NCBI RefSeq assembly: GCF_900182925.1
Contig: NZ_LT900024.1
Coordinates: 868,001-932,000 of the forward strand
DNA length: 64,000 nucleotides
Reading direction: 5' to 3'
DNA from: Psychrobacter sp. LV10R520-6
GTDB lineage: Bacteria > Pseudomonadota > Gammaproteobacteria > Pseudomonadales > Moraxellaceae
Below, in pieces: positions 1 to 64,000 of the stretch; positions within the stretch are counted from its first letter, which is position 1; each line of letters opens with the position of its first letter. The translations under genes and the position numbers were made by a program. The notes under the pieces were generated by a model. It worked only from the letters and a program-made list of their open reading frames with translations. It did not search any database and was not told where the DNA came from.

Positions 1-136
1 GTACCCAGTTGTCTAAAGTGGAGATGCCAATCCCTAGCGACTCTGCCACTTCTGCAACCTTGCGCTTGTGATCAATCACTAAGCTGATGGCTTCTAATTT
101 GAATTCTCGGGTGTATTCTCTGCGTTTGGTAGTCAT
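1..136 (-). CDS. IS3-family transposase OrfA, N-terminal part
   Basis: This partial frame starts at the ATG whose complement is at 134-136 and runs off the left edge. The 45 visible residues begin MTTKRREYTREFKLEAISL and continue with a helix-turn-helix (VAEVAESLGIGISTLDNWV). This is the typical start of IS3/IS911 OrfA (HTH_Tnp_1 family), which binds the IS ends and is joined to OrfB by programmed frameshifting in intact elements. It marks the edge of the defence island as IS-associated. Confidence 0.7.
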   Translation of the reverse strand, partial: MTTKRREYTREFKLEAISLVIDHKRKVAEVAESLGIGISTLDNWV

Positions 137-200
137 ACTAATGTCCTCTTTGAGTTAGTATAACCTCTTAAACACTGTCCAATTTTATTATGCCACTACA
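1..200 (-). mobile_element. End of an IS3-family insertion sequence
   Basis: The window opens inside an insertion sequence. Its terminal sequence, read on the minus strand, begins TGTAGTGGCATAATAAAA at position 200 and leads into a transposase orfA at 136. Terminal TG and a short gap before orfA are usual for IS3-family ends. The rest of the element lies outside the window, so completeness cannot be judged. Confidence 0.6.
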
Positions 201-341
201 TAGGGTACTTGCACTGATGTCATTGTAATTCCTTTTATCGGTCGTTTTTATGTTGTTGGCTTAGAGATTCCTAGAGATATCCTTGAAATGATGCACAGCG
301 TACTGTACATCATTGTTAATGTTCACTACGACAATAAAAAC

Positions 342-1439
342 CTATAACTGGCTACGCACTTCAGTTTCAAACTCGTTTATTAAAGTCAGTTTATGTATTA
401 AGCCTTCAAGCGCTATCGTTTTGTCAAATTTTTCAAACGGTGCTTTATAACCTAAGGTAGTATCATTTTTACCTGTCTTCCATTGTTTAGTGCTATATCT
501 CTTTAGGTGTTGATTGGCTTTATTTGCCAAGTCTTGGTGCCCTATATCAGTCACATAGTAGTTTATACAAAATGACTCGCCTGCACGTGCGTCTAAATAT
601 AGAGCGACAAATGAATTGGACTGCCATTTTTTGAAAGCAAAACGTAGAGCAGGGTACCTATTCCAAGTGCTTAATTTAATATCTATTTTTTCATTGGGGA
701 AAATATTACTTAATTCTTGCAAGAGCTCTGAATGAAAAGCTTTAATGGTTTTGTCTTTTAATCGCTCAGCTTGATGTATTTCTCTTAAGTTTTCCAAAAT
801 GTAATCTGTAGTCTCAGGAGAAATGGTTGAACCAGACATAATACCTTCCAAATGTAATATAAATTCACGAAGCAAGACTAACCATTTATTGAGTGGCTGA
901 TTAATAAAGGCCTGTGCTAATTTTTCTCTGACGCTATCCAGTAATGCAGGGTAGCTTAAACCGAGCCAGCCTGTAGGTGCATTACCCTTAGGCGATAGCA
1001 CCACAAAAATAGGGTGTTTGTCTTGGTATTGTTCTTCTCTATGAATATGCTGTTGATAGCTTTTAAACGGGTTGTTTAGTTTATGAAAAACCTTATTTTC
1101 GATTACCATGACCCAGTCATTTCCTTCTAACAGGATATCGATATATTTGTTATCCTCAGTAAAGACTTCGCGCTCAGGCTCAGTGATGATAGAGAAATCG
1201 CTGAAGTCAAAATCGGCTGACTCTGGATTAGAAACAGTGAGAGCATCAAATAATGCTTCCGTCATCAAGTTACCTAAGCCATGATCACCTTCACTGTCAC
1301 AGAAAAAGGCTAGCACATCAGAGGTTGGGTTTTCGTAGTAACCACGGCTACCAATGCCGAATATCGTCAGCTCAGGTGTTTCTGGGGTGGGTAAGCTCTT
1401 GATATGCTCTATTAATTGTTTTAACTGAATAATATTCAT
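342..1439 (-). CDS. PD-(D/E)XK nuclease superfamily protein
   Basis: This 365-residue protein resembles the PDDEXK_4 group (PF14281-like), often found in defence islands. A conserved N-terminal segment (SRGYYENPTSDVLAFFCD, about 31-48) is followed by a nuclease core: D101 in YIDILLEG, then E114-N-K116 in MVIENKV. This is the spaced D...ExK catalytic pattern of restriction-like nucleases. It lies downstream of the methylase-helicase-GIY-YIG genes on the same strand, but a gap of about 274 bp separates it, so co-transcription is uncertain. A nuclease role is inferred from the motif; the target (DNA or RNA, phage or self) cannot be told from sequence. Confidence 0.65.
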   Translation of the reverse strand: MNIIQLKQLIEHIKSLPTPETPELTIFGIGSRGYYENPTSDVLAFFCDSEGDHGLGNLMTEALFDALTVSNPESADFDFSDFSIITEPEREVFTEDNKYIDILLEGNDWVMVIENKVFHKLNNPFKSYQQHIHREEQYQDKHPIFVVLSPKGNAPTGWLGLSYPALLDSVREKLAQAFINQPLNKWLVLLREFILHLEGIMSGSTISPETTDYILENLREIHQAERLKDKTIKAFHSELLQELSNIFPNEKIDIKLSTWNRYPALRFAFKKWQSNSFVALYLDARAGESFCINYYVTDIGHQDLANKANQHLKRYSTKQWKTGKNDTTLGYKAPFEKFDKTIALEGLIHKLTLINEFETEVRSQL

Positions 1440-1713
1440 TAATTAATTCACCTTAATTCGTTTCTTACCTGTTAATAATTGCTGCGTAATAAAACCCCGA
1501 CATTCACAAAGCCACCTGGCAAATCTTACTATTAGCAATTTGTAGTGCTAGCTTTATATAAACAGGCTTAGATAAATTATCAATATAGTGTGTTCATATT
1601 TTGGCTGATAATCAGTATATCTATAAATGCTATTTATAGACCCGTAGTATTATAGGTAATCACATCTAATAATTTTTAAATATATGGATATAAGTTAATT
1701 CTGCAAAAGCTCA

Positions 1714-3057
1714 TTATTTCAAAACCACCTTGCCAGCCACACCATCCATTCGATAGTTTTTAATATCCCCTGCGATAACCAGGTTAATTGCCTTTTCGAT
1801 CTCATCAAGGGGAACGTTGAACCACTCTGTCGCCTTGTAGATATTATCATCACCTGCTTTTGAGGATACTTTGATCCTCTGATCATAGAAGAAAGCATGC
1901 AATACACTCTCAACGCTGCGGGCATTTGCATCATAAACTTGCCACTCAGCAATAATATCTACTGGTTGTTGCAGGAATGCTGTATCTCTAATCGAGTGCT
2001 TGGTTCTTGCTTCACCTGTAAGGGTTGAAAAACCAATTTTATGCAGCTGTTTATAGTGCTTTAAGTTGCTTGGCGTTTCAGTTAGCTTGGCGACATAAAT
2101 CACACCAGTAAGTTGCCGATCGTCTCCAAAGTTTTTGGCTAGCTCATCATCCATCCAGTCAGGATCAGTAACTAATAGCTGATAGCTGTTTTCATATTTA
2201 TATTGGGCGGTAGCTAAAGAGCGAATGAGCATGTTAGATTCAGTGCCGTTAGCAAATACTAAGCGTAAGCGCTTTTGGTTACGCTCATTCTTTCGATTCT
2301 CTGCTTGATATATGTCCGCTACATAACACAAAATCCCGTTTAAAACGAAGACACTGCCGATGTTGATATCTTTCACTGATGAGAAATTACTTTTAGTAAA
2401 AGCACCCGTTTGAATAGCCTTATATATACGCTCGAATGTTGCTTCAAACTTATAAAAGTCCTTACATTCAAACCGGCTTGCTATATCTTCGTCATTATAT
2501 TGATCGTAGCTGGCACGTGCAGTGTTTTGACTGTCATTGACTAAAATTTCAGAATGAATGTTGTCAAAAAGCCCTAGGTCATCGCTATTAAAGATATCGT
2601 CTAAACTATTAATAGAAGATGGTTCGCTAACTGTCTCTATTACTGGCTCATCTTCTTCAATACTAGTTTTACTTTCAGCAATATTATTTTCATTGCTCAT
2701 ACTTTTATCTGAGGCTGTAGGCTCTTCAGGTAGGGTAGAGGTATTACTTTGAGTGGCTAGCAATTCATGTTTATCTATGGAGAGTAATTCTTGGGATTTT
2801 GAGCTGTTAGTTTGTATTGTGGTTAAAAGGCGGGCGAGTATTTTTTCATTAATCTCGCCAGCACTATCACTAGGGCAGCGTCCATTTTTATCGATAAAAG
2901 TATTTATGTCGTTAAACTGCTGTGTTAAAACGGTGTTATTGGCCGAGCCTTTAGTAACGGGCTTTATATCATCTAATAGACCGGTACTGTCATTAGAGAA
3001 AATATCTTCTAGCGTTTTGTACTCACGACTTTGATAGATCTCATCAAGTTTAATCAT
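1714..3057 (-). CDS. GIY-YIG / T5orf172-type nuclease protein
   Basis: The frame stays open to 3132, but the ATG at 3055-3057 (MIKLDEIYQS) is preferred. It overlaps the stop of the helicase gene by only 8 bp, as expected for translational coupling, and gives 447 residues. The first 200 residues are acidic and serine-rich, probably disordered. A GIY-YIG/T5orf172 domain starts near residue 318: VIYVAKL (GIY-like strand), HKIGFS (YIG-like strand), an arginine just after, and a conserved glutamate in VESVLHAFF. Families with this domain cut DNA. It is the third gene of a methylase-helicase-nuclease operon and the likely nuclease of that module. Domain assignment is fairly sure, its role in restriction is inferred. 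Confidence 0.65.
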   Translation of the reverse strand: MIKLDEIYQSREYKTLEDIFSNDSTGLLDDIKPVTKGSANNTVLTQQFNDINTFIDKNGRCPSDSAGEINEKILARLLTTIQTNSSKSQELLSIDKHELLATQSNTSTLPEEPTASDKSMSNENNIAESKTSIEEDEPVIETVSEPSSINSLDDIFNSDDLGLFDNIHSEILVNDSQNTARASYDQYNDEDIASRFECKDFYKFEATFERIYKAIQTGAFTKSNFSSVKDINIGSVFVLNGILCYVADIYQAENRKNERNQKRLRLVFANGTESNMLIRSLATAQYKYENSYQLLVTDPDWMDDELAKNFGDDRQLTGVIYVAKLTETPSNLKHYKQLHKIGFSTLTGEARTKHSIRDTAFLQQPVDIIAEWQVYDANARSVESVLHAFFYDQRIKVSSKAGDDNIYKATEWFNVPLDEIEKAINLVIAGDIKNYRMDGVAGKVVLK

Positions 3058-5254
3058 GATTGTTGGCTTCTCGCTTGGCTTTTTGGTTTCTGACATAGGA
3101 GATAACTTCAGCCATACGTCGTTCGATAGCATCGTCTGAGCTTCTATTAGGCTGACGATCTTTGTTCTTCATAAACGCAACTATTTTTGGCCACATCAGT
3201 ACGGCTTCGGCCTCAGTTACGGTAGAACGGCTGGCATGCACGACATCATTGATCGTTTGTAGTACTTCTTTATCGACTGTCCTAGACAGGACTTCATAAG
3301 CATCATGAAATGGGTTAACCGATTTAACTAGATCAATGGGAAGGTTGTTTACATTAACGAACTTACTGCCAACCTTCACAAAGCCGTTGCTAGGGTTAGA
3401 GTCATTGCTACTGCTTGATTTGGTTTTAGGGTTATAGATTTTTGCGTCAGCTGGTAAATGGCGCTCTTTAATAATATCGTTTTCATTGAGCTGCTTTTTC
3501 CGTTCTGCGTTTAGAGTAGTGATATCTACATACTCCTCATGGCCTTGCTTAATGAAAAATCGTTCATTTTCGATGACAGCATCATCAGGAATATCCTCAC
3601 CTTCAACCACGCCGCCTTGGCGGTTGATGGCCATATATTGCATAACACCTTCTTGTACTTGTCGCACTTCACTATTATCTAGCGCTGGGTATTTACTACG
3701 AATAATACTTGGAATAACGGCGTCTGAAACGGCTTCAGTTTCTACGTTATTGGTTTCAGCGGCGATATACTTTTTAATACTATCTGTATTTTGGCATAGT
3801 TGAGCCAATATCTCGTCACGGTCTTGGTTGAGTATCTTCATGACTCGATCAGAAGGGGGATTTACTGTGTCATCAATGATGACGGTACCTGCCGGCAAGT
3901 CTAATGTACCTAATATATCTAGCTCACTACGACGTTTAAAGTTGATATTAGGTTTGAGCACCTGCTCCATAAGCAGCGATAGAGTAATGGCTTTTAATAA
4001 GTCATTGACAGAGCTTGTCACTTCGGACTTATCAGCTTCTGGCTCAGCAATTAAGTTAGTAAATTGAGCATGGTGTTTGCCTTCACTATCCCGTGTTGAA
4101 CGTCCAATAATCTGTACAACCTCGGTAAGAGAGCCGCGATAGCCAATGGTTAATACGTGCTCACAGTATTCCCAGTCAAAGCCTTCTTTAGCCATCCCAA
4201 GGGCAACGATGATATCCATATCATCATACGAATTAATATTAGATAAGTAAGCCTGTGTATTAACGCGTATGGCATCATCAGTAACTAAGTCAGCAAGTAG
4301 TAAGTGTCTGCCATCGTGTGTGCGTACTGTGATTACGCCAGTATTGTCATCACGAGATTCGACCTCACCGATAATATCTATGATGCGGCCAACGGTTTCG
4401 TATTTATCAGTTTCTGCAGTCAGGCTATTGACGTTAGGGATGTGAATGAGGGTTTTTTTGGTAGTATCTAAGCACTCATTTAAGGCATCAAAGAATGATT
4501 TTTTATAGAAGTGATAACCTAATCCTAATGACTTTAGGTGTTCATAACCATTCAGCTGTTCGTAATAGGTGTAAGTAACTTTATCGAACCTTTCTTCGTC
4601 GCTATCTGACAAAATCGGTACTGAGTCGCCACGGAAATAGGAACCAGTCATTGCCACGATATGAGCACTAGTCTGCGTCATAATGCCATCTAGTATCGCA
4701 CCCAATCGGTTGGACTCATCTGCTGACACGTGATGGAATTCATCAATACCAATAAGTATGTCGTTAAATAGCTCAATATTACCGCCATCCTCGATAACCT
4801 TATCAAAGCCATATCGAAAGCTGTGATGTGTGCAAACTAAGACTTGGGGTAGTGAGCTGTGGTCTACATCTTGATTTACAAACTCCGAGAAGATAGCGGT
4901 TTTGCGGATATCACTTTGAGCTAGGTTTAAGCATAAGTTATAGCGATCTGCTACCTCCCAGTCTGCAAAGAAACCAAAATCACTAAGTGGTGTTGATTTA
5001 AAGGATTTACCAATACTCATCTCTGGTACGGCAATGATGACCTTTTTAGCACCTTGATTGATAAGCTTGTCTAAGGCCAAAAACATCATGGCGCGTGATT
5101 TACCAGATGCTGGCGGGGATTTAATCAGCAAGTACTGGCTATTACGTTTCTCGAACGCACGTGCCTGCATTTCCCGCATACCCATTGAATTATGTTTCTT
5201 GCTTTGACCAGTTCGGGCGTAAGTCTGATTTAGGATATTAACGGGCTGAGACAT
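3050..5254 (-). CDS. SF2 DEAD/DEAH-like helicase of a restriction-type module
   Basis: This 734-residue protein has the superfamily 2 helicase motifs in order. A Walker A variant (SPPASGKSRA) lies near residue 46, a Walker B of DEFHH form (IGIDEFHHVSADES) near 170, motif III-like MTGSYFRGDS near 203, and a C-terminal RecA lobe with AKEGFDWEYCEHVLTIGYRG and QIIGRSTRD near 385. This is the layout of ResIII-type restriction translocases. The C-terminal 250 residues are not recognised. It begins 48 bp after the methyltransferase stop and overlaps the GIY-YIG gene, so the three genes form one operon. ATP-driven translocation feeding the downstream nuclease is inferred from the organisation. Confidence 0.75.
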   Translation of the reverse strand: MSQPVNILNQTYARTGQSKKHNSMGMREMQARAFEKRNSQYLLIKSPPASGKSRAMMFLALDKLINQGAKKVIIAVPEMSIGKSFKSTPLSDFGFFADWEVADRYNLCLNLAQSDIRKTAIFSEFVNQDVDHSSLPQVLVCTHHSFRYGFDKVIEDGGNIELFNDILIGIDEFHHVSADESNRLGAILDGIMTQTSAHIVAMTGSYFRGDSVPILSDSDEERFDKVTYTYYEQLNGYEHLKSLGLGYHFYKKSFFDALNECLDTTKKTLIHIPNVNSLTAETDKYETVGRIIDIIGEVESRDDNTGVITVRTHDGRHLLLADLVTDDAIRVNTQAYLSNINSYDDMDIIVALGMAKEGFDWEYCEHVLTIGYRGSLTEVVQIIGRSTRDSEGKHHAQFTNLIAEPEADKSEVTSSVNDLLKAITLSLLMEQVLKPNINFKRRSELDILGTLDLPAGTVIIDDTVNPPSDRVMKILNQDRDEILAQLCQNTDSIKKYIAAETNNVETEAVSDAVIPSIIRSKYPALDNSEVRQVQEGVMQYMAINRQGGVVEGEDIPDDAVIENERFFIKQGHEEYVDITTLNAERKKQLNENDIIKERHLPADAKIYNPKTKSSSSNDSNPSNGFVKVGSKFVNVNNLPIDLVKSVNPFHDAYEVLSRTVDKEVLQTINDVVHASRSTVTEAEAVLMWPKIVAFMKNKDRQPNRSSDDAIERRMAEVISYVRNQKAKREANNHD

Positions 5255-5302
5255 ACAGCTTTTTACTCCAAAATGTATAAAATCTGCGGTATTGTTTTAA
5301 AG

Positions 5303-8083
5303 TTATTTAGCTTTCTTTTTAACCTTGCTCTGCTTTTCTGCTTCGATAAGCTGCTCATAGCGCGCCAGCAAATGCGCCAAACGCTCTTCAGTATTCGCAA
5401 AGCCTTGCGGGCGATACAGCTTGTCTACTGCCTCATCGAGAGTACTATGCGCTTGTTTTAAGTCTTCAGGCATCTTATCTGGATCGTATAGCTCCGCTAA
5501 AGTCATGCCCGCATTACTGGCTCGAGCTAATAGGATTTCTTCCGCTAGATTTTCAATATTCTCTTTCTGTTCGTTAGTGGCATCAGGGAAAGGGAAGGTG
5601 TTGTATACGATTGTTCCTGAATAGCGGTAACGACTTTCTAATCGACCAGCCACTAATCGCATCCAGTCGTTATGGATAAGTGAGGTTAAAATTGCAAAAT
5701 CGTATATTGTTCCATTGGGAATGATATTGACGAGGTTCGTAGCTATAACTTCATGACTATAAAAACCTATTGGCACATATTGACGGCGTTCAGAGGTAAC
5801 TCCAGGAACTAGAATATAGTTTCCTAATTTAGGCTGCGCTCTTTGAGCAAATAAATGGGGTGTTTTGGCAAAGTTACGAGTTGATTTAGCTTTGCTATCT
5901 AGTCTGAACACTTCTACATTAGTTACTTTTTCTTTTATAAGTGGGTAATTGTCCAAATTTGATATATAGAAATCTTCAAGCCATAAGCACCATCTTTCCT
6001 GACTATTGAGAAACTCTCTTGAGCCCAAAACTTTTTTGATAAAGTGTATTGACTGAGGTTCTTCAAGCTCAAATTTTTCTTTTTCAGATTGGTCTAAAAA
6101 TAGAAACCCACCATCTCTAGGCATACTTCCAAAAACCATTTTTTTGGAATTATTTAATGTTTCATTTCGACCACCTACGACGGTTTGATTGCCTTTAATT
6201 AGATAAGGGCTAATAGTTTTCACTATTTCGGTATGCCAAGACATATCAATTAGCTTGTAAATAGTTTTGTTAATATTTGATTTAGAAGATAGTCCGATGA
6301 TAACAACATGAACTGCTGCATTGTGTTTGGCATTATTTTTCCATGGAAAGGTTTGATAAGCAAAGCGAATACTTACTCCTAGTTCAAATATATAAGGGAA
6401 TAGCATTGCTACCTGTGCGCCTTGTGAAATAGAATTAGTCGCTACTAAAGCTAATTCAGCATTGGTATTAGTGATATATTTGGAGCCTTTCCAAAGCCAT
6501 GAAGACACATAATCTAAGGTTTTATAATTACTAAACTCTTCAAACACTTTTTCCATATCATTATTTTGACTATCGCTATGATTATTTCTTCCGCCAAACG
6601 GAGGATTGCCAATAATATAAATCTCATCATTGCCATTATTTGGACAGACCTCATTCCAGTCGATACGCAAACTATTGCCATAGACAATATGGCCACTGTC
6701 TTTAAGCGGCAGCATCGGCGTCGATGCGCCAAGCTCCTGCTCGAATAGTACATTCATTTGGTGCTCAGCTAACCAGAGTGATAAACGTGCTATTTGACTG
6801 GCAAAGTCGTCATACTCTATGCCGTATAAATTATCTAAACACACTACGCTATCAAAGCCTAAGCCTAATAGGTTGTCTTTAGAGCCTATTAAATCACGTT
6901 GTGCTTTTAATACATCAATCTCAAGTTTACGTAATTCTTTATAAGCAATAATCAAAAAGTTGCCTGATCCACACGCTGGATCAAATACTTTGATTTGGCT
7001 GATACGCTTAAGTAGGGCATCTAAGCGCTCGGCTTTATTGTTCTTATGGCGATTGTCATGACTCAGTGCTATAACTGTGTCTAGCTCTTCACGTAGTTCA
7101 TCTAAGAATAGTGGCTGTATGACCTTCATGATATTGCTAACGCTGGTGTAATGCTGTCCTAAGCTGCCACGCTGTTCAGGATCAATCACTGCTTGAAACA
7201 TTGAACCGAAAATATCTGGGTTAATCTCTGCCCAGCTCAAACGTGCACACTCTAGCAAGATACGGCGGGTCCGCGCATCAAACTCAGGAATGGCAAACTG
7301 ATATTCAAACAAGCTACCGTTCACATAGGGGAATGCACTTAGGTGAGTGGGTTTAGCATCGCGCTCTGCGCTAGAGTCAGGTAAATCGAGAACTTCAAAC
7401 AGCTCAAACAGTGTGCTATCGACGTCACTGCCATCTATATGGGTGGTTCTATCAATAACATCATGGAACTGGTTTGCTTTAAAAATACCAGTGTCTTCGG
7501 CATAAAAGCAGAATAGCAGTCGCGTTAAAAATATATTGAGAGCATGCAAGTCATCAGCAGTATTAAACTCGTTGAGCTTACGGATATGGTCAAACAAGCG
7601 TCCCATCTTTTCAGACGCTTGTACATCAGCAGGGTGCTCTGAGTACTCACGAGCACGCTCTAGGCCGGCAAGTGGCAATAGAAAGTGGTAGTTTTTATAA
7701 AGATCAGCAAAGTCGCAGTCGAGCGTCTCATCATACTTGGTGTCGTTAACTAGGACAGTCTTAAAGTCCGTCACCATTATCATACGGATTTTGTGCTGAT
7801 TAATAATCGAACTGCTTTTTAGCTCGTTTAAAGCTTTAGCAAGGTCTTGACCTGCACCTACAGGCTTGAAGTAGATACGATGTTTATTGGCAACCTCGCC
7901 AGCTTCAGGATTGGCTGCTACGTTATAACGGCCGTCATTCTTTTTGAGTGAAGTTATCGTGGATTTTGAGACATCTAGCAGCGTTAAAAAGTCATAAATG
8001 AAATCTTCTTTTTTATTTTTATCGATAACTTTAGTGGTTAATTTTTCTAAATCTTCAAAAAACTGGGTTTGGTTAAATGCCAT
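5303..8083 (-). CDS. MmeI-like DNA N6-adenine methyltransferase
   Basis: The start is taken at the ATG at 8081-8083 (MAFNQTQFFED), giving 926 residues; the frame extends 17 codons further without a convincing start. SAM motif I (FDPACGSGNFLI) is near residue 367 and catalytic motif IV (GNPPFGG) near 492, marking a gamma-class N6-adenine methylase. Domain order resembles MmeI-family type IIL enzymes: N-terminal domain, helical spacer, methylase, target-recognition region, and a C-terminal tail containing YRPQGFANTEERLAHL. In MmeI the N-terminus carries a D...ExK nuclease. Here the matching place reads RIYFKPVGAGQDLAKAL, without the E and with F before K, so nuclease activity looks lost. The helicase and GIY-YIG genes follow in the same operon and may supply restriction in trans. 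Confidence 0.8.
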   Translation of the reverse strand: MAFNQTQFFEDLEKLTTKVIDKNKKEDFIYDFLTLLDVSKSTITSLKKNDGRYNVAANPEAGEVANKHRIYFKPVGAGQDLAKALNELKSSSIINQHKIRMIMVTDFKTVLVNDTKYDETLDCDFADLYKNYHFLLPLAGLERAREYSEHPADVQASEKMGRLFDHIRKLNEFNTADDLHALNIFLTRLLFCFYAEDTGIFKANQFHDVIDRTTHIDGSDVDSTLFELFEVLDLPDSSAERDAKPTHLSAFPYVNGSLFEYQFAIPEFDARTRRILLECARLSWAEINPDIFGSMFQAVIDPEQRGSLGQHYTSVSNIMKVIQPLFLDELREELDTVIALSHDNRHKNNKAERLDALLKRISQIKVFDPACGSGNFLIIAYKELRKLEIDVLKAQRDLIGSKDNLLGLGFDSVVCLDNLYGIEYDDFASQIARLSLWLAEHQMNVLFEQELGASTPMLPLKDSGHIVYGNSLRIDWNEVCPNNGNDEIYIIGNPPFGGRNNHSDSQNNDMEKVFEEFSNYKTLDYVSSWLWKGSKYITNTNAELALVATNSISQGAQVAMLFPYIFELGVSIRFAYQTFPWKNNAKHNAAVHVVIIGLSSKSNINKTIYKLIDMSWHTEIVKTISPYLIKGNQTVVGGRNETLNNSKKMVFGSMPRDGGFLFLDQSEKEKFELEEPQSIHFIKKVLGSREFLNSQERWCLWLEDFYISNLDNYPLIKEKVTNVEVFRLDSKAKSTRNFAKTPHLFAQRAQPKLGNYILVPGVTSERRQYVPIGFYSHEVIATNLVNIIPNGTIYDFAILTSLIHNDWMRLVAGRLESRYRYSGTIVYNTFPFPDATNEQKENIENLAEEILLARASNAGMTLAELYDPDKMPEDLKQAHSTLDEAVDKLYRPQGFANTEERLAHLLARYEQLIEAEKQSKVKKKAK

Positions 8084-8242
8084 GATTGTCTCTATAGGTG
8101 ATTTACTGGTGTGAATAGGCAGGCTAATGTGCAATTATAATCACATCTTATAGTATTTAAAGTCTTAGATGTTCTAAATGAGATTTGATAGTGTCTTACC
8201 GCTTGTAATAATAAGAAAGAAGTCTATTAATGGGGATAAATA

Positions 8243-8740
8243 ATGATAGTTAGTACTAAGTTTCAAGGTGATTCGACTCGTATTGGATGGATCCAACATG
8301 ACAGCTATGGAGAAGCGTTACATATCATAATTGATTTTGCTAGTGATAAGCATCGTGAAGCTGAAACAGTGATTGATATTCGCACTGAATTGAGTGACTT
8401 ACGTGATGAGCTGAGAGTGAAAGGTTTTGATCATAGAACCTTGCAATGGCTTCATGATTCTATGGCTGCAGCTTTTCGTATGGACTATTGTCTTAACGCA
8501 GACCTGTTTACTCATGCGACGGCAAACCCTCATGCACCACCAGAAATTATTAATCTTTGGTTTGATTTTCTTAGAAAAGAGCTGGAGAGAGTTTTTACTC
8601 ATCATTTAGAGCTACCTAGATTAATTCTTACCGTTGCTAGCTATCCAAACCCTAATCCTAAGGGTTCAGATGCGGAAGACGAGATTTATGATTTAACTAG
8701 GCAGTTATATCCTAATTTGAAACATTTTCAGCTTGAATAA
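8243..8740 (+). CDS. Small protein resembling QueD/6-pyruvoyl-tetrahydropterin synthase
   Basis: This 165-residue protein lies between the restriction-like operon and Zorya and is divergent from the methylase. Its layout recalls the tunnelling-fold QueD/PTPS family: a VIDIRTELSDLRDEL segment corresponds to the family's V.DFxDLK, FDHRTLQ to the LDHxxLN motif, then a TANPHAPPEIINLWFDFL segment like NPTAENLAxWI, then LILTVASYPN like VRVxET. The zinc-binding HGH motif expected near the N-terminus is not visible, so catalysis is doubtful. A GGGGATAA-type ribosome site precedes the ATG. Similarity is by eye only; an unrelated small hypothetical is possible. Its place inside a defence island suggests an accessory immune or regulatory role. 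Confidence 0.45.
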   Translation: MIVSTKFQGDSTRIGWIQHDSYGEALHIIIDFASDKHREAETVIDIRTELSDLRDELRVKGFDHRTLQWLHDSMAAAFRMDYCLNADLFTHATANPHAPPEIINLWFDFLRKELERVFTHHLELPRLILTVASYPNPNPKGSDAEDEIYDLTRQLYPNLKHFQLE

Positions 8741-9118
8741 TAGGGATAAAACCTTCAAATTTGCTAAGCATTATTAGATTCGAATTACCTATATCTGCCA
8801 TATAAAAGGTGGCTGGATTTTACAGACATTCTTAAAGATGGTTTCTACTATTCCTCCCATCCGACATAGTTGTGAACTCTCAGAGCTATCTGTTATTTCC
8901 TAAATATTATTTGCCAATCATTTTCTAGTCATTTGTTTATGTTACTATTCTCTTTTTGTAAGTTACAGCTTGTAATTCAGGGTTTGGATTACTGTCATGG
9001 GTATTTTGACGTAAATCTTTATTGTCGAATTGAGCTGACTCTAATTTAGTTATGTTTGAATTTGATAGATTAAATTGTACAGCTTTCAATTTTTTATTTG
9101 GTGGGATAGGTGGTATTG
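8741..9118. other. Intergenic region upstream of Zorya
   Basis: This 378-bp AT-rich stretch contains no convincing gene. A short frame at 9052-9249 is a shadow of zorA. The zorA promoter should lie here, but I see no clear pair of boxes. A GGGATAGG ribosome site sits just before the chosen zorA ATG. Confidence 0.5.
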
Positions 9119-11185
9119 ATGGATTGGTTCAAAACAGCTCAATTTGTGCAAGAATTTTATGTTTTTCCTATACTGGTTTCTATCTTTTTGATATTTATTT
9201 CTATTCGATTTATCTTAAATTATTGGATACCTGCTCGTGTACTAAATAATAAACTATCGAAATTAACTGATGAGTTAGATAGCCTTAATGATAATTCTAA
9301 TATCGATAAGGGTTTATTGGATGCAAGTTTTGAAGATACCCTATACTTAAAGCAGGCTTGGTCAAATTATAAAAAAACCTTTCATGATATTTATGAAGCA
9401 GTGGATGGAGAAGATATTGTCGTTCATTCGCGTGCAACCGTTCCAAGTGAAGTGTTTTTTACCGAATCAATCATCATCGATACGCCCTTAAAAGTAGATT
9501 TTTATAAGCATTTACCCGGTATGATTACCGGTGTCGGTATTATCGTTACATTTGCAGGTCTGTTGATTGGATTGTTAGCTTTTGACCCTGCAGGAAACCC
9601 TGACAAGGTTCAAGACAGTCTGGCTTTGTTACTAACAGGGGTTGCAGAAGCCTTTATGGCATCTGCGTTGGCTATCACCACCGCAATGCTGATTACTTGG
9701 CGTGAAAAGTCATGGCTTAGACAGTGTTATGCGCAATTACAACGTTTAAATACCGCCATTGATAATGCCTTTACTGCCGATGACAGTGGTGAGGAATACT
9801 TAGCCAAATTACTCAAATCATCGCAAGCCAATGAGGCTAATGCTCGACAGCTTAAAGATAGTCTGGTTAATGATTTAAAAACCATGATGACTAACTTGAT
9901 CGAAGAGAATAAAAGAAATCAAGCTGCTTTTGCTTCACAACTCAGTGAGTCTTATGCTCAAGTAGGCGCATCAACGGCAACTCAGATTGGTGAATCTATT
10001 AAAAGCACATTACAAGAGCCTTTAGATAAAATCGCCTCAAGCGTGCAGCAGGTCAGCGGCGATCAGGGTTCAGCTGTGCAAGAACTTATGACTGATGTGT
10101 TAACTGCTTTTATGAGTAAGCTGGAAACGACATTTGGTGGTCAAATGACAGGTATGAGCGAGATGATGACACAGTCTGTCACGGCTATGCGTGAGATGCA
10201 GTCAGGTTTCTCTCAATTAATTACAGATATGCAAACTAACAGTGAAGTGTCGACCAAAACGTTAGAGACACAAATGGCTAAAATGATGGAGGATATTCAT
10301 CAAAAGCAAAATGAGATGTCTACCCAAATGAACGAAATGGTAGAAAATCTATCTGCAGGTTCGGCTAAGATTGGTGATCAAGGGTTATATGCTGTTGAGC
10401 AGTTAAACAGTAAGGTTTCAGAGCTTGTATCAGGTTTAGGTACTTCAATGTCAGACCTGCTATCAAATGTCGCAGAGCAACGTATCGAGCAGGATCGCCA
10501 AATATCAGATAATCAACAAAAATTGCATGAGCAGTCATCTGTATTGATTGATAACTTAGGCAGTGAAATTAAAGAGTTGATTGTTCATAGTCAAAATGCG
10601 GTTCAGAGTCATAAAGAAAATATCCAAAAACTTTCTCAAGTGACTACTGATAGCATCACTGGTATGAATAGTGGTGCGGAAAAAATGCGTGTAGCTTCTG
10701 AACAGTTTACGACGGCTGGCAGCTCACTAATCACAGTGACTGGTAAAACATCAGAACTTATTGCACAGGTTAATACGACGTCAACCAATATGACCAGTGC
10801 CAGCAGTAACCTTATCGAGTTAATAAGAGATTATAAGAACTCTCAAAACAGCGTTAATCTTGCAATTGAAACACTAGAAAGTCTCATTCAGCAGTCAAAG
10901 TCTGAAGCTAGCATGAGTAGTCAAATGCTTAATGATATGAAGAATATGACTACAGCTCTAAACCAAGTCAAGATGGAAATGCAAGAATATTTAGCAGAAG
11001 TTAGTGATGTTCTAGTGAAGAGTTTTGATAGCTTTGGTACTTCCGTTGAAAGCAGTCTAAATCACTCGTTAGTGTCTTTTGACAACACACTTGATCAAGC
11101 CGTTAAACGCCTTGCAACCGGTGTTGAGGGTCTAGGAAATGTGGTTGAAGATCTTGAAGACCTTACGCAAAAAACCAGACGCTAA
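9119..11185 (+). CDS. zorA: Zorya anti-phage protein ZorA (MotA/ExbB-like channel with long tail)
   Basis: The ATG at 9119 (MDWFKTAQFVQ) is chosen over the GTG at 9110 because it has a better-placed purine-rich site. ZorA is the MotA/TolQ-like subunit of the proton-driven Zorya inner-membrane motor. Hydrophobic segments are visible near residues 14-36, then around 137-160 (MITGVGIIVTFAGLLIGLL) and 180-200 (LLTGVAEAFMASALAITTAML). The latter two carry the MotA-like signature. The remaining 480 residues are a highly charged, Gln/Ser/Met-rich helical tail, the long cytoplasmic coiled coil known for Zorya. zorB follows after an 18-bp gap. Identification rests on the full zorABCD order. Confidence 0.9.
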   Translation: MDWFKTAQFVQEFYVFPILVSIFLIFISIRFILNYWIPARVLNNKLSKLTDELDSLNDNSNIDKGLLDASFEDTLYLKQAWSNYKKTFHDIYEAVDGEDIVVHSRATVPSEVFFTESIIIDTPLKVDFYKHLPGMITGVGIIVTFAGLLIGLLAFDPAGNPDKVQDSLALLLTGVAEAFMASALAITTAMLITWREKSWLRQCYAQLQRLNTAIDNAFTADDSGEEYLAKLLKSSQANEANARQLKDSLVNDLKTMMTNLIEENKRNQAAFASQLSESYAQVGASTATQIGESIKSTLQEPLDKIASSVQQVSGDQGSAVQELMTDVLTAFMSKLETTFGGQMTGMSEMMTQSVTAMREMQSGFSQLITDMQTNSEVSTKTLETQMAKMMEDIHQKQNEMSTQMNEMVENLSAGSAKIGDQGLYAVEQLNSKVSELVSGLGTSMSDLLSNVAEQRIEQDRQISDNQQKLHEQSSVLIDNLGSEIKELIVHSQNAVQSHKENIQKLSQVTTDSITGMNSGAEKMRVASEQFTTAGSSLITVTGKTSELIAQVNTTSTNMTSASSNLIELIRDYKNSQNSVNLAIETLESLIQQSKSEASMSSQMLNDMKNMTTALNQVKMEMQEYLAEVSDVLVKSFDSFGTSVESSLNHSLVSFDNTLDQAVKRLATGVEGLGNVVEDLEDLTQKTRR

Positions 11186-11203
11186 TTCGGGAGTGTATCG
11201 ATA

Positions 11204-11935
11204 ATGATTGGTAATAGGTACGCTAAGAAGCCTCGTTCAAAGGATGAGGGTGAAAAGCCTTTCTGGATCTCATTTGCTGACTTAATGACAGCTCTCATGA
11301 CACTGTTTTTAGTCGTGATGGCAGTATCATTAATGGTAGTTACTAAGAAAATTAACGAAGCAACACAAGCGGAGAAAGAGCGGAGTTCAGAGGTCTTAGA
11401 TATTTGTACTAGTATTAAAGACGACCCTACTTTAAAGAATCAGCTCATCACCGTAGACTGTAAAGAGAACCGTATAAATTTTGGTGAAGCAGGCCGTTTT
11501 GGATACAATGATTACCGCTTAAATTCAGAGGGTATAAAGGCTTTAAGTGCTTTGGTCCCTGTTGTCTTGGAAGCTGCCAATAGTGAAAACGGCAAAAAAT
11601 GGTTTAAACAGATTGTGATTGAGGGCTTTACAGATACGGATGGATCATATTTATATAACCTGAATTTAAGTTTGCGTCGTTCGGAGTGGGTGATGTGCAG
11701 TTTATTGGACCCCACATTCAATCAAGAAATTACCTTAACTGACGCGCAAAAAAATCAAATCAAACAGCTATTTTTGGCTGGTGGCGTCTCATTCAATGCG
11801 GCAAAAGACAGTAAAGAAGCTTCACGTCGTGTAGAGCTGCGGATGCAGTTCTATGGCTTAAAAGAAAAAGACAGTGCTGAGGCGCAGCCGATTTTCGTCT
11901 CTGCCCCTATTGAAACCTGTCAGCTGGCAAGGTGA
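11204..11935 (+). CDS. zorB: Zorya protein ZorB (MotB/OmpA-like stator subunit)
   Basis: This 243-residue protein has a single N-terminal membrane helix containing FADLMTALMTLFLVVMA (about 24-40). Its Asp is the conserved proton-carrying residue of MotB/ExbD-like subunits. A periplasmic OmpA-like peptidoglycan-binding domain follows, with IVIEGFTDTDGS and LNLSLRRSEWVM near 144-165 and EASRRVELRM near the C-terminus. ZorB pairs with ZorA as the cell-wall-anchored part of the motor that senses phage entry. Its stop overlaps the start of zorC by 4 bp, indicating translational coupling. Confidence 0.92.
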   Translation: MIGNRYAKKPRSKDEGEKPFWISFADLMTALMTLFLVVMAVSLMVVTKKINEATQAEKERSSEVLDICTSIKDDPTLKNQLITVDCKENRINFGEAGRFGYNDYRLNSEGIKALSALVPVVLEAANSENGKKWFKQIVIEGFTDTDGSYLYNLNLSLRRSEWVMCSLLDPTFNQEITLTDAQKNQIKQLFLAGGVSFNAAKDSKEASRRVELRMQFYGLKEKDSAEAQPIFVSAPIETCQLAR

Positions 11936-13362
11936 ATGTGATGAGTATCGCTATTTTAAAGCAGAGGTTAAATCAGAGTGTCAATAATTTCTCTGAGCCT
12001 GCCCAAATACATAATAAGTTTGCCAGACCGAATAAATTAATTAAGACATTAAAGCTCATTGAACGTAAGTTTGATGATATGGAGAACGCTCAGCCTATCG
12101 AAGAAAAGATTGTGAACTCAATTTTAAAGTTAGAAAAGCATGGCAAAGACTATCTGACAAAACGAGATTGGAAGAACCTAGCTTGGTCACTCAGTAAGAA
12201 GCTGTTAAGTTATGAAGATAAAATGCTTTTTACATTTATAGGTAGCCAGCTTATTGAGCAATTTAGCAAAATGGATCCTGAATTACTAAAGTCCGTTTAT
12301 TTTCCTCTACTTTATAGTTATTTTGCGGTAGAACAAGATGAAATAAACAAACGTCCCAATAACTGGGTTCAGCTCAGAAACATCTTAAGTACTAATCGCT
12401 CTACGTTATTTCAAGCCACTCCTCGACCTAAAAAATGGCTTACCACGTTAACTGATCATCCTGAAGTGCTCTCAATGGATCCTTCTAAAAGATTTATTCG
12501 TGACTTTTTACACAATAGCGATGACAGCAGAGTGAGTAATCAGTTAGAAAATTTAAGCATTGCTCCTAATAGCTGGTTTTGGGATAGCTTGGTAAATTCT
12601 TCGATTAAATCAGTTAAGACAATGAAAGAAGATGACTACTTCAAAGTAATTCCGCGTTTCTTACTATTACTTGAAAAAAATCCAATTTATACCACAGCTA
12701 TTTTAACGGCTCTACTTGAACGTTATGCTTCTACCTCAAAACGCACGGTAGTACACGAAGCTTTAAAGAACGTCTGTTTGACGCAATGGGGTAACCCGCA
12801 ATACGACTCATCAGCAGGTTGGCGGAATGTCGGTTCAGATACTAGAAAAATGGTGGTTCAGTGGTTTGTCAGAGCAGATTTGGAAGCCTTCTTTAAGTTA
12901 TTCAGCGATACAGCCGATATCAATCGCTTTGATTACTGGATTAAGTTCATTGATAAAATCTCTTTTTCTCAGATATTTTTAGGACCAGCTGCCGTGCAAT
13001 CTAGGCATTCTGAGCATAAAAAATTTAGAGAGCTTAACCACGGTAGATTGAAAAATCTTGTAGGTTCTACTGCTAGTAATAATGCTTTTCTACTAAAAAT
13101 TGATAATATCCATATTGTTGATTTTTCAGATACAGGGAATGCTTGTTATGGATATAGTAATTTACCTTTTAATATTAATAAGAAAAACATAACTGTTTTT
13201 GAATTAAAGAGCAAACAGCATTCAATCTTTAAAAGTGGGTCTGGCCGAGGGATGAGTTTAAGTCATTCAGGAAACTGGGAAGCGAGATTTGATGAAAAAC
13301 TCGCTGAATTGGGAGTTTTTTCCAATCGATTGAATAGTCCAAAATATAAAAGACGTTATTAG
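11932..13362 (+). CDS. zorC: Zorya protein ZorC
   Basis: This 476-residue protein is encoded between zorB (4-bp overlap) and zorD (10-bp gap) and fits the length and position of type I Zorya ZorC, which carries the EH-signature domain. Helical, lysine-rich stretches dominate the first 280 residues. The C-terminal part contains DRFDYW-like and SSGRGMSLSHSGNWE-like segments. ZorC is thought to act with ZorD as the cytosolic, DNA-binding effector arm. I see no enzymatic motif. The assignment depends mainly on synteny. Confidence 0.85.
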   Translation: MNVMSIAILKQRLNQSVNNFSEPAQIHNKFARPNKLIKTLKLIERKFDDMENAQPIEEKIVNSILKLEKHGKDYLTKRDWKNLAWSLSKKLLSYEDKMLFTFIGSQLIEQFSKMDPELLKSVYFPLLYSYFAVEQDEINKRPNNWVQLRNILSTNRSTLFQATPRPKKWLTTLTDHPEVLSMDPSKRFIRDFLHNSDDSRVSNQLENLSIAPNSWFWDSLVNSSIKSVKTMKEDDYFKVIPRFLLLLEKNPIYTTAILTALLERYASTSKRTVVHEALKNVCLTQWGNPQYDSSAGWRNVGSDTRKMVVQWFVRADLEAFFKLFSDTADINRFDYWIKFIDKISFSQIFLGPAAVQSRHSEHKKFRELNHGRLKNLVGSTASNNAFLLKIDNIHIVDFSDTGNACYGYSNLPFNINKKNITVFELKSKQHSIFKSGSGRGMSLSHSGNWEARFDEKLAELGVFSNRLNSPKYKRRY

Positions 13363-13371
13363 AGAATAGTT

Positions 13372-16300
13372 ATGAAATTAGCATTCTGGAAAAGAAACAA
13401 ATCTGTTGAGCATGCTTCTGCAGAAGAAAGTACTGTACCTTTACAGCTGCAATACGATGATATTGGCTTACAGCATCGTTATACACCTGTGGCTAAAACT
13501 GATGCAGATTTCTATTGGGAGAGCTTGGCTGATGAGGAGATTACTTATCAGTCGGATGATCACTATATCTTACCATGGGAAGAGCTTTTTCAGATTCAAC
13601 AGAATGCTGAGCATGATAGCGTTATTAATCTGCTCAACCTGCCGTTATCAAATGACTTATACCCGGTCATTCGTAGTGAAAATGGTATAAGTGATTCGAA
13701 TTTCCAAATTATTCTGGATGGTTGGTGTGATAAAAATAGGGTTAAGTTTAAAGGCTCAGTCAAACGAACAGGCGCAATTATTAGTCTTACTGGCAAAGAC
13801 TATCTATTAAGTGAAGCCACTTGGAAACTGTTAGAGAAAATCAAAGAGTTTTCTCGTATTACAGATAAAAATAAATCATTAAATCAAAAATATTGGGCGC
13901 AAATACGCAGTTTAGCGAATAAAAGCGAGGCGAATTTAGATGAGTTTCTACGTAAAACAATCGTACTCGCCCCAGAGGAGCTCCAACTTAATCTTCGTAA
14001 AAACTTAATTAGTGCAGAGTCAGTGGTAGAGGTGCAGCCTGATTTTAAAGACTCGCCCTCAAATTGGCTACAAATTTTTGATAAGTATAATGCAGTTCAA
14101 AACGAATATACGATCAGCTTACCAGAAGGTGGCCTGGCACACGTTATCATCGATCCGCAAGTTAAGAATGTACTAAATGAAATTAAAAAGATGCCAAATC
14201 GTCGGATAACTGGCGAGCGTGCACAGACATTTTTGCATAACCCTTTTGCCCAATTAGGGGAAGATGCCTTAGAGGTGATATCTCCAGAGGGTTTTGAGCA
14301 ATCAAAAGAAGAGGCAGAAATCTATAGCTATCGTTTGCTAATAGATAAAACCTATGATGAGTCATCAAATTTTAGTGCGGCTCGATTAACATTGCATGAA
14401 AACTCGAGTCGAGAAAAAGATGCCATCCTGTTAGAGCTTTCAAATCTAACGCAAGCTCAACACTTTATTGCTACCTATGAGAAGTCATCACCTGTTTTCC
14501 TGTGGGCAGGTTACAGTATAGATAAAACCAACTACTTAGACAACCAGATAGAAGCGCTGAAAAATGACCTAGAAAAAATTCAGCAACATAAAGATGATTT
14601 ACAAGCTAAGACCGTATTAGATTTAAGTAATTATAGCGATAGAGTGATAGGAATTGGTGAAGCTGAAAAATTGAGCTCTGAAGCAATTCAAAAAGATAGT
14701 GGCGAATCCGAATGGTTACCACAGAATCTTATTGATGAGTCAGCTAGCTTATCCCAATTTACTTCTGATAATACTGATGCCACCACTGAACTACTTGAGC
14801 AACGTATCCATCATGCAGAGGCAGAAGGGGAGGGCTTTGTTCTGCACCCAGACAGCAATGTATCTATTCCATTAGATGATGCAAAAAAATTACTTGATGA
14901 GCTGCGTGATTCAAAAGGTGAAGACCCGGCTGAAAACAACATAGAGCAAGAGCAGCCAGATACTGATGAAACAAAGAAAAAATCCACCTTATTGATTGCC
15001 AATAATATCGATGAGGCTGACTTTACTAAGAAGCGAGCTGAAACTCTGACTTTTGATGAAAGTAATCGCCCTCAGGCCAGATTGCCATCAAGTTTTAGAA
15101 GCCAAGAGTTTAGTCTGAAAAAGCATCAAGAGTATGGTATTGCCTGGCTACAAAACCTATATCAGTATGCGCCAATTCAGGTAAGCGGCTGCTTGTTAGC
15201 GGATGATATGGGTTTAGGGAAAACTTTGCAGTTACTTTGTTTTATTGGTGAATATTTAGAAACCACAGAAGATAAAAAGCCTGCATTAGTCGTAGCGCCA
15301 GTTTCTTTATTGGAGAACTGGGAGGCTGAAATCAATAGGTTTTTTAGCGCAAAATTTGGAAAAGTCTTAAGTTTATATGGCGATAACTTAAAACAGCGAA
15401 AAATACCGAAGCACCTAATATCTTCTCAATTAAGTAATGATTACGGAATAACAAATCTACTTGAAGAAAATTGGTTAGGTGGTGCAGATATCGTACTGAC
15501 TACTTATGAAACCATGAGAGACCTTGAGTTTTCTTTAGGAAGGGTAGATTGGAGCATCATGGTATGCGATGAAGCACAGAAAATTAAAGTGCCTACTGCA
15601 ATGGTTACTAAGGCCGCTAAAGCCCAAAAAGCGGACTTTAAGATTGCTTGTACAGGCACGCCTGTAGAAAACTCACTTGTTGATCTATGGTGCTTGTTTG
15701 ACTTTATACAGGAAAATTTGCTGGGTTCTCTTAATGAGTTTAATAAAGATTATCGTCGTCCTATTGAAAAGAAAGACGATGAAGATAACGCGATAATAGA
15801 TGACCTTCGTCAATTGATTGAGCCACAAGTATTAAGACGTATGAAGCACGATGTCGCTGAGTTGCCAGCAAAACATGAAGTTAATGATTGTAAAAATATT
15901 AAAATATCAACATTGCAACGTACACTATATAAACAAGTATCAAATGATTGTAGGAGTTTATCTGAACAAGGACATAAGGGTGTTATGTTAGCTGCATTAC
16001 ATAGTATGCGAATGATTTGTGCCCATCCCCTAAAACTCCAAGAGCAAGCGACTATCAAAGATTCACCTAAAGCCGAATGGTTAATAAAGACTTTAGAGAG
16101 TATAAAACAAAAAGATGAGAAAGTTATCATCTTTACTGAGTTCAGGGCTATTCAAGTGTTCTTAAAACGCCTTCTCCTTGAGCGATATGGATTAAACGTT
16201 ACTACAGTGAATGGGGATTCGAATACTAATAGTAGAGTAGGCTTAACTCGGCAGGGTGTTATTGATAAGTTCCAAGAAATGGATGGTTTCAACGTGATTA

Positions 16301-16590
16301 TCTTATCCACGGTGGCAGTGGGCTTTGGTGTGAATATCCAAAAAGCGAATCATGTGATTCATTATACACGTAGTTGGAATCCAGCTAAGGAAGATCAAGC
16401 AACTGATAGAGCTTACCGAATTGGGCAAGATAAAGAGGTTTTTGTTTATTACCCATCTATTGCAGCACATGATTTTGAGACGTTTGAAATTAAACTAGAT
16501 AAGCTACTATCTAGTAAGCGTAGTCTTGCTGATGATATGTTGAAACCAAATGTAGAACTCACTCAAGAATTGATTCAGTCGATTTATTGA
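13372..16590 (+). CDS. zorD: Zorya protein ZorD (SNF2-family helicase effector)
   Basis: This 1072-residue protein has a roughly 560-residue N-terminal region of unrecognised fold followed by a complete SNF2/SF2 helicase: CLLADDMGLGKTLQLLCF (Walker A, about 606-622), MVCDEAQKIK (DEAQ box, near 732), ACTGTPVENSL, then the second lobe with FTEFRAIQ, LSTVAVGFGVNIQKANHVI and DQATDRAYRIGQ. ZorD is the DNA translocase/nuclease effector of Zorya. It is the last gene of the operon, with no zorE, which matches type I. Translation starts with ATG shortly after the zorC stop. No frameshift or missing helicase motif is visible. Confidence 0.92.
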   Translation: MKLAFWKRNKSVEHASAEESTVPLQLQYDDIGLQHRYTPVAKTDADFYWESLADEEITYQSDDHYILPWEELFQIQQNAEHDSVINLLNLPLSNDLYPVIRSENGISDSNFQIILDGWCDKNRVKFKGSVKRTGAIISLTGKDYLLSEATWKLLEKIKEFSRITDKNKSLNQKYWAQIRSLANKSEANLDEFLRKTIVLAPEELQLNLRKNLISAESVVEVQPDFKDSPSNWLQIFDKYNAVQNEYTISLPEGGLAHVIIDPQVKNVLNEIKKMPNRRITGERAQTFLHNPFAQLGEDALEVISPEGFEQSKEEAEIYSYRLLIDKTYDESSNFSAARLTLHENSSREKDAILLELSNLTQAQHFIATYEKSSPVFLWAGYSIDKTNYLDNQIEALKNDLEKIQQHKDDLQAKTVLDLSNYSDRVIGIGEAEKLSSEAIQKDSGESEWLPQNLIDESASLSQFTSDNTDATTELLEQRIHHAEAEGEGFVLHPDSNVSIPLDDAKKLLDELRDSKGEDPAENNIEQEQPDTDETKKKSTLLIANNIDEADFTKKRAETLTFDESNRPQARLPSSFRSQEFSLKKHQEYGIAWLQNLYQYAPIQVSGCLLADDMGLGKTLQLLCFIGEYLETTEDKKPALVVAPVSLLENWEAEINRFFSAKFGKVLSLYGDNLKQRKIPKHLISSQLSNDYGITNLLEENWLGGADIVLTTYETMRDLEFSLGRVDWSIMVCDEAQKIKVPTAMVTKAAKAQKADFKIACTGTPVENSLVDLWCLFDFIQENLLGSLNEFNKDYRRPIEKKDDEDNAIIDDLRQLIEPQVLRRMKHDVAELPAKHEVNDCKNIKISTLQRTLYKQVSNDCRSLSEQGHKGVMLAALHSMRMICAHPLKLQEQATIKDSPKAEWLIKTLESIKQKDEKVIIFTEFRAIQVFLKRLLLERYGLNVTTVNGDSNTNSRVGLTRQGVIDKFQEMDGFNVIILSTVAVGFGVNIQKANHVIHYTRSWNPAKEDQATDRAYRIGQDKEVFVYYPSIAAHDFETFEIKLDKLLSSKRSLADDMLKPNVELTQELIQSIY

Positions 16591-16796
16591 GAACCTACTA
16601 TAGAGAAATTGAATCACTAGCAAAAACCAAGTTCATCTCTACGGTTTATTAAGCATAGCTCAGAATGATTTTCATATTTATTAAATGAGAAGAAAAAATA
16701 GTGAGAGTGGAATTTTTTTTGCATCAATTTTTAGGTAGGTAAAATTTCAGGTTGGGTTTGTTTGTATAAAACCGCAGTAACCCCTTAAATTAAGAC
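16591..16796. other. AT-rich gap between zorD and tRNA-Gly terminator
   Basis: I see no gene in these 206 bp. They form the junction between the defence island and the tRNA-Gly locus. A copy of the tRNA 3' end that would mark an attachment site is not visible here. Confidence 0.4.
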
Positions 16797-16829
16797 AAAA
16801 AAAAGCCTCACTATGAAGTGAGACTTTTT
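16797..16829 (-). terminator. Rho-independent terminator of tRNA-Gly
   Basis: On the minus strand a stem AGTCTCAC/GTGAGGCT with one internal mismatch is followed by a run of T. It lies about 20 bp past the tRNA 3' end and can serve as its terminator. Confidence 0.7.
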
Positions 16830-16849
16830 CGCTCTTAAAGAGCCATATT

Positions 16850-16924
16850 TGGAGCGGGAAAAGAGATTCGAACTCTCGACCCCAACCTTGGCAAGGTTAT
16901 GCTCTACCACTGAGCTATTCCCGC
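16850..16924 (-). tRNA. tRNA-Gly (GCC anticodon)
   Basis: Read on the minus strand, the 75-nt sequence starts GCGGGAATAGCTCAG and ends with CCCGCTCCA. It has a 7-bp acceptor stem (GCGGGAA/TTCCCGC), a D-loop with GGTAGAGC, the anticodon GCC within CTTGCCAAGG, and a TTCGAAT T-loop. CCA is encoded at 16850-16852. Its 3' end points toward the zorya island, the side where integrating elements usually enter. Confidence 0.95.
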
Positions 16925-16962
16925 TAATTCATCAACTAACTATCGCTAGATGATGATGGCGT

Positions 16963-16990
16963 ATTATACGCAGTTTTTTTAGCCTGTCAA
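16963..16990 (-). promoter_or_regulatory. Promoter of tRNA-Gly
   Basis: The minus strand carries a perfect -35 TTGACA (16985-16990) and a perfect -10 TATAAT (16963-16968) separated by 16 bp, about 38 bp upstream of the mature tRNA. This is a strong sigma-70 promoter, as expected for a stable RNA. Confidence 0.85.
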
Positions 16991-17188
16991 CAGCCATCAT
17001 GCAAAAAGGTAAAAATTAGCAAAATAGGGATGTCATCCTACTAGGGATGTATGTTATAACATATTTTTATAATAGGTATTCCAAAAGATTTGTGTGTGAT
17101 AAATAAGCTGAAATACCACTTTATAATTACACCCAATCACAGTTACAACCACGACTACTTATAATCATAAGTCTTAAGGATAAGAAAC

Positions 17189-18850
17189 ATGAGTCAACAA
17201 TACACTATCGCTGATTATTTATTTGATCGCATCGCTGAGGCGGGTGCTACTGAGATATTTGGTGTGCCGGGTGATTTTAACCTAACGTTTTTAGATAATA
17301 TTATCGCCTCTGATAAGCTACGCTGGGTCGGTAATACTAATGAGCTCAATTCAGGCTATGCCGCAGATGGTTATGCGCGTGAACGTGGTTTTGCCGCCAT
17401 GGTGACTACTTTTGGCGTGGGGGAGCTGTCTGCGATTAACGCCACCGCTGGCTCGTATGCGGAATACGCGCCGGTACTGCATGTGGTCGGTGCGCCTGCC
17501 ATGGCTTTGCAAGACTCAAAGCGCCGGATTCATCATACGCTTGGTGATGGTGTGTTCAATCATTTTATCAAAATGGTAGAGCCAGTGACTGTTGCACGCG
17601 CGCAAATTACCCCTGAAAATGCAGCCTCTGAGATTGATCGGGTGATTCGTATGGTGCTCAAAAAGCATCGTCCCGGCTACTTGATGCTATCACCTGATGT
17701 GGCGCGCCAGCCCATTTATCCACCTTCTACCAAGCTTATCGATAGTGAAGAGGATATTACCAGCCAAGCCGCTTTAGTAGACTTTAAACAGGCGCTGATA
17801 GAATTCTTACCCAACAAGACCACCACCTTGATGGCAGATTTGATGGTGCATCGTTTAGGACTGCAAGACCGTCTCAAAGCTTTGATCGCTGACACTGACA
17901 TTCCTTATACCACCTTATCGTGGGGTAAGACCTTGCTCGATGAGCATAGTGAGCGTTGGGCAGGTACTTATGCTGGCGTGGCGTCACGTCCGGTAGTCAA
18001 AGACGCGGTAGAAAACTGCGAATGCTTGATTAAGATTGGGGTGCAATATACCGACACTACTACCGCAGGATTTAGCCAAGACATCAATCAAGATGTGGTG
18101 GTTGACTTGCATTATGAACGCGCGTCCATCAGCGGTCAGAACTTTGCGCCAATCGCGCTTAAAGACTCGCTACAGGTGCTACATGAAGTGATGACCTCTG
18201 GTATCACTATTGTGCCAAAGCCTTTGTGTGAGAAAATGCAGCCACATGAGCAACAGGGTAAGGATGACGAGCCTATCCGTCAAGATGACCTATGGCATAT
18301 CATTGCTGAGCGTCTAAACCATAACAATCTGGTATTTGCTGATCAAGGGACCGCTTATTTTGGTATTAGTGATGTTCGTTTGCCAGAAGGTGTGACCTGC
18401 TACGGGCAGCCTATGTGGGGATCAATCGGCTATACCATACCCGCAGGCTTAGGCGGCGCTATTGCCTCTCCGCATAAACGTAGTGTGGTACTGATTGGTG
18501 ATGGCTCAGCCTTACTGACCATTCAAGAGATAGCGGTCATGCTCCAAGAGCGTATCAATCCGGTTATTGTGCTGATCAATAACGATGGCTATACCGTTGA
18601 GCGTGCGATTCATGGCGAAAATCAGCGCTATAACGATATTCCAAAGTGTAATTGGCAGTCTATGCCGCAAGCCTTTGGCGGCAATGAGGACAATACCTTA
18701 TTACTTAAAGCTGAAACTGCTGGTGAGTTAAAAGCGGCTCTACTAAAAGCAGCAGACACTACAGATAAAATGGTGTTCTTAGAGGTGATAGCGGACAAGC
18801 ATGATATCCCACCTTTACTAGCAGATATAAGCGCAGCGCTTAAGCCCTAA
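17189..18850 (+). CDS. Thiamine-diphosphate 2-keto acid decarboxylase (pyruvate/indolepyruvate decarboxylase type)
   Basis: This 553-residue cytosolic enzyme belongs to the pyruvate/indolepyruvate/phenylpyruvate decarboxylase family, which converts 2-keto acids to aldehydes and CO2 using thiamine diphosphate and Mg. Visible features are the cofactor-activating Glu in NTNELNSGYAADGYA (near residue 52), the catalytic His-His pair in RRIHHTLGDG (about 114-115), a central domain, and the diphosphate-binding GDGSALLTIQE...INNDGYTVE segment (near 437-470). Length is normal for the family. The substrate cannot be fixed from sequence; pyruvate, indolepyruvate and branched-chain keto acids are all possible. 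The gene is monocistronic, with AAGGA upstream and a strong terminator downstream. Confidence 0.85.
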   Translation: MSQQYTIADYLFDRIAEAGATEIFGVPGDFNLTFLDNIIASDKLRWVGNTNELNSGYAADGYARERGFAAMVTTFGVGELSAINATAGSYAEYAPVLHVVGAPAMALQDSKRRIHHTLGDGVFNHFIKMVEPVTVARAQITPENAASEIDRVIRMVLKKHRPGYLMLSPDVARQPIYPPSTKLIDSEEDITSQAALVDFKQALIEFLPNKTTTLMADLMVHRLGLQDRLKALIADTDIPYTTLSWGKTLLDEHSERWAGTYAGVASRPVVKDAVENCECLIKIGVQYTDTTTAGFSQDINQDVVVDLHYERASISGQNFAPIALKDSLQVLHEVMTSGITIVPKPLCEKMQPHEQQGKDDEPIRQDDLWHIIAERLNHNNLVFADQGTAYFGISDVRLPEGVTCYGQPMWGSIGYTIPAGLGGAIASPHKRSVVLIGDGSALLTIQEIAVMLQERINPVIVLINNDGYTVERAIHGENQRYNDIPKCNWQSMPQAFGGNEDNTLLLKAETAGELKAALLKAADTTDKMVFLEVIADKHDIPPLLADISAALKP

Positions 18851-18907
18851 GCGGTTTAAGCTTATAGTGTCAATCGTTTAATGACACTACGTTTAATAGC
18901 CAAGGTA

Positions 18908-18947
18908 AAAAGCCCCATTTAGCATCAATAAGCTGAATGGGGCTTTT
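18908..18947. terminator. Bidirectional rho-independent terminator
   Basis: A perfect 12-bp stem (AAAAGCCCCATT at 18908-18919 with AATGGGGCTTTT at 18936-18947) has an A tract on the left and a T tract on the right. It can end transcription of the decarboxylase gene and also of the converging channel gene. Confidence 0.85.
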
Positions 18948-18986
18948 CTGTGAATCATTAAGAGTTACAGCTGATTGAGGTTTTAC

Positions 18987-19778
18987 TTAAAAATGAACTT
19001 TTACCAGCGCACTTGGAACGCTTTGATCTACACCATCTCGACCAAATTTATTTTGCCAGTAGCTGTATTCCATACCCACTTCAATGCGGTTATCGATACC
19101 GAGAACTTCTTGCAAGTTGTATTTGACCTGTGGGTTGATATGCAGCTGATTCGCTTTATCATCATTGTTAAAAGAGTAATCGACATAACCATCAATCACA
19201 AAGTTATTCTTTTCCCAACCGTAGGTTAAAGTGATTTGCTGGTCGTCAGCATTACTGAAAGTGTCATCGTTAAAAGCGTGAAACAGCGTAGCTGAAGCAT
19301 ATTTCATACCTGGAATAGGTATATTTAGATCAGCACCAATACCAACTAAGAAGTTATCTTGCTCAAAACCGTTAGTGTTCGAGCCAAACTCGTAAGTACT
19401 CGCTAAGTTAACTTGTTTGATGATGCCATTACTATAGTCTGAAATCTTGAACTTTGGAGACAGCTCGCCATAGATATCTTTGGCTCTGGTGCCTTCAGCA
19501 TCACTTGCACCCTGCAGGCGATCAACGAAGAAAAAGACGCCGCCCCAGCTGTGAGCAGAGGCATGTTCTAGCGTTACAGTTGTCAGCTCGCCATCTTCCG
19601 CTAATTCATAATCACTGCCATAAAGTACAGAAATACTGGTGTCAGTAAAAAAGGTCTTAGCCTGAGCACCAGTAGTCACAGTGCCCAAAGCGACGATAGC
19701 AATAGCCGCAGTGGTTAATGGCTTGATAGTAGATAATTTGGTATGGATAGATAAATTTGTCAGTAAATTAAAACGCAC
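18987..19778 (-). CDS. Tsx-like outer-membrane channel protein
   Basis: This 263-residue protein has an N-terminal signal peptide ending near residue 40 (...VTTGAQA before KTFF), then alternating aromatic beta strands, and ends with phenylalanine (ALVKVHF), as outer-membrane barrels do. The strand pattern (FFTDTSISVLYG, WGGVFFFVDRLQG, NFLVGIGADLNIP, YVDYSFNND) matches the nucleoside-specific channel family (Channel_Tsx, PF03502; OmpK/Tsx-like). It probably allows nucleosides or similar small solutes across the outer membrane. It stands alone and converges with the decarboxylase gene at a shared terminator. The substrate is inferred from the family only. Confidence 0.75.
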   Translation of the reverse strand: MRFNLLTNLSIHTKLSTIKPLTTAAIAIVALGTVTTGAQAKTFFTDTSISVLYGSDYELAEDGELTTVTLEHASAHSWGGVFFFVDRLQGASDAEGTRAKDIYGELSPKFKISDYSNGIIKQVNLASTYEFGSNTNGFEQDNFLVGIGADLNIPIPGMKYASATLFHAFNDDTFSNADDQQITLTYGWEKNNFVIDGYVDYSFNNDDKANQLHINPQVKYNLQEVLGIDNRIEVGMEYSYWQNKFGRDGVDQSVPSALVKVHF

Positions 19779-20427
19779 AGTATTACTCCCTTATGTACAG
19801 TCGTTGGTTTTCCCTAAAGGCGTGGCTATATCGATAATAAGAAGTCTGGTTTTAACGTCCTGTTAAAATGCATCAGTACCGCTAGGGAAAAAATAGATAT
19901 GATTAAAAAAAGCTACTACAGACAGTAAATATCGTCTGCTAAATAAGAAAAGTGATTAAAGTAGCTAGGTGCTGCTACGAAAGTAAAAATCGATAAAACT
20001 GAATCAATAGTGACAACCGTAACAAGATATTTATTAACGATTTGAAACAGTTAACCATAATTTAATAGCTCTAACAACTCTAACTTATCCAAAATTGAAG
20101 CCCTAATATGTAGTGTTATCTTGCTGATATCGACTAAGATTATGATTATTTTTAATAAAACTGACTAAATGGTCAGGTTTAAATATTTTTTTTATTTAAA
20201 AATATTTAGTATATTATTTAAATACTGGCTGTTGACACACGCATAAGCTGCCAAAGACGAATGAAGTGAGTCACTATTGTGAATATAAGGCACTGCTTTT
20301 GTTCAATACCACTTTGATGAAGGCAGCAATATACGTCTGCACGACTTTATTTACCTATCGCTTTTTTCTATGTCTTCAACTTACCTCCACAAACACCTTT
20401 GACGACTAAATACGTTGTGTAATCTAT
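19779..20427. other. Long AT-rich intergenic region upstream of nnrS
   Basis: No gene is evident in this stretch. It contains AT-rich inverted sequence around 20180-20220 (TAAATATTT arms) and divergent promoters must lie here for the tsx-like gene (minus) and nnrS (plus). I could not define boxes with confidence. Confidence 0.4.
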
Positions 20428-20450
20428 AACATTCATTTAAAATGAATTTT
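20428..20450 (+). promoter_or_regulatory. Candidate NsrR operator upstream of nnrS
   Basis: A near-palindrome with core ATTCATTTAAAATGAAT matches the known NsrR consensus (AAGATGYATTT plus AAATRCATCTT) at about 19 of 23 positions by hand alignment. It lies some 40 bp before the nnrS start, and nsrR is encoded just downstream, so NO-responsive repression of nnrS-nsrR is likely. Confidence 0.65.
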
Positions 20451-20489
20451 TAAGTTAAACTTTATTATATTCATAATAAGAAGTCTGCC

Positions 20490-21722
20490 ATGCAATCTAT
20501 CTCTTTACCCAGCAAACCGCCAACTTCTCCACATCCTATTCTTAATTTGAGCTTTCGCATATTTTTTAGTGCAGCGGCGTTATTTGCCGTTATATTTATG
20601 GTGTTGTGGTCGTTTGTGTTTACTGGCCATACTAATATTGACGCGCAAACCCTGAATCCGCTGTACTGGCATGGTCATGAAATGATTTATGGCTATGCAT
20701 TGGCCGTGGTCGCGGGGTTCTTACTGACGGCAGTGAAGACTTGGACAGGAGTCATGATGCCACACGGCTATAAGCTGCTGGGTATTTTTGTTTGTTGGTT
20801 GCTGGCGCGTCTTGGCTGGGTCGGGTTTGGTTTAGGTATTGGGCAAGGGGCTTGGTTGCTATATATGGCAGCCGTGTTTGATATGCTATTTATAGGAACC
20901 ATGGCGTTTGTTATTTTTCGGGCGGTGCTACAGGTCAAGCAATACAAGCAGATGGGAATTTTGGCCAAGCTTGCGCTGCTGACGGTTGGTAATGGACTGT
21001 GCTATTGGGGTGTGTTTAGCGCAAATATGAACCTGACTAAGATTGGTATGTATCTGGGGTTTTACTTAATTATTGGCTTGATATTGACCATCGGTCGGCG
21101 CGTGGTGCCGTTCTTTATTGAGCGCGGTCTCAGTATGGATGGTACAGAAAAGGTTACGGTACGAAATAGTAAAGTACAAGATATCGCCAGCTTATTGTTT
21201 TTCTTGGCATTCTTTATCGTTGATTTATTTTACCCTAACAAGTATCTGCTGACCATTACTGCGCTGGGAGTGGCGGTGGTTAATATCGTACGTTTAATAG
21301 GCTGGTATCATCGCGGTATTTGGCAAAAGCCGCTGCTATGGTCGCTGTATATTGCATTTTTGGGTATGTGTCTGAGCTTCTTATTGTACGCGCTACAACC
21401 GTGGTTGGGCTATAACCATAGTATTGCGGTACATGGGTTGTCGATCGCGGGTGTTGGAATGATGACGTTAGCGATGATGGCGCGAGTGTCGCTGGGTCAT
21501 ACTGGACGCAGTATTCATACGCCTCCTAAAACCGTCAATATCATGTTTGGCTTGATGGTGCTAGTCTTTATCAGTCGCGTGCTATTGCCAATAGTAGATA
21601 TGGATAACTATTTGCTATGGATAATGATAGCGCAGGGAGCATGGATTGCTTGTTTTGTGCTATTTTGCATTAGCTATTTACCCATGCTGACACGACCTAG
21701 ACCAGATGGCCTATTTGGTTGA
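20490..21722 (+). CDS. nnrS: NnrS family membrane protein (nitric oxide response)
   Basis: This 410-residue polytopic inner-membrane protein has about 12 hydrophobic segments and the family's features: LSFRIFFSAAALFAV near the N-terminus, LYWHGHEMIYGYALAVVAGFLLTAVKTWTG (about 57-85, with conserved histidines), and RRVVPFFIERGL and GLSIAGVGMMTLAMMARVSLGHTGR further on. NnrS proteins are haem- and copper-containing and protect against nitrosative stress. nsrR follows after 123 bp and a candidate NsrR operator precedes the gene, which fits an NO-inducible unit. The ATG is used, preceded by a weak AAGAAG ribosome site. Confidence 0.88.
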   Translation: MQSISLPSKPPTSPHPILNLSFRIFFSAAALFAVIFMVLWSFVFTGHTNIDAQTLNPLYWHGHEMIYGYALAVVAGFLLTAVKTWTGVMMPHGYKLLGIFVCWLLARLGWVGFGLGIGQGAWLLYMAAVFDMLFIGTMAFVIFRAVLQVKQYKQMGILAKLALLTVGNGLCYWGVFSANMNLTKIGMYLGFYLIIGLILTIGRRVVPFFIERGLSMDGTEKVTVRNSKVQDIASLLFFLAFFIVDLFYPNKYLLTITALGVAVVNIVRLIGWYHRGIWQKPLLWSLYIAFLGMCLSFLLYALQPWLGYNHSIAVHGLSIAGVGMMTLAMMARVSLGHTGRSIHTPPKTVNIMFGLMVLVFISRVLLPIVDMDNYLLWIMIAQGAWIACFVLFCISYLPMLTRPRPDGLFG

Positions 21723-21845
21723 GGGTTTGGATAATGGTTTGGCCAACAGTTTGGGTACTTTTAAAATTCACATTTAGAAAAAAACGATGAGAAGTAGAGC
21801 AGTCATGACAGTTAAAAAAATTAAAATAAACAGGAGCGCTAGTAA

Positions 21846-22412
21846 ATGCGACTAACCAACTATAGCGATTACGCGTTGCGCTCGTTAATTTATTTGGCAG
21901 TCAAGCCTGAGCCGCAAACGCTGGCCAATATTAGCGATATTGCGCGTAGCTATGACATTTCTAAGAGTCATTTAACCAAGATTATTCATCAATTGGGTCA
22001 GCTCGGCTATATAGATAGCGTGCGGGGTAAAAACGGCGGTATTCGGCTGGCACGTGCGCCTAAAGATATTAATTTGGGCGTATTGATAAAGCAAATTGAG
22101 CCAGACTTTGCTTTGGTGGAATGTTTTGCCACGAAGTTGCCCAGCAATGACGAGACTACTGATGGCACTAATCATGATACGACTTATGATAATGGCCATG
22201 ATGAGGCTAAGACGCCAGGTTTGCCGTTGACCCTTATCGATGAATTAGCAGTAACCGAAAATAATGCCAAATCGGGCTGTGTTATTAGCCCCGCATGCCA
22301 ACTAAAAGGGGTGTTTTTTGAAGCACTGACGGCGTTTATTAACGTTCTTGAGGGTTATACACTGGCGGATATTATTAATAACGAGGATGAGCTTAGGCGC
22401 TTATTGTCATAA
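21846..22412 (+). CDS. nsrR: Rrf2-family NO-sensing repressor NsrR
   Basis: This 188-residue protein starts MRLTNYSDYALRSLIYLA with the Rrf2 winged helix and a recognition helix around SKSHLTKIIHQLGQLGYI. The three Fe-S cysteine ligands of NsrR are present: one in LVECF (near 97) and two in GCVISPACQLK (near 144-151). NsrR proteins are usually about 140-155 residues. Here an Asp/Thr/Asn-rich insertion of around 40 residues separates the first cysteine from the other two, in the cluster-binding loop. GGAGCG precedes the ATG. It is downstream of nnrS and probably represses both through the operator at 20428. Confidence 0.85.
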   Translation: MRLTNYSDYALRSLIYLAVKPEPQTLANISDIARSYDISKSHLTKIIHQLGQLGYIDSVRGKNGGIRLARAPKDINLGVLIKQIEPDFALVECFATKLPSNDETTDGTNHDTTYDNGHDEAKTPGLPLTLIDELAVTENNAKSGCVISPACQLKGVFFEALTAFINVLEGYTLADIINNEDELRRLLS

Positions 22413-22444
22413 GGCTTGTTGTCATAAAGAAGAGTATTGAAAAG

Positions 22445-22470
22445 ACTACCATTTTGGTAGCCTTTTTTCT
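22445..22470 (+). terminator. Rho-independent terminator after nsrR
   Basis: A short stem (CTACC with GGTAG around a TTTT-type loop) is followed by a run of T, 32 bp after the nsrR stop. Confidence 0.65.
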
Positions 22471-22488
22471 GTAAGCCTTTTTAGACTC

Positions 22489-23235
22489 TTAGGGGTTTTC
22501 AAGTTTAGGACGGGCTTTATCAACGGCAGTCAGTAATGCTCTCTTAAACCCACCAGCCTCAAACTTAACCAAACCTGAATGGGCCGCACAGAAATTTCGG
22601 GTATCACGCCACTCATGCGCCAGCTCTGTTGCCCAGTTGCAATATTGCTTGCCAGCATTGGGCTCATCTTTGAGCGCTTTTTTGGTCATTGGGTGCAGCA
22701 TCAGCTCTGGTAGCACCGCTTTAAGCAGTTTTGTTGGAGGGCTCATAAAAGTATCATCAACGTGCAAGCTTTGGCTGGCAGGATGGAATACCAATAGCGA
22801 GCCTGAGTGAATCTTCTCATTAGGCGAGATATAATGAATACCTTTAGGAAGAGAGAATTCAAGCTCAGGGTAGCGCTGGGCTACCGCATCGCTTTCAACC
22901 AAATCATCTGCCCATTGTACTTCTGGTACTTGCTTGGGATGACGCTCACTGCCATAAAAGGTAGCTTGCGGGAAGTCTTCAGCCATCTGCGCACAATGTA
23001 CGGTATGAAAAGGATGGACGTTGAGCACGGCCTCTATATCTTGACCGTCATTGGTCAATGCCATGACTTTTTTACGAACATCACCCGTTAGCGCGTAACT
23101 GTCCAAAAAAATAAAGCGTCCTGATGGCAATTGGATTAGCGAGCATTGTGTGCCTATATTGATTATGCCGCCTAAGCGGAATGACCCTCGTATATTCCAA
23201 AATTCTGCGCCCAAATTTATTATTTGATCGGCCAT
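22489..23235 (-). CDS. Metallo-beta-lactamase-fold-like protein of unknown substrate
   Basis: This 248-residue protein resembles the MBL-like fold seen in DUF4336-type proteins. It has an N-terminal strand pair (INIGTQCSLIQLPSGRFIFLDS), then VLNVHPFHTVHCAQMAEDFP (near 90-110) in the place of the HxHxDH zinc motif, a later LHVDDTFMS aspartate, and AAHSGLV near the C-terminus. The canonical HxHxDH is reduced to HPFHTVH, so metal binding is uncertain. A decayed paralogue lies directly upstream (23459-23922), so this is the retained member of a tandem duplication. No function is claimed beyond the fold. Confidence 0.6.
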   Translation of the reverse strand: MADQIINLGAEFWNIRGSFRLGGIINIGTQCSLIQLPSGRFIFLDSYALTGDVRKKVMALTNDGQDIEAVLNVHPFHTVHCAQMAEDFPQATFYGSERHPKQVPEVQWADDLVESDAVAQRYPELEFSLPKGIHYISPNEKIHSGSLLVFHPASQSLHVDDTFMSPPTKLLKAVLPELMLHPMTKKALKDEPNAGKQYCNWATELAHEWRDTRNFCAAHSGLVKFEAGGFKRALLTAVDKARPKLENP

Positions 23236-23458
23236 TTTTGTTATTCCTTAACTTATGATCTATTAACTTGTAGTGACTGGTAACTTAAAAGGTTACCTTT
23301 ATACAATGTTTGATGATTGTGACTGATGAAGTGCTCAAAGTCTGTTATAAAAAAAATGGTTGATATAGGTATTCAAAAATAAAGTAAACAAAGTAGGGCG
23401 TGTCGGTTACTAAAAAGGCCTGCCTTTTTGGTCGCTATTTTTCAATATGACTCGTTTT

Positions 23459-23922
23459 TTATGATCGCTTTAACAGTTGAGAGACTTCAAGCTCAGGGCG
23501 TGCTCTATCGATGGCAGACAGTAATGATGCCTCAAACTTACCTTCCTCAAAAGTCACCAAAGCTGCGCTACTGCTTCGCTTTCAACCAAATCATCTGCCC
23601 ATTGTACTTCTGGTACTTGCTGGGGATGACGCTCACTGCCATAAAAGATCGCTTGAGGAAAGTCCTTCGCCACTTGCGCACAGCGAACGGTATGAAAGGG
23701 ATGGACGTTGAGCACGGCCTCTATATCTTGACCGTCATTGGTCAATGCCATAACTTGCTTTTGTACATCACCCGTTAGAGTATAACTGTCTAAAAGTATA
23801 AAACGTCCTGACTGTAGTTTTACCAAAGCGCATTGGTTGCCGATATCAAGTATGCCATTTTTTATGAATGATCCTCGTATGCTCCAAAATCCTGCACCTA
23901 AGTCATAAATTTTATCTGTCAT
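23459..23922 (-). pseudogene. Decayed paralogue of the adjacent MBL-fold-like gene
   Basis: The first 117 codons (MTDKIYDLGAGFWSIRGSF onward) match the neighbouring 248-residue protein closely, including NVHPFHTVRCAQ. After AVAQ the frame ends. In another register the 3' end continues as FEASLLSAIDRARPELE, matching the neighbour's C-terminal RALLTAVDKARPKLE. The central part, about 95 codons, is therefore deleted with a frameshift. The N-terminal fragment could still be translated but lacks the second half of the fold. Confidence 0.75.
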
Positions 23923-24104
23923 CTGTGTTATTCCTTAATAAATGGTGCATTGGACGGTTCTTAGATTTAATGGTACTTAGATTTAATGGTACTTAGATTT
24001 GATGGTACTTGAAACCTGCGTAACAATTGCTATACCGCGTTTTATAATTATGGCTTGTATGCTCATTTTAGTCTGTTATAAAAAAGAAGGTATAAAGATG
24101 TCTT

Positions 24105-24527
24105 ATGGTCAGCCTTTATCAATTCTTGTTAAAGTGGATAGTTATTTATTCTGGCAAACGAGCCAAACGTATTGCACCCGATATTTATAGTCGAGCAAGA
24201 GCCAAACTGCATGCATTGGATATCACAGACAATCTTGACGACTTGCGACTACCGCCGAGCAATCACCTTGAAAAGTTAACAGGTGATACGCGACTCTCAA
24301 CTTAATAGGGGCTATCGTAGGCTGGCGCTTTTAGCCCAGTCAATCGTAACAATTTGCCAAAAACGCTGGGCTAAAGCCACAGCCTACACCAAAAATTATG
24401 ATAGTTGAGAGTGGGGTCAGGTGATCGTAATGGTTAATATAGTATTCGCATCAAACAACAATGGCGCCTCTGCTTTGAATGGCATGATGGTCACGCTGAG
24501 AACGTCGAGATAGTCGATTACCACTAA
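24105..24527 (+). pseudogene. higB: higB-like toxin gene disrupted by a MITE
   Basis: Codons equivalent to residues ~12-62 of the intact HigB at 48217 are present (GKRAKRIAPDIYSRARAKL and DNLDDLRLPPSNHLEKLTGD), then a 130-bp insertion breaks the frame (stop at 24303-24305). The 3' end resumes at 24418 and runs to TAA at 24525-24527. The first ~10 codons differ from the intact copy. Toxin activity should be lost, while the downstream antitoxin gene is complete. Confidence 0.85.
24288..24417. mobile_element. 130-bp MITE, copy 1 (inside higB)
   Basis: Imperfect terminal inverted repeats (ACGCGACTCTCAAC and ACCCCACTCTCAAC) bound the element. An 8-bp direct repeat CAGGTGAT occurs on both sides (24280-24287 and 24418-24425). 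Deleting the element plus one repeat restores the homologous higB sequence, which proves insertion. Inside, GTAGGCTG-type and TTTAGCCCAG/CTGGGCTAAA segments form a long imperfect hairpin. A second copy is at 59310-59439 in the opposite orientation. It has no coding capacity and must be moved by a transposase in trans. Confidence 0.88.
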
Positions 24528-24537
24528 GGAAATCCTC

Positions 24538-24891
24538 ATGTCCATCACCATGCAAGAAGCTAAAAATATGGATTTTAGTGATGTTGCTGATACAACGTTA
24601 TCTGACATTCCATTATTAACACCGGGTGAATATCTCAAAACCGAATTCCTAGATGAACTGGGTTTATCAGCATATGCGCTTGCTCATGCTACTCATATGC
24701 CTGGCTCACGATTGAGTGAAATCATTAATGGCAGACGGGCGATTACAGCAGATACGGCACTACGTCTAGCAAAATACTTTGGTATGTCTGCGCAGTTTTG
24801 GCTTAATCTACAAAGCCATTACGATCTTGAATTGACCCGCCAAGAAGTGGCAGACGATATCGACAATATCGAACCTTATGACAGGGCATAG
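24538..24891 (+). CDS. higA: Orphaned HigA-family antitoxin
   Basis: This 117-residue protein has a HigA/XRE helix-turn-helix: LTPGEYLKTEFLDELGLSAY, then RLSEIINGRRAITADTALRLAKYFGMSAQFWLNLQ (about 60-95). It differs from the HigA encoded within the CRISPR locus (48509-48862) at only about a dozen residues. Its cognate toxin gene is broken by a MITE, so it is an antitoxin without a toxin. It could neutralise the HigB made from 48217 or bind that module's operator. A GGAAATCC ribosome region precedes the ATG. Confidence 0.88.
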   Translation: MSITMQEAKNMDFSDVADTTLSDIPLLTPGEYLKTEFLDELGLSAYALAHATHMPGSRLSEIINGRRAITADTALRLAKYFGMSAQFWLNLQSHYDLELTRQEVADDIDNIEPYDRA

Positions 24892-25362
24892 CTCATACCA
24901 TAAGCTTTGCTGTTTGGCCTAACATTTCAGTTTACGCTGCCATAAAGATATATAAATAACCCGCTTATCGAACTGCTAAAGGTTGCATTATGAAACTCGT
25001 TTATCGAAGGCGCTAGCTTGCAAGCTACGGATAAAGGGGATGTATATAACGTCCTAAAATCTACCGTACTGGGTAAAAATACCAATGTAGTCAAAAGAGT
25101 ATACAATTTATTAAATGCCAAAGCGCCGGTAGACTTAAATGACCAAACTCAAGAGAGCGATGGTGAAACTCTAATTATGGTTGCCGCTAGTAATAACCGA
25201 ATTGAAACTGTGAAATACTTACTATCTAAAGGCGCTAATCCCAATTTGGTTGCTACGACTAACGATAAGAGTAAGGGTTACGAACAGTTACCTAAAATAT
25301 AACCAATTCTAATCATTTATATCTATAATAAGTAAATTAAAAAACAATAAAGAGATAGGGTT

Positions 25363-25974
25363 ATGGGAAAACTGGTTAGTATTGGGGAGGCGGCCAAGCA
25401 TTTTGGGGTTGCTCAATCGACATTAAGACGTTGGGATGAAGATGGTACGTTAGTCGCCAAAAGAACCGAAAATGGTCACAGACGTTATGATTTAAATGAA
25501 GTAAGACCACACCCTTTAAATACACCACCAAAATTAGACCGAAAAACCATTGCTTATGCTCGTGTTTCAAGTCGTGACCAAAAAGATGACTTGCAGCGCC
25601 AAGCGCAGGTTTTGGAACTTTATTGTGCCAAACAAGGTTGGCGTTTCGAGACAATCACCGATTTTGGTAGTGGTATGAACTATAAGAAGAAAGGCTTAAA
25701 AACCCTGCTTGACGACATTCTTGACAACAAAGTCGAGCGACTGGTAATCACCCACAAAGACAGACTTTTACGCTTTGGTGCTGAATTGGTGTTTATGCTA
25801 TGTGAGGCGCGTGATGTTAAGGTGGTCATTATCAATCAAGGCGAGGAACTTAGTTTTGAGCAAGAATTAGCCCAAGATGTATTAGAGATTATCACTGTAT
25901 TTTCAGCGAGGCTCTACGGTTCTCGCAGCAAGAAAAATCAAAAACTAATAGAGGCGGTTAAACAAGTATTATGA
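25363..25974 (+). CDS. tnpA: IS607-type serine recombinase TnpA
   Basis: This 203-residue transposase has an N-terminal MerR-like helix-turn-helix (VSIGEAAKHFGVAQSTLRRW, residues 5-24), then a serine recombinase domain with the nucleophile in IAYARVSSRDQKDDLQRQ (about 63-80). Further family residues are in TDFGSGMNYKKKGLKTLL and VITHKDRLLRFG. The small size and the order DNA-binding then catalytic domain are characteristic of IS607 rather than Tn3 resolvases. It overlaps tnpB by 4 bp. No damage is visible, so mobility may be retained. Confidence 0.92.
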   Translation: MGKLVSIGEAAKHFGVAQSTLRRWDEDGTLVAKRTENGHRRYDLNEVRPHPLNTPPKLDRKTIAYARVSSRDQKDDLQRQAQVLELYCAKQGWRFETITDFGSGMNYKKKGLKTLLDDILDNKVERLVITHKDRLLRFGAELVFMLCEARDVKVVIINQGEELSFEQELAQDVLEIITVFSARLYGSRSKKNQKLIEAVKQVL

Positions 25975-27125
25975 TCCGTGGTCATATCATCGAACTCAAA
26001 CCAAACAACGTACAGGCGAACCATTTTGCCCGTGCTTGCGGTGTGGCGCGGAAAGCTTACAACTGGGCCTTGCATGAGTGGCAACGTCAATATAGAGAGG
26101 ACAAGGCCTACCGTGACGCCTGTTTATTGGCTGGTATTGAGATTGATTCCAAAAATCTAAACAGACCCTCACAAGCCAAGCTCAGACGCGAATTGAACGC
26201 CATTAAACGTGAGCTATTCCCGTGGATGACGGAAGTGACAAAATGTGCCCCGCAAGCCGCAATCATGCAACTGGGCGATGCTTATAACAACTTTTTTAAA
26301 GGGCTGGCTGAATACCCCGTCACGCGCAAGCGTGGTAAAGACGATAGATTCAGTCTCTCTAACGACCAATTTGCCATTAAAGGTAAATCCATTCGCATCC
26401 CTAATTTAGGCTGGGTGCGCATGAAAGAGGCTTTACGGTTTGACGGTAAAATAATGGCGGCCACCATCTCTAAGCGCGGCGGGAAATGGTTTGTCAGCGT
26501 TGCAGTTGATTTAGACCACAGGGTTAAAAAGATTATCAAGACAGGTAAAAGCGTTGGTATCGACCTTGGTATTACCGATTTATTAGTTTTATCAGACGGC
26601 ACCAAAATTAAAGCACCTAAGCCCTTAGCTAAATATTTAAGCAAATTAAGAACACTCAATAAAAACCTGAGTCGCACTAAAAAAGGCAGTAAAAACAGAG
26701 AAAAGGCGAAAACCAAGCTCTCTCGTTTGCATTATAAGATCAGAGGTATCAGGCAGGATTCGTTGCACAAAATAACCTCTAGCTTGGTCAGAGAGTTTGA
26801 TGTGATTGCGATTGAAAGTCTTAATGTCAAAGGCATGGTTAAAAATAGAAAGCTGTCACGCGCCATTAGTGATTTGGGTTTCTTTGAATTTAAGCGTCAG
26901 CTTATCTATAAAGCCAATGAGCAAGGCAAGGTTGTGAAGTCAGTCGGTCGTTTTTACCCAAGCTCAAAGACTTGCTCAAACTGCAATCACATCCTTGGCA
27001 AAGATGAATTAACACTAAAGATGCGCGAATGGACGTGTCCTGAGTGTCAGTCCAAACATGACCGCGATCTCAACGCCAGTATCAATATTTTAAATAACGC
27101 GACTGTTATTTTAACAGTCGCATAA
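25971..27125 (+). CDS. tnpB: TnpB RNA-guided nuclease of the IS607 element
   Basis: This 384-residue protein has all three RuvC motifs: VGIDLGITDLLVLSDG (Asp near 190), VIAIESLNVKGMV (Glu near 280), and HDRDLNASINI (Asp near 364). A zinc ribbon with CSNCNHILGKDELT and WTCPECQSK lies between the last two. TnpB proteins are omega-RNA-guided DNA endonucleases, ancestors of Cas12, that help keep the element in place. The ATG overlaps the tnpA stop. All catalytic residues are present, so the protein is probably active. Confidence 0.92.
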   Translation: MIRGHIIELKPNNVQANHFARACGVARKAYNWALHEWQRQYREDKAYRDACLLAGIEIDSKNLNRPSQAKLRRELNAIKRELFPWMTEVTKCAPQAAIMQLGDAYNNFFKGLAEYPVTRKRGKDDRFSLSNDQFAIKGKSIRIPNLGWVRMKEALRFDGKIMAATISKRGGKWFVSVAVDLDHRVKKIIKTGKSVGIDLGITDLLVLSDGTKIKAPKPLAKYLSKLRTLNKNLSRTKKGSKNREKAKTKLSRLHYKIRGIRQDSLHKITSSLVREFDVIAIESLNVKGMVKNRKLSRAISDLGFFEFKRQLIYKANEQGKVVKSVGRFYPSSKTCSNCNHILGKDELTLKMREWTCPECQSKHDRDLNASINILNNATVILTVA

Positions 27126-27290
27126 CCCCGCTCATTGGTCGGTGAGTTCCATCGCCAATTAAAAAAGTCTGTGGAGTCGTAGTCAGTCTAAGTCTCAAAC
27201 GAGAGGTAGCGCATGGCATTGAAGCAGAAAGAAAATTTTAAATCTAGCTAGTTAGATATATTTAGTGAGATTTGAGTAATATTTTTGGAA
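27126..27290 (+). ncRNA. Candidate omega-RNA region at the right end of the IS607 element
   Basis: The 165 bp after tnpB are non-coding and rich in local inverted sequences (GTCGGTGAG...CTCAT-like and AAGTCTCAAACGAGAGGTAGC). Guide RNAs of TnpB are normally made from the tnpB 3' end and the right end of the element, with the guide taken from flanking DNA. Position and structure fit; exact ends are unknown. Confidence 0.5.
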
Positions 27291-27444
27291 CGGGTCGTAT
27301 AACCAAGGTGCCTATTCATATGCGTGTATACGTGGTCATGTGAAAATGCAAAAGCTGCTAGCAGAAAATGGGGCGATTAATCACCGAACTGGTAAGGCCA
27401 GCTGTGAATAAGCGTTTTGATGGCGTTAAAAAGAAGAGTTAATC

Positions 27445-27480
27445 ATAAGGCTGCTATATTAATAGTCGCCTTATTTTTTT
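27445..27480 (+). terminator. Terminator-like hairpin after the ankyrin remnant
   Basis: ATAAGGC (27445-27451) pairs with GCCTTAT (27468-27474), with an additional inner CTAT/ATAG pairing, followed by a run of T. It separates the ankyrin/IS607 region from the CRISPR-distal repeats. Confidence 0.6.
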
Positions 27481-27514
27481 GTTTAAATTTACGTTTTGAT
27501 TGTAGCGTTTAGAC

Positions 27515-28409
27515 AATCCTATTTAAAGGTGAGCAAGGATAAGTAAGTGTCTGGGAGACACTTACCCGCAGCGCAAGGCGAAAAGCTATGCTTTGAGTAT
27601 GAACTGCGCCCCTAAAATTGGCATGCAATTTTTTAACGGTGCTCATAAGTCACCTGAGCGGTGTCTTTTTTCTATCAAATTTACGTCAATATTCCAGTTA
27701 TTAGCAAATCCTATTTAAAGGTGAGCAAGGATAAGTAAGTGTCTGGGAGACACTTACCTGCAGCGCAAGGCGAAAAGCTATGCTTTGAGTATGAACTGCG
27801 CACCTAAAATTGGCATGCAATTTTTTAACGGTGCTCATAAGTCACCTGAGCGGTGTCTTTTTTCTATCAAATTTACGTCAATATTCTAGCTTTTAGCCAA
27901 TCCTATTTAAAGGTGAGCAAGGATAAGTAAGTGTCTGGGAGACACTTACCTGTAGCGCAAGGCGAAAAGCTATGCTTTGAGTATGAACTGCGCATCTAAA
28001 ATTGGCATGCAATTTTTTAACGATGCTCATAAGTCACCTGAGCGGTGTGTTTTCTCTATCAAATTTACGTCAATATTCTAGCTTTTAGCCAATCCTATTT
28101 AAAGGTGAGCAAGGATAAGTAAGTGTCTGGGAGACACTTACCTGTAGCGCAAGGCGAAAAGCTATGCTTTGAGTATGAACTGCGCATCTAAAATTGGCAT
28201 GCAATTTTTTAACGGTGCTCATAAGTCACCTGAGCGGTGTGTTTTCTCTATCAAATTTACGTCAATATTCTAGCTTTTAGCCAATCCTATTTAAAGGTGA
28301 GCAAGGATAAGTAAGTGTCTGGGAGACACTTACCTGTAGCGCAAGGCGAAAAGCTATGCTTTGAGTATGAACTGCGCATCTAAAATTGGCATGCAATTTT
28401 TTAACGGTG
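27515..28409. repeat. Five tandem 192-bp units at the distal end of the CRISPR array
   Basis: Near-identical units start at 27515, 27707, 27899, 28091 and 28283, an exact 192-bp period. Each contains a perfect 10-bp inverted repeat around GGG (for example 27543-27552 with 27556-27565) and an AAATTGGCATGCAATTT near-palindrome. Each ends with an 18-bp piece of the CRISPR repeat (TAAGTCACCTGAGCGGTG). In units 1-4 this piece runs on into the next unit. In unit 5 it becomes the first array repeat at 28410. No coding sequence is apparent. The units look like an amplified array trailer, probably expanded by recombination between the truncated repeats. Confidence 0.85.
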
Positions 28410-31400
28410 CTCATAAGTCACCTGAGCGGTGATGAAGACGAGCGCGGTCAATATCTTTACGATGAGACATTTCTAAGTCACCTGAGCGGTGATGAAGTAG
28501 AAGTGATGATTAGAGAGCGCGAAGTTATATTTCTAAGTCACCTGAGCGGTGAGGAAGCGCCCCTCATCTCTAAACCATCGGACTGAATATTTCTAAGTCA
28601 CCTGAGCGGTGAGGAAGATGTCTAATGATCTCATGGATTTTAGCGTTGATTTCTAAGTCACCTGAGCGGTGAGGAAGACAATATAAGCCATAATTCTCTC
28701 GCTCCGCATATTTCTAAGTCACCTGAGCGGTGAGGAAGCGTCCGAACCTGATGTTAATGTCGCGCTACTTTTTCTAAGTCACCTGAGCGGTGATGAAGAA
28801 AGCTGATAGTCGTGCGACCTATAGCAACAATTTCTAAGTCACCTGAGCGGTGATGAAGCAGATGTGCCAAATGATAAAGGTTGGATTGGTTTTCTAAGTC
28901 ACCTGAGCGGTGATGAAGGATTGTTTGACGTATTTATGACATATAACGCATTTCTAAGTCACCTGAGCGGTGATGAAGTTCTTTAATCACTTGATACTCG
29001 CTGCTTGCTTTTTCTAAGTCACCTGAGCGGTGATGAAGATTCAACTGGCTAAAAAGGTTGCAACATCACAATTTCTAAGTCACCTGAGCGGTGAGGAAGA
29101 TAACGACACCTTAAATACGCTTCACCAATTATTTCTAAGTCACCTGAGCGGTGAGGAAGCGTTCTAGCTGATCGTGAAGATGGCCATTTAATTTCTAAGT
29201 CACCTGAGCGGTGAGGAAGAACCATAAGTATCTGACCGTCCTCAATAGTAGTTTCTAAGTCACCTGAGCGGTGAGGAAGGTGACATTAAGCCGGACGGCT
29301 CAGTAAAAATATTTCTAAGTCACCTGAGCGGTGAGGAAGTTAGCGTTGCAGTTGATGACAAAGAAATGACATTTCTAAGTCACCTGAGCGGTGAGGAAGC
29401 AGCTCACGCATGTAATAGATTTCAGTCTTACTTTCTAAGTCACCTGAGCGGTGATGAAGTAGTGCGACCGTCTTCTAAGTCTACTCGATACTTTCTAAGT
29501 CACCTGAGCGGTGATGAAGTAACCAGTTTTCCTTTGATTGATACATCAAGTTTTCTAAGTCACCTGAGCGGTGATGAAGAATTAGCTAATAATTGCAGGT
29601 ATTCAAGTTTCTTTCTAAGTCACCTGAGCGGTGATGAAGCCTTGCAATTAAATTCTTCAAGGCTGGACCAATTTCTAAGTCACCTGAGCGGTGATGAAGT
29701 AAATATCTGTATAATAAGAATCAAGCAATACTTTCTAAGTCACCTGAGCGGTGATGAAGGGGATAGGTGTGACCGCTGTGTTTGACGCAGTTTTCTAAGT
29801 CACCTGAGCGGTGATGAAGTAAATGATGCCGATATATTTTTACCTGACAATTTTCTAAGTCACCTGAGCGGTGATGAAGAAGAAAGTAAGAAAACTTACC
29901 TATTTTTTAGTATTTCTAAGTCACCTGAGCGGTGATGAAGGGTTCAGCGACAAGCACTACAGATAATTATTTTTTCTAAGTCACCTGAGCGGTGATGAAG
30001 ATAACACATCGACAATCATGTACTCGCAGATTTTTCTAAGTCACCTGAGCGGTGATGAAGTAACTATAACTCCGTACGACCCAACACAGTTTTTTCTAAG
30101 TCACCTGAGCGGTGATGAAGAACCAGTCATTACTTTTGCGCTCAGTGTTTTTTTTCTAAGTCACCTGAGCGGTGATGAAGATGTTGAGTTACTATCTGTT
30201 ATAACGCCTAACTTTCTAAGTCACCTGAGCGGTGATGAAGACAGGCTTTTAGCAATGGGTTTGAAAGTTTGGTTTCTAAGTCACCTGAGCGGTGATGAAG
30301 GCCTTGATTGCGTCCCTTGTTGCGTCTGTCGCTTTCTAAGTCACCTGAGCGGTGATGAAGTTGAAAACTTAGCTATACAGATGACAGAAACATTTCTAAG
30401 TCACCTGAGCGGTGATGAAGTAACAATAACTTGATCCGCGACCGTTGGAATATTTCTAAGTCACCTGAGCGGTGATGAAGCGTCCCTCTTTCTTACAGCG
30501 TCCGACCATGTTTTTCTAAGTCACCTGAGCGGTGATGAAGGGGTCACTGTTGATCAACCAAGCATCGCATAATTTCTAAGTCACCTGAGCGGTGATGAAG
30601 TAAGAGCTGACAAATTCATCGCTCGCCCTTTTTTTCTAAGTCGCCTGAGCGGTGATGAAGGATTCAATAACTTCTTGTTCAATATCACTGACTTTCTAAG
30701 TCACCTGAGCGGTGATGAAGAACCTGCTCGATCTCAGCAAGTATGCTATCGATTTCTAAGTCACCTGAGCGGTGATGAAGCATTTGACCATTTAAGCGTC
30801 AACAACTCAATCTTTCTAAGTCACCTGAGCGGTGATGAAGATTTTATACCTTATATTATTATATACTTATGCTTTTCTAAGTCACCTGAGCGGTGATGAA
30901 GTAATAAACGATTTAACCCCTCGATAACCAATATTTCTAAGTCACCTGAGCGGTGATGAAGGATGCTACTAACGAACAATATCTAGAATGGCTTTTCTAA
31001 GTCACCTGAGCGGTGATGAAGTACGATGGATCAATAAATCCTAAACGTGCTGATTTCTAAGTCACCTGAGCGGTGATGAAGGATTAGCTCAATATCACGG
31101 CACACATTGTCATTTTCTAAGTCACCTGAGCGGTGATGAAGAGTATTAAAGCTCTAGGTATTACCATAACAGGTTTCTAAGTCACCTGAGCGGTGATGAA
31201 GCATCTGATTTTGTTAGCTCGACAATATGAGCATTTCTAAGTCACCTGAGCGGTGATGAAGTGCCATTAACTGAAAAATGGTCATAGCGGAGATTTCTAA
31301 GTCACCTGAGCGGTGATGAAGATTCTGTTGTTATGTAACCATCACCATCTTTATTTCTAAGTCACCTGAGCGGTGATGAAGGACCTTTGGTTGAGCCACC

Positions 31401-33837
31401 TGTGATTTGGCGATTTCTAAGTCACCTGAGCGGTGATGAAGCGTCCCTCTTTCTTACAGCGTCCGACCATGTTTTTCTAAGTCACCTGAGCGGTGATGAA
31501 GGCGCAGCTTGCTACTAAGTCTGGAATTACTCATTTCTAAGTCACCTGAGCGGTGATGAAGCCTGGCGATGGTTCAAGCCCATCGTGCGCATTTTTCTAA
31601 GTCACCTGAGCGGTGATGAAGAACTAGATCACATCATCAACGTTGCGCGCGGTTTTCTAAGTCACCTGAGCGGTGATGAAGAACTCATCAGCCAGTTGGT
31701 TTTCAACAATTAATTTCTAAGTCACCTGAGCGGTGATGAAGTGCCATTAACTGAAAAATGGTCATAGCGGAGATTTCTAAGTCACCTGAGCGGTGATGAA
31801 GGATGATGGCATCGAGATATCTATAATTCAGTGTTTCTAAGTCACCTGAGCGGTGATGAAGACTGCTATCTTCGCGGTCACTGCTTTTTTTGTTTTCTAA
31901 GTCACCTGAGCGGTGATGAAGTTGTTAAGCTGATGCGTCATGTTGAACGAGCCTTTCTAAGTCACCTGAGCGGTGATGAAGGATGTTAGCTGGTGCAACT
32001 AAAATGTGGCAAATTTCTAAGTCACCTGAGCGGTGATGAAGGCGGCCATTAGTGCTTGGTGGTCAGATCTGATTTTCTAAGTCACCTGAGCGGTGATGAA
32101 GTTCGTTCTGACATAGTTCTTCATGGGCTTTAATTTCTAAGTCACCTGAGCGGTGATGAAGGAGTCTGCATAAATTTTGGCTTCCTGCTTAGCTTTCTAA
32201 GTCACCTGAGCGGTGATGAAGTAATGCTAAGCGCTAAAGGTGTGACTATAGAATTTCTAAGTCACCTGAGCGGTGATGAAGATCAAGCCATAGTCAGCAA
32301 GATTATCGCCTGTATTTCTAAGTCACCTGAGCGGTGATGAAGTCTGCAATATCAGCAGGAATAAAGGCTGAGTGTTTCTAAGTCACCTGAGCGGTGATGA
32401 AGGTATCGCAATCTGAAATGACTTTCTATCTGGATTTCTAAGTCACCTGAGCGGTGATGAAGAGTATGAGAGTGAGCTAGAGATAATTATCAGATTTCTA
32501 AGTCACCTGAGCGGTGATGAAGAATAAGACTGTATTAACACCAATCTCATTACTTTTCTAAGTCACCTGAGCGGTGATGAAGACTTTGAAGGCGTCGAAT
32601 GGGATATTCGCTACTTTCTAAGTCACCTGAGCGGTGATGAAGTATTCTGTGCAAGAGACCGCTTGTTCTTAGCATTTCTAAGTCACCTGAGCGGTGATGA
32701 AGATAAAAAAGAATGGAACGATAAAGCCGGAATGTTTTCTAAGTCACCTGAGCGGTGATGAAGGTCTGAGTAAGCACTGAATGGCTGTGGTTTGCTTTCT
32801 AAGTCACCTGAGCGGTGATGAAGTTGACTCAGCATCATCGTAAGTGGTTTCGATATTTCTAAGTCACCTGAGCGGTGATGAAGAAAGATAAAATTTATAG
32901 AGTAAATGGCGAGATTTTCTAAGTCACCTGAGCGGTGATGAAGCAGACACTTGATGACATGATGGCGGAGCTGCATTTCTAAGTCACCTGAGCGGTGATG
33001 AAGAGTCGGAAGACGAGCAAGGCGACCCGTTCGCATTTCTAAGTCACCTGAGCGGTGATGAAGACAGTCGTTAGCGGGTTCGGGAAATACATCAGTTTCT
33101 AAGTCACCTGAGCGGTGATGAAGGCGTTTTCAAATACGTTTTCACTGGATTTTTATTTCTAAGTCACCTGAGCGGTGATGAAGCTTCAACATAGTCATCA
33201 ATCTGAAACTTAGAATTTCTAAGTCACCTGAGCGGTGATGAAGTTATCAATAACTTTACCTTGACTGTCTTTGTTTTTCTAAGTCACCTGAGCGGTGATG
33301 AAGAGTGATAAACACCGGTACCGGAATCGGTAGTATTTCTAAGTCACCTGAGCGGTGATGAAGGCGTCAATAGCATTAGACTTCTCACGCTTCTTTTTCT
33401 AAGTCACCTGAGCGGTGATGAAGAAGGGAAGCGTCTTAATATGTGCCCGCTTGCGTTTCTAAGTCACCTGAGCGGTGATGAAGACTACCGCCTACAAAAT
33501 GGCAGTTTTGGCACTTTTCTAAGTCACCTGAGCGGTGATGAAGTGGGTGTCTCTGGAGGGTATCGCGTACGGTACTTTCTAAGTCACCTGAGCGGTGATG
33601 AAGTTAAATTAGTGCGGACGTCTGGAGACTCGAATTTTCTAAGTCACCTGAGCGGTGATGAAGGTTACGCCCTCTAGTAACGCCGCCGCAAAGGTTTTCT
33701 AAGTCACCTGAGCGGTGATGAAGAGACGGGTAAGGTAAAACTGTATGACGATCAGTTTCTAAGTCACCTGAGCGGTGATGAAGGTGGTTTGTGGTAACTT
33801 AATTTACGACCACTTTTTCTAAGTCACCTGAGCGGTG
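28410..33837 (-). CRISPR. Type I-F CRISPR array, distal block (91 repeats, 90 spacers)
   Basis: Repeats of 28 bp alternate with 32-33-bp spacers. In crRNA orientation (minus strand) the repeat has the I-F stem-loop TCACC-GCTCA-GGTGA and ends in the 8-nt handle CTTAGAAA. The first copy (28410-28437) is degenerate at its handle end and the last (33816-33837) is cut to 22 bp by the embedded trailer fragment. A single-base variant (GAGGAAG instead of GATGAAG) occurs in two blocks near the distal end. One repeat at 30634-30661 has a stem mismatch. This is the leader-distal, oldest part. The count was made by following the 60-bp period by hand. Confidence 0.97.
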
Positions 33838-33941
33838 TGTTTTCTCTATCAAATTTACGTCAATATTCCAGCTATTAGCAAATACTATTTAAAGGATTTA
33901 CTCTTGCGCATCTAAAATTGGCATGCAATTTTTTAACGATG
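33838..33941. repeat. Trailer-unit fragment embedded within the array
   Basis: About 104 bp between two truncated repeats match the 192-bp distal units: TTTTCTCTATCAAATTTACG, ATTAGCAAATACTATTTAAAG, then CTAAAATTGGCATGCAATTT. The central part with the perfect inverted repeat is missing. It divides the array in two and shows that the right-hand block once ended in its own trailer. Confidence 0.88.
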
Positions 33942-36900
33942 CTCATAAGTCACCTGAGCGGTGATGAAGGCGGACTCACCTGCTATTAGTGCTAACTGAT
34001 TTTTCTAAGTCACCTGAGCGGTGATGAAGGTGTAGATACACCTGCTGGGGATTATGCGCTATTTCTAAGTCACCTGAGCGGTGATGAAGTGTTAGGCTTA
34101 CCTTTTTTTTCATGCTTGATATTTCTAAGTCACCTGAGCGGTGATGAAGATTGGTGATTGCACTCAAAAGCAACGCAGCAATTTCTAAGTCACCTGAGCG
34201 GTGATGAAGAGTCGTAACCAAAGTTAATATTATACGTGTTATTTCTAAGTCACCTGAGCGGTGATGAAGAAAAACTAGTAGCACTTGATGTATCAACCAA
34301 ATTTCTAAGTCACCTGAGCGGTGATGAAGCAAAGATACTAAGATACCATCTATGCTCTCTTTTTCTAAGTCACCTGAGCGGTGATGAAGTGATAAAGTCA
34401 TTGAAATTAGTTTTAGCGGGTTTTCTAAGTCACCTGAGCGGTGATGAAGGTGTGCAATGGTAGGTGATTATAACAAGTACGTTTCTAAGTCACCTGAGCG
34501 GTGATGAAGACGCTTTATCAAATGCAAAGAATGGATTTGAATTTCTAAGTCACCTGAGCGGTGATGAAGGTAGTGATGGATAAGAATGGCAAGCCTAGCG
34601 ATTTCTAAGTCACCTGAGCGGTGATGAAGATTTAATAGCTCGCCCATTTTTATCTACCTTTTTTCTAAGTCACCTGAGCGGTGATGAAGGCTATGTTGTG
34701 AGCATTACCGACACGCTCATATTTCTAAGTCACCTGAGCGGTGATGAAGTGCTTCATAGTGAAGGCATAAAACAAGCTGAGTTTCTAAGTCACCTGAGCG
34801 GTGATGAAGACTATACCAGCCTCACAAGAAGCAATGTTTGATTTCTAAGTCACCTGAGCGGTGATGAAGAAGGTTCGCAAGAATGGCTAGACGCTCGATT
34901 ATTTCTAAGTCACCTGAGCGGTGATGAAGTGACAGTATAATATATATAGACTAATATATACTTTCTAAGTCACCTGAGCGGTGATGAAGATTGTGACCAG
35001 CAAGTCAGTGACGGTCAAGGCTTTCTAAGTCACCTGAGCGGTGATGAAGTTTGGTATTAACAACACGCGAACAGCATGGCATTTCTAAGTCACCTGAGCG
35101 GTGATGAAGGCTGATTGTCCTAGGGTGGTAGTGATTGGTACTTTCTAAGTCACCTGAGCGGTGATGAAGTAAAGCAAAAGCTGCTAATTCAATACAAGAT
35201 ATTTCTAAGTCACCTGAGCGGTGATGAAGGTCTTTCGTAATCCGCCTGTATTTTACCTAAATTTCTAAGTCACCTGAGCGGTGATGAAGGTCAATGCAGC
35301 TTCAATATCCCCGACAGTATCTTTCTAAGTCACCTGAGCGGTGATGAAGTAGGTTGACAGCGCACTCGTTAGATACCTCAATTTCTAAGTCACCTGAGCG
35401 GTGATGAAGCGGATTGCCATCAGCAAAGTTGGCAGCGTCTATTTCTAAGTCACCTGAGCGGTGATGAAGATGAGAAGTATAACGCAAGCGGTTACGGCAA
35501 ATTTCTAAGTCACCTGAGCGGTGATGAAGTGCTACGCCACCGACCCACAGCGGTGTGAGCATTTCTAAGTCACCTGAGCGGTGATGAAGATATCAAAGCG
35601 TTTGCAAACTCATAAACATAATTTCTAAGTCACCTGAGCGGTGATGAAGGTGTAAAGCCACATTGTATCCCGCCGCGTCCATTTCTAAGTCACCTGAGCG
35701 GTGATGAAGGGCAACAATAGCGACTATAAGCGCGGTCCCAATTTCTAAGTCACCTGAGCGGTGATGAAGGAGTCCGTGCCTTTAGACAGCGCGTCTATAA
35801 TTTTCTAAGTCACCTGAGCGGTGATGAAGGGGGGAAAGAAGTCATGAAACTCAGCTACATGTTTCTAAGTCACCTGAGCGGTGATGAAGCTGTTAATCTC
35901 CGGTTTATTACCACTAAAAGCTTTCTAAGTCACCTGAGCGGTGATGAAGGCTACAGGACGCGGCGCACGCTGCGGTTATGATTTCTAAGTCACCTGAGCG
36001 GTGATGAAGACGACCTGGAGCGCCAGCTATTGGTTAACAGCTTTCTAAGTCACCTGAGCGGTGATGAAGTCTATGCCCATATAATCAAAAAGGGGCTTGT
36101 ATTTCTAAGTCACCTGAGCGGTGATGAAGCACTCATAGGGACTTCAACACCAACCTCAACATTTCTAAGTCACCTGAGCGGTGATGAAGGTCAGTGCCCT
36201 GTATTGCCGTCTTTTTCTATCTTTCTAAGTCACCTGAGCGGTGATGAAGCGGCTGGTCTGCGAATATCGCTTGAGTGAGCTTTTCTAAGTCACCTGAGCG
36301 GTGATGAAGTTACGTGTTGATATAAAGCAAGCTAACAAAGATTTCTAAGTCACCTGAGCGGTGATGAAGATATTATGAATGGGACAGAGCCACCGCAAGA
36401 ATTTCTAAGTCACCTGAGCGGTGATGAAGGGCACTCAAGTACGGCAAGCTTGATGAAACTTTTTCTAAGTCACCTGAGCGGTGATGAAGACATCAAAAAC
36501 ACAATGCCGATTGCGATCACTTTTCTAAGTCACCTGAGCGGTGATGAAGTTCAAACAACTCTTTTTTGTCATCGACCGAATTTTCTAAGTCACCTGAGCG
36601 GTGATGAAGCAGTCGAGCCGATAGCAGAGCCGACACCCACCTTTCTAAGTCACCTGAGCGGTGATGAAGTTACATTAAGCGCGAAGTAAAGGTTACACAC
36701 TTTTCTAAGTCACCTGAGCGGTGATGAAGGTAGAACTTAAGTCAGCCACAGGAACAGTGGATTTCTAAGTCACCTGAGCGGTGATGAAGCGCAAGAACTT
36801 AACAAGCGGTTAGTAACACTATTTCTAAGTCACCTGAGCGGTGATGAAGAACTGTCTTGATCCTTCCTCTAAAATGAGGTTTCTAAGTCACCTGAGCGGT

Positions 36901-39900
36901 GATGAAGCGTTATTTGGCTGACTCTCCATGCGTTTATCATTTCTAAGTCACCTGAGCGGTGATGAAGTCAAGCGGTTGGAAGTCATAATTAACCTGGGTT
37001 TTCTAAGTCACCTGAGCGGTGATGAAGATCACTAAAAATTTGTACTTGAAGAAATGGTGTTTCTAAGTCACCTGAGCGGTGATGAAGCCCAAGCCGCTGT
37101 TGCACCAGTAGCCATACCTTTTCTAAGTCACCTGAGCGGTGATGAAGGTTGCAGCAATGTGATGTGGCTTTCATTATCAGTTTCTAAGTCACCTGAGCGG
37201 TGATGAAGCGCAGATTTGAGCAAACAGCCGCTAACATGATTTTCTAAGTCACCTGAGCGGTGATGAAGACATCAGTCCATTTGATATTGCCAAGTCTCAA
37301 TTTCTAAGTCACCTGAGCGGTGATGAAGGCAAATGTGTGACTCAGTAAAAGTAATTAAGTTTTCTAAGTCACCTGAGCGGTGATGAAGGCATAATCTATG
37401 TGCCTTTGCTTCTCTACAATTTTCTAAGTCACCTGAGCGGTGATGAAGACGCATCGGTAATCGACGGTTTACGCCAAGTATTTCTAAGTCACCTGAGCGG
37501 TGATGAAGAATTAGGCCGCCCGCTTGTATATGCTCGAAAATTTCTAAGTCACCTGAGCGGTGATGAAGTTTAGGTGGGCTTTTTTACGTTTTGGCTTACA
37601 TTTCTAAGTCACCTGAGCGGTGATGAAGGATCACCGCCCCTATGAACAAAGACGGCAGCCTTTCTAAGTCACCTGAGCGGTGATGAAGTTGAAGTGGGTT
37701 TGGTTTGCGAGATTGAAGGATTTCTAAGTCACCTGAGCGGTGATGAAGTTTTTATTGATAGTCTTATTCGTAGGCTTAGTTTTCTAAGTCACCTGAGCGG
37801 TGATGAAGTATCACTCTCATTTTGATAACGAGCCGATAACTTTCTAAGTCACCTGAGCGGTGATGAAGCTAGCTATTGTCACCACTAATAATAACGAGAA
37901 TTTCTAAGTCACCTGAGCGGTGATGAAGTAGTTTTAATGCTATTGCTAGCTGTTAATGCTTTTCTAAGTCACCTGAGCGGTGATGAAGGACAGTGATACT
38001 ATAGAATACTATCAAAGCATTTTCTAAGTCACCTGAGCGGTGATGAAGGTGCAAGCCCTGATAGATTGATAGGCGCTGATTTTCTAAGTCACCTGAGCGG
38101 TGATGAAGGCTTGGTTTTCTGTTCGGTCTTTTCTTCAGCATTTCTAAGTCACCTGAGCGGTGATGAAGTTAGCAGACGCTGAGGAAGAAGACGAACAGAT
38201 TTTCTAAGTCACCTGAGCGGTGATGAAGTTGGGCTTGTGTTTTTGCTGGCGTCAGCACTTTTTCTAAGTCACCTGAGCGGTGATGAAGCCTTATCGCTCT
38301 TAACCCACTCTTCGCGCTGATTTCTAAGTCACCTGAGCGGTGATGAAGCTTCCGCTTTACCGACATACTCGCTATCATGCTTTCTAAGTCACCTGAGCGG
38401 TGATGAAGTCAGTAAGTCAGTGGTGAGTAAGTATGAGTATTTTCTAAGTCACCTGAGCGGTGATGAAGCGGTGGTCGCATTACTAGGGCGGGATTTGTTG
38501 TTTCTAAGTCACCTGAGCGGTGATGAAGGCATGGGCGGTGAGCATGAGTGATATTGACATTTTCTAAGTCACCTGAGCGGTGATGAAGCGGCTGCCTAAC
38601 TTCATTTTGTAATGCTTGTATTTCTAAGTCACCTGAGCGGTGATGAAGCACAACAAGCCTTTAGGTGTCATCGTCCGACTTTTCTAAGTCACCTGAGCGG
38701 TGATGAAGACTCGTTATATGTTTTCGTATATTTTGTCCAGTTTCTAAGTCACCTGAGCGGTGATGAAGCCAAGCATTCCTGAACCAACGCTAATCATTGA
38801 TTTCTAAGTCACCTGAGCGGTGATGAAGATCAAACGGGTTAATAAAATCAGTGTGAGCTATTTCTAAGTCACCTGAGCGGTGATGAAGAAACAGCTTGTG
38901 AATGTCATAATCTTTCTGCGTTTCTAAGTCACCTGAGCGGTGATGAAGCTATTGGCCGATATGGGCAGCGCAATCGAGATTTTCTAAGTCACCTGAGCGG
39001 TGATGAAGTTGGGGACAGCCGTATCAACTGGGACGCCCTATTTCTAAGTCACCTGAGCGGTGATGAAGAGGTTCCATATTATTCTCCTAATTACCCAAAC
39101 TTTCTAAGTCACCTGAGCGGTGATGAAGACCCATTGCCTTTTTTTGTGTCTAAATTTTGATTTCTAAGTCACCTGAGCGGTGATGAAGCAAGGCTGGAAG
39201 TTTATGGCATGTTTGAAGCTTTTCTAAGTCACCTGAGCGGTGATGAAGCTCAAGAAGTTTGTATGCGTATTCCGGTAAATTTTCTAAGTCACCTGAGCGG
39301 TGATGAAGTGGGCGAGGTCACAGCGTGTTATTTTTGCATCTTTCTAAGTCACCTGAGCGGTGATGAAGACATGGAAGTGATGCTGTACTAACCCCCTAAT
39401 TTTCTAAGTCACCTGAGCGGTGATGAAGTTATGCGTCTTGGCTTGTCCAGAAAGGGGTTGTTTCTAAGTCACCTGAGCGGTGATGAAGGCTTTAAGGCAT
39501 ATTGACTTTTGCCATTCCTATTTCTAAGTCACCTGAGCGGTGATGAAGCCATTACTCCAGCGGAAGCTGGGCAAATCAGTTTTCTAAGTCACCTGAGCGG
39601 TGATGAAGCGCATGATGGTCGGGCTAAAGACCCTTCATTGTTTCTAAGTCACCTGAGCGGTGATGAAGGCCAAGTGATTGCCGCTGACGACTTTTTAACC
39701 TTTCTAAGTCACCTGAGCGGTGATGAAGTCCTATATTGAGCTGGGTAGCTGCTGGTAGTTTTTCTAAGTCACCTGAGCGGTGATGAAGTTGTGCGCTTGC
39801 TTGGCGTCCCCTGTCAGCTTTTTCTAAGTCACCTGAGCGGTGATGAAGCTTCGTTGCGCGGGCTTGGGTCAGGCAAGTAATTTCTAAGTCACCTGAGCGG

Positions 39901-42900
39901 TGATGAAGATGAAGATGAAGATGCATTGATGATAGATAGGGCGGTATTTCTAAGTCACCTGAGCGGTGATGAAGTAACTGGTGCGGTCGAGGCGGTTTCT
40001 GCTAATTTTCTAAGTCACCTGAGCGGTGATGAAGCCTTTGCCCTCCAGTTAACATCTTTTGTCTATTTCTAAGTCACCTGAGCGGTGATGAAGTTTACAC
40101 TAGTATTAATGGGTTACGCATTGTTTTTCTAAGTCACCTGAGCGGTGATGAAGATATTCAAGTTTTTCAGCTGTTCTTCTCTGTTTTTCTAAGTCACCTG
40201 AGCGGTGATGAAGTGGTGACCATGTAGCTTTAGTAAAACGTGGGCTTTCTAAGTCACCTGAGCGGTGATGAAGCTAATTGGTTTGCTTGGGGTATTAGTG
40301 ATTGATTTCTAAGTCACCTGAGCGGTGATGAAGCAAGCCATAAGTAAATCGCTCATTAGATAATATTTCTAAGTCACCTGAGCGGTGATGAAGGGGGTAG
40401 CGCCCAATTCACTTTTAAAATAAATTTTCTAAGTCACCTGAGCGGTGATGAAGGATGAAATTAATGCGGTATGGGAAAACGCTCTTTTCTAAGTCACCTG
40501 AGCGGTGATGAAGAAGCCACTGACGGCTTTTTATTATCAATCTGTGTTTCTAAGTCACCTGAGCGGTGATGAAGTTGACATTGTTAATCCTTTGTTGGTT
40601 AGTAGTTTTCTAAGTCACCTGAGCGGTGATGAAGTTGACATTGTTAATCCTTTGTTGGTTAGTAGTTTTCTAAGTCACCTGAGCGGTGATGAAGCAAGTA
40701 GCTTGATAACTACATCTTGCCAGTTCTTTCTAAGTCACCTGAGCGGTGATGAAGACTAGCCCACCCAAAAAGTGGCGATTTGATAGATTTCTAAGTCACC
40801 TGAGCGGTGATGAAGATTTTTAACTCAATAACTAACAAAGTTAACGATTTCTAAGTCACCTGAGCGGTGATGAAGTCCGCGACTGCTCAACAGGTCATCA
40901 AGGATATTTTCTAAGTCACCTGAGCGGTGATGAAGGTTTGATGCTGACACGCTTTTCGATATGTATGATTTCTAAGTCACCTGAGCGGTGATGAAGACTG
41001 TATCGTCATCTAATAGATCGCACTCACCTTTCTAAGTCACCTGAGCGGTGATGAAGCGAGTGGTGCTTTATTCAATGGGCGTTTTTATTTTCTAAGTCAC
41101 CTGAGCGGTGATGAAGCATTGACACCCTCTGTCAACCATGGACGAGCATTTCTAAGTCACCTGAGCGGTGATGAAGCAAGTTTAGATAACATCATGGGTA
41201 ACACGCGATTTCTAAGTCACCTGAGCGGTGATGAAGAGTGGCAGTTAAGGGGTTATATGTGGCTGTATTTTCTAAGTCACCTGAGCGGTGATGAAGTGAG
41301 CGCAAGGAGACCGACTTATCAGACAGATTTTCTAAGTCACCTGAGCGGTGATGAAGAGATGTGCAAGACAGGCATGGTTATGGCACATTTTCTAAGTCAC
41401 CTGAGCGGTGATGAAGAACTCATCAGCATAACGGTTGTATATCTTGGTTTTCTAAGTCACCTGAGCGGTGATGAAGTCAAACGTCAGTGCTGACATTCAA
41501 ACGGTTAGTTTCTAAGTCACCTGAGCGGTGATGAAGCTAAAGCGGTATTGTACTTAGACGGCTTATAATTTCTAAGTCACCTGAGCGGTGATGAAGGAAT
41601 ATGCCTTTGACAGCAATGTTGTCGCTAATTTCTAAGTCACCTGAGCGGTGATGAAGTTTGTGGGTTTGAGGCATCTCTATACTCATCGTTTCTAAGTCAC
41701 CTGAGCGGTGATGAAGAGTTGTCGAATGGCTTTGCAAAGAAGTCGATATTTCTAAGTCACCTGAGCGGTGATGAAGCACTGTAACCGGCACCACCATGCG
41801 AGCAAATGTTTCTAAGTCACCTGAGCGGTGATGAAGGCGGCGATGGGTTCCCGATGATAGCCAAGCATTTTCTAAGTCACCTGAGCGGTGATGAAGGTTA
41901 GGGCCGCAGTTTGACGGGCTTCTTCCGATTTCTAAGTCACCTGAGCGGTGATGAAGACTTAATGGCAGATATAAACAACCTTGGATCATTTCTAAGTCAC
42001 CTGAGCGGTGATGAAGGATGCTGAGAAATCAAAGAACAGACCATTGGTTTTCTAAGTCACCTGAGCGGTGATGAAGTCTTGCGGTAATGGTAGGCTTAGA
42101 TTGCTTGCTTTCTAAGTCACCTGAGCGGTGATGAAGTACTTGGCTTAACTGAGCCTAAGCCTGACATTTTTCTAAGTCACCTGAGCGGTGATGAAGACTG
42201 AGACAGGACAAGCATATCACGGGCAATGTTTCTAAGTCACCTGAGCGGTGATGAAGAAAACCCATCTGCGGAACTCTTTTGCTTTGTCTTTCTAAGTCAC
42301 CTGAGCGGTGATGAAGCTCTGACGGCTTGACTGTGGGGTAATCATTTTTTTCTAAGTCACCTGAGCGGTGATGAAGCACTTGATGAAACACAAGGCGGTA
42401 TAGGTCGTTTTCTAAGTCACCTGAGCGGTGATGAAGTCAAACGCTGAAGCTGGACATGCTCCATCTATTTTCTAAGTCACCTGAGCGGTGATGAAGATTC
42501 TAAAACTGGATCAGCGGGACATTGTGCATTTCTAAGTCACCTGAGCGGTGATGAAGAAAAGCGAACATAAGCAGACTAACTATTATTATTTCTAAGTCAC
42601 CTGAGCGGTGATGAAGCTGCCGTCCAATTGAGTTGTTGACGCTTAAATTTTCTAAGTCACCTGAGCGGTGATGAAGGCGACAATAAATAGAGAAGTTAGT
42701 TTTGCTAGTTTCTAAGTCACCTGAGCGGTGATGAAGTTTTGTCTCCTGTCTTGTAGTTTTTAAATGCTTTTCTAAGTCACCTGAGCGGTGATGAAGACCA
42801 GATGGAAACTGACCAATTATTTCACTGCTTTCTAAGTCACCTGAGCGGTGATGAAGTAAAGATTAGAGCACCAGTTGCACCAGTTGCATTTCTAAGTCAC

Positions 42901-43635
42901 CTGAGCGGTGATGAAGTAATTCATTGGATAGCCTCACGGTAAGAGTAATTTCTAAGTCACCTGAGCGGTGATGAAGTACATTTGAATTGAGCTCTATCTT
43001 CCCTATAATTTCTAAGTCACCTGAGCGGTGATGAAGTTAACCCCTGTTGCGTCATACCAAGCACAAGTTTTCTAAGTCACCTGAGCGGTGATGAAGAATT
43101 TAAGTCAGTCTGAGCTGATGTTCTATATTTTCTAAGTCACCTGAGCGGTGATGAAGATGTAAGACATCAGGCTCTTTTTTATGACGATTTTCTAAGTCAC
43201 CTGAGCGGTGATGAAGTCTTACATGCTTATGAGCTTGATTATCAAGATTTTCTAAGTCACCTGAGCGGTGATGAAGACCAATCGCCACCACAGAGGGGAT
43301 GACTTGGATTTCTAAGTCACCTGAGCGGTGATGAAGCCTTAATCATCATCATGCCTTTGTCAGTCTGATTTCTAAGTCACCTGAGCGGTGATGAAGCAAA
43401 AGCATACAAAGGGGATCCCGGCCCAAAATTTCTAAGTCACCTGAGCGGTGATGAAGTCAATGGGGTGTTTTTGGTGATTCGCCTCTATTTCTAAGTCACC
43501 TGAGCGGTGATGAAGCCGAGGGTGAAAAAGGCAGGCTGTGCTTTGTATTTCTAAGTCACCTGAGCGGTGATGAAGGAGCAAACTTGCAACATACCTTCGT
43601 TTGGAAATTTCTAAGTCACCTGAGCGGTGATGAAG
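33942..43635 (-). CRISPR. Type I-F CRISPR array, leader-proximal block (162 repeats, 161 spacers)
   Basis: This block has the same 28-bp repeat and about 32-bp spacers. The most distal repeat (33942-33969) has the degenerate CTCA in place of TTTC, as at the true trailer end at 28410. The most recent repeat is at 43608-43635, next to the leader and csy4. Unusual spacer lengths are 30 nt (before 36880) and 38 nt (39909-39946, starting with extra ATGAAG units). Two adjacent spacers at about 40574 and 40634 are identical. Transcription on the minus strand is inferred from the handle orientation and cas gene side. Confidence 0.97.
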
Positions 43636-43813
43636 AGGAATTATACCTCTAAAAAACCAGTTATGACAAGGTATGGAGAGCAAAATACCCTATTTTACCC
43701 TCCATTTTTTGCCTTATCATAACTTTATGATAAATAAGCGAATTTTTAAATAATCTAAAAAAAAGGTTTTTACTCCTAGTTTTTGGGTAATTCGTCATTA
43801 CCATGAAAGCAAG
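43636..43813 (-). promoter_or_regulatory. CRISPR leader region
   Basis: This AT-rich 178-bp interval lies between the newest repeat and the csy4 stop. It includes a perfect inverted repeat TTATCATAA-CT-TTATGATAA at 43714-43733 and an A8 tract near 43760. By position it is the array leader, where the array promoter and integration-host-factor-type signals would be. I could not assign boxes with confidence. Confidence 0.7.
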
Positions 43814-44419
43814 TTACCAATGTGGCACGGTAACCTGACCTATTTTATTATTCATACCATAAACATTGAACGTGCCTTTACAAGCGCTGGCAGTTACTTC
43901 TTGAAAAATTGCCAGTTTATAAGGTTGTTGATTGGTCTCACTTTTTAAGTTGATATGAGGATAGGGCTTATTATCCTGTTTATGCGCAGCACAGTGTACA
44001 AGCGCATCTTCAAGGCTGATGTCTTTATGTTTGGCAAATTCTTCAGCTTGCTTGAGCGGATTTTTTGGACGATAGCGGCTGACCACCAGATGACTTTTTG
44101 TCTTATCACCGACCTCGATAATACTTTTAATATGCACATAATCAGTTAGTCTTGATAGCCAACCGTTGAGATTTAGTGTTTCTAAATCCTTTTGGCTGAG
44201 CGCAAACACTCGCAGCTTAAGCCCAAGCTTGGATGATTTACCCTTGTCATCATAATGATAATCAGGAAAGCTGACACCAATTGACTCGATGCCATGCTTG
44301 TTTTTGATCTCAGCTAAGCCGATATGCAACTGTGTAAACAGCTTACTCCAGATAAAGTAGGGTGCAATATCAGGATCGGGAATAATAGTGATTTCTTGGT
44401 AATGCGTCAGTTGACTCAT
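43814..44419 (-). CDS. cas6f: Type I-F crRNA endonuclease Cas6f (Csy4)
   Basis: This 201-residue protein is the usual length for Csy4. An N-terminal RRM-like segment contains His32 (LFTQLHIGLAEI), matching the catalytic His29 of Pseudomonas Csy4. The C-terminal part has VTASACKGTFNVYG, typical of the family. It cleaves pre-crRNA at the base of the repeat stem and stays bound to it in Cascade. It is the last cas gene before the array and starts 3 bp after csy3 ends. It should also process the diverged repeats at 48070-48152 if their hairpins are recognised. Confidence 0.93.
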   Translation of the reverse strand: MSQLTHYQEITIIPDPDIAPYFIWSKLFTQLHIGLAEIKNKHGIESIGVSFPDYHYDDKGKSSKLGLKLRVFALSQKDLETLNLNGWLSRLTDYVHIKSIIEVGDKTKSHLVVSRYRPKNPLKQAEEFAKHKDISLEDALVHCAAHKQDNKPYPHINLKSETNQQPYKLAIFQEVTASACKGTFNVYGMNNKIGQVTVPHW

Positions 44420-44422
44420 GGT

Positions 44423-45457
44423 TTACTCCTTACCGCTGGCACCGAACACGCCGCCACGAATAAGTACGCCCATTACATAGTGTTGCTGGTTGGCGTCTGG
44501 CGCTTCACCTTTGAGTACCCAGTTATCAAATAGGCTATAAAAGTCCATTTTGTCTTTAGGTTGGCGAAATGCAGTACCCATAGTTGTCACTGCGCCATAT
44601 GGTTCGATGGCAATAGGGAATTTGGCATTAGGGTACCAATCATCAATAGTGCGAATGGCGTTACTGACTTTTTGCGAGTGCATGCCAGCATTATCTTCAG
44701 AGCCCTTTCGGTCACTGACACGATATAATACTTTGCTCTTTTTACTGCCGGTATCAAGGATTAGCTCTTGTGATGGATAGACCTCTTGACCATAACCGAT
44801 GACCGCTTGAGCTTCTATATATAGAATAATAAACGCTTCATCATTTAGCCCCGCTTTAATCCAGTCAGCAACTTGCTTAATATTGGCATCATCCATGTCA
44901 AAATTGTTAATGCTGTAGTTCTTTGCATCATCAATAGTGATCGTTTTCTCGTTACACTTAACAGTTACTTTAATGCTTTCAGTACCAACACGATTTCGCC
45001 ATAACCAACGAGCGTTTAGAATATTAATCGCATAGCGGTGAGCTAACTCGTCTAACCCTTGGTTGCTTATATAGTCAGTGACGACTTGCTGTAATGCTTG
45101 TTGATAATCTTGGTCATTACAGACATTTGGCTTGCCCGTAAACGGTAGAACTTTGACACTAAAACGAGCGATTAAGATGTCATTTGATTCATCCAAGGAT
45201 GCTGAGTCGACCTTTTGTAAATTGGCTTTTTCAGTCTCGGCATCTAGTTTGGTAGGGTCGTTAGTAATGGTGCTTTTTAGACGATTGCTAATCGTACCAC
45301 GAACGGATTTTTCTTTGATCACCACCGGTGTCCGTGTAGATTCTTTATTTTTATCAGTATCGGCTTGACTGTTAGTCTGCCAGAGATAAGCATCTGAGAC
45401 ATCAAGGTTGCGTTCAAATGCAAGAACAGATGCGGTTTTTAAAGTGGGTTTTGACAT
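44423..45457 (-). CDS. csy3: Type I-F Cascade backbone protein Cas7f (Csy3)
   Basis: The frame is open to 45484, but the ATG at 45455-45457 (MSKPTLKTASVLAFERNL) is chosen because GGAG lies 6 nt upstream and homologues begin near LKTASVLAFER; this gives 344 residues. Csy3 forms the six-subunit helical backbone that coats the crRNA spacer. Characteristic segments include NILNARWLWRNRVG and VEPYGAVTTMGTAFR-like IEPYGAVTTMGTAFRQP, and VLIRGGVFGASGKE at the end. It lies 96 bp downstream of csy2 and 3 bp upstream of csy4. Confidence 0.93.
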   Translation of the reverse strand: MSKPTLKTASVLAFERNLDVSDAYLWQTNSQADTDKNKESTRTPVVIKEKSVRGTISNRLKSTITNDPTKLDAETEKANLQKVDSASLDESNDILIARFSVKVLPFTGKPNVCNDQDYQQALQQVVTDYISNQGLDELAHRYAINILNARWLWRNRVGTESIKVTVKCNEKTITIDDAKNYSINNFDMDDANIKQVADWIKAGLNDEAFIILYIEAQAVIGYGQEVYPSQELILDTGSKKSKVLYRVSDRKGSEDNAGMHSQKVSNAIRTIDDWYPNAKFPIAIEPYGAVTTMGTAFRQPKDKMDFYSLFDNWVLKGEAPDANQQHYVMGVLIRGGVFGASGKE

Positions 45458-45553
45458 GGGATTCTCCATAGTTGTTATAGTCATTGTGCTGAAAGACTTG
45501 GATGTTATTTAGTTTTCAAAAGACGGCTGTTATTAAAGCTAAGATCAGTGGTG

Positions 45554-46504
45554 TTAGTCGTCATCAGACTGGGTGACTAAATACAGGTTATTAGATTCGT
45601 CATACTGTTGGTACCAAAGCGCATCTGCTAAGTCTTTGATACGATATGGGAACACCCATTTGCCAAGTCCATAGATGGCTTCGACGTATTGGCTAGGATA
45701 TTCAGGGTTACGGACATTTTGCATATCACCGGCATCATATAAGTCTGAAATACCTTGATGACCAATGGGAATAGGGACTAACCACCCTCTACCTTGTTTG
45801 GAGGATTGCGTCTCCCAACGGGTCGTTCCATTGCCATTATCAATGGGAGTATGCTCTAAGGTGGCTGTATTGATTAACGCATCTAAAGCGGTGGCTTCTG
45901 GATTATGCTGTTGTAATTGTGCGGTAATATCGATTAGATCTTGTTGCGCGTTCATTAAAATAAATGCGGGAAGTAAATGACGAGTAAAATCATTAATGTC
46001 TTCTGCTGGTAAATAGGTAACGGCATTAAATCTGTCTAGACCATGGACGCTGCCACCTGCTATCCGTTGTTGCTGTATTTTGATTTCAACAGTTTTTAAT
46101 AGTTGGTCGATCTGTTCCTCTTCAAGTATAAAATCATCCGCATAGACCCCGACGATCAATGACACTTTTAGATGACAACGGCCCTCTTCAATGATTGAAG
46201 CCGTTTTGCCAGATTTTAGGATAGGATTACGAGTTTGGTTAAAGGTATATTCTTTATAGTTTTCCTCACGGTATATCTGCGGTAGACACTCATAGCAACC
46301 TATCAGGACACCGTCTAAATGCATCTGTTCAAGTCCTGATACCTGCCCAATTTTACGACTGAGCGCATGGATGGCGCCTGTAAAACCAGTGATCGCCGGA
46401 AATCCATAAGTTATCGGACTGGATATCGCATTGGCATCTTGAATACGGATGTTCTTAATCAAGATATGGCCAACCAGTTCTTTGTCAGGATAGATATAAC
46501 TCAT
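45554..46504 (-). CDS. csy2: Type I-F Cascade protein Cas5f (Csy2)
   Basis: This 316-residue protein contains the diagnostic Csy2 N-terminus (VGHILIKNIRIQDANAISS then TYGFPAITGFTGAIHAL) and the C-terminal VEAIYGLGKWVFPYRIKDL. Csy2 caps the 5' handle of the crRNA together with Csy1 and helps in PAM recognition. The ATG overlaps the csy1 stop (ATGA arrangement), so translation is coupled. Confidence 0.93.
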   Translation of the reverse strand: MSYIYPDKELVGHILIKNIRIQDANAISSPITYGFPAITGFTGAIHALSRKIGQVSGLEQMHLDGVLIGCYECLPQIYREENYKEYTFNQTRNPILKSGKTASIIEEGRCHLKVSLIVGVYADDFILEEEQIDQLLKTVEIKIQQQRIAGGSVHGLDRFNAVTYLPAEDINDFTRHLLPAFILMNAQQDLIDITAQLQQHNPEATALDALINTATLEHTPIDNGNGTTRWETQSSKQGRGWLVPIPIGHQGISDLYDAGDMQNVRNPEYPSQYVEAIYGLGKWVFPYRIKDLADALWYQQYDESNNLYLVTQSDDD

Positions 46505-47919
46505 TTGAATGCTCCTTGACCCATACGTTTAGACTCTTTTAACGCGGCTTGCATCTCATTCTCCCACTGGGTTTGTTCGGCGTCAGCAAAGTCGTCTTTG
46601 ATTTTGGGAAACTCCTTTTTCAGTAAGTTTTGTAGCCAAGCTGCAAATCGCTGTTCTATTTCTTGTTGCCAATAGCCGTTGTCAAAGTCAGTTTTAAACG
46701 TGTCTTCGTCCATTAGCTCTTTACGATAAGGATCAAGCCAAAGCTTTTCAGCATAATCAAGCTGATATTCAGCTGACCAGCCAGCAGGTCGATTGTTCTG
46801 AACGCTGTTCGCCACAGTCAGTATCTGTAGTAGCAGCTCGTCCAAGAGTGACTTGCGGGTGTCTCGTATTGTCACGTTGTTATAATTAGTTTTAATAATC
46901 TTGTACAAGGCATCTAGTGTCTTTCTAGTTTTATAAGCCATTGTTTTAGAATTAAAGATACTACTGGCATTTTTACTAAATGATAAATCTTGTGATTGTG
47001 TAAAACTGGGAGGCAGGGAAGGGAGGAGATAGTTTCTACCACTCTGTTTGCTGATGAGTTTGCTAATGTTTTGTGGTTTGGTGCCACCCAGTTGCAACAC
47101 AGCTAAATCATGTATCGTGATATAAGGCTGTTGTTCAGCTGTTTTTTTGTGTCGATTATCGCGAGCAAGTTTATTCTCTTCAGAGAATTTTAGATGGTTA
47201 ATATGTCGAAACAGCTCATGAGTTAATACAGAGGGATATAAAGGAATAATAGTATGATAATCCGCTGTAGTAGTAGCTGTAATTGAGTCTTCGCTGCACT
47301 CAAGAGGCCATAGTAATTGTTTATTACGCTCATGGGTGGACGGATTATCAATTTGTCTGGTTAAGGTACTAACAAATACCTGTTGATATACGTCTGATAA
47401 AGTTTGTTCCTCAGCGAAGCTACCAGATAGAGCAGGATGATTAGTCAGCAGTAAATCACGAACAGTCAGTTTTGGAGATTTATGATCCGCACTAGCACCA
47501 TCAGTAACGCCATCTCTAGTAATCGTCCAATCAAACAAACCGGCTAATGGTAGTGCCGCTGCGTTGCCATTAGCATCCATCAAGCCGCTAATAAGACTAT
47601 GAGTACCCATAAAGTCATGCTGAGGTTGGCTTCGAAAGTTGACGTTGTCGCCCTTAGCGTTTGGATGAACACCTTTTGAGATATGGGTGCCGAAGTTAAG
47701 CTGGGTTGCCATTGTCTTGGCTTCTATCATCCAATTGACTTTGTTAAATTTCTCCTTAAAAGGGCCTAGCTGCGACTGCAATTCACTAATATCAGCAAAG
47801 TCTTTAGATTCCTCTGCTTTAACAAGTTTCTTTTGAATGGACTCTGTTTTTTTATCGTATTGCGACTGCAAAAAATTATCAATGGCCTGTTTAACCTGAG
47901 CTTGGGTGATATTTTTCAT
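46501..47919 (-). CDS. csy1: Type I-F Cascade large subunit Cas8f (Csy1)
   Basis: This 472-residue protein begins MKNITQAQVKQAIDNFLQSQ and shows Csy1 features: KGVHPNAKGDNVNFRSQ, HSLISGLMDANGNAAALPLAGLF-type segment near residue 110-130, GGTKPQNISKLISKQSGRNYLLPSLPP near 275-300, and WLDPYR. Csy1 recognises the GG/CC PAM. It is the first gene of the csy operon. Its predicted promoter is overlapped by a sequence matching the pseudo-spacer of the adjacent mini-CRISPR, which suggests autorepression by Cascade. Confidence 0.93.
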   Translation of the reverse strand: MKNITQAQVKQAIDNFLQSQYDKKTESIQKKLVKAEESKDFADISELQSQLGPFKEKFNKVNWMIEAKTMATQLNFGTHISKGVHPNAKGDNVNFRSQPQHDFMGTHSLISGLMDANGNAAALPLAGLFDWTITRDGVTDGASADHKSPKLTVRDLLLTNHPALSGSFAEEQTLSDVYQQVFVSTLTRQIDNPSTHERNKQLLWPLECSEDSITATTTADYHTIIPLYPSVLTHELFRHINHLKFSEENKLARDNRHKKTAEQQPYITIHDLAVLQLGGTKPQNISKLISKQSGRNYLLPSLPPSFTQSQDLSFSKNASSIFNSKTMAYKTRKTLDALYKIIKTNYNNVTIRDTRKSLLDELLLQILTVANSVQNNRPAGWSAEYQLDYAEKLWLDPYRKELMDEDTFKTDFDNGYWQQEIEQRFAAWLQNLLKKEFPKIKDDFADAEQTQWENEMQAALKESKRMGQGAFK

Positions 47920-47982
47920 TTTGTAACCCTTGAATTGTTCAAAAGTAATGATTTAACTTGTAATTAGACTAACATAGTTTTA

Positions 47983-48011
47983 TATATGATTGCCACTATA
48001 ACGTTAGTAAA
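47983..48011 (-). promoter_or_regulatory. Predicted csy operon promoter
   Basis: On the minus strand TTTACT (48006-48011) and CATATA (47983-47988) are spaced 17 bp apart, giving a start near 47976, about 57 bp before the csy1 ATG. The boxes are weak (4 of 6 each), so placement is tentative, but no better pair is visible in the csy1 upstream region. Confidence 0.45.
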
Positions 48012-48021
48012 ATTCATATTG
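47993..48021 (+). promoter_or_regulatory. Cascade target site (CC PAM plus protospacer) over the csy1 promoter
   Basis: A 5'-CC PAM (47993-47994) is followed by a 27-bp protospacer that matches the pseudo-spacer at 48098-48124 in 20 of the first 24 positions, on the same strand. The mismatches are at spacer positions 6, 8, 15 and 18. Positions 6 and 18 are flipped out and not read in type I Cascades. The site covers the predicted csy1 -35 box. Imperfect pairing would favour binding without Cas3 cleavage. Confidence 0.8.
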
Positions 48022-48027
48022 ATAATA

Positions 48028-48056
48028 TTGACATTTTTTTGTATATTTAGATTAAT
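48028..48056 (+). promoter_or_regulatory. Promoter of the mini-CRISPR (CreR-like) RNA
   Basis: A perfect TTGACA -35 (48028-48033), 17-bp spacer and ATTAAT -10 (48051-48056) predict transcription from about 48063, 7 bp before the first pseudo-repeat. It lies just beyond the Cascade target, so bound Cascade may also hinder this promoter. Confidence 0.7.
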
Positions 48057-48062
48057 GGTGCT

Positions 48063-48152
48063 AATATCTTCTCACTATCATAAAGATAGCTTAGAAAACT
48101 ATTAGGTTAGTTAAGTTCATAACCTTTCACCACCGCACAGGTGGCTTATCAG
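48063..48152 (+). ncRNA. CreR-like Cas-regulating RNA: degenerate mini-CRISPR
   Basis: Two diverged I-F repeats flank a short spacer. Pseudo-repeat 1 (48070-48097) has stem CTATC/GATAG with loop ATAAA, then the exact canonical handle CTTAGAAA. Pseudo-repeat 2 (48125-48152) matches the array repeat at 21 of 28 positions. In it the closing stem pair T-A is replaced by C-G, a compensatory change, and the tail is CTTATCAG. Both are exactly 28 nt with 5-bp stems and 5-nt loops. The pseudo-spacer is 27 nt (48098-48124) and matches the csy1 promoter region next to a CC PAM. Cas6f processing would give an RNA of about 55 nt that guides Cascade to repress csy1. It is transcribed opposite to csy1, toward higBA. 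Confidence 0.82.
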
Positions 48153-48153
48153 A

Positions 48154-48192
48154 TTGCTATTACTTACGCATGGCGTTATTATAACGCTATGC
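48154..48192 (+). promoter_or_regulatory. higBA promoter and palindromic operator
   Basis: TTGCTA (48154-48159) and TATTAT (48177-48182) are spaced 17 bp apart. An 11-bp-arm palindrome (GCATGGCGTTA at 48168-48178, TAACGCTATGC at 48182-48192, one G-T mismatch, TTA between) overlaps the -10. This is a typical site for HigA autorepression. The promoter begins directly after pseudo-repeat 2. Confidence 0.65.
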
Positions 48193-48216
48193 CTTACCAA
48201 CTATAGGACAATTATT

Positions 48217-48498
48217 ATGATTGCCTCTTTTGCTGATAAGGCGACAGCAGCAGTATATTTTGGCAAACGAGCCAAACGTATTGCACCCGATATTTATAGT
48301 CGTGCAAGAGCCAAACTGCATGTACTAAATGTCACGGACAATCTTGACGATCTGCGCCTACCGCCGAGCAACCACCTTGAAAAGTTAACAGGTGATCGTA
48401 ACGGTCAATATAGTATTCGCATCAACCAACAATGGCGCATCTGCTTTGAATGGCATGATGGTTACGCTGAGAACGTCGAGATAGTCGATTACCACTAA
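48217..48498 (+). CDS. higB: HigB-family (RelE-like) toxin embedded in the cas locus
   Basis: The ATG at 48217 (MIASFADKATAAVYFG) is used; a longer frame starting with TTG at 48154 would begin inside the promoter. The 93-residue protein has the HigB pattern FGKRAKRIAP...LDDLRLPPSNHLEKLTGDRNGQ with the conserved C-terminal YSIRINQQWRICFEW. HigB toxins are ribosome-associated mRNA interferases. The toxin gene precedes the antitoxin gene by 10 bp, the usual higBA order. The module runs opposite to the cas genes, between cas2-3 and csy1. The close paralogue at 24105 is inactivated. Confidence 0.9.
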   Translation: MIASFADKATAAVYFGKRAKRIAPDIYSRARAKLHVLNVTDNLDDLRLPPSNHLEKLTGDRNGQYSIRINQQWRICFEWHDGYAENVEIVDYH

Positions 48499-48508
48499 GG
48501 AAATCTGC

Positions 48509-48862
48509 ATGTCTATAACGATGCAAGAAGCTAAAAGCATGGATTTCAGCGATGTTGCCGACACAACGTTACCTGATATTCCATTATTAACACCGGGTGA
48601 ATACCTTAAAACTGAATTCCTAGATGAACTGGGTTTATCAGCGTATGCGCTTGCCCGTGCCACCCATATGCCAGATTCACGACTTAGTGAAATAATCAAT
48701 GGCAGACGGACGATAACAGCAGATACGGCGCTGAGATTGGCAAAATACTTCGGTATGTCCGCGCAGTTTTGGCTCAATCTACAAAGTCATTACGATCTTG
48801 AGATTACAAGGCGAGAAGTGGCAGACGATATCGATACTATTGAACCTCATGATATGGCATAG
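48509..48862 (+). CDS. higA: HigA-family antitoxin
   Basis: This 117-residue XRE-type DNA-binding antitoxin has SRLSEIINGRRTITADTAL and RLAKYFGMSAQFWLNLQ as its helix-turn-helix region. It should neutralise HigB by direct binding and repress the operator at 48168-48192. Its stop is 15 bp from the convergent end of cas2-3. It is nearly identical to the orphan HigA at 24538, so cross-neutralisation is likely. Confidence 0.9.
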   Translation: MSITMQEAKSMDFSDVADTTLPDIPLLTPGEYLKTEFLDELGLSAYALARATHMPDSRLSEIINGRRTITADTALRLAKYFGMSAQFWLNLQSHYDLEITRREVADDIDTIEPHDMA

Positions 48863-48877
48863 CTGATATCGTCAGCC

Positions 48878-51800
48878 TTAACTATAATCATTCATAAACA
48901 TACCTTCATCTTTCCAGCAGCCGAAGCGTTCATCAAACAGCCAGCCATTTTTGGAATCATAGACTGACAATACCGCAAATCTTATTAAGATCGTATTGGG
49001 GCTTAAATCAGAGAGTTCTGCTTGCACCTCTACTAACGCATCATTTAAATTGTCAGTTAACCATGGAGTTATGTGTGAATTAGCTATAGATAACTTAGTT
49101 GGTTTAATTACCTTTTTTACTGAGTTTGCAGACGATATGCCTTTTTCTTTGGCTTGTTCCGCGATATAAACTGAATAATTCTGGTTTTCAAAATCATGAT
49201 TATCGCTCTGTTCTAAGTCATTTGATGCAGCATATAACAGCTCATTATTGGTCACAGAGGTTTTGAAGTTTATTGGTTCGATAATGTATTCGACCTGTGC
49301 TTGTCCGGCCCGAAAAGGAGTTAAACAACTAAGATGGACGTGTGAGCGATTTGAGGTTTGTATGTTTTGCCAATAACCATTAACAACATTGGTTTTATTA
49401 TTGGTCATCAAGTCTGCCATTACACTGTGTTCTAAATCGCTTAAATAGCGTGCCGCTTCAAACTCAGCTTCTGGCGCTTTGATAATCCTTGGAATAGCAT
49501 CAACCCGTCTTAGTTCAGAGGCTCTAATGATCTCATTACTATCATGACTGGCTAATAAGAAGCTCGCTTGTTCAAACCCAGGCCGAGTAAATACCTCTGT
49601 GCCTATACCTCGATTGGGTTGTTTTAATGACTTGATATTGTATTGCATGATACTGATGTTTGGCAGAATGGCTTGTTTATTAGGGCGATGCCGCCAGACT
49701 CTTCCTGCCAGTTGAATGATTGAGCGCATAGAGGAGGGCTCTACGATAGCCCAATCATAATCATGGTCGCGCCCAACTTCGGCGACTGGTGTCGCTAGTA
49801 CTATAAAAACATGATGGGTTTTATTAGGATGCTGCCGAATGGCTTGATTGATATCGTCATGTTTAAACAAGCAGTTATCATCATCGGAGTCCCTTTTTAG
49901 AATAGTATCTAGTTTTTTTTCTAGACGGTTACGTAGAATTAAAACCTGATTGGCGTGGTAACAGCACAAATGATATTGAGTGGTCTCTGCTGCTGGCGTG
50001 TTATCGAGATTGAACATAGCGATAGCGGTATTCATCAATGGCTGAATATTGGCCATACGAATCAGACCAATACTCACACGATGTCGGCTGTCCTCTTTAA
50101 GGATATTATGATTTTGATGTAACACTTGTGATTGGTTGAGTAACGCTGCCGCAAATGCTTCATAAAAGGTGATATGTTGTTCTTTGTTATACACTATCGA
50201 TAGAGGTAGGATATCTGCCTGCCGCCGAGTAGGCTGTTGGTTCAGGAAGTCCGTTCTAGCACTGACAAAGTCACTATGATGTTGCTTAAAGTCATGGGTG
50301 TCATCACACGGCATGGCGACACAGCGATTTTCATCAAACCAACCACAAATAACTTTAGGAGTGGGCTTTTGCAGTTGCGCATTAAATAACTTTCTACCCG
50401 CCAGATAGGCCTCGAACAATCCTTGTACCATATCTGGGGGTAAGGTTGCGGAAGACAGCATCACTCTAGTGCCGAATAATCCTGCTAAATGTATAAGCCT
50501 CGATAATGCTGGCAAGTCATTATGATCGAAGTCATCCGGTTCATCTAAAATCAGGTCACTGCTCAGCAGGCGCAATATAGGGGCGATATGCTTCCCTCCT
50601 CTTTTACATTCAGAAGCTTGCATGAGGTGATCAATCGTACAAACAACGACTGGCGCAAATAACAGCTCACGAGCTTTTTGACTTTCAATAACTGTGCCTA
50701 GACCTAATTCCTCATAATCTGCAATATCAATCTCGCTATCTACCCATTCATCTATTAATGGATTGGCAGACTCACTACCATATACGGACTCATAATTTAC
50801 GGATTCATAGTTATCTTGGTAATCAGATGGCGTGCTTTGGTTATCTGCATTGTTGCTGTCGGACTCATTTTTAGAGGCTTTGTTTTGGTTCAGCTCAAAC
50901 AGTTGCTTTTGTGCGCTGCCGCCAACTAAGACAGCGAGTTGATTGGCGTCAAGTTGCAAATCCTCTCTAAAACTAAGCCCTGTTTGTAAGGTTAAGACTC
51001 TAAGACCCAACGCAACAGTGATTCTTGCCCCTTTTTTGGGATCGCTTAAACCATACATAATGCGAGCGTTACCGATAGTCTTTCCGGCTCCTGTTGATGC
51101 CATATTGACCCCAAAGAAACCATGGCTTTCACTCAACTCACGATACTGATAAGCCAGCTTAAAGGCCTTATTCTGCCATTTAAAGCGTTTGTGAGCGGTG
51201 TTTTTGACTAAAGGATCATGTTGGGTAAGTCGGGGTAGTCCTTCGTGGATGGCAGGCAGTGCCCGACAAAACTGCGCGGTAAACTCGCTGACACCGATTA
51301 GATGTTCATCCAGTGCTTGTTTAATTTCATTGGTTTGCCGATCAGTATTAGCAGCTAGCTTATCTTTAAACTCAATACTTCCTTGCACTCGTCTTTTGTC
51401 ATTTGCATCAAGACTTGAATAATTATGGTCACCTATCATCAAACATAACCGGGATAAGTGTAGTAAAAATGGATCGCTGATAGCGTACTGATGCACAGTA
51501 GCATGCTGACTAAGTTGTTGTAGCTGCGGATGAAGCGCCGCTTTTTTTGTCCAACGTTTAAGTTTACGTTGCCATAAAGGACTATAAATCACCAGCTCAT
51601 CAAATTGCCAAAAGCTTGTTTGTTGTGCTTCGGTCATCTCGTCAAAACTTCTAGGATTTCTTACCCAGTAGTCATGAGCTTTTATAACAGCATAGAACTT
51701 TTTTTGTTCAGCTTTAAGTTTGGGGTTGTTAGATTTTTTAAGGTTCTTAGCTGTCTTTTCATTGAACCAATATTCGGTGAGCGGAGGTAATCGGTGGTGA

Positions 51801-52444
51801 GTAACAATTAACCATGCTACCCATCCTGCTAATGGGGGTAGCTGATCCAGTTTGGCCTGTTCTGTTTTCTGTTGTAAGTCCTCTGACGTAAGGGTATTCG
51901 AGCTGAGAAAATCCGGTAGGTTTTGTAGTCGTAACAGCCACTGCTCATCGGTTTGACAATCTGTAACGAGCCAAATAAATAACTTAAGTGACACCCACTC
52001 ATGGCGGTATGGGTCACCCTGAAAGGTAGAGTGAAACAGCTTATGTTGAAAGCCAATAGTAGATTTGCCAATATCATGCAATAGAGCTGCGATAGTTGCG
52101 ATAATCTGCATACTTTCTAATGATGTCCACTCATTTTCCCACTCTCGGTGCAACAAATTGCGTCTAGTCTGATTCACCGGCACCACACCGATCTCATTAA
52201 ATTTACGCTTATTACCCACTATCCACACCAGCTCTGTCAGCTGGCGTGATTTATTACGATGACAGCTAACCGCCGTAGACTTGGTCGCTGATTTGCGGAG
52301 TAATTGCTTGACCGTTTTTAGCCCATCCTCTGTAATCGCGGTCTGCCATACATTGTTACCAATGCGATTGGCAAAGGTATCTAAGATACGCCGCGTACGA
52401 CTAAGCGATTTCTTTTCACACTGCGAGACAAAAGTGACAATCAT
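48878..52444 (-). CDS. cas3f: Type I-F Cas2-Cas3 fusion nuclease-helicase
   Basis: This 1188-residue fusion starts with a Cas2 domain (MIVTFVSQCEKKSLSRTRRI, about 1-95). A Cas3 HD nuclease follows (ALLHDIGKS, H123-D124, and later HEWVSLKLF), then an SF2 helicase with Walker A MASTGAGKTIG near 446, motif II LILDEPDDFD near 633, LSSATLPPD near 665 and motif VI LAGRVWRHRP near 912. The C-terminal accessory domain is present to the end. The protein joins Cas1 in adaptation and degrades DNA recruited by Cascade. All visible catalytic motifs are intact. cas1 lies 57 bp upstream on the same strand. Confidence 0.95.
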   Translation of the reverse strand: MIVTFVSQCEKKSLSRTRRILDTFANRIGNNVWQTAITEDGLKTVKQLLRKSATKSTAVSCHRNKSRQLTELVWIVGNKRKFNEIGVVPVNQTRRNLLHREWENEWTSLESMQIIATIAALLHDIGKSTIGFQHKLFHSTFQGDPYRHEWVSLKLFIWLVTDCQTDEQWLLRLQNLPDFLSSNTLTSEDLQQKTEQAKLDQLPPLAGWVAWLIVTHHRLPPLTEYWFNEKTAKNLKKSNNPKLKAEQKKFYAVIKAHDYWVRNPRSFDEMTEAQQTSFWQFDELVIYSPLWQRKLKRWTKKAALHPQLQQLSQHATVHQYAISDPFLLHLSRLCLMIGDHNYSSLDANDKRRVQGSIEFKDKLAANTDRQTNEIKQALDEHLIGVSEFTAQFCRALPAIHEGLPRLTQHDPLVKNTAHKRFKWQNKAFKLAYQYRELSESHGFFGVNMASTGAGKTIGNARIMYGLSDPKKGARITVALGLRVLTLQTGLSFREDLQLDANQLAVLVGGSAQKQLFELNQNKASKNESDSNNADNQSTPSDYQDNYESVNYESVYGSESANPLIDEWVDSEIDIADYEELGLGTVIESQKARELLFAPVVVCTIDHLMQASECKRGGKHIAPILRLLSSDLILDEPDDFDHNDLPALSRLIHLAGLFGTRVMLSSATLPPDMVQGLFEAYLAGRKLFNAQLQKPTPKVICGWFDENRCVAMPCDDTHDFKQHHSDFVSARTDFLNQQPTRRQADILPLSIVYNKEQHITFYEAFAAALLNQSQVLHQNHNILKEDSRHRVSIGLIRMANIQPLMNTAIAMFNLDNTPAAETTQYHLCCYHANQVLILRNRLEKKLDTILKRDSDDDNCLFKHDDINQAIRQHPNKTHHVFIVLATPVAEVGRDHDYDWAIVEPSSMRSIIQLAGRVWRHRPNKQAILPNISIMQYNIKSLKQPNRGIGTEVFTRPGFEQASFLLASHDSNEIIRASELRRVDAIPRIIKAPEAEFEAARYLSDLEHSVMADLMTNNKTNVVNGYWQNIQTSNRSHVHLSCLTPFRAGQAQVEYIIEPINFKTSVTNNELLYAASNDLEQSDNHDFENQNYSVYIAEQAKEKGISSANSVKKVIKPTKLSIANSHITPWLTDNLNDALVEVQAELSDLSPNTILIRFAVLSVYDSKNGWLFDERFGCWKDEGMFMNDYS

Positions 52445-52501
52445 AGTTTTATTTTTATCCGTCTGGTAATAGTTGCCGTCAAATCAAAATTTATACGGTT
52501 C

Positions 52502-53566
52502 TCACCACTCAGTAGTCATAGCAAGTTGTTTGATAACTTCGAACTGATAATCCAGCGCCTTATGCTTAGTAAACATATTAAGACACTCTTGCCGGAACTG
52601 CTGCTCACTAAGATTTTCGGCGGCGCAGATGAAGGCGAGGGGTAGCACGAGCGCGTCTTTGATGATATCGGCAATATCGAATACCAATGCACCACGCCGG
52701 GTTTTGCCATGCATCACCGCAAAGCCATGCGGAATACCCAACGTCCACGCTGTGGTTGCTCCAAGGCCGTAAGCCAAATAGTTGCCATGATTGAGAAAGC
52801 CATTGGCCTTATCAATGCCCTCATGCTCACGAGTAAAGCCATCATAGCCAGTATTCTTTGCGGCCAGCTTATACAGCTTCTTGGTAAGTCGTGCCTCAAG
52901 CTGTAGCAAGTGCATAACTTCTTGCTGTTGATCAATCTGACGGATATTATCTTTAAGTAGGGCTTGCACCGCATCAATACTGCTGTCAAAGCCCCATTGT
53001 TTTAAGTCGCTATCTTTACTCCAAACCGTTTGTAAGTAAGCGAGACGAGCGTGTTGTAAATGTTTGGCAGCGGTTAAGCGTTTTTCATCATCCCACCACC
53101 AACTCATCCAGCCTTGAATATATTCAGTGGGACGATACTCGCTTTGCGGGGTCATCCATTCAATAAAGACTTCACGTTCAGCACCCATAAATAACGGCAT
53201 ACCGCCACCACCGCAAAATCCGACCAGTACTCCCGCTTGCGATAACAATCGCATCGCCGCTTGAGTGATGGATGTCCCTGTGCCAAGCAGTATTGAGGTA
53301 GTATTAGCGATAGGAATGTTATAGTACAGATTGGCCTTGTCATCTTCGGTCAGGTATAACACGCGACCGTCTTTTTGCATGACGCGACAATGGGAGAGGT
53401 AGTAGATATTGGCACGTTTTGAGTGCAAGATTGTTTTAAGGTCTGAGCTGTCAAAAGCATTGTTGGTATAAGGATTACTAGGCTTTGCCACGTTGACTCC
53501 ATAACCAAACGCTAACGTATACGCTTGATGTTGTATAATGAGGTGATGGGTATGTTTTTCTGACAA
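52502..53566 (-). CDS. cas1: Type I-F CRISPR integrase Cas1
   Basis: This protein of up to 354 residues has the I-F Cas1 signatures: DLKTILHSKRANIYYLSHC, NIPIANTTSILLGTGTSITQ and VGFCGGGGMPLF. The metal-binding catalytic residues are a Glu in LLQLEARLTKKLY (near 224), a His in GFAVMHGKTRRG (near 287) and an Asp in LVFDIADIIKD (near 300). The start is a TTG at 53564-53566; no ATG is available before the conserved core. A GTG in NVAKPSNP would give a form about 25 residues shorter, and homologues often start nearer DLKTIL. It is the first gene of the cas1-cas2-3 unit. Confidence 0.93.
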   Translation of the reverse strand: MSEKHTHHLIIQHQAYTLAFGYGVNVAKPSNPYTNNAFDSSDLKTILHSKRANIYYLSHCRVMQKDGRVLYLTEDDKANLYYNIPIANTTSILLGTGTSITQAAMRLLSQAGVLVGFCGGGGMPLFMGAEREVFIEWMTPQSEYRPTEYIQGWMSWWWDDEKRLTAAKHLQHARLAYLQTVWSKDSDLKQWGFDSSIDAVQALLKDNIRQIDQQQEVMHLLQLEARLTKKLYKLAAKNTGYDGFTREHEGIDKANGFLNHGNYLAYGLGATTAWTLGIPHGFAVMHGKTRRGALVFDIADIIKDALVLPLAFICAAENLSEQQFRQECLNMFTKHKALDYQFEVIKQLAMTTEW

Positions 53567-53896
53567 ACCATTATGTTTGACTCAAAAACAACAACCAATT
53601 AATGTCTATAAAATTACCGTCTAATACCAGTATAAGAAACCAATCAATAAAAAACAAGGGTCGAGTCTATCACGACGACAACTGCTGTCGTGACAGGTTG
53701 GGTTTTTATTTTTAACGATCAAACTTACACCACACTTTGCGCCCTAAGCCTGCCACTCAATGTGCTACCATAACAAGCTTATTGTCATGAATATAAATGA
53801 TGATAAGTGTCGGCGTTTATCGCTCTATTTCTATCACCCACGCCCAGCTAACTTGCGTCTAACTGCTGTGGCATAACCAAAATAGTCAGCCTCCTC
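53567..53896. other. Intergenic region between cas1 and the MFS gene
   Basis: No gene is evident. A hairpin with stem TCACGAC/GTCGTGA (53670-53693) is followed by T-rich sequence on the plus strand. Divergent promoters for cas1 and the transporter must be here. I found no second pseudo-repeat and no match to the mini-CRISPR spacer in this interval. Confidence 0.4.
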
Positions 53897-55126
53897 GTGA
53901 ATAACTCTATAAACCAGACTCAAGATTCTGCCTTATCGCCTTTATCCCTGCAGTCCAACTCGCCCTCATGGATTTTGAAATTAACCATCGGCTTAATCGG
54001 CATGTTTGCATTTTTACAGGTGTATTCGATCCAAGCGGTGTTGCCCGTACTAATGACGGATTTTTCTGCCACTGAAGTGCAAGCGGGTATGATCGTTGGG
54101 GCGACAGTGATGGCGATTGCAATTATGTCACCATTTTTAGGCATGCTCTCTGATGCGGTGGGGCGTAAGTCCTTTATCGTCGGGGCGTTACTGTTCTTAG
54201 CGATACCCACCGCTTTAATTGCTCAAAGCCCAAGTATGGGCTGGCTAGGGTTTTTTCGGTTCATGCAGGGACTGTCTGTCCCCGGTATTACGGTGGTGAC
54301 CATTGCTTATATCGGCGAAGAGTTCGAAGGTCGCGCCGTTACCGATTTGATGTCATTTTATGTCTCAGGCTCAGTGTTTGGCGGCTTTATGGGGCGGTTT
54401 TTACTGGGTCATTTACATGAACTCATTGGCTGGCGGCAGGGCTATTATGTGATGGCAGCAATGACGCTGATCGGTGCGTTGTGGGTGGGAAAAATGCTAC
54501 CGGTATCGCGCTGTTTTGAAGCCAATCCTAACTTTCGCTCAGCCATACAGACGCTTGGCGAACATTTGACCAACCGTTACGTCGTTACTGCCTGCTTGCT
54601 TGGCGCCTGCGTATTATTCTCCTTGGTAGGCTGCTTTACCTTTATTAATCTACATCTTGCCAAGACCCCATACGAGCTGAGCACTGGCCAACTGGCCAAT
54701 ATCTTTGCAGTTTATCTGATTGGGGTTGTCATCACTCCACTATCGACCACGCTGCTACGCCGATTTGGTGCTGCGCGGACAGTTCGGGTAGCGGTGATTG
54801 TCTCGATGATGGGGGTGCTCTTAACACTCGTGACGCCGCTATGGGGTATCATTGTTGGGCTTGCCATCATGTCCACAGGTGTATTTATTACCCAAGCGGC
54901 GACTATCAGTTATATCGCAGTCAATGTCAAAAAAGGACGCTCATTGGCCTCCGGTTTATATTACATGGGCTATTACGCTGGCGGTACCTTGGGCGCATGG
55001 CTGTGCGGATTGGCCTATGCCCGCGGAGAATGGAAGCTGACGATATGGCTGTTATTATTGGTACAAGTCTTAGCGCTATTAATAGCAAGCTTTGGAATGA
55101 TTAAAACCAAAAATCGCGCAACTTAG
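53897..55126 (+). CDS. MFS transporter (12-TM, DHA1-like drug/metabolite exporter)
   Basis: This 409-residue inner-membrane protein is read from a GTG at 53897; no ATG occurs before the first membrane helix (LTIGLIGMFAFLQVYSIQAVLP). The major-facilitator loop 2-3 motif appears as GMLSDAVGRKSFIVG (about 82-96), with RFMQGLSVPGI in helix 4. Around 12 hydrophobic helices follow. The resemblance is to YnfM/AraJ-type exporters. The substrate is unknown. Nothing links it to the CRISPR locus apart from position. Confidence 0.75.
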   Translation: MNNSINQTQDSALSPLSLQSNSPSWILKLTIGLIGMFAFLQVYSIQAVLPVLMTDFSATEVQAGMIVGATVMAIAIMSPFLGMLSDAVGRKSFIVGALLFLAIPTALIAQSPSMGWLGFFRFMQGLSVPGITVVTIAYIGEEFEGRAVTDLMSFYVSGSVFGGFMGRFLLGHLHELIGWRQGYYVMAAMTLIGALWVGKMLPVSRCFEANPNFRSAIQTLGEHLTNRYVVTACLLGACVLFSLVGCFTFINLHLAKTPYELSTGQLANIFAVYLIGVVITPLSTTLLRRFGAARTVRVAVIVSMMGVLLTLVTPLWGIIVGLAIMSTGVFITQAATISYIAVNVKKGRSLASGLYYMGYYAGGTLGAWLCGLAYARGEWKLTIWLLLLVQVLALLIASFGMIKTKNRAT

Positions 55127-55390
55127 AGCAGCTTTGACATAGCACAATAAAGCGAGCAGTTAAACGCTAGATATCGAACGGGTAGGCCTATTACACTTAC
55201 GTAAGCACGCTTTACATGGTACTGGTTTTTTCTTACTATCCATAAGCACGTTATCAAAAATATTTGTCTGTATGACAATAATCCGTTAGTCTTAAAACCA
55301 ATTACAATGACTCAAAAGTTACTTGTCTATATTTTTATAACGTTACTTTTATAATGTTACTTTTATAACATTCACAAGGAAGTCTAACCT

Positions 55391-57061
55391 ATGTCAAACA
55401 CTTATCCCAGTGCGCCGTCCGCCTATGAATTCCCATTACTTATCAAGCAATTATTAAACCGTGCCAAAACGGTATCGCTCGACCAAGAAATTGTTTATGC
55501 AGATAAAAAACGCCTAACTTACGCTGAGCTGTTTACCCGTATCAATCGCTTGGCCAATGTTTTAGAAAGCTTGAACCTTGCGGCGGGTGATGTGATCGCG
55601 GTAATGGATTGGGATAGCCATCGTTATTTAGAATCCTATTTTGCCGTACCGATGTCGCAGTATATTTTACAAACCGTTAATATTCGTCTGTCACCAGAAA
55701 AAGTCCTTTACACCATCAACCATGCGAAGCCTAAAGTTCTAATGCTTAACTCTGAGTTTGCTGAGCTGGTGAAGAACTATCAGTTTGAAAATTCTAGTAT
55801 TGAGCATATTATTTGGCTAGATGATAACGGTATGACCGTTGAAGGGGTGTTTGGTAGTAACCAAAGCCGCGTGGTTGGTGAGTATGAGGCGTTATTAGAA
55901 GCTTCTGATGATACCTTTGATTTTCCTGACTTCGATGAAAATACCATTGCCACGACCTTTTATACCTCAGGTACGACCGGCGATCCTAAAGGCGTTTTCT
56001 TTAGCCATCGCCAATTGGTACTCCATACTATGGCGGAAGCGGCGTCACTTGGTATGTTACCGAATAAGCAAGGCGTCAGTTATGGGGACGTGTATATGCC
56101 TATGACGCCGATGTTCCATGTACATGCATGGGGTTTCCCGTTTACTGCAACCATGACTGGTTTGAAGCAAGTGTATCCGGGCCGCTATGCGCCTGATACT
56201 TTGCTCGACTTAATTATCAATGAAAAGGTGAGTATTACTCACTGCGTACCCACAATTTTGCAGATGGTGCTCAAAGAAGCGCAAGACCGTGATGCCAGCT
56301 TTAATGGGCTGAAAATGATTATTGGCGGTTCAAGGCTGACCGAAGGCTTAGCAAAATCGGCATTGGCACAAGGGATTGAGGTATATACTGGCTACGGTAT
56401 GTCTGAGACCGCGCCACTGATTAGCTTGACCGACTTTAGTCTCGATGAGCCTGAGATGAGCGAGGAAGAAGATATCAATCGCCGTTGCATGACTGGCAAG
56501 CCGGTTCTAATGGTCGATGCGCAAGTTTGGGGCGAAGACAATCAGTCGGTTGCTACCGGTAAAGACCACACTGGTGAGCTGGTATTGCGCGCGCCGTGGT
56601 TAACCCAAAGCTATCTCAAAAATGATGATGCTGGTACTGAGCTGTGGGAAAATGGCTATATGCACACCCAAGATATTGCCTATATGCAACCTGATGGCAC
56701 TATAAAAATTACGGATCGTCTCAAAGACGTGATTAAATCTGGCGGCGAGTGGATATCATCGTTAGAGATTGAGACCATTTTATCTTTGCATCCGTCAGTC
56801 TCTGATGTGGCAGTGATTGGTATTCGTGATAAGCAGTGGGGCGAGCGTCCGCTAGCGTTAGTGGTCCTCAAACCTGATTGCCAAGATACCAGCGCCGATG
56901 ATATCAAAGCCATTGCTGAGCAAGCGGCCAGTAAAGGCATTATTCCTAAGTATGGTGTGCCCAGCCAGTTCAAATTCGTTGATGAACTGCCTAAAACCTC
57001 GGTTGGCAAACACGACAAAAAAGTCATGCGCGAGATGTATGCCAATCAAACGGAAGTGTAA
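55391..57061 (+). CDS. AMP-forming fatty acyl-CoA synthetase (AlkK-like)
   Basis: This 556-residue member of the acyl-adenylate superfamily activates a fatty acid to acyl-CoA with ATP. Motifs: FYTSGTTGDPKGVFFSHRQL (P-loop, about 194-213), GYGMSETAPLIS (near 336), KITDRLKDVIKSGGEWISS (hinge, near 440-456) and PKTSVGKHDKKVMRE, carrying the catalytic lysine near the C-terminus. The HSRxx-like FHVHAWGFPF and TVNIRLSPE segments fit the medium/long-chain group exemplified by AlkK rather than acetate-specific enzymes. CAAGGAAG provides the ribosome site. A strong terminator follows, so it appears monocistronic. Confidence 0.82.
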   Translation: MSNTYPSAPSAYEFPLLIKQLLNRAKTVSLDQEIVYADKKRLTYAELFTRINRLANVLESLNLAAGDVIAVMDWDSHRYLESYFAVPMSQYILQTVNIRLSPEKVLYTINHAKPKVLMLNSEFAELVKNYQFENSSIEHIIWLDDNGMTVEGVFGSNQSRVVGEYEALLEASDDTFDFPDFDENTIATTFYTSGTTGDPKGVFFSHRQLVLHTMAEAASLGMLPNKQGVSYGDVYMPMTPMFHVHAWGFPFTATMTGLKQVYPGRYAPDTLLDLIINEKVSITHCVPTILQMVLKEAQDRDASFNGLKMIIGGSRLTEGLAKSALAQGIEVYTGYGMSETAPLISLTDFSLDEPEMSEEEDINRRCMTGKPVLMVDAQVWGEDNQSVATGKDHTGELVLRAPWLTQSYLKNDDAGTELWENGYMHTQDIAYMQPDGTIKITDRLKDVIKSGGEWISSLEIETILSLHPSVSDVAVIGIRDKQWGERPLALVVLKPDCQDTSADDIKAIAEQAASKGIIPKYGVPSQFKFVDELPKTSVGKHDKKVMREMYANQTEV

Positions 57062-57120
57062 GCACTCAATATTCTATATGCTTAACAGTTGACCTTTATT
57101 GCTAGCTCTGCTACATTTTA

Positions 57121-57147
57121 AACCGATACATAACGTATCGGTTTTTC
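57121..57147. terminator. Rho-independent terminator after the acyl-CoA synthetase gene
   Basis: A perfect 9-bp stem (AACCGATAC at 57121-57129 with GTATCGGTT at 57135-57143) is followed by TTTTT. Confidence 0.85.
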
Positions 57148-57264
57148 CAGTTTTGGCATGGATAGCCAAAGTTCCATTATAATAATGCTACGATGTCATT
57201 TAACAAGGTTGTATTGCACTATATTTCATTTCGTTGTATTTCGTTTACGCTAAGGATAGCCACT

Positions 57265-59307
57265 ATGAGCGAGCAAGCCACCAATCAAGTCTCTAATCAA
57301 ACCTCTGAAAATACAGTAACCGCTAAGCAAACGCCCACCTTTGCTGATATTTATCAGTCATCTATCAATGATCGCGAGCAGTTCTGGGCAGAGCAAGCGA
57401 AGCGTATCTACTGGCATAAAGAGCCGGAGCAAATCCTTGATGACAGTAATTTGCCGTTTGCTAAGTGGTTCGTTGGCGGTGAGACCAATCTTTGCTATAA
57501 CTGTGTCGATCGCCATCTGCCTGATCGTGCTGAGCAAGATGCTTTTATTTGGCTGTCCTCAGAAATCAATCAAGAATTAACGGAAACCTACCCAGCCGTG
57601 ATCGATGCCTTTAGCGATTTAGGCAATAACGTTGAGTTTTATACCGACTATACCAAGCGCCGTCTGACTTATAACGACCTATATAAAGAAGTTAATTATT
57701 TTGCTGATGTGCTTCAGCGTCACGGTGTCGGGCAAGGCGATCGAGTCATCATTTATATGCCGATGATTTTGGAAGCGGCTTATGCCATGCTAGCTTGTGC
57801 GCGTATTGGTGCCATCCATTCGGTGGTATTTGGCGGCTTTGCGGCCCATAATTTAGCGATACGTATGGATGATGCCGAGGCAAAAATGGTCATCACCGTG
57901 GATGCTGGTCTACGCGGTGGTAAAGTTATTAATTATAAAAGTCTGGTTAATCAAGGGATTGAGCAAGCAACCGTTAAGCCTGAACATGTGCTGGTCGTTG
58001 ATCGCGGTATTTTACCTTTTAAACCGCAGGCATTAGATGTTGACTATGCGACTGAGCGCCGTGTTAGCTGCGAGGCCAATGCCATCGTCGATCCGGTGTG
58101 GCTAGAGTCTAATACCCCATCGTATTTACTTTATACTTCCGGTACGACCGGTACGCCAAAAGGGGTACAGCGTGATACAGGCGGTCATGCCGTGGCGCTG
58201 ACTACTTCTATGGACTATATCTATGATGGTAAGGCCGGCGAAACCTTTTGGGCGATATCGGATATCGGCTGGGCAGTGGGTCACTCTTATACTATTTATG
58301 CACCGCTATTAGCAGGTATGACCAGCGTCATGTATGAAGGGCTACCGCATCGTCCGAATCCGGGTATCTGGTGGCGCATTGTTGAGGCCAATAAGGTCAA
58401 TATCTTATTTACCGCCCCCACTGGCGTGCGCATGCTCAAAAAGCAGGATGAGACCTGGATGACGCGCTACGATGTCTCCAGTCTCAAGTCCTTCTTTTTA
58501 GCTGGCGAGCCCCTTGATCAGTCCACAGCAGATTGGTTAAAAAAGCATCTGGGCGTACCAATTTTGGACCATTATTGGCAAACCGAGTCGGGCTGGCCGA
58601 TCTTAAGTAATACGCCGAAGTTTAACCATAAACCGCATAAACAAGGTTCGCCTGGTTATCCGATGTATGGCTATGATGCACATGTTATTAATGAGGAAAC
58701 TGGTGAGCGTTGCGCTGCGGGCGAAAAGGGCTTGCTGGCCATTACTGCACCGTTACCACCAGGCTGCTTAACCACCGTTTGGCGTAATGATGAGCGCTTT
58801 ATTGACAGCTACTTTAGCTTGTCTGATGGCAATGAGTACTCTACTTCAGACTATGCGGTGACTGATGAGGACGGCTACTTTTATATTTTAGGTCGTACCG
58901 ATGATGTCATCAATGTCGCCGGTCATCGTATTGGTACCCAAGAAATCGAAGAGGCCATCAGTACCCATCCAGAAATGGCAGAGTGCGCGGTTGTGGGTAT
59001 TCATGATGAACTCAAAGGCGAGTTACCCATCGCGTTTTGTGTACTCAGAGATCATGAACAAGTGGCAACGACCGAAAGTCGCTTTCGCCTTGAGCAGCAG
59101 ATTATTGGCGCAGTGGTTAAGTCTCTTGGCGGTATTGCGCGTCCAGCGGCGGTATATTTTCCACAAGCACTACCGAAAACCCGTTCCGGTAAAATCCTAC
59201 GCCGTGCTATCCGAGCCTTGGCAGAAGGCAAGGCCACAGGTGATATGTCAACTCTTGATAACCCAACCGCCATTGATGCGGTCAAGCAGTCTATGAAAGA
59301 TTATTAA
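57265..59307 (+). CDS. prpE: Propionate-CoA ligase PrpE
   Basis: The ATG at 57265 (MSEQATNQVSN) is chosen over the upstream in-frame ATG at 57193 because TAAGGA lies about 9 bp before it; this gives 680 residues. The start of the conserved region (TFADIYQSSINDREQFWAEQ and PFAKWFVGGETNLCYNCVDRHL) is typical of PrpE rather than Acs. Other motifs are YTSGTTGTPKGVQRDTGGH, HYWQTESGWPI, GRTDDVINVAGHRIGTQEIEEA and PKTRSGKILRR, the last with the acetylation-regulated lysine. It makes propionyl-CoA from propionate, fitting the valine/propionate genes downstream. A MITE lies 3 bp past the stop. Confidence 0.85.
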   Translation: MSEQATNQVSNQTSENTVTAKQTPTFADIYQSSINDREQFWAEQAKRIYWHKEPEQILDDSNLPFAKWFVGGETNLCYNCVDRHLPDRAEQDAFIWLSSEINQELTETYPAVIDAFSDLGNNVEFYTDYTKRRLTYNDLYKEVNYFADVLQRHGVGQGDRVIIYMPMILEAAYAMLACARIGAIHSVVFGGFAAHNLAIRMDDAEAKMVITVDAGLRGGKVINYKSLVNQGIEQATVKPEHVLVVDRGILPFKPQALDVDYATERRVSCEANAIVDPVWLESNTPSYLLYTSGTTGTPKGVQRDTGGHAVALTTSMDYIYDGKAGETFWAISDIGWAVGHSYTIYAPLLAGMTSVMYEGLPHRPNPGIWWRIVEANKVNILFTAPTGVRMLKKQDETWMTRYDVSSLKSFFLAGEPLDQSTADWLKKHLGVPILDHYWQTESGWPILSNTPKFNHKPHKQGSPGYPMYGYDAHVINEETGERCAAGEKGLLAITAPLPPGCLTTVWRNDERFIDSYFSLSDGNEYSTSDYAVTDEDGYFYILGRTDDVINVAGHRIGTQEIEEAISTHPEMAECAVVGIHDELKGELPIAFCVLRDHEQVATTESRFRLEQQIIGAVVKSLGGIARPAAVYFPQALPKTRSGKILRRAIRALAEGKATGDMSTLDNPTAIDAVKQSMKDY

Positions 59308-59309
59308 TA

Positions 59310-59439
59310 ACCCCACTCTCAACTATCATAATTTTTGGCGTAGGCTGTGGCTTTAGCCCAGCGTTTTTGGCAAATGGTTACGATTGACTGGGCTAAAAGC
59401 ACCAGCCTACGATAGCCCCTATTAAGTTGAGAGTCGCGT
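59310..59439. mobile_element. 130-bp MITE, copy 2 (after prpE)
   Basis: This copy is inverted relative to the one at 24288-24417 and nearly identical over its length. It is flanked by ATTAATA(A) on both sides (59303-59310 and 59440-59447), a 7-8-bp target duplication. It sits between the prpE stop and that gene's terminator. Terminal inverted repeats are the same as in copy 1. Confidence 0.88.
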
Positions 59440-59483
59440 ATTAATAATGAATACTTATCCTAACGATTAACAGTAAACATCTA

Positions 59484-59511
59484 AGCTCATGGGCAACCAT
59501 GGGCTTTTTTA
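59484..59511 (+). terminator. Rho-independent terminator for prpE
   Basis: AGCTCATGG (59484-59492) pairs with CCATGGGCT (59497-59505), with one G-T pair, followed by six T. The MITE insertion has moved it about 130 bp away from the prpE stop. Confidence 0.75.
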
Positions 59512-59818
59512 TTAGCTTAATATTTTTTGACGTAGTTCACTTCAAATAAATTAGCCACTCTGTTGATAACAACATTGATAGCAACGTTGCTATTTATAAA
59601 TGATCTACTTTACTAAAACTTTAATAAAGCACTTGACCCTAAAATTGTTTTATTGTTATAGTCAATAACGATACGTATTAAATCATTTTAAATATAGTTG
59701 ATAATAAGAAAATCAGTTGTTAATAAATGATGTTTTACTCACCTTTTAATGAATAAAGAAACTGCCCTATAAGCGAAGTAGCTTAGCGGCAGTCTCGCAG
59801 ACAAGATAAGGATATCTT
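59512..59818. other. AT-rich intergenic region upstream of mmsA
   Basis: There is no gene in this stretch. The promoter for the valine catabolic genes should be here. GATAAGGATATC just before the mmsA ATG supplies its ribosome site. Confidence 0.45.
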
Positions 59819-61303
59819 ATGCATCACGTCCAGCAACTCATCAATGGTCAATTCACCAAATCAGCCACCAATGAATGGCTTGATATCACTGATCCGGCAA
59901 CTCAAGAAGTCATCGCCAAGGTGCCGCAAACCACCAACGATGAGATTAATCAAGCAGTCGCCGCCGCCCAAACCGCTTTTCAAACCTGGCGTAAAACACC
60001 GATTACCACTCGTGCGCGTATTTTCCTAAGATACCAAGCCCTAATTCGCGAGCATATGGATGAGCTGGCAGAAATCTTAACCGCCGAGCAAGGTAAAACG
60101 ATTGCCGATGCGCGCGGTGATGTGTTTCGCGGTTTAGAAGTGGTCGAGCATGCGGCCGGTATTGCCAATTTACAAATTGGTGACTATGTCGAAAACGTCG
60201 CATCTGGTGTGGATACTTATAGTATCTGGCAACCTCTTGGCGTCTGCGCAGGTATCACTCCGTTTAACTTCCCAGCGATGATTCCGCTATGGATGTTCCC
60301 AATGGCCATAGCCACTGGTAATACTTTTATTTTAAAACCTTCTGAGCAAGATCCGATGGTTACCATGCGTTTGGTAGAGCTGGCAGTAGAAGCGGGCGTT
60401 CCTGAAGGTGTACTGAACGTTGTACATGGTGGCAAGGACACGGTCGATGCTATCTGTGATCATCCTGATATTAAAGCAGTCTCTTTTGTAGGCTCTACTG
60501 CTGTTGGTAAGCATGTCTATGAGCGCGCTAGCCAATCAGGCAAACGTGCGCAGTGCATGATGGGTGCCAAGAACCATGCGGTTATCCTTCCTGATGCTAA
60601 TAAAGAACAAACCCTCAATCAATTGGCAGGCGCCGCATTTGGCGCTGCTGGTCAACGTTGTATGGCACTATCGGTAGTGGTGTTAGTCGGCGAGGCTGGC
60701 GAATGGGTTGACGAGATTAAAGCAAAAGCCGAAGGCTTAGTAGTCTCCGCCGGCAAGCATGATAAAGACTTAGGGCCACTGATATCACCTGCTGCCAAAG
60801 AGCGCGTTGAGCATCTGATTGCCACTGGCGTAGAGGAAGGCGCAAGCTTACTGCTTGATGGCCGAGGTCTTACCGTCGAAGGCTTTGAGAAAGGTAACTT
60901 CGTTGGCCCAACTATCTTTGATAACGTCACTAACGATATGCAAATCTATCAACAAGAAATATTTGGCCCGGTACTATGCATCATGCGTGCCGATAGCCTG
61001 GATGACGCAATAGAGCTGCTTAATGCCAATCCGAATGGTAATGGCACGGCTATCTTTACTCAATCAGGAGCCGCTGCGCATAAATTCCAACAAGACATCA
61101 TGGTTGGTCAAATCGGGATTAATTTACCGATTCCTGTGCCACTACCGATGTTCTCTTTCTCAGGCTCACGTGGTAGTAAGCTTGGCGCTCTCGGCCCTTA
61201 TGGCAAGCAGGCAGTACAGTTTTATACCCAAACTAAGACCGTAACGGCGCGCTGGTTTGACGATGAGGCAAGCCGCGGTGTGAATACCACGATCTCAATA
61301 TAG
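59819..61303 (+). CDS. mmsA: CoA-acylating methylmalonate-semialdehyde dehydrogenase
   Basis: This 494-residue aldehyde dehydrogenase has the MmsA hallmarks: [20 protein letters not shown] (about 140-159), [26 protein letters not shown] with the NAD-binding turn, [12 protein letters not shown] in place of the usual ELGG, and the catalytic cysteine in GQRCMALS (near 281). It converts (methyl)malonate semialdehyde to propionyl-CoA or acetyl-CoA with NAD and CoA, in valine, thymine and inositol breakdown. It is followed by acyl-CoA dehydrogenase, enoyl-CoA hydratase and HIBYL-CoA hydrolase genes, which identify the pathway as valine catabolism. Confidence 0.92.
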
Positions 61304-61475
61304 GTGTTAATCAAATATATTTGCGGTACAGTATCAACCTCGCTTACTATGTTAACTTTGATACGTTAGCTACTATCTGAGTTTGATTTCCTCGTACTGC
61401 TTTTATATCAAAGTAACGATGTATTATACTTAGCCTTCTACTTATGTACTGTGCCTATAGCACAAGGATAACCTC

Positions 61476-62636
61476 ATGGATTTTTCATTAACCGACGATC
61501 AAGTTGCCTTTAGACAGACCGCCCGACAGTTTTCTTTAAAAGAGCTTAAGCCCAACGCTGCTGAGTGGGACCGCACCTCGCACTTCCCAGTCGATGTGAT
61601 TAAAAAAACTGGGGAGCTTGGTTTTTTAGGGCTATATACCAATCCAGAGTACGGTGGCTTAGGGCTACCGCGTCTAGATTCCGCTATTGTTTTTGAGGAA
61701 CTGGCATGGGGTGATACTTCCGTAGCTTCTTATATGAGTATCCATAATATGGTGTCATGGATGATCGGTGAGTACGGCAGCGCAGAATTATGCCAGCAAT
61801 ATACACCCAAAATGGTCAGCGGTGAGTGGCTGGGCAGTTATTGTCTAACCGAAGCTGGCGCCGGTTCTGATGCGGCCTCTTTGCGTACCAAAGCAGACAA
61901 GCAAGGCGATCATTATGTACTAAACGGTGAAAAAGCATTTATCTCAGGCGCTGGCGAGACCGATGTATTGGTAGTCATGGCACGTACGGGTGATAGTGGA
62001 CCAAAGGGTGTCTCAGCATTCGTGGTCGATGCGCATAGCGAAGGCATCGAATACGGTAAAAACGAGCACAAAATGGGCTGGAAAGCACAGCCAACGCGCA
62101 CTATCAGTTTTAAAGATGTCAAAGTACCCGCGTCCAATTTGATAGGCGAGGAAGGCCAAGGCTTTCGTATTGCTATGAAAGGCCTTGATGGCGGGCGTAT
62201 TAATATTGGTATTTGTGCGGTAGGTACGGCACAAGCAGCGCTTGAGACCGCGACCGATTATGTCAAAGAACGCAGCCAGTTTGGCAGCCCGATTGCCGAG
62301 CTACAGTCGGTACAGTTTAAGCTTGCCGATATGCTCACTCAAACGATTACCGCACGCCAAATGCTATATCTAGCGTCCAGCAAAGTTGATCAAAACGATC
62401 CGCAAGCCTCGGCCTATTGTGCCATGGCTAAGCGTTTATCAACCGATCTTAGCTTTGATGTCGCAAACGAAGCCTTACAGCTACATGGTGGCTATGGTTA
62501 CCTGAATGAATACCCACTTGAGCGTCATGTTCGCGATTTGCGTGTCCATCAAATATTAGAAGGCACCAATGAAATCATGCGGGTGATTATCTCACGTCAG
62601 CTGTTACAAGACGATGCACTCAGCAATTTACGCTAA
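61476..62636 (+). CDS. Acyl-CoA dehydrogenase, probably isobutyryl-CoA specific
   Basis: This 386-residue flavoprotein has the family signatures: GSYCLTEAGAGSDAASLRTKA (near 125-145), the KAFISGAG strand, RSQFGSPIAELQSVQFKLADM and LQLHGGYGYLNEYPLERHVRD. The catalytic base is the Glu in ILEGTNEIMRVIISRQL (near 368). It oxidises a short branched-chain acyl-CoA to the 2,3-enoyl-CoA with electrons going to ETF. The position between mmsA and the hydratase/hydrolase genes points to isobutyryl-CoA of valine breakdown. CAAGGATAA precedes the ATG. Confidence 0.88.
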   Translation: MDFSLTDDQVAFRQTARQFSLKELKPNAAEWDRTSHFPVDVIKKTGELGFLGLYTNPEYGGLGLPRLDSAIVFEELAWGDTSVASYMSIHNMVSWMIGEYGSAELCQQYTPKMVSGEWLGSYCLTEAGAGSDAASLRTKADKQGDHYVLNGEKAFISGAGETDVLVVMARTGDSGPKGVSAFVVDAHSEGIEYGKNEHKMGWKAQPTRTISFKDVKVPASNLIGEEGQGFRIAMKGLDGGRINIGICAVGTAQAALETATDYVKERSQFGSPIAELQSVQFKLADMLTQTITARQMLYLASSKVDQNDPQASAYCAMAKRLSTDLSFDVANEALQLHGGYGYLNEYPLERHVRDLRVHQILEGTNEIMRVIISRQLLQDDALSNLR

Positions 62637-62721
62637 TATTTAACAGCTAATATCCAGTATCTGATGTTATATATTTACGGATAGTATTATAAAAATAGCA
62701 ATCAAAAATAAAGGATTATTT

Positions 62722-63504
62722 ATGACGGACTATACTAATTTGAATTTATCAATTGATGGCCATGTTGCCACTTTGACACTGAATAACCCGCCTGCACATA
62801 CTTGGACAATGGACAGTCTTCAAGCGCTTAAGCAGTTGATGAGTGACCTCAATGCTAATGATGAAGTTTATGCGTTAATCATTCATGGCGATGGCGAGAA
62901 GTTCTTTTCAGCTGGTGCGGATCTCAATAACTTTTCTGATGGTGATAAAGGTCGCGCAGTCAGTATGGCGATTGCTTTTGGTGAGGCCTTTGAAGCCTTG
63001 TCGGCTTATCGCGGGGTCAGTATCGCAGTCATTAACGGCTATGCCATGGGCGGCGGACTTGAATGTGCGTTAGCTTGTGATATTCGTATCGCTGAAGATC
63101 ATGCACAAATGGCATTACCAGAGACGGGTGTTGGTTTATTGCCTTGCGCTGGTGGCACTCAAAACTTAGCATGGCTGGTCGGTGAAGGTTGGGCAAAACG
63201 CATGATACTGTGCGGTGAGCGGATAGACTCAGCGACTGCGCTGCGTATTGGTTTGGTTGAAGAAGTGGTTGATAAAGGTAAAGGTCTGGAAGCGGCACAA
63301 GCTTTGGCACAAAAAGCGGCTAAGCAGTCACCAGTTGCTGTCAGTCATTCTAAGAAATTGATCCAAGCCGCTAGGTATACGCCGCCAGCGCAAAACCTTG
63401 TTAAAGAGCGCGAAGCGTTTGTTAAGTTATTCGATACTATGGATCAACGAGAAGGGGTTCAAGCCTTTTTAGACAAACGCGCGCCCAATTGGCAAAATAA
63501 GTAG
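62722..63504 (+). CDS. Enoyl-CoA hydratase
   Basis: This 260-residue crotonase-fold protein has an oxyanion-hole segment FFSAGADLNNFSDGD (about 62-76), AVINGYAMGGGLECALACDIRIA (about 103-125) and a catalytic glutamate region LPETGVGLLPCAGGTQNL (about 133-150). In the valine pathway it would hydrate methacrylyl-CoA to 3-hydroxyisobutyryl-CoA. It is co-directional with the acyl-CoA dehydrogenase (85-bp gap). Only one of the two usual glutamates is obvious to me, so an isomerase role is not fully excluded. Confidence 0.85.
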   Translation: MTDYTNLNLSIDGHVATLTLNNPPAHTWTMDSLQALKQLMSDLNANDEVYALIIHGDGEKFFSAGADLNNFSDGDKGRAVSMAIAFGEAFEALSAYRGVSIAVINGYAMGGGLECALACDIRIAEDHAQMALPETGVGLLPCAGGTQNLAWLVGEGWAKRMILCGERIDSATALRIGLVEEVVDKGKGLEAAQALAQKAAKQSPVAVSHSKKLIQAARYTPPAQNLVKEREAFVKLFDTMDQREGVQAFLDKRAPNWQNK

Positions 63505-63569
63505 CATCCGTTTGTAAACATTTAACACAGCAATATTTTTTGATTGTTCATTATTGATAGGTCACTACT

Positions 63570-64000
63570 ATGACAGCAGCCGACAATACCAAGCAAACCA
63601 CGCAAGAACCATCCACAGCGCCAGAAGCGCCAGTTCTCTTTAATGCCGAAGCGACTGATTGCGGACATCTCATTGGGATCATGACCTTAAATACGCCTAA
63701 GTCTTTAAATGCTTTGAGTGTTGAAATGTGTCAATTATTATCGCATCAACTTGAGCAGTGGCAAAACGATGAACAAGTGGTGGCAATATTATTAAAAGGG
63801 GCAGGCGATAAGGCATTTTGTGCGGGCGGTGACATCCGTAAGCTTTATGACAGTATGTCGCAAACCGCGCCACTACCGAACCCTTATGCAACCGAGTTCT
63901 TTAGTCATGAGTACCGTCTATACCGCCAAATGCATTTTTATACTAAGCCATTAATATTATGGGGTGACGGCATTATTATGGGCGGTGGCATGGGCATGAT
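63570..64000 (+). CDS. 3-hydroxyisobutyryl-CoA hydrolase, N-terminal part
   Basis: The frame starts at the ATG at 63570 (MTAADNTKQTTQEP) and runs off the right edge after 143 codons. After a polar 30-residue leader it shows GIMTLNTPKSLNALSVEMC, ILLKGAGDKAFCAGGDIRKLYD and ILWGDGIIMGGGMGM, the crotonase-fold signature in the form typical of HIBYL-CoA hydrolases (FCAGGDI, MGGGMG). It would release 3-hydroxyisobutyrate in valine breakdown, consistent with the preceding genes. Confidence 0.82.
   Translation, partial: MTAADNTKQTTQEPSTAPEAPVLFNAEATDCGHLIGIMTLNTPKSLNALSVEMCQLLSHQLEQWQNDEQVVAILLKGAGDKAFCAGGDIRKLYDSMSQTAPLPNPYATEFFSHEYRLYRQMHFYTKPLILWGDGIIMGGGMGM

What the first reader, a model, noticed from the sequence alone, without database searches (positions are those of the whole stretch)
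48063..48152. Degenerate mini-CRISPR (CreR-like Cas-regulating RNA) inside the type I-F cas locus
Seen: two 28-nt pseudo-repeats (48070-48097 and 48125-48152) on the plus strand, opposite to the array. Each keeps a 5-bp stem, 5-nt loop and 8-nt tail. The first has a wholly different stem (CTATC/GATAG) but the exact handle CTTAGAAA. The second has a compensatory T-A to C-G change at the base of the stem. A TTGACA-17-ATTAAT promoter starts 42 bp upstream of the first one. Known: CreA and CreR RNAs use diverged repeats and short spacers to guide Cascade to promoters. Inference: this RNA is processed by Cas6f and regulates the csy operon.
Basis: partly seen in the sequence, partly recalled or inferred. 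Interest (0 to 1): 0.95.

Follow-up and report, generated by a model that had tools for sequence, protein, structure and literature searches.

The report
Self-silencing guide RNA beside CRISPR genes
A tiny, decayed CRISPR unit inside a bacterium's own CRISPR gene cluster very probably makes a guide RNA that sends the CRISPR complex back to the front of its own genes to turn them down; the principle is known, but this copy sits next to a toxin-antitoxin pair and its relatives give clear evolutionary evidence of how it works.

Summary
Two 28-nt pseudo-repeats lie at 48070-48097 and 48125-48152, between csy1 and cas2-3 of a type I-F locus. 25 of 58 examined family loci carry such a unit at the same place, and spacer and target have diverged together. 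Mismatches concentrate at positions 6, 12 and 18, the bases a Cascade complex flips out (repeated on other families). The pseudo-repeat stem covaries. A guide under 32 nt binds without Cas2/3 cutting in a studied I-F1 system (PMC7296934). Best reading: a CreR-type RNA by which the Csy complex represses its own operon. The kind is known (CreR, CreTA, I-F1 mini-arrays); this is a new member. Less expected: a co-oriented higBA pair fused to the second pseudo-repeat in three species. No transcript, processing or repression was tested.

The parts
48070..48097 (+). pseudo-repeat 1 (psiR1): diverged stem CTATC/GATAG, exact handle CTTAGAAA
   Evidence: stem covaries over 23 loci
48098..48124 (+). 27-nt spacer-like guide (psiS)
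48125..48152 (+). pseudo-repeat 2 (psiR2): repeat-like hairpin, diverged 3' tail
48090..48144 (+). predicted mature 55-nt RNA: 8-nt handle, 27-nt guide, 20-nt 3' hairpin
   Evidence: inference from the anatomy and from the handles of the I-F CreA mapped in PMC10097628
48039..48067 (+). likely promoter of the guide RNA: TTGTAT-17-TAATAT with TG before the -10
   Evidence: same register in L031 and L032
47993..47994 (+). PAM CC
47995..48021 (+). target of the guide (20 of the first 24 positions match)
47966..47971 (-). candidate extended -10 (TAGTCT, TG upstream) of the csy operon; weak, 52 nt before csy1 ATG
46501..47919 (-). csy1 (cas8f)
45554..46504 (-). csy2
44423..45484 (-). csy3
43814..44419 (-). 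cas6f/csy4, expected processing nuclease
48878..52444 (-). cas2-3
   Evidence: Cas3f model
52502..53566 (-). cas1
48154..48193 (+). higBA promoter-like site (TTGCTA-17-TATTAT) with overlapping inverted repeat 48168-48192, likely HigA operator; starts 2 nt after the last base of psiR2
48217..48498 (+). higB-like toxin gene
48509..48862 (+). higA antitoxin gene
28410..43635 (-). CRISPR array, 252 repeats

Best explanation
A one-spacer mini-CRISPR makes a crRNA-like RNA (CreR type). Inferred steps: it is transcribed rightwards from about 48074; Cas6f cuts at the base of both pseudo-repeat hairpins; the 55-nt product, with the normal 8-nt handle and a 3' hairpin, is loaded into a Csy complex one Csy3 subunit shorter than usual. 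Shown in sequence: its guide fits a CC-flanked site just upstream of csy1 at 20 of 24 positions; the mismatches are at 6, 8, 15 and 18. Inferred: Csy sits on this site and lowers transcription of csy1-csy2-csy3-cas6f, by occluding the promoter or as a roadblock to read-through. Because the R-loop is shorter than 32 nt and mismatched, Cas2/3 is not triggered and the chromosome is not cut. The outcome would be negative feedback on Csy, relieved when array crRNAs or anti-CRISPRs take up the complex (this last point as described for CreR in reviews).
For: Target and PAM; 0 of 20,000 shuffled spacers and 0 of 5000 shuffled target regions reach 20 of 24 with CC. In the family, own spacer-target identity averages 0.77 over 27 spacers (2 array-like ones without target included) against a permuted maximum of 0.578 in 10,000; the window's own interval beats the other 26 for its spacer. 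With no PAM asked for, the best match is preceded by CC in 24 of 25. Mismatches over 23 loci: positions 1-5 0/115, 6 16/23, 12 17/23, 18 11/21, other positions of 7-17 27/223. In an order-wide set (caller applied to 900 nt upstream of csy1, no PAM asked) 16 of 40 loci were called and 14 of 16 had a CC-preceded best match; in those 14: positions 1-5 0/70, 6 10/14, 12 9/14, 18 8/13, others of 7-17 15/137. Stem covariation of psiR1 0.739; 0 of 500 shuffles reach it, slid versions at most 0.202. The recurring creT-like block is absent here (16 of 33 against 33 of 33 in L064, L065, L068). Truncated I-F1 Cascades bind and form R-loops but do not trigger Cas2/3 (PMC7296934, passages).
Against: No RNA or expression data. 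The csy promoter of this locus is weak by consensus, and the layout seen elsewhere (a -35 box directly at the PAM in 9 of 21 antisense-target family loci; a TTG within 0-3 nt of the PAM in 9 of 11 order-level ones, by eye) is absent here and in L031 and L032. psiR1 is diverged (16/28), so Cas6f cutting there is assumed. 33 of 58 family loci and 24 of 40 order loci gave no mini-CRISPR call, so the device is dispensable or often missed. For 9 of the 25 regulatory spacers one or two other intervals match as well as the own one, in part close relatives. Two of 16 order-level calls had no PAM-flanked best match. In most order-level loci the target is 189-741 nt from csy1, so there the regulated gene need not be csy1.
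Confidence: 0.82

Rival explanations
1. CreA-type antitoxin: the guide represses a small toxic RNA or mini-ORF (creT) hidden between target and csy1, and csy is only incidentally downstream.
For: Acinetobacter I-F CreTA sits in the same cas3-csy1 interval with a divergent creT (PMC10097628). In my set six loci (L054, L063-L066, L068) have targets 224-280 nt from csy1, room for creT.
Against: Here only 75 nt separate target and csy1, holding the csy1 leader. The creT-like block is absent (16/33). By eye no conserved mini-ORF is seen in that gap in the three nearest loci (alignment).
Confidence: 0.1
2. Guard of a protein toxin: the guide, or Cas6f cutting of a common transcript, controls higBA (CrePA-like logic). 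Not exclusive with the best explanation.
For: higBA is co-oriented and its promoter-like site starts right after psiR2 in three species; no guide-sense terminator-like site was found between guide and higB in the three (L031 has one on the other strand). The operator stretch is identical at 35 of 38 positions although the stretch left of psiR1 is identical at only 11 of 48.
Against: No second good PAM-flanked target in the window (next best 17 of 27) or in the three intervals (second-best 15-16 of 26). higBA has its own promoter-like site and likely HigA operator. A related higBA lies in G326 without this operator and without cas hits in the 8.4 kb fetched.
Confidence: 0.15
3. Decayed remnant of an ordinary array with no function.
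For: psiR1 is only 16/28 identical to the repeat; the spacer is short.
Against: Covarying stem, spacer-target co-divergence, mismatch rhythm, promoter register. Over 23 loci psiR2 has diverged most in its last five bases (0.54 identity), which the mature RNA would not hold; but among the three higBA loci that tail is kept (7 of 8).
Confidence: 0.02

Closest known systems
CreR (cas-regulating RNA, mini-CRISPR)
   Same: Degenerate two-repeat unit in a cas locus; partial match upstream of the effector operon; CRISPR effector as repressor (inferred here).
   Different: Named for I-B, I-E and V-A in a review passage (PMC13131331), for type I and V-A in another (PMC12737573); here type I-F. No expression evidence here.
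Type I-F CreTA of Acinetobacter (PMC10097628)
   Same: Same interval (cas3-csy1), psiR1 diverged and psiR2 repeat-like, CC-flanked target, guide unpaired at position 6.
   Different: There the target controls a toxic RNA and the mapped guide is 20 nt; here 27 nt, target next to csy1, no creT-like block, higBA present.
I-F1 mini-arrays of Shmakov et al. 2023 (NAR, PMC10450183; not held; content recalled from its abstract)
   Same: As recalled: mini-arrays partly complementary to promoters of cas genes, cas8 in particular, or of cargo genes such as toxin-antitoxins; one I-F1 mini-array shown to act as a regulatory guide.
   Different: I could not check whether this locus or the higBA layout is in their tables.
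CrePA (protein toxin repressed by CreA)
   Same: CRISPR effector linked with a protein toxin.
   Different: CreP is described as typically a KilA-N protein whose promoter is the target (PMC12737573); here higBA is a type II pair with no target site found.
Citrobacter rodentium type I-E CreTA (PMC12055562, passages)
   Same: crRNA-like element between cas3 and the effector operon, on the opposite strand, with a PAM-flanked partial match.
   Different: Type I-E; represses a 96-bp toxic ORF.

Membership tests
CreR | two degenerate repeats around a spacer, inside a cas locus | tested here: met
CreR | spacer partly complementary to a PAM-flanked site at the promoter of effector genes | tested here: inconclusive
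   PAM-flanked site 75 nt upstream of csy1: met; that this is the promoter rests on a weak extended -10
CreR | no toxin under its target | tested here: met
   75-nt gap to csy1 without creT-like block, (one known block tested; other toxins not excluded)
CreR | RNA made, processed and repressing cas expression | not testable with these tools
   needs RNA and reporter work
CreTA | creT toxin RNA downstream of the target | tested here: not met
   the block was taken by me from L064, L065 and L068 by place and look, and not compared with the published creT
CrePA | guide target in the promoter of the protein toxin | tested here: not met
type I-F CRISPR-Cas | Cas1f, Cas3f, Csy1-4 and an I-F repeat | tested here: met
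   for the proteins; the array repeat by likeness
HigBA type II toxin-antitoxin | HigB-like and HigA-like proteins side by side, toxin first | tested here: met

The most novel reading that the evidence does not exclude
Guide RNA and toxin-antitoxin form one transcript: with no terminator seen between psiR2 and higB, Cas6f cutting at psiR2 both releases the guide and trims the higBA messenger. Loss or inhibition of the Csy proteins would then raise csy expression and change higBA output at once. The cas3-csy1 interval would be a docking place for diverse toxin-antitoxin genes (HigBA in 3 loci, BrnT-like in L037, HipA-like with a helix-turn-helix partner in L124, PIN with MazE-like in L148) that guard the CRISPR locus. 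A second bold reading, likelier than the first: natural regulatory guides are built in whole Csy3 steps, length 6N-4, to bind without cutting (37 of 39 guides within 1 nt of 14, 20, 26 or 32).
Probability: 0.15. Interest if true: 0.72.

Novelty: new member of a known kind. Interest (0 to 1): 0.5.

Why it matters
If right, a type I-F system with a 252-repeat array controls its own effector by an RNA guide, and the locus joins this with a toxin-antitoxin pair. The comparative set gives a footprint of Cascade targeting read from evolution alone: seed 1-5 kept, every sixth base free, PAM kept, guide lengths in 6-nt steps. That makes such regulators easier to find in other genomes and gives exact positions to mutate.

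Tried and rejected
Rejected or unproductive. Second targets: the seed pattern in the own genome gives 2 exact and 17 one-mismatch places; of the 8 that became loci only the csy1 site extends well; trans targets were not otherwise excluded. Rfam: two sub-threshold CRISPR-DR4 hits and one microRNA hit taken as chance. The search for related loci with csy1 in genome contigs found nothing. A plasmid search gave 8 distant matches, the annotated ones RelE/ParE-family toxins. Two ORFs of the L067 interval and the partner ORF of BrnT in L037 had no Pfam match.

Limits of the counts. A first caller by summed score misplaced several pseudo-repeats and was replaced by a handle-anchored one, which asks for 7 of 8 handle bases, so handle conservation in psiR1 is not evidence. 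Dropped before counts: the second L050 call; the 32-nt array-like spacers of L037 and L046 (kept, out); near-duplicates L045 and L065 (out of the averages and; kept); L148 and L150 without CC match (out). Three of 61 loci lacked a cas3 hit and were not examined. Cargo genes were looked for only in 11 family intervals besides the window, L031 and L032, and in order-level intervals whose cas3-csy1 distance was 500-2500 nt.

Papers. PMC10097628: parts 1 and 2 of 8 and passages. PMC12737573, PMC13131331, PMC7296934, PMC12055562, PMC12948488: passages. PMC10651486 and PMC12373910: only the reference entries citing Shmakov 2023. Shmakov 2023 is recalled. Whether the length steps or the higBA layout are in print: the listings did not show it, but most subscription papers are not in that library.

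Full report
What is there. The window lies in a 3.2-Mb single-contig genome of the same genus as the genome behind L031; that genome's contig has the same length as a record titled Psychrobacter sp. I-STPA10. From right to left on the - strand the window holds cas1, cas2-3, csy1, csy2, csy3 and cas6f, all placed in type I-F families, and an array of 252 repeats. Between cas2-3 and csy1, on the + strand, lie the mini-CRISPR and a HigB-like/HigA pair.

The observation. Pseudo-repeats 48070-48097 and 48125-48152 are as described: 16/28 and 21/28 identical to the array repeat, each with a 5-bp stem and 5-nt loop. The Rfam I-F repeat model places both in register, below its gathering score. The intervening guide is 27 nt, while 236 of 251 array intervals are 32 nt.

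The missing piece: a target. The guide matches 47995-48021 at 20 of 27 positions (20 of the first 24), preceded by CC. The next best places in the 64-kb window have 17 of 27. No shuffled spacer of 20,000 reached 20 of 24 with CC (maximum 17), and no shuffled target region of 5000 (maximum 19). In the whole genome the pattern CC-ACTAT-N4-TTAGT occurs exactly twice, and of these only the csy1 site extends well.

Relatives. csy1 was found in 71 of 348 genomes of the family. I fetched 60 regions from 59 of them. Of these plus the window, 58 of 61 had both csy1 and cas3 hits, and 25 of 58 gave a mini-CRISPR call in the cas3-csy1 interval, every one on the strand opposite to csy1. Own spacer and own interval match at 0.77 on average over 27 spacers, two of which are ordinary-length spacers of short arrays and have no target; random re-pairing never exceeded 0.578 in 10,000 trials. 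For 16 of 27 spacers no other interval matches as well as the own one, the window among them; for 9 one or two others do. Asked without any PAM, the best site is preceded by CC in 24 of 25.

Mechanistic footprint. Over 23 loci (two near-duplicates dropped) mismatches are 0/115 at positions 1-5, 16/23 at 6, 17/23 at 12, 11/21 at 18 and 27/223 at the other positions of 7-17 (Fisher p about 1e-23 for 6, 12, 18 against the rest of 1-18, relatedness not corrected). This is the rhythm expected if every sixth base is flipped out of a Cascade R-loop (established knowledge of type I complexes, not from a call). I then took an order-wide sample: 52 of 390 genomes had a Csy1 match, 40 regions were fetched, the caller was run on 900 nt upstream of csy1, 16 of 40 were called, and 14 of 16 had a CC-preceded best match without asking for it. 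In those 14 the counts are 0/70, 10/14, 9/14, 8/13 and 15/137. The 5-bp stem of pseudo-repeat 1, not required by the caller, is kept with changes on both sides at five of five pairs; covariation score 0.739 against a shuffled mean of 0.378, reached by 0 of 500, and at most 0.202 when slid.

Length. Of 25 family guides 24 lie within 1 nt of 32-6n (22 nt is the exception); of the 14 order-level guides 13 do (lengths; 24 nt is the exception). A biochemical study of an I-F1 system gives length = 6N-4 for N Cas7f subunits, a lower limit near 14 nt, and R-loops of truncated complexes that do not trigger Cas2/3 (PMC7296934, passages). The 27-nt guide here would fit a complex one subunit short. This explains in outline how the system could bind its own chromosome unharmed (inference).

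Promoters. In 12 of 23 loci a sigma-70-like -10 box scoring above 5 starts 8 or 7 nt before pseudo-repeat 1; every other offset has at most 2. Here that is TTGTAT-17-TGC-TAATAT, 48039-48067, in the same register in L031 and L032. For csy, in 9 of 21 antisense-target family loci a -35 box begins directly at the PAM, and in 9 of 11 antisense-target order-level loci a TTG lies 0-3 nt beyond it (by eye). The window, L031 and L032 lack this and offer only a weak extended -10, 46-52 nt before csy1. Read-through from cas1-cas2-3 with Csy as a roadblock is an open alternative.

CreR or CreA. In Acinetobacter the same interval carries CreTA with a toxic RNA (PMC10097628). Here target and csy1 are 75 nt apart and the creT-like block of L064, L065 and L068 is missing. 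I took that block as creT from its place and ribosome-site-like stretch, not from the paper's sequence. The CreR reading is therefore preferred, at 0.82.

higBA. In the window, L031 and L032 the pair follows pseudo-repeat 2 in the same direction; the higA product is 85% identical in both relatives while csy1 is 54%. The promoter/operator stretch is identical in the three at 35 of 38 positions, against 11 of 48 just left of pseudo-repeat 1. No guide-sense terminator-like site was found between guide and higB in the three. The guide has no good second target there. Other intervals hold a BrnT-like gene (L037) and DUF2188 genes (L033, L035), and HipA-like, Fic and PIN/MazE-like genes (L124, L127, L148). 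Of the last three, L124 and L127 had no mini-CRISPR call and L148 had one without PAM-flanked match. Coupling of toxin-antitoxin output to Csy is thus an idea, not a result.

Known or new. CreR is named for I-B, I-E and V-A in a review passage. I-F1 mini-arrays that act on cas8 promoters and on toxin-antitoxin cargo are, as I recall, in Shmakov et al. 2023, which is not held. I file this as a new member of a known kind.

Noticed in passing
window 24140-24891: Second higBA copy (higA 91% identical) on the far side of the array; by eye its higB is interrupted by a short insert and no mini-CRISPR stands in front.
   Followed up: partly
window 28410-43635: Very long I-F array: 252 repeats, 3 spacers present twice, one 158-nt gap between repeats.
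   Followed up: no
window 25363-27125: Two ORFs that look, by eye only, like an IS607-type resolvase and a TnpB protein, close to the far end of the array.
   Followed up: no
window 22489-23922: Two adjacent ORFs on the - strand look by eye like near copies of each other, the second truncated.
   Followed up: no
L033 and L035, cas3-csy1 interval: A DUF2188 gene sits between the guide's target and csy1, so it would be the first gene under the target.
   Followed up: partly
L042, L050 and L141, upstream of csy1: Natural guides of only 13-14 nt with CC targets, at the lower limit reported for I-F1 complexes.
   Followed up: partly
L037 and L046, cas3-csy1 interval: Short arrays in which a 32-nt ordinary-looking spacer without target precedes the regulatory 20-nt spacer.
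   Followed up: no
L067, cas3-csy1 interval (1315 nt): Two unidentified ORFs of 137 and 70 aa in guide-sense orientation, possibly another two-gene cargo; no Pfam match.
   Followed up: partly
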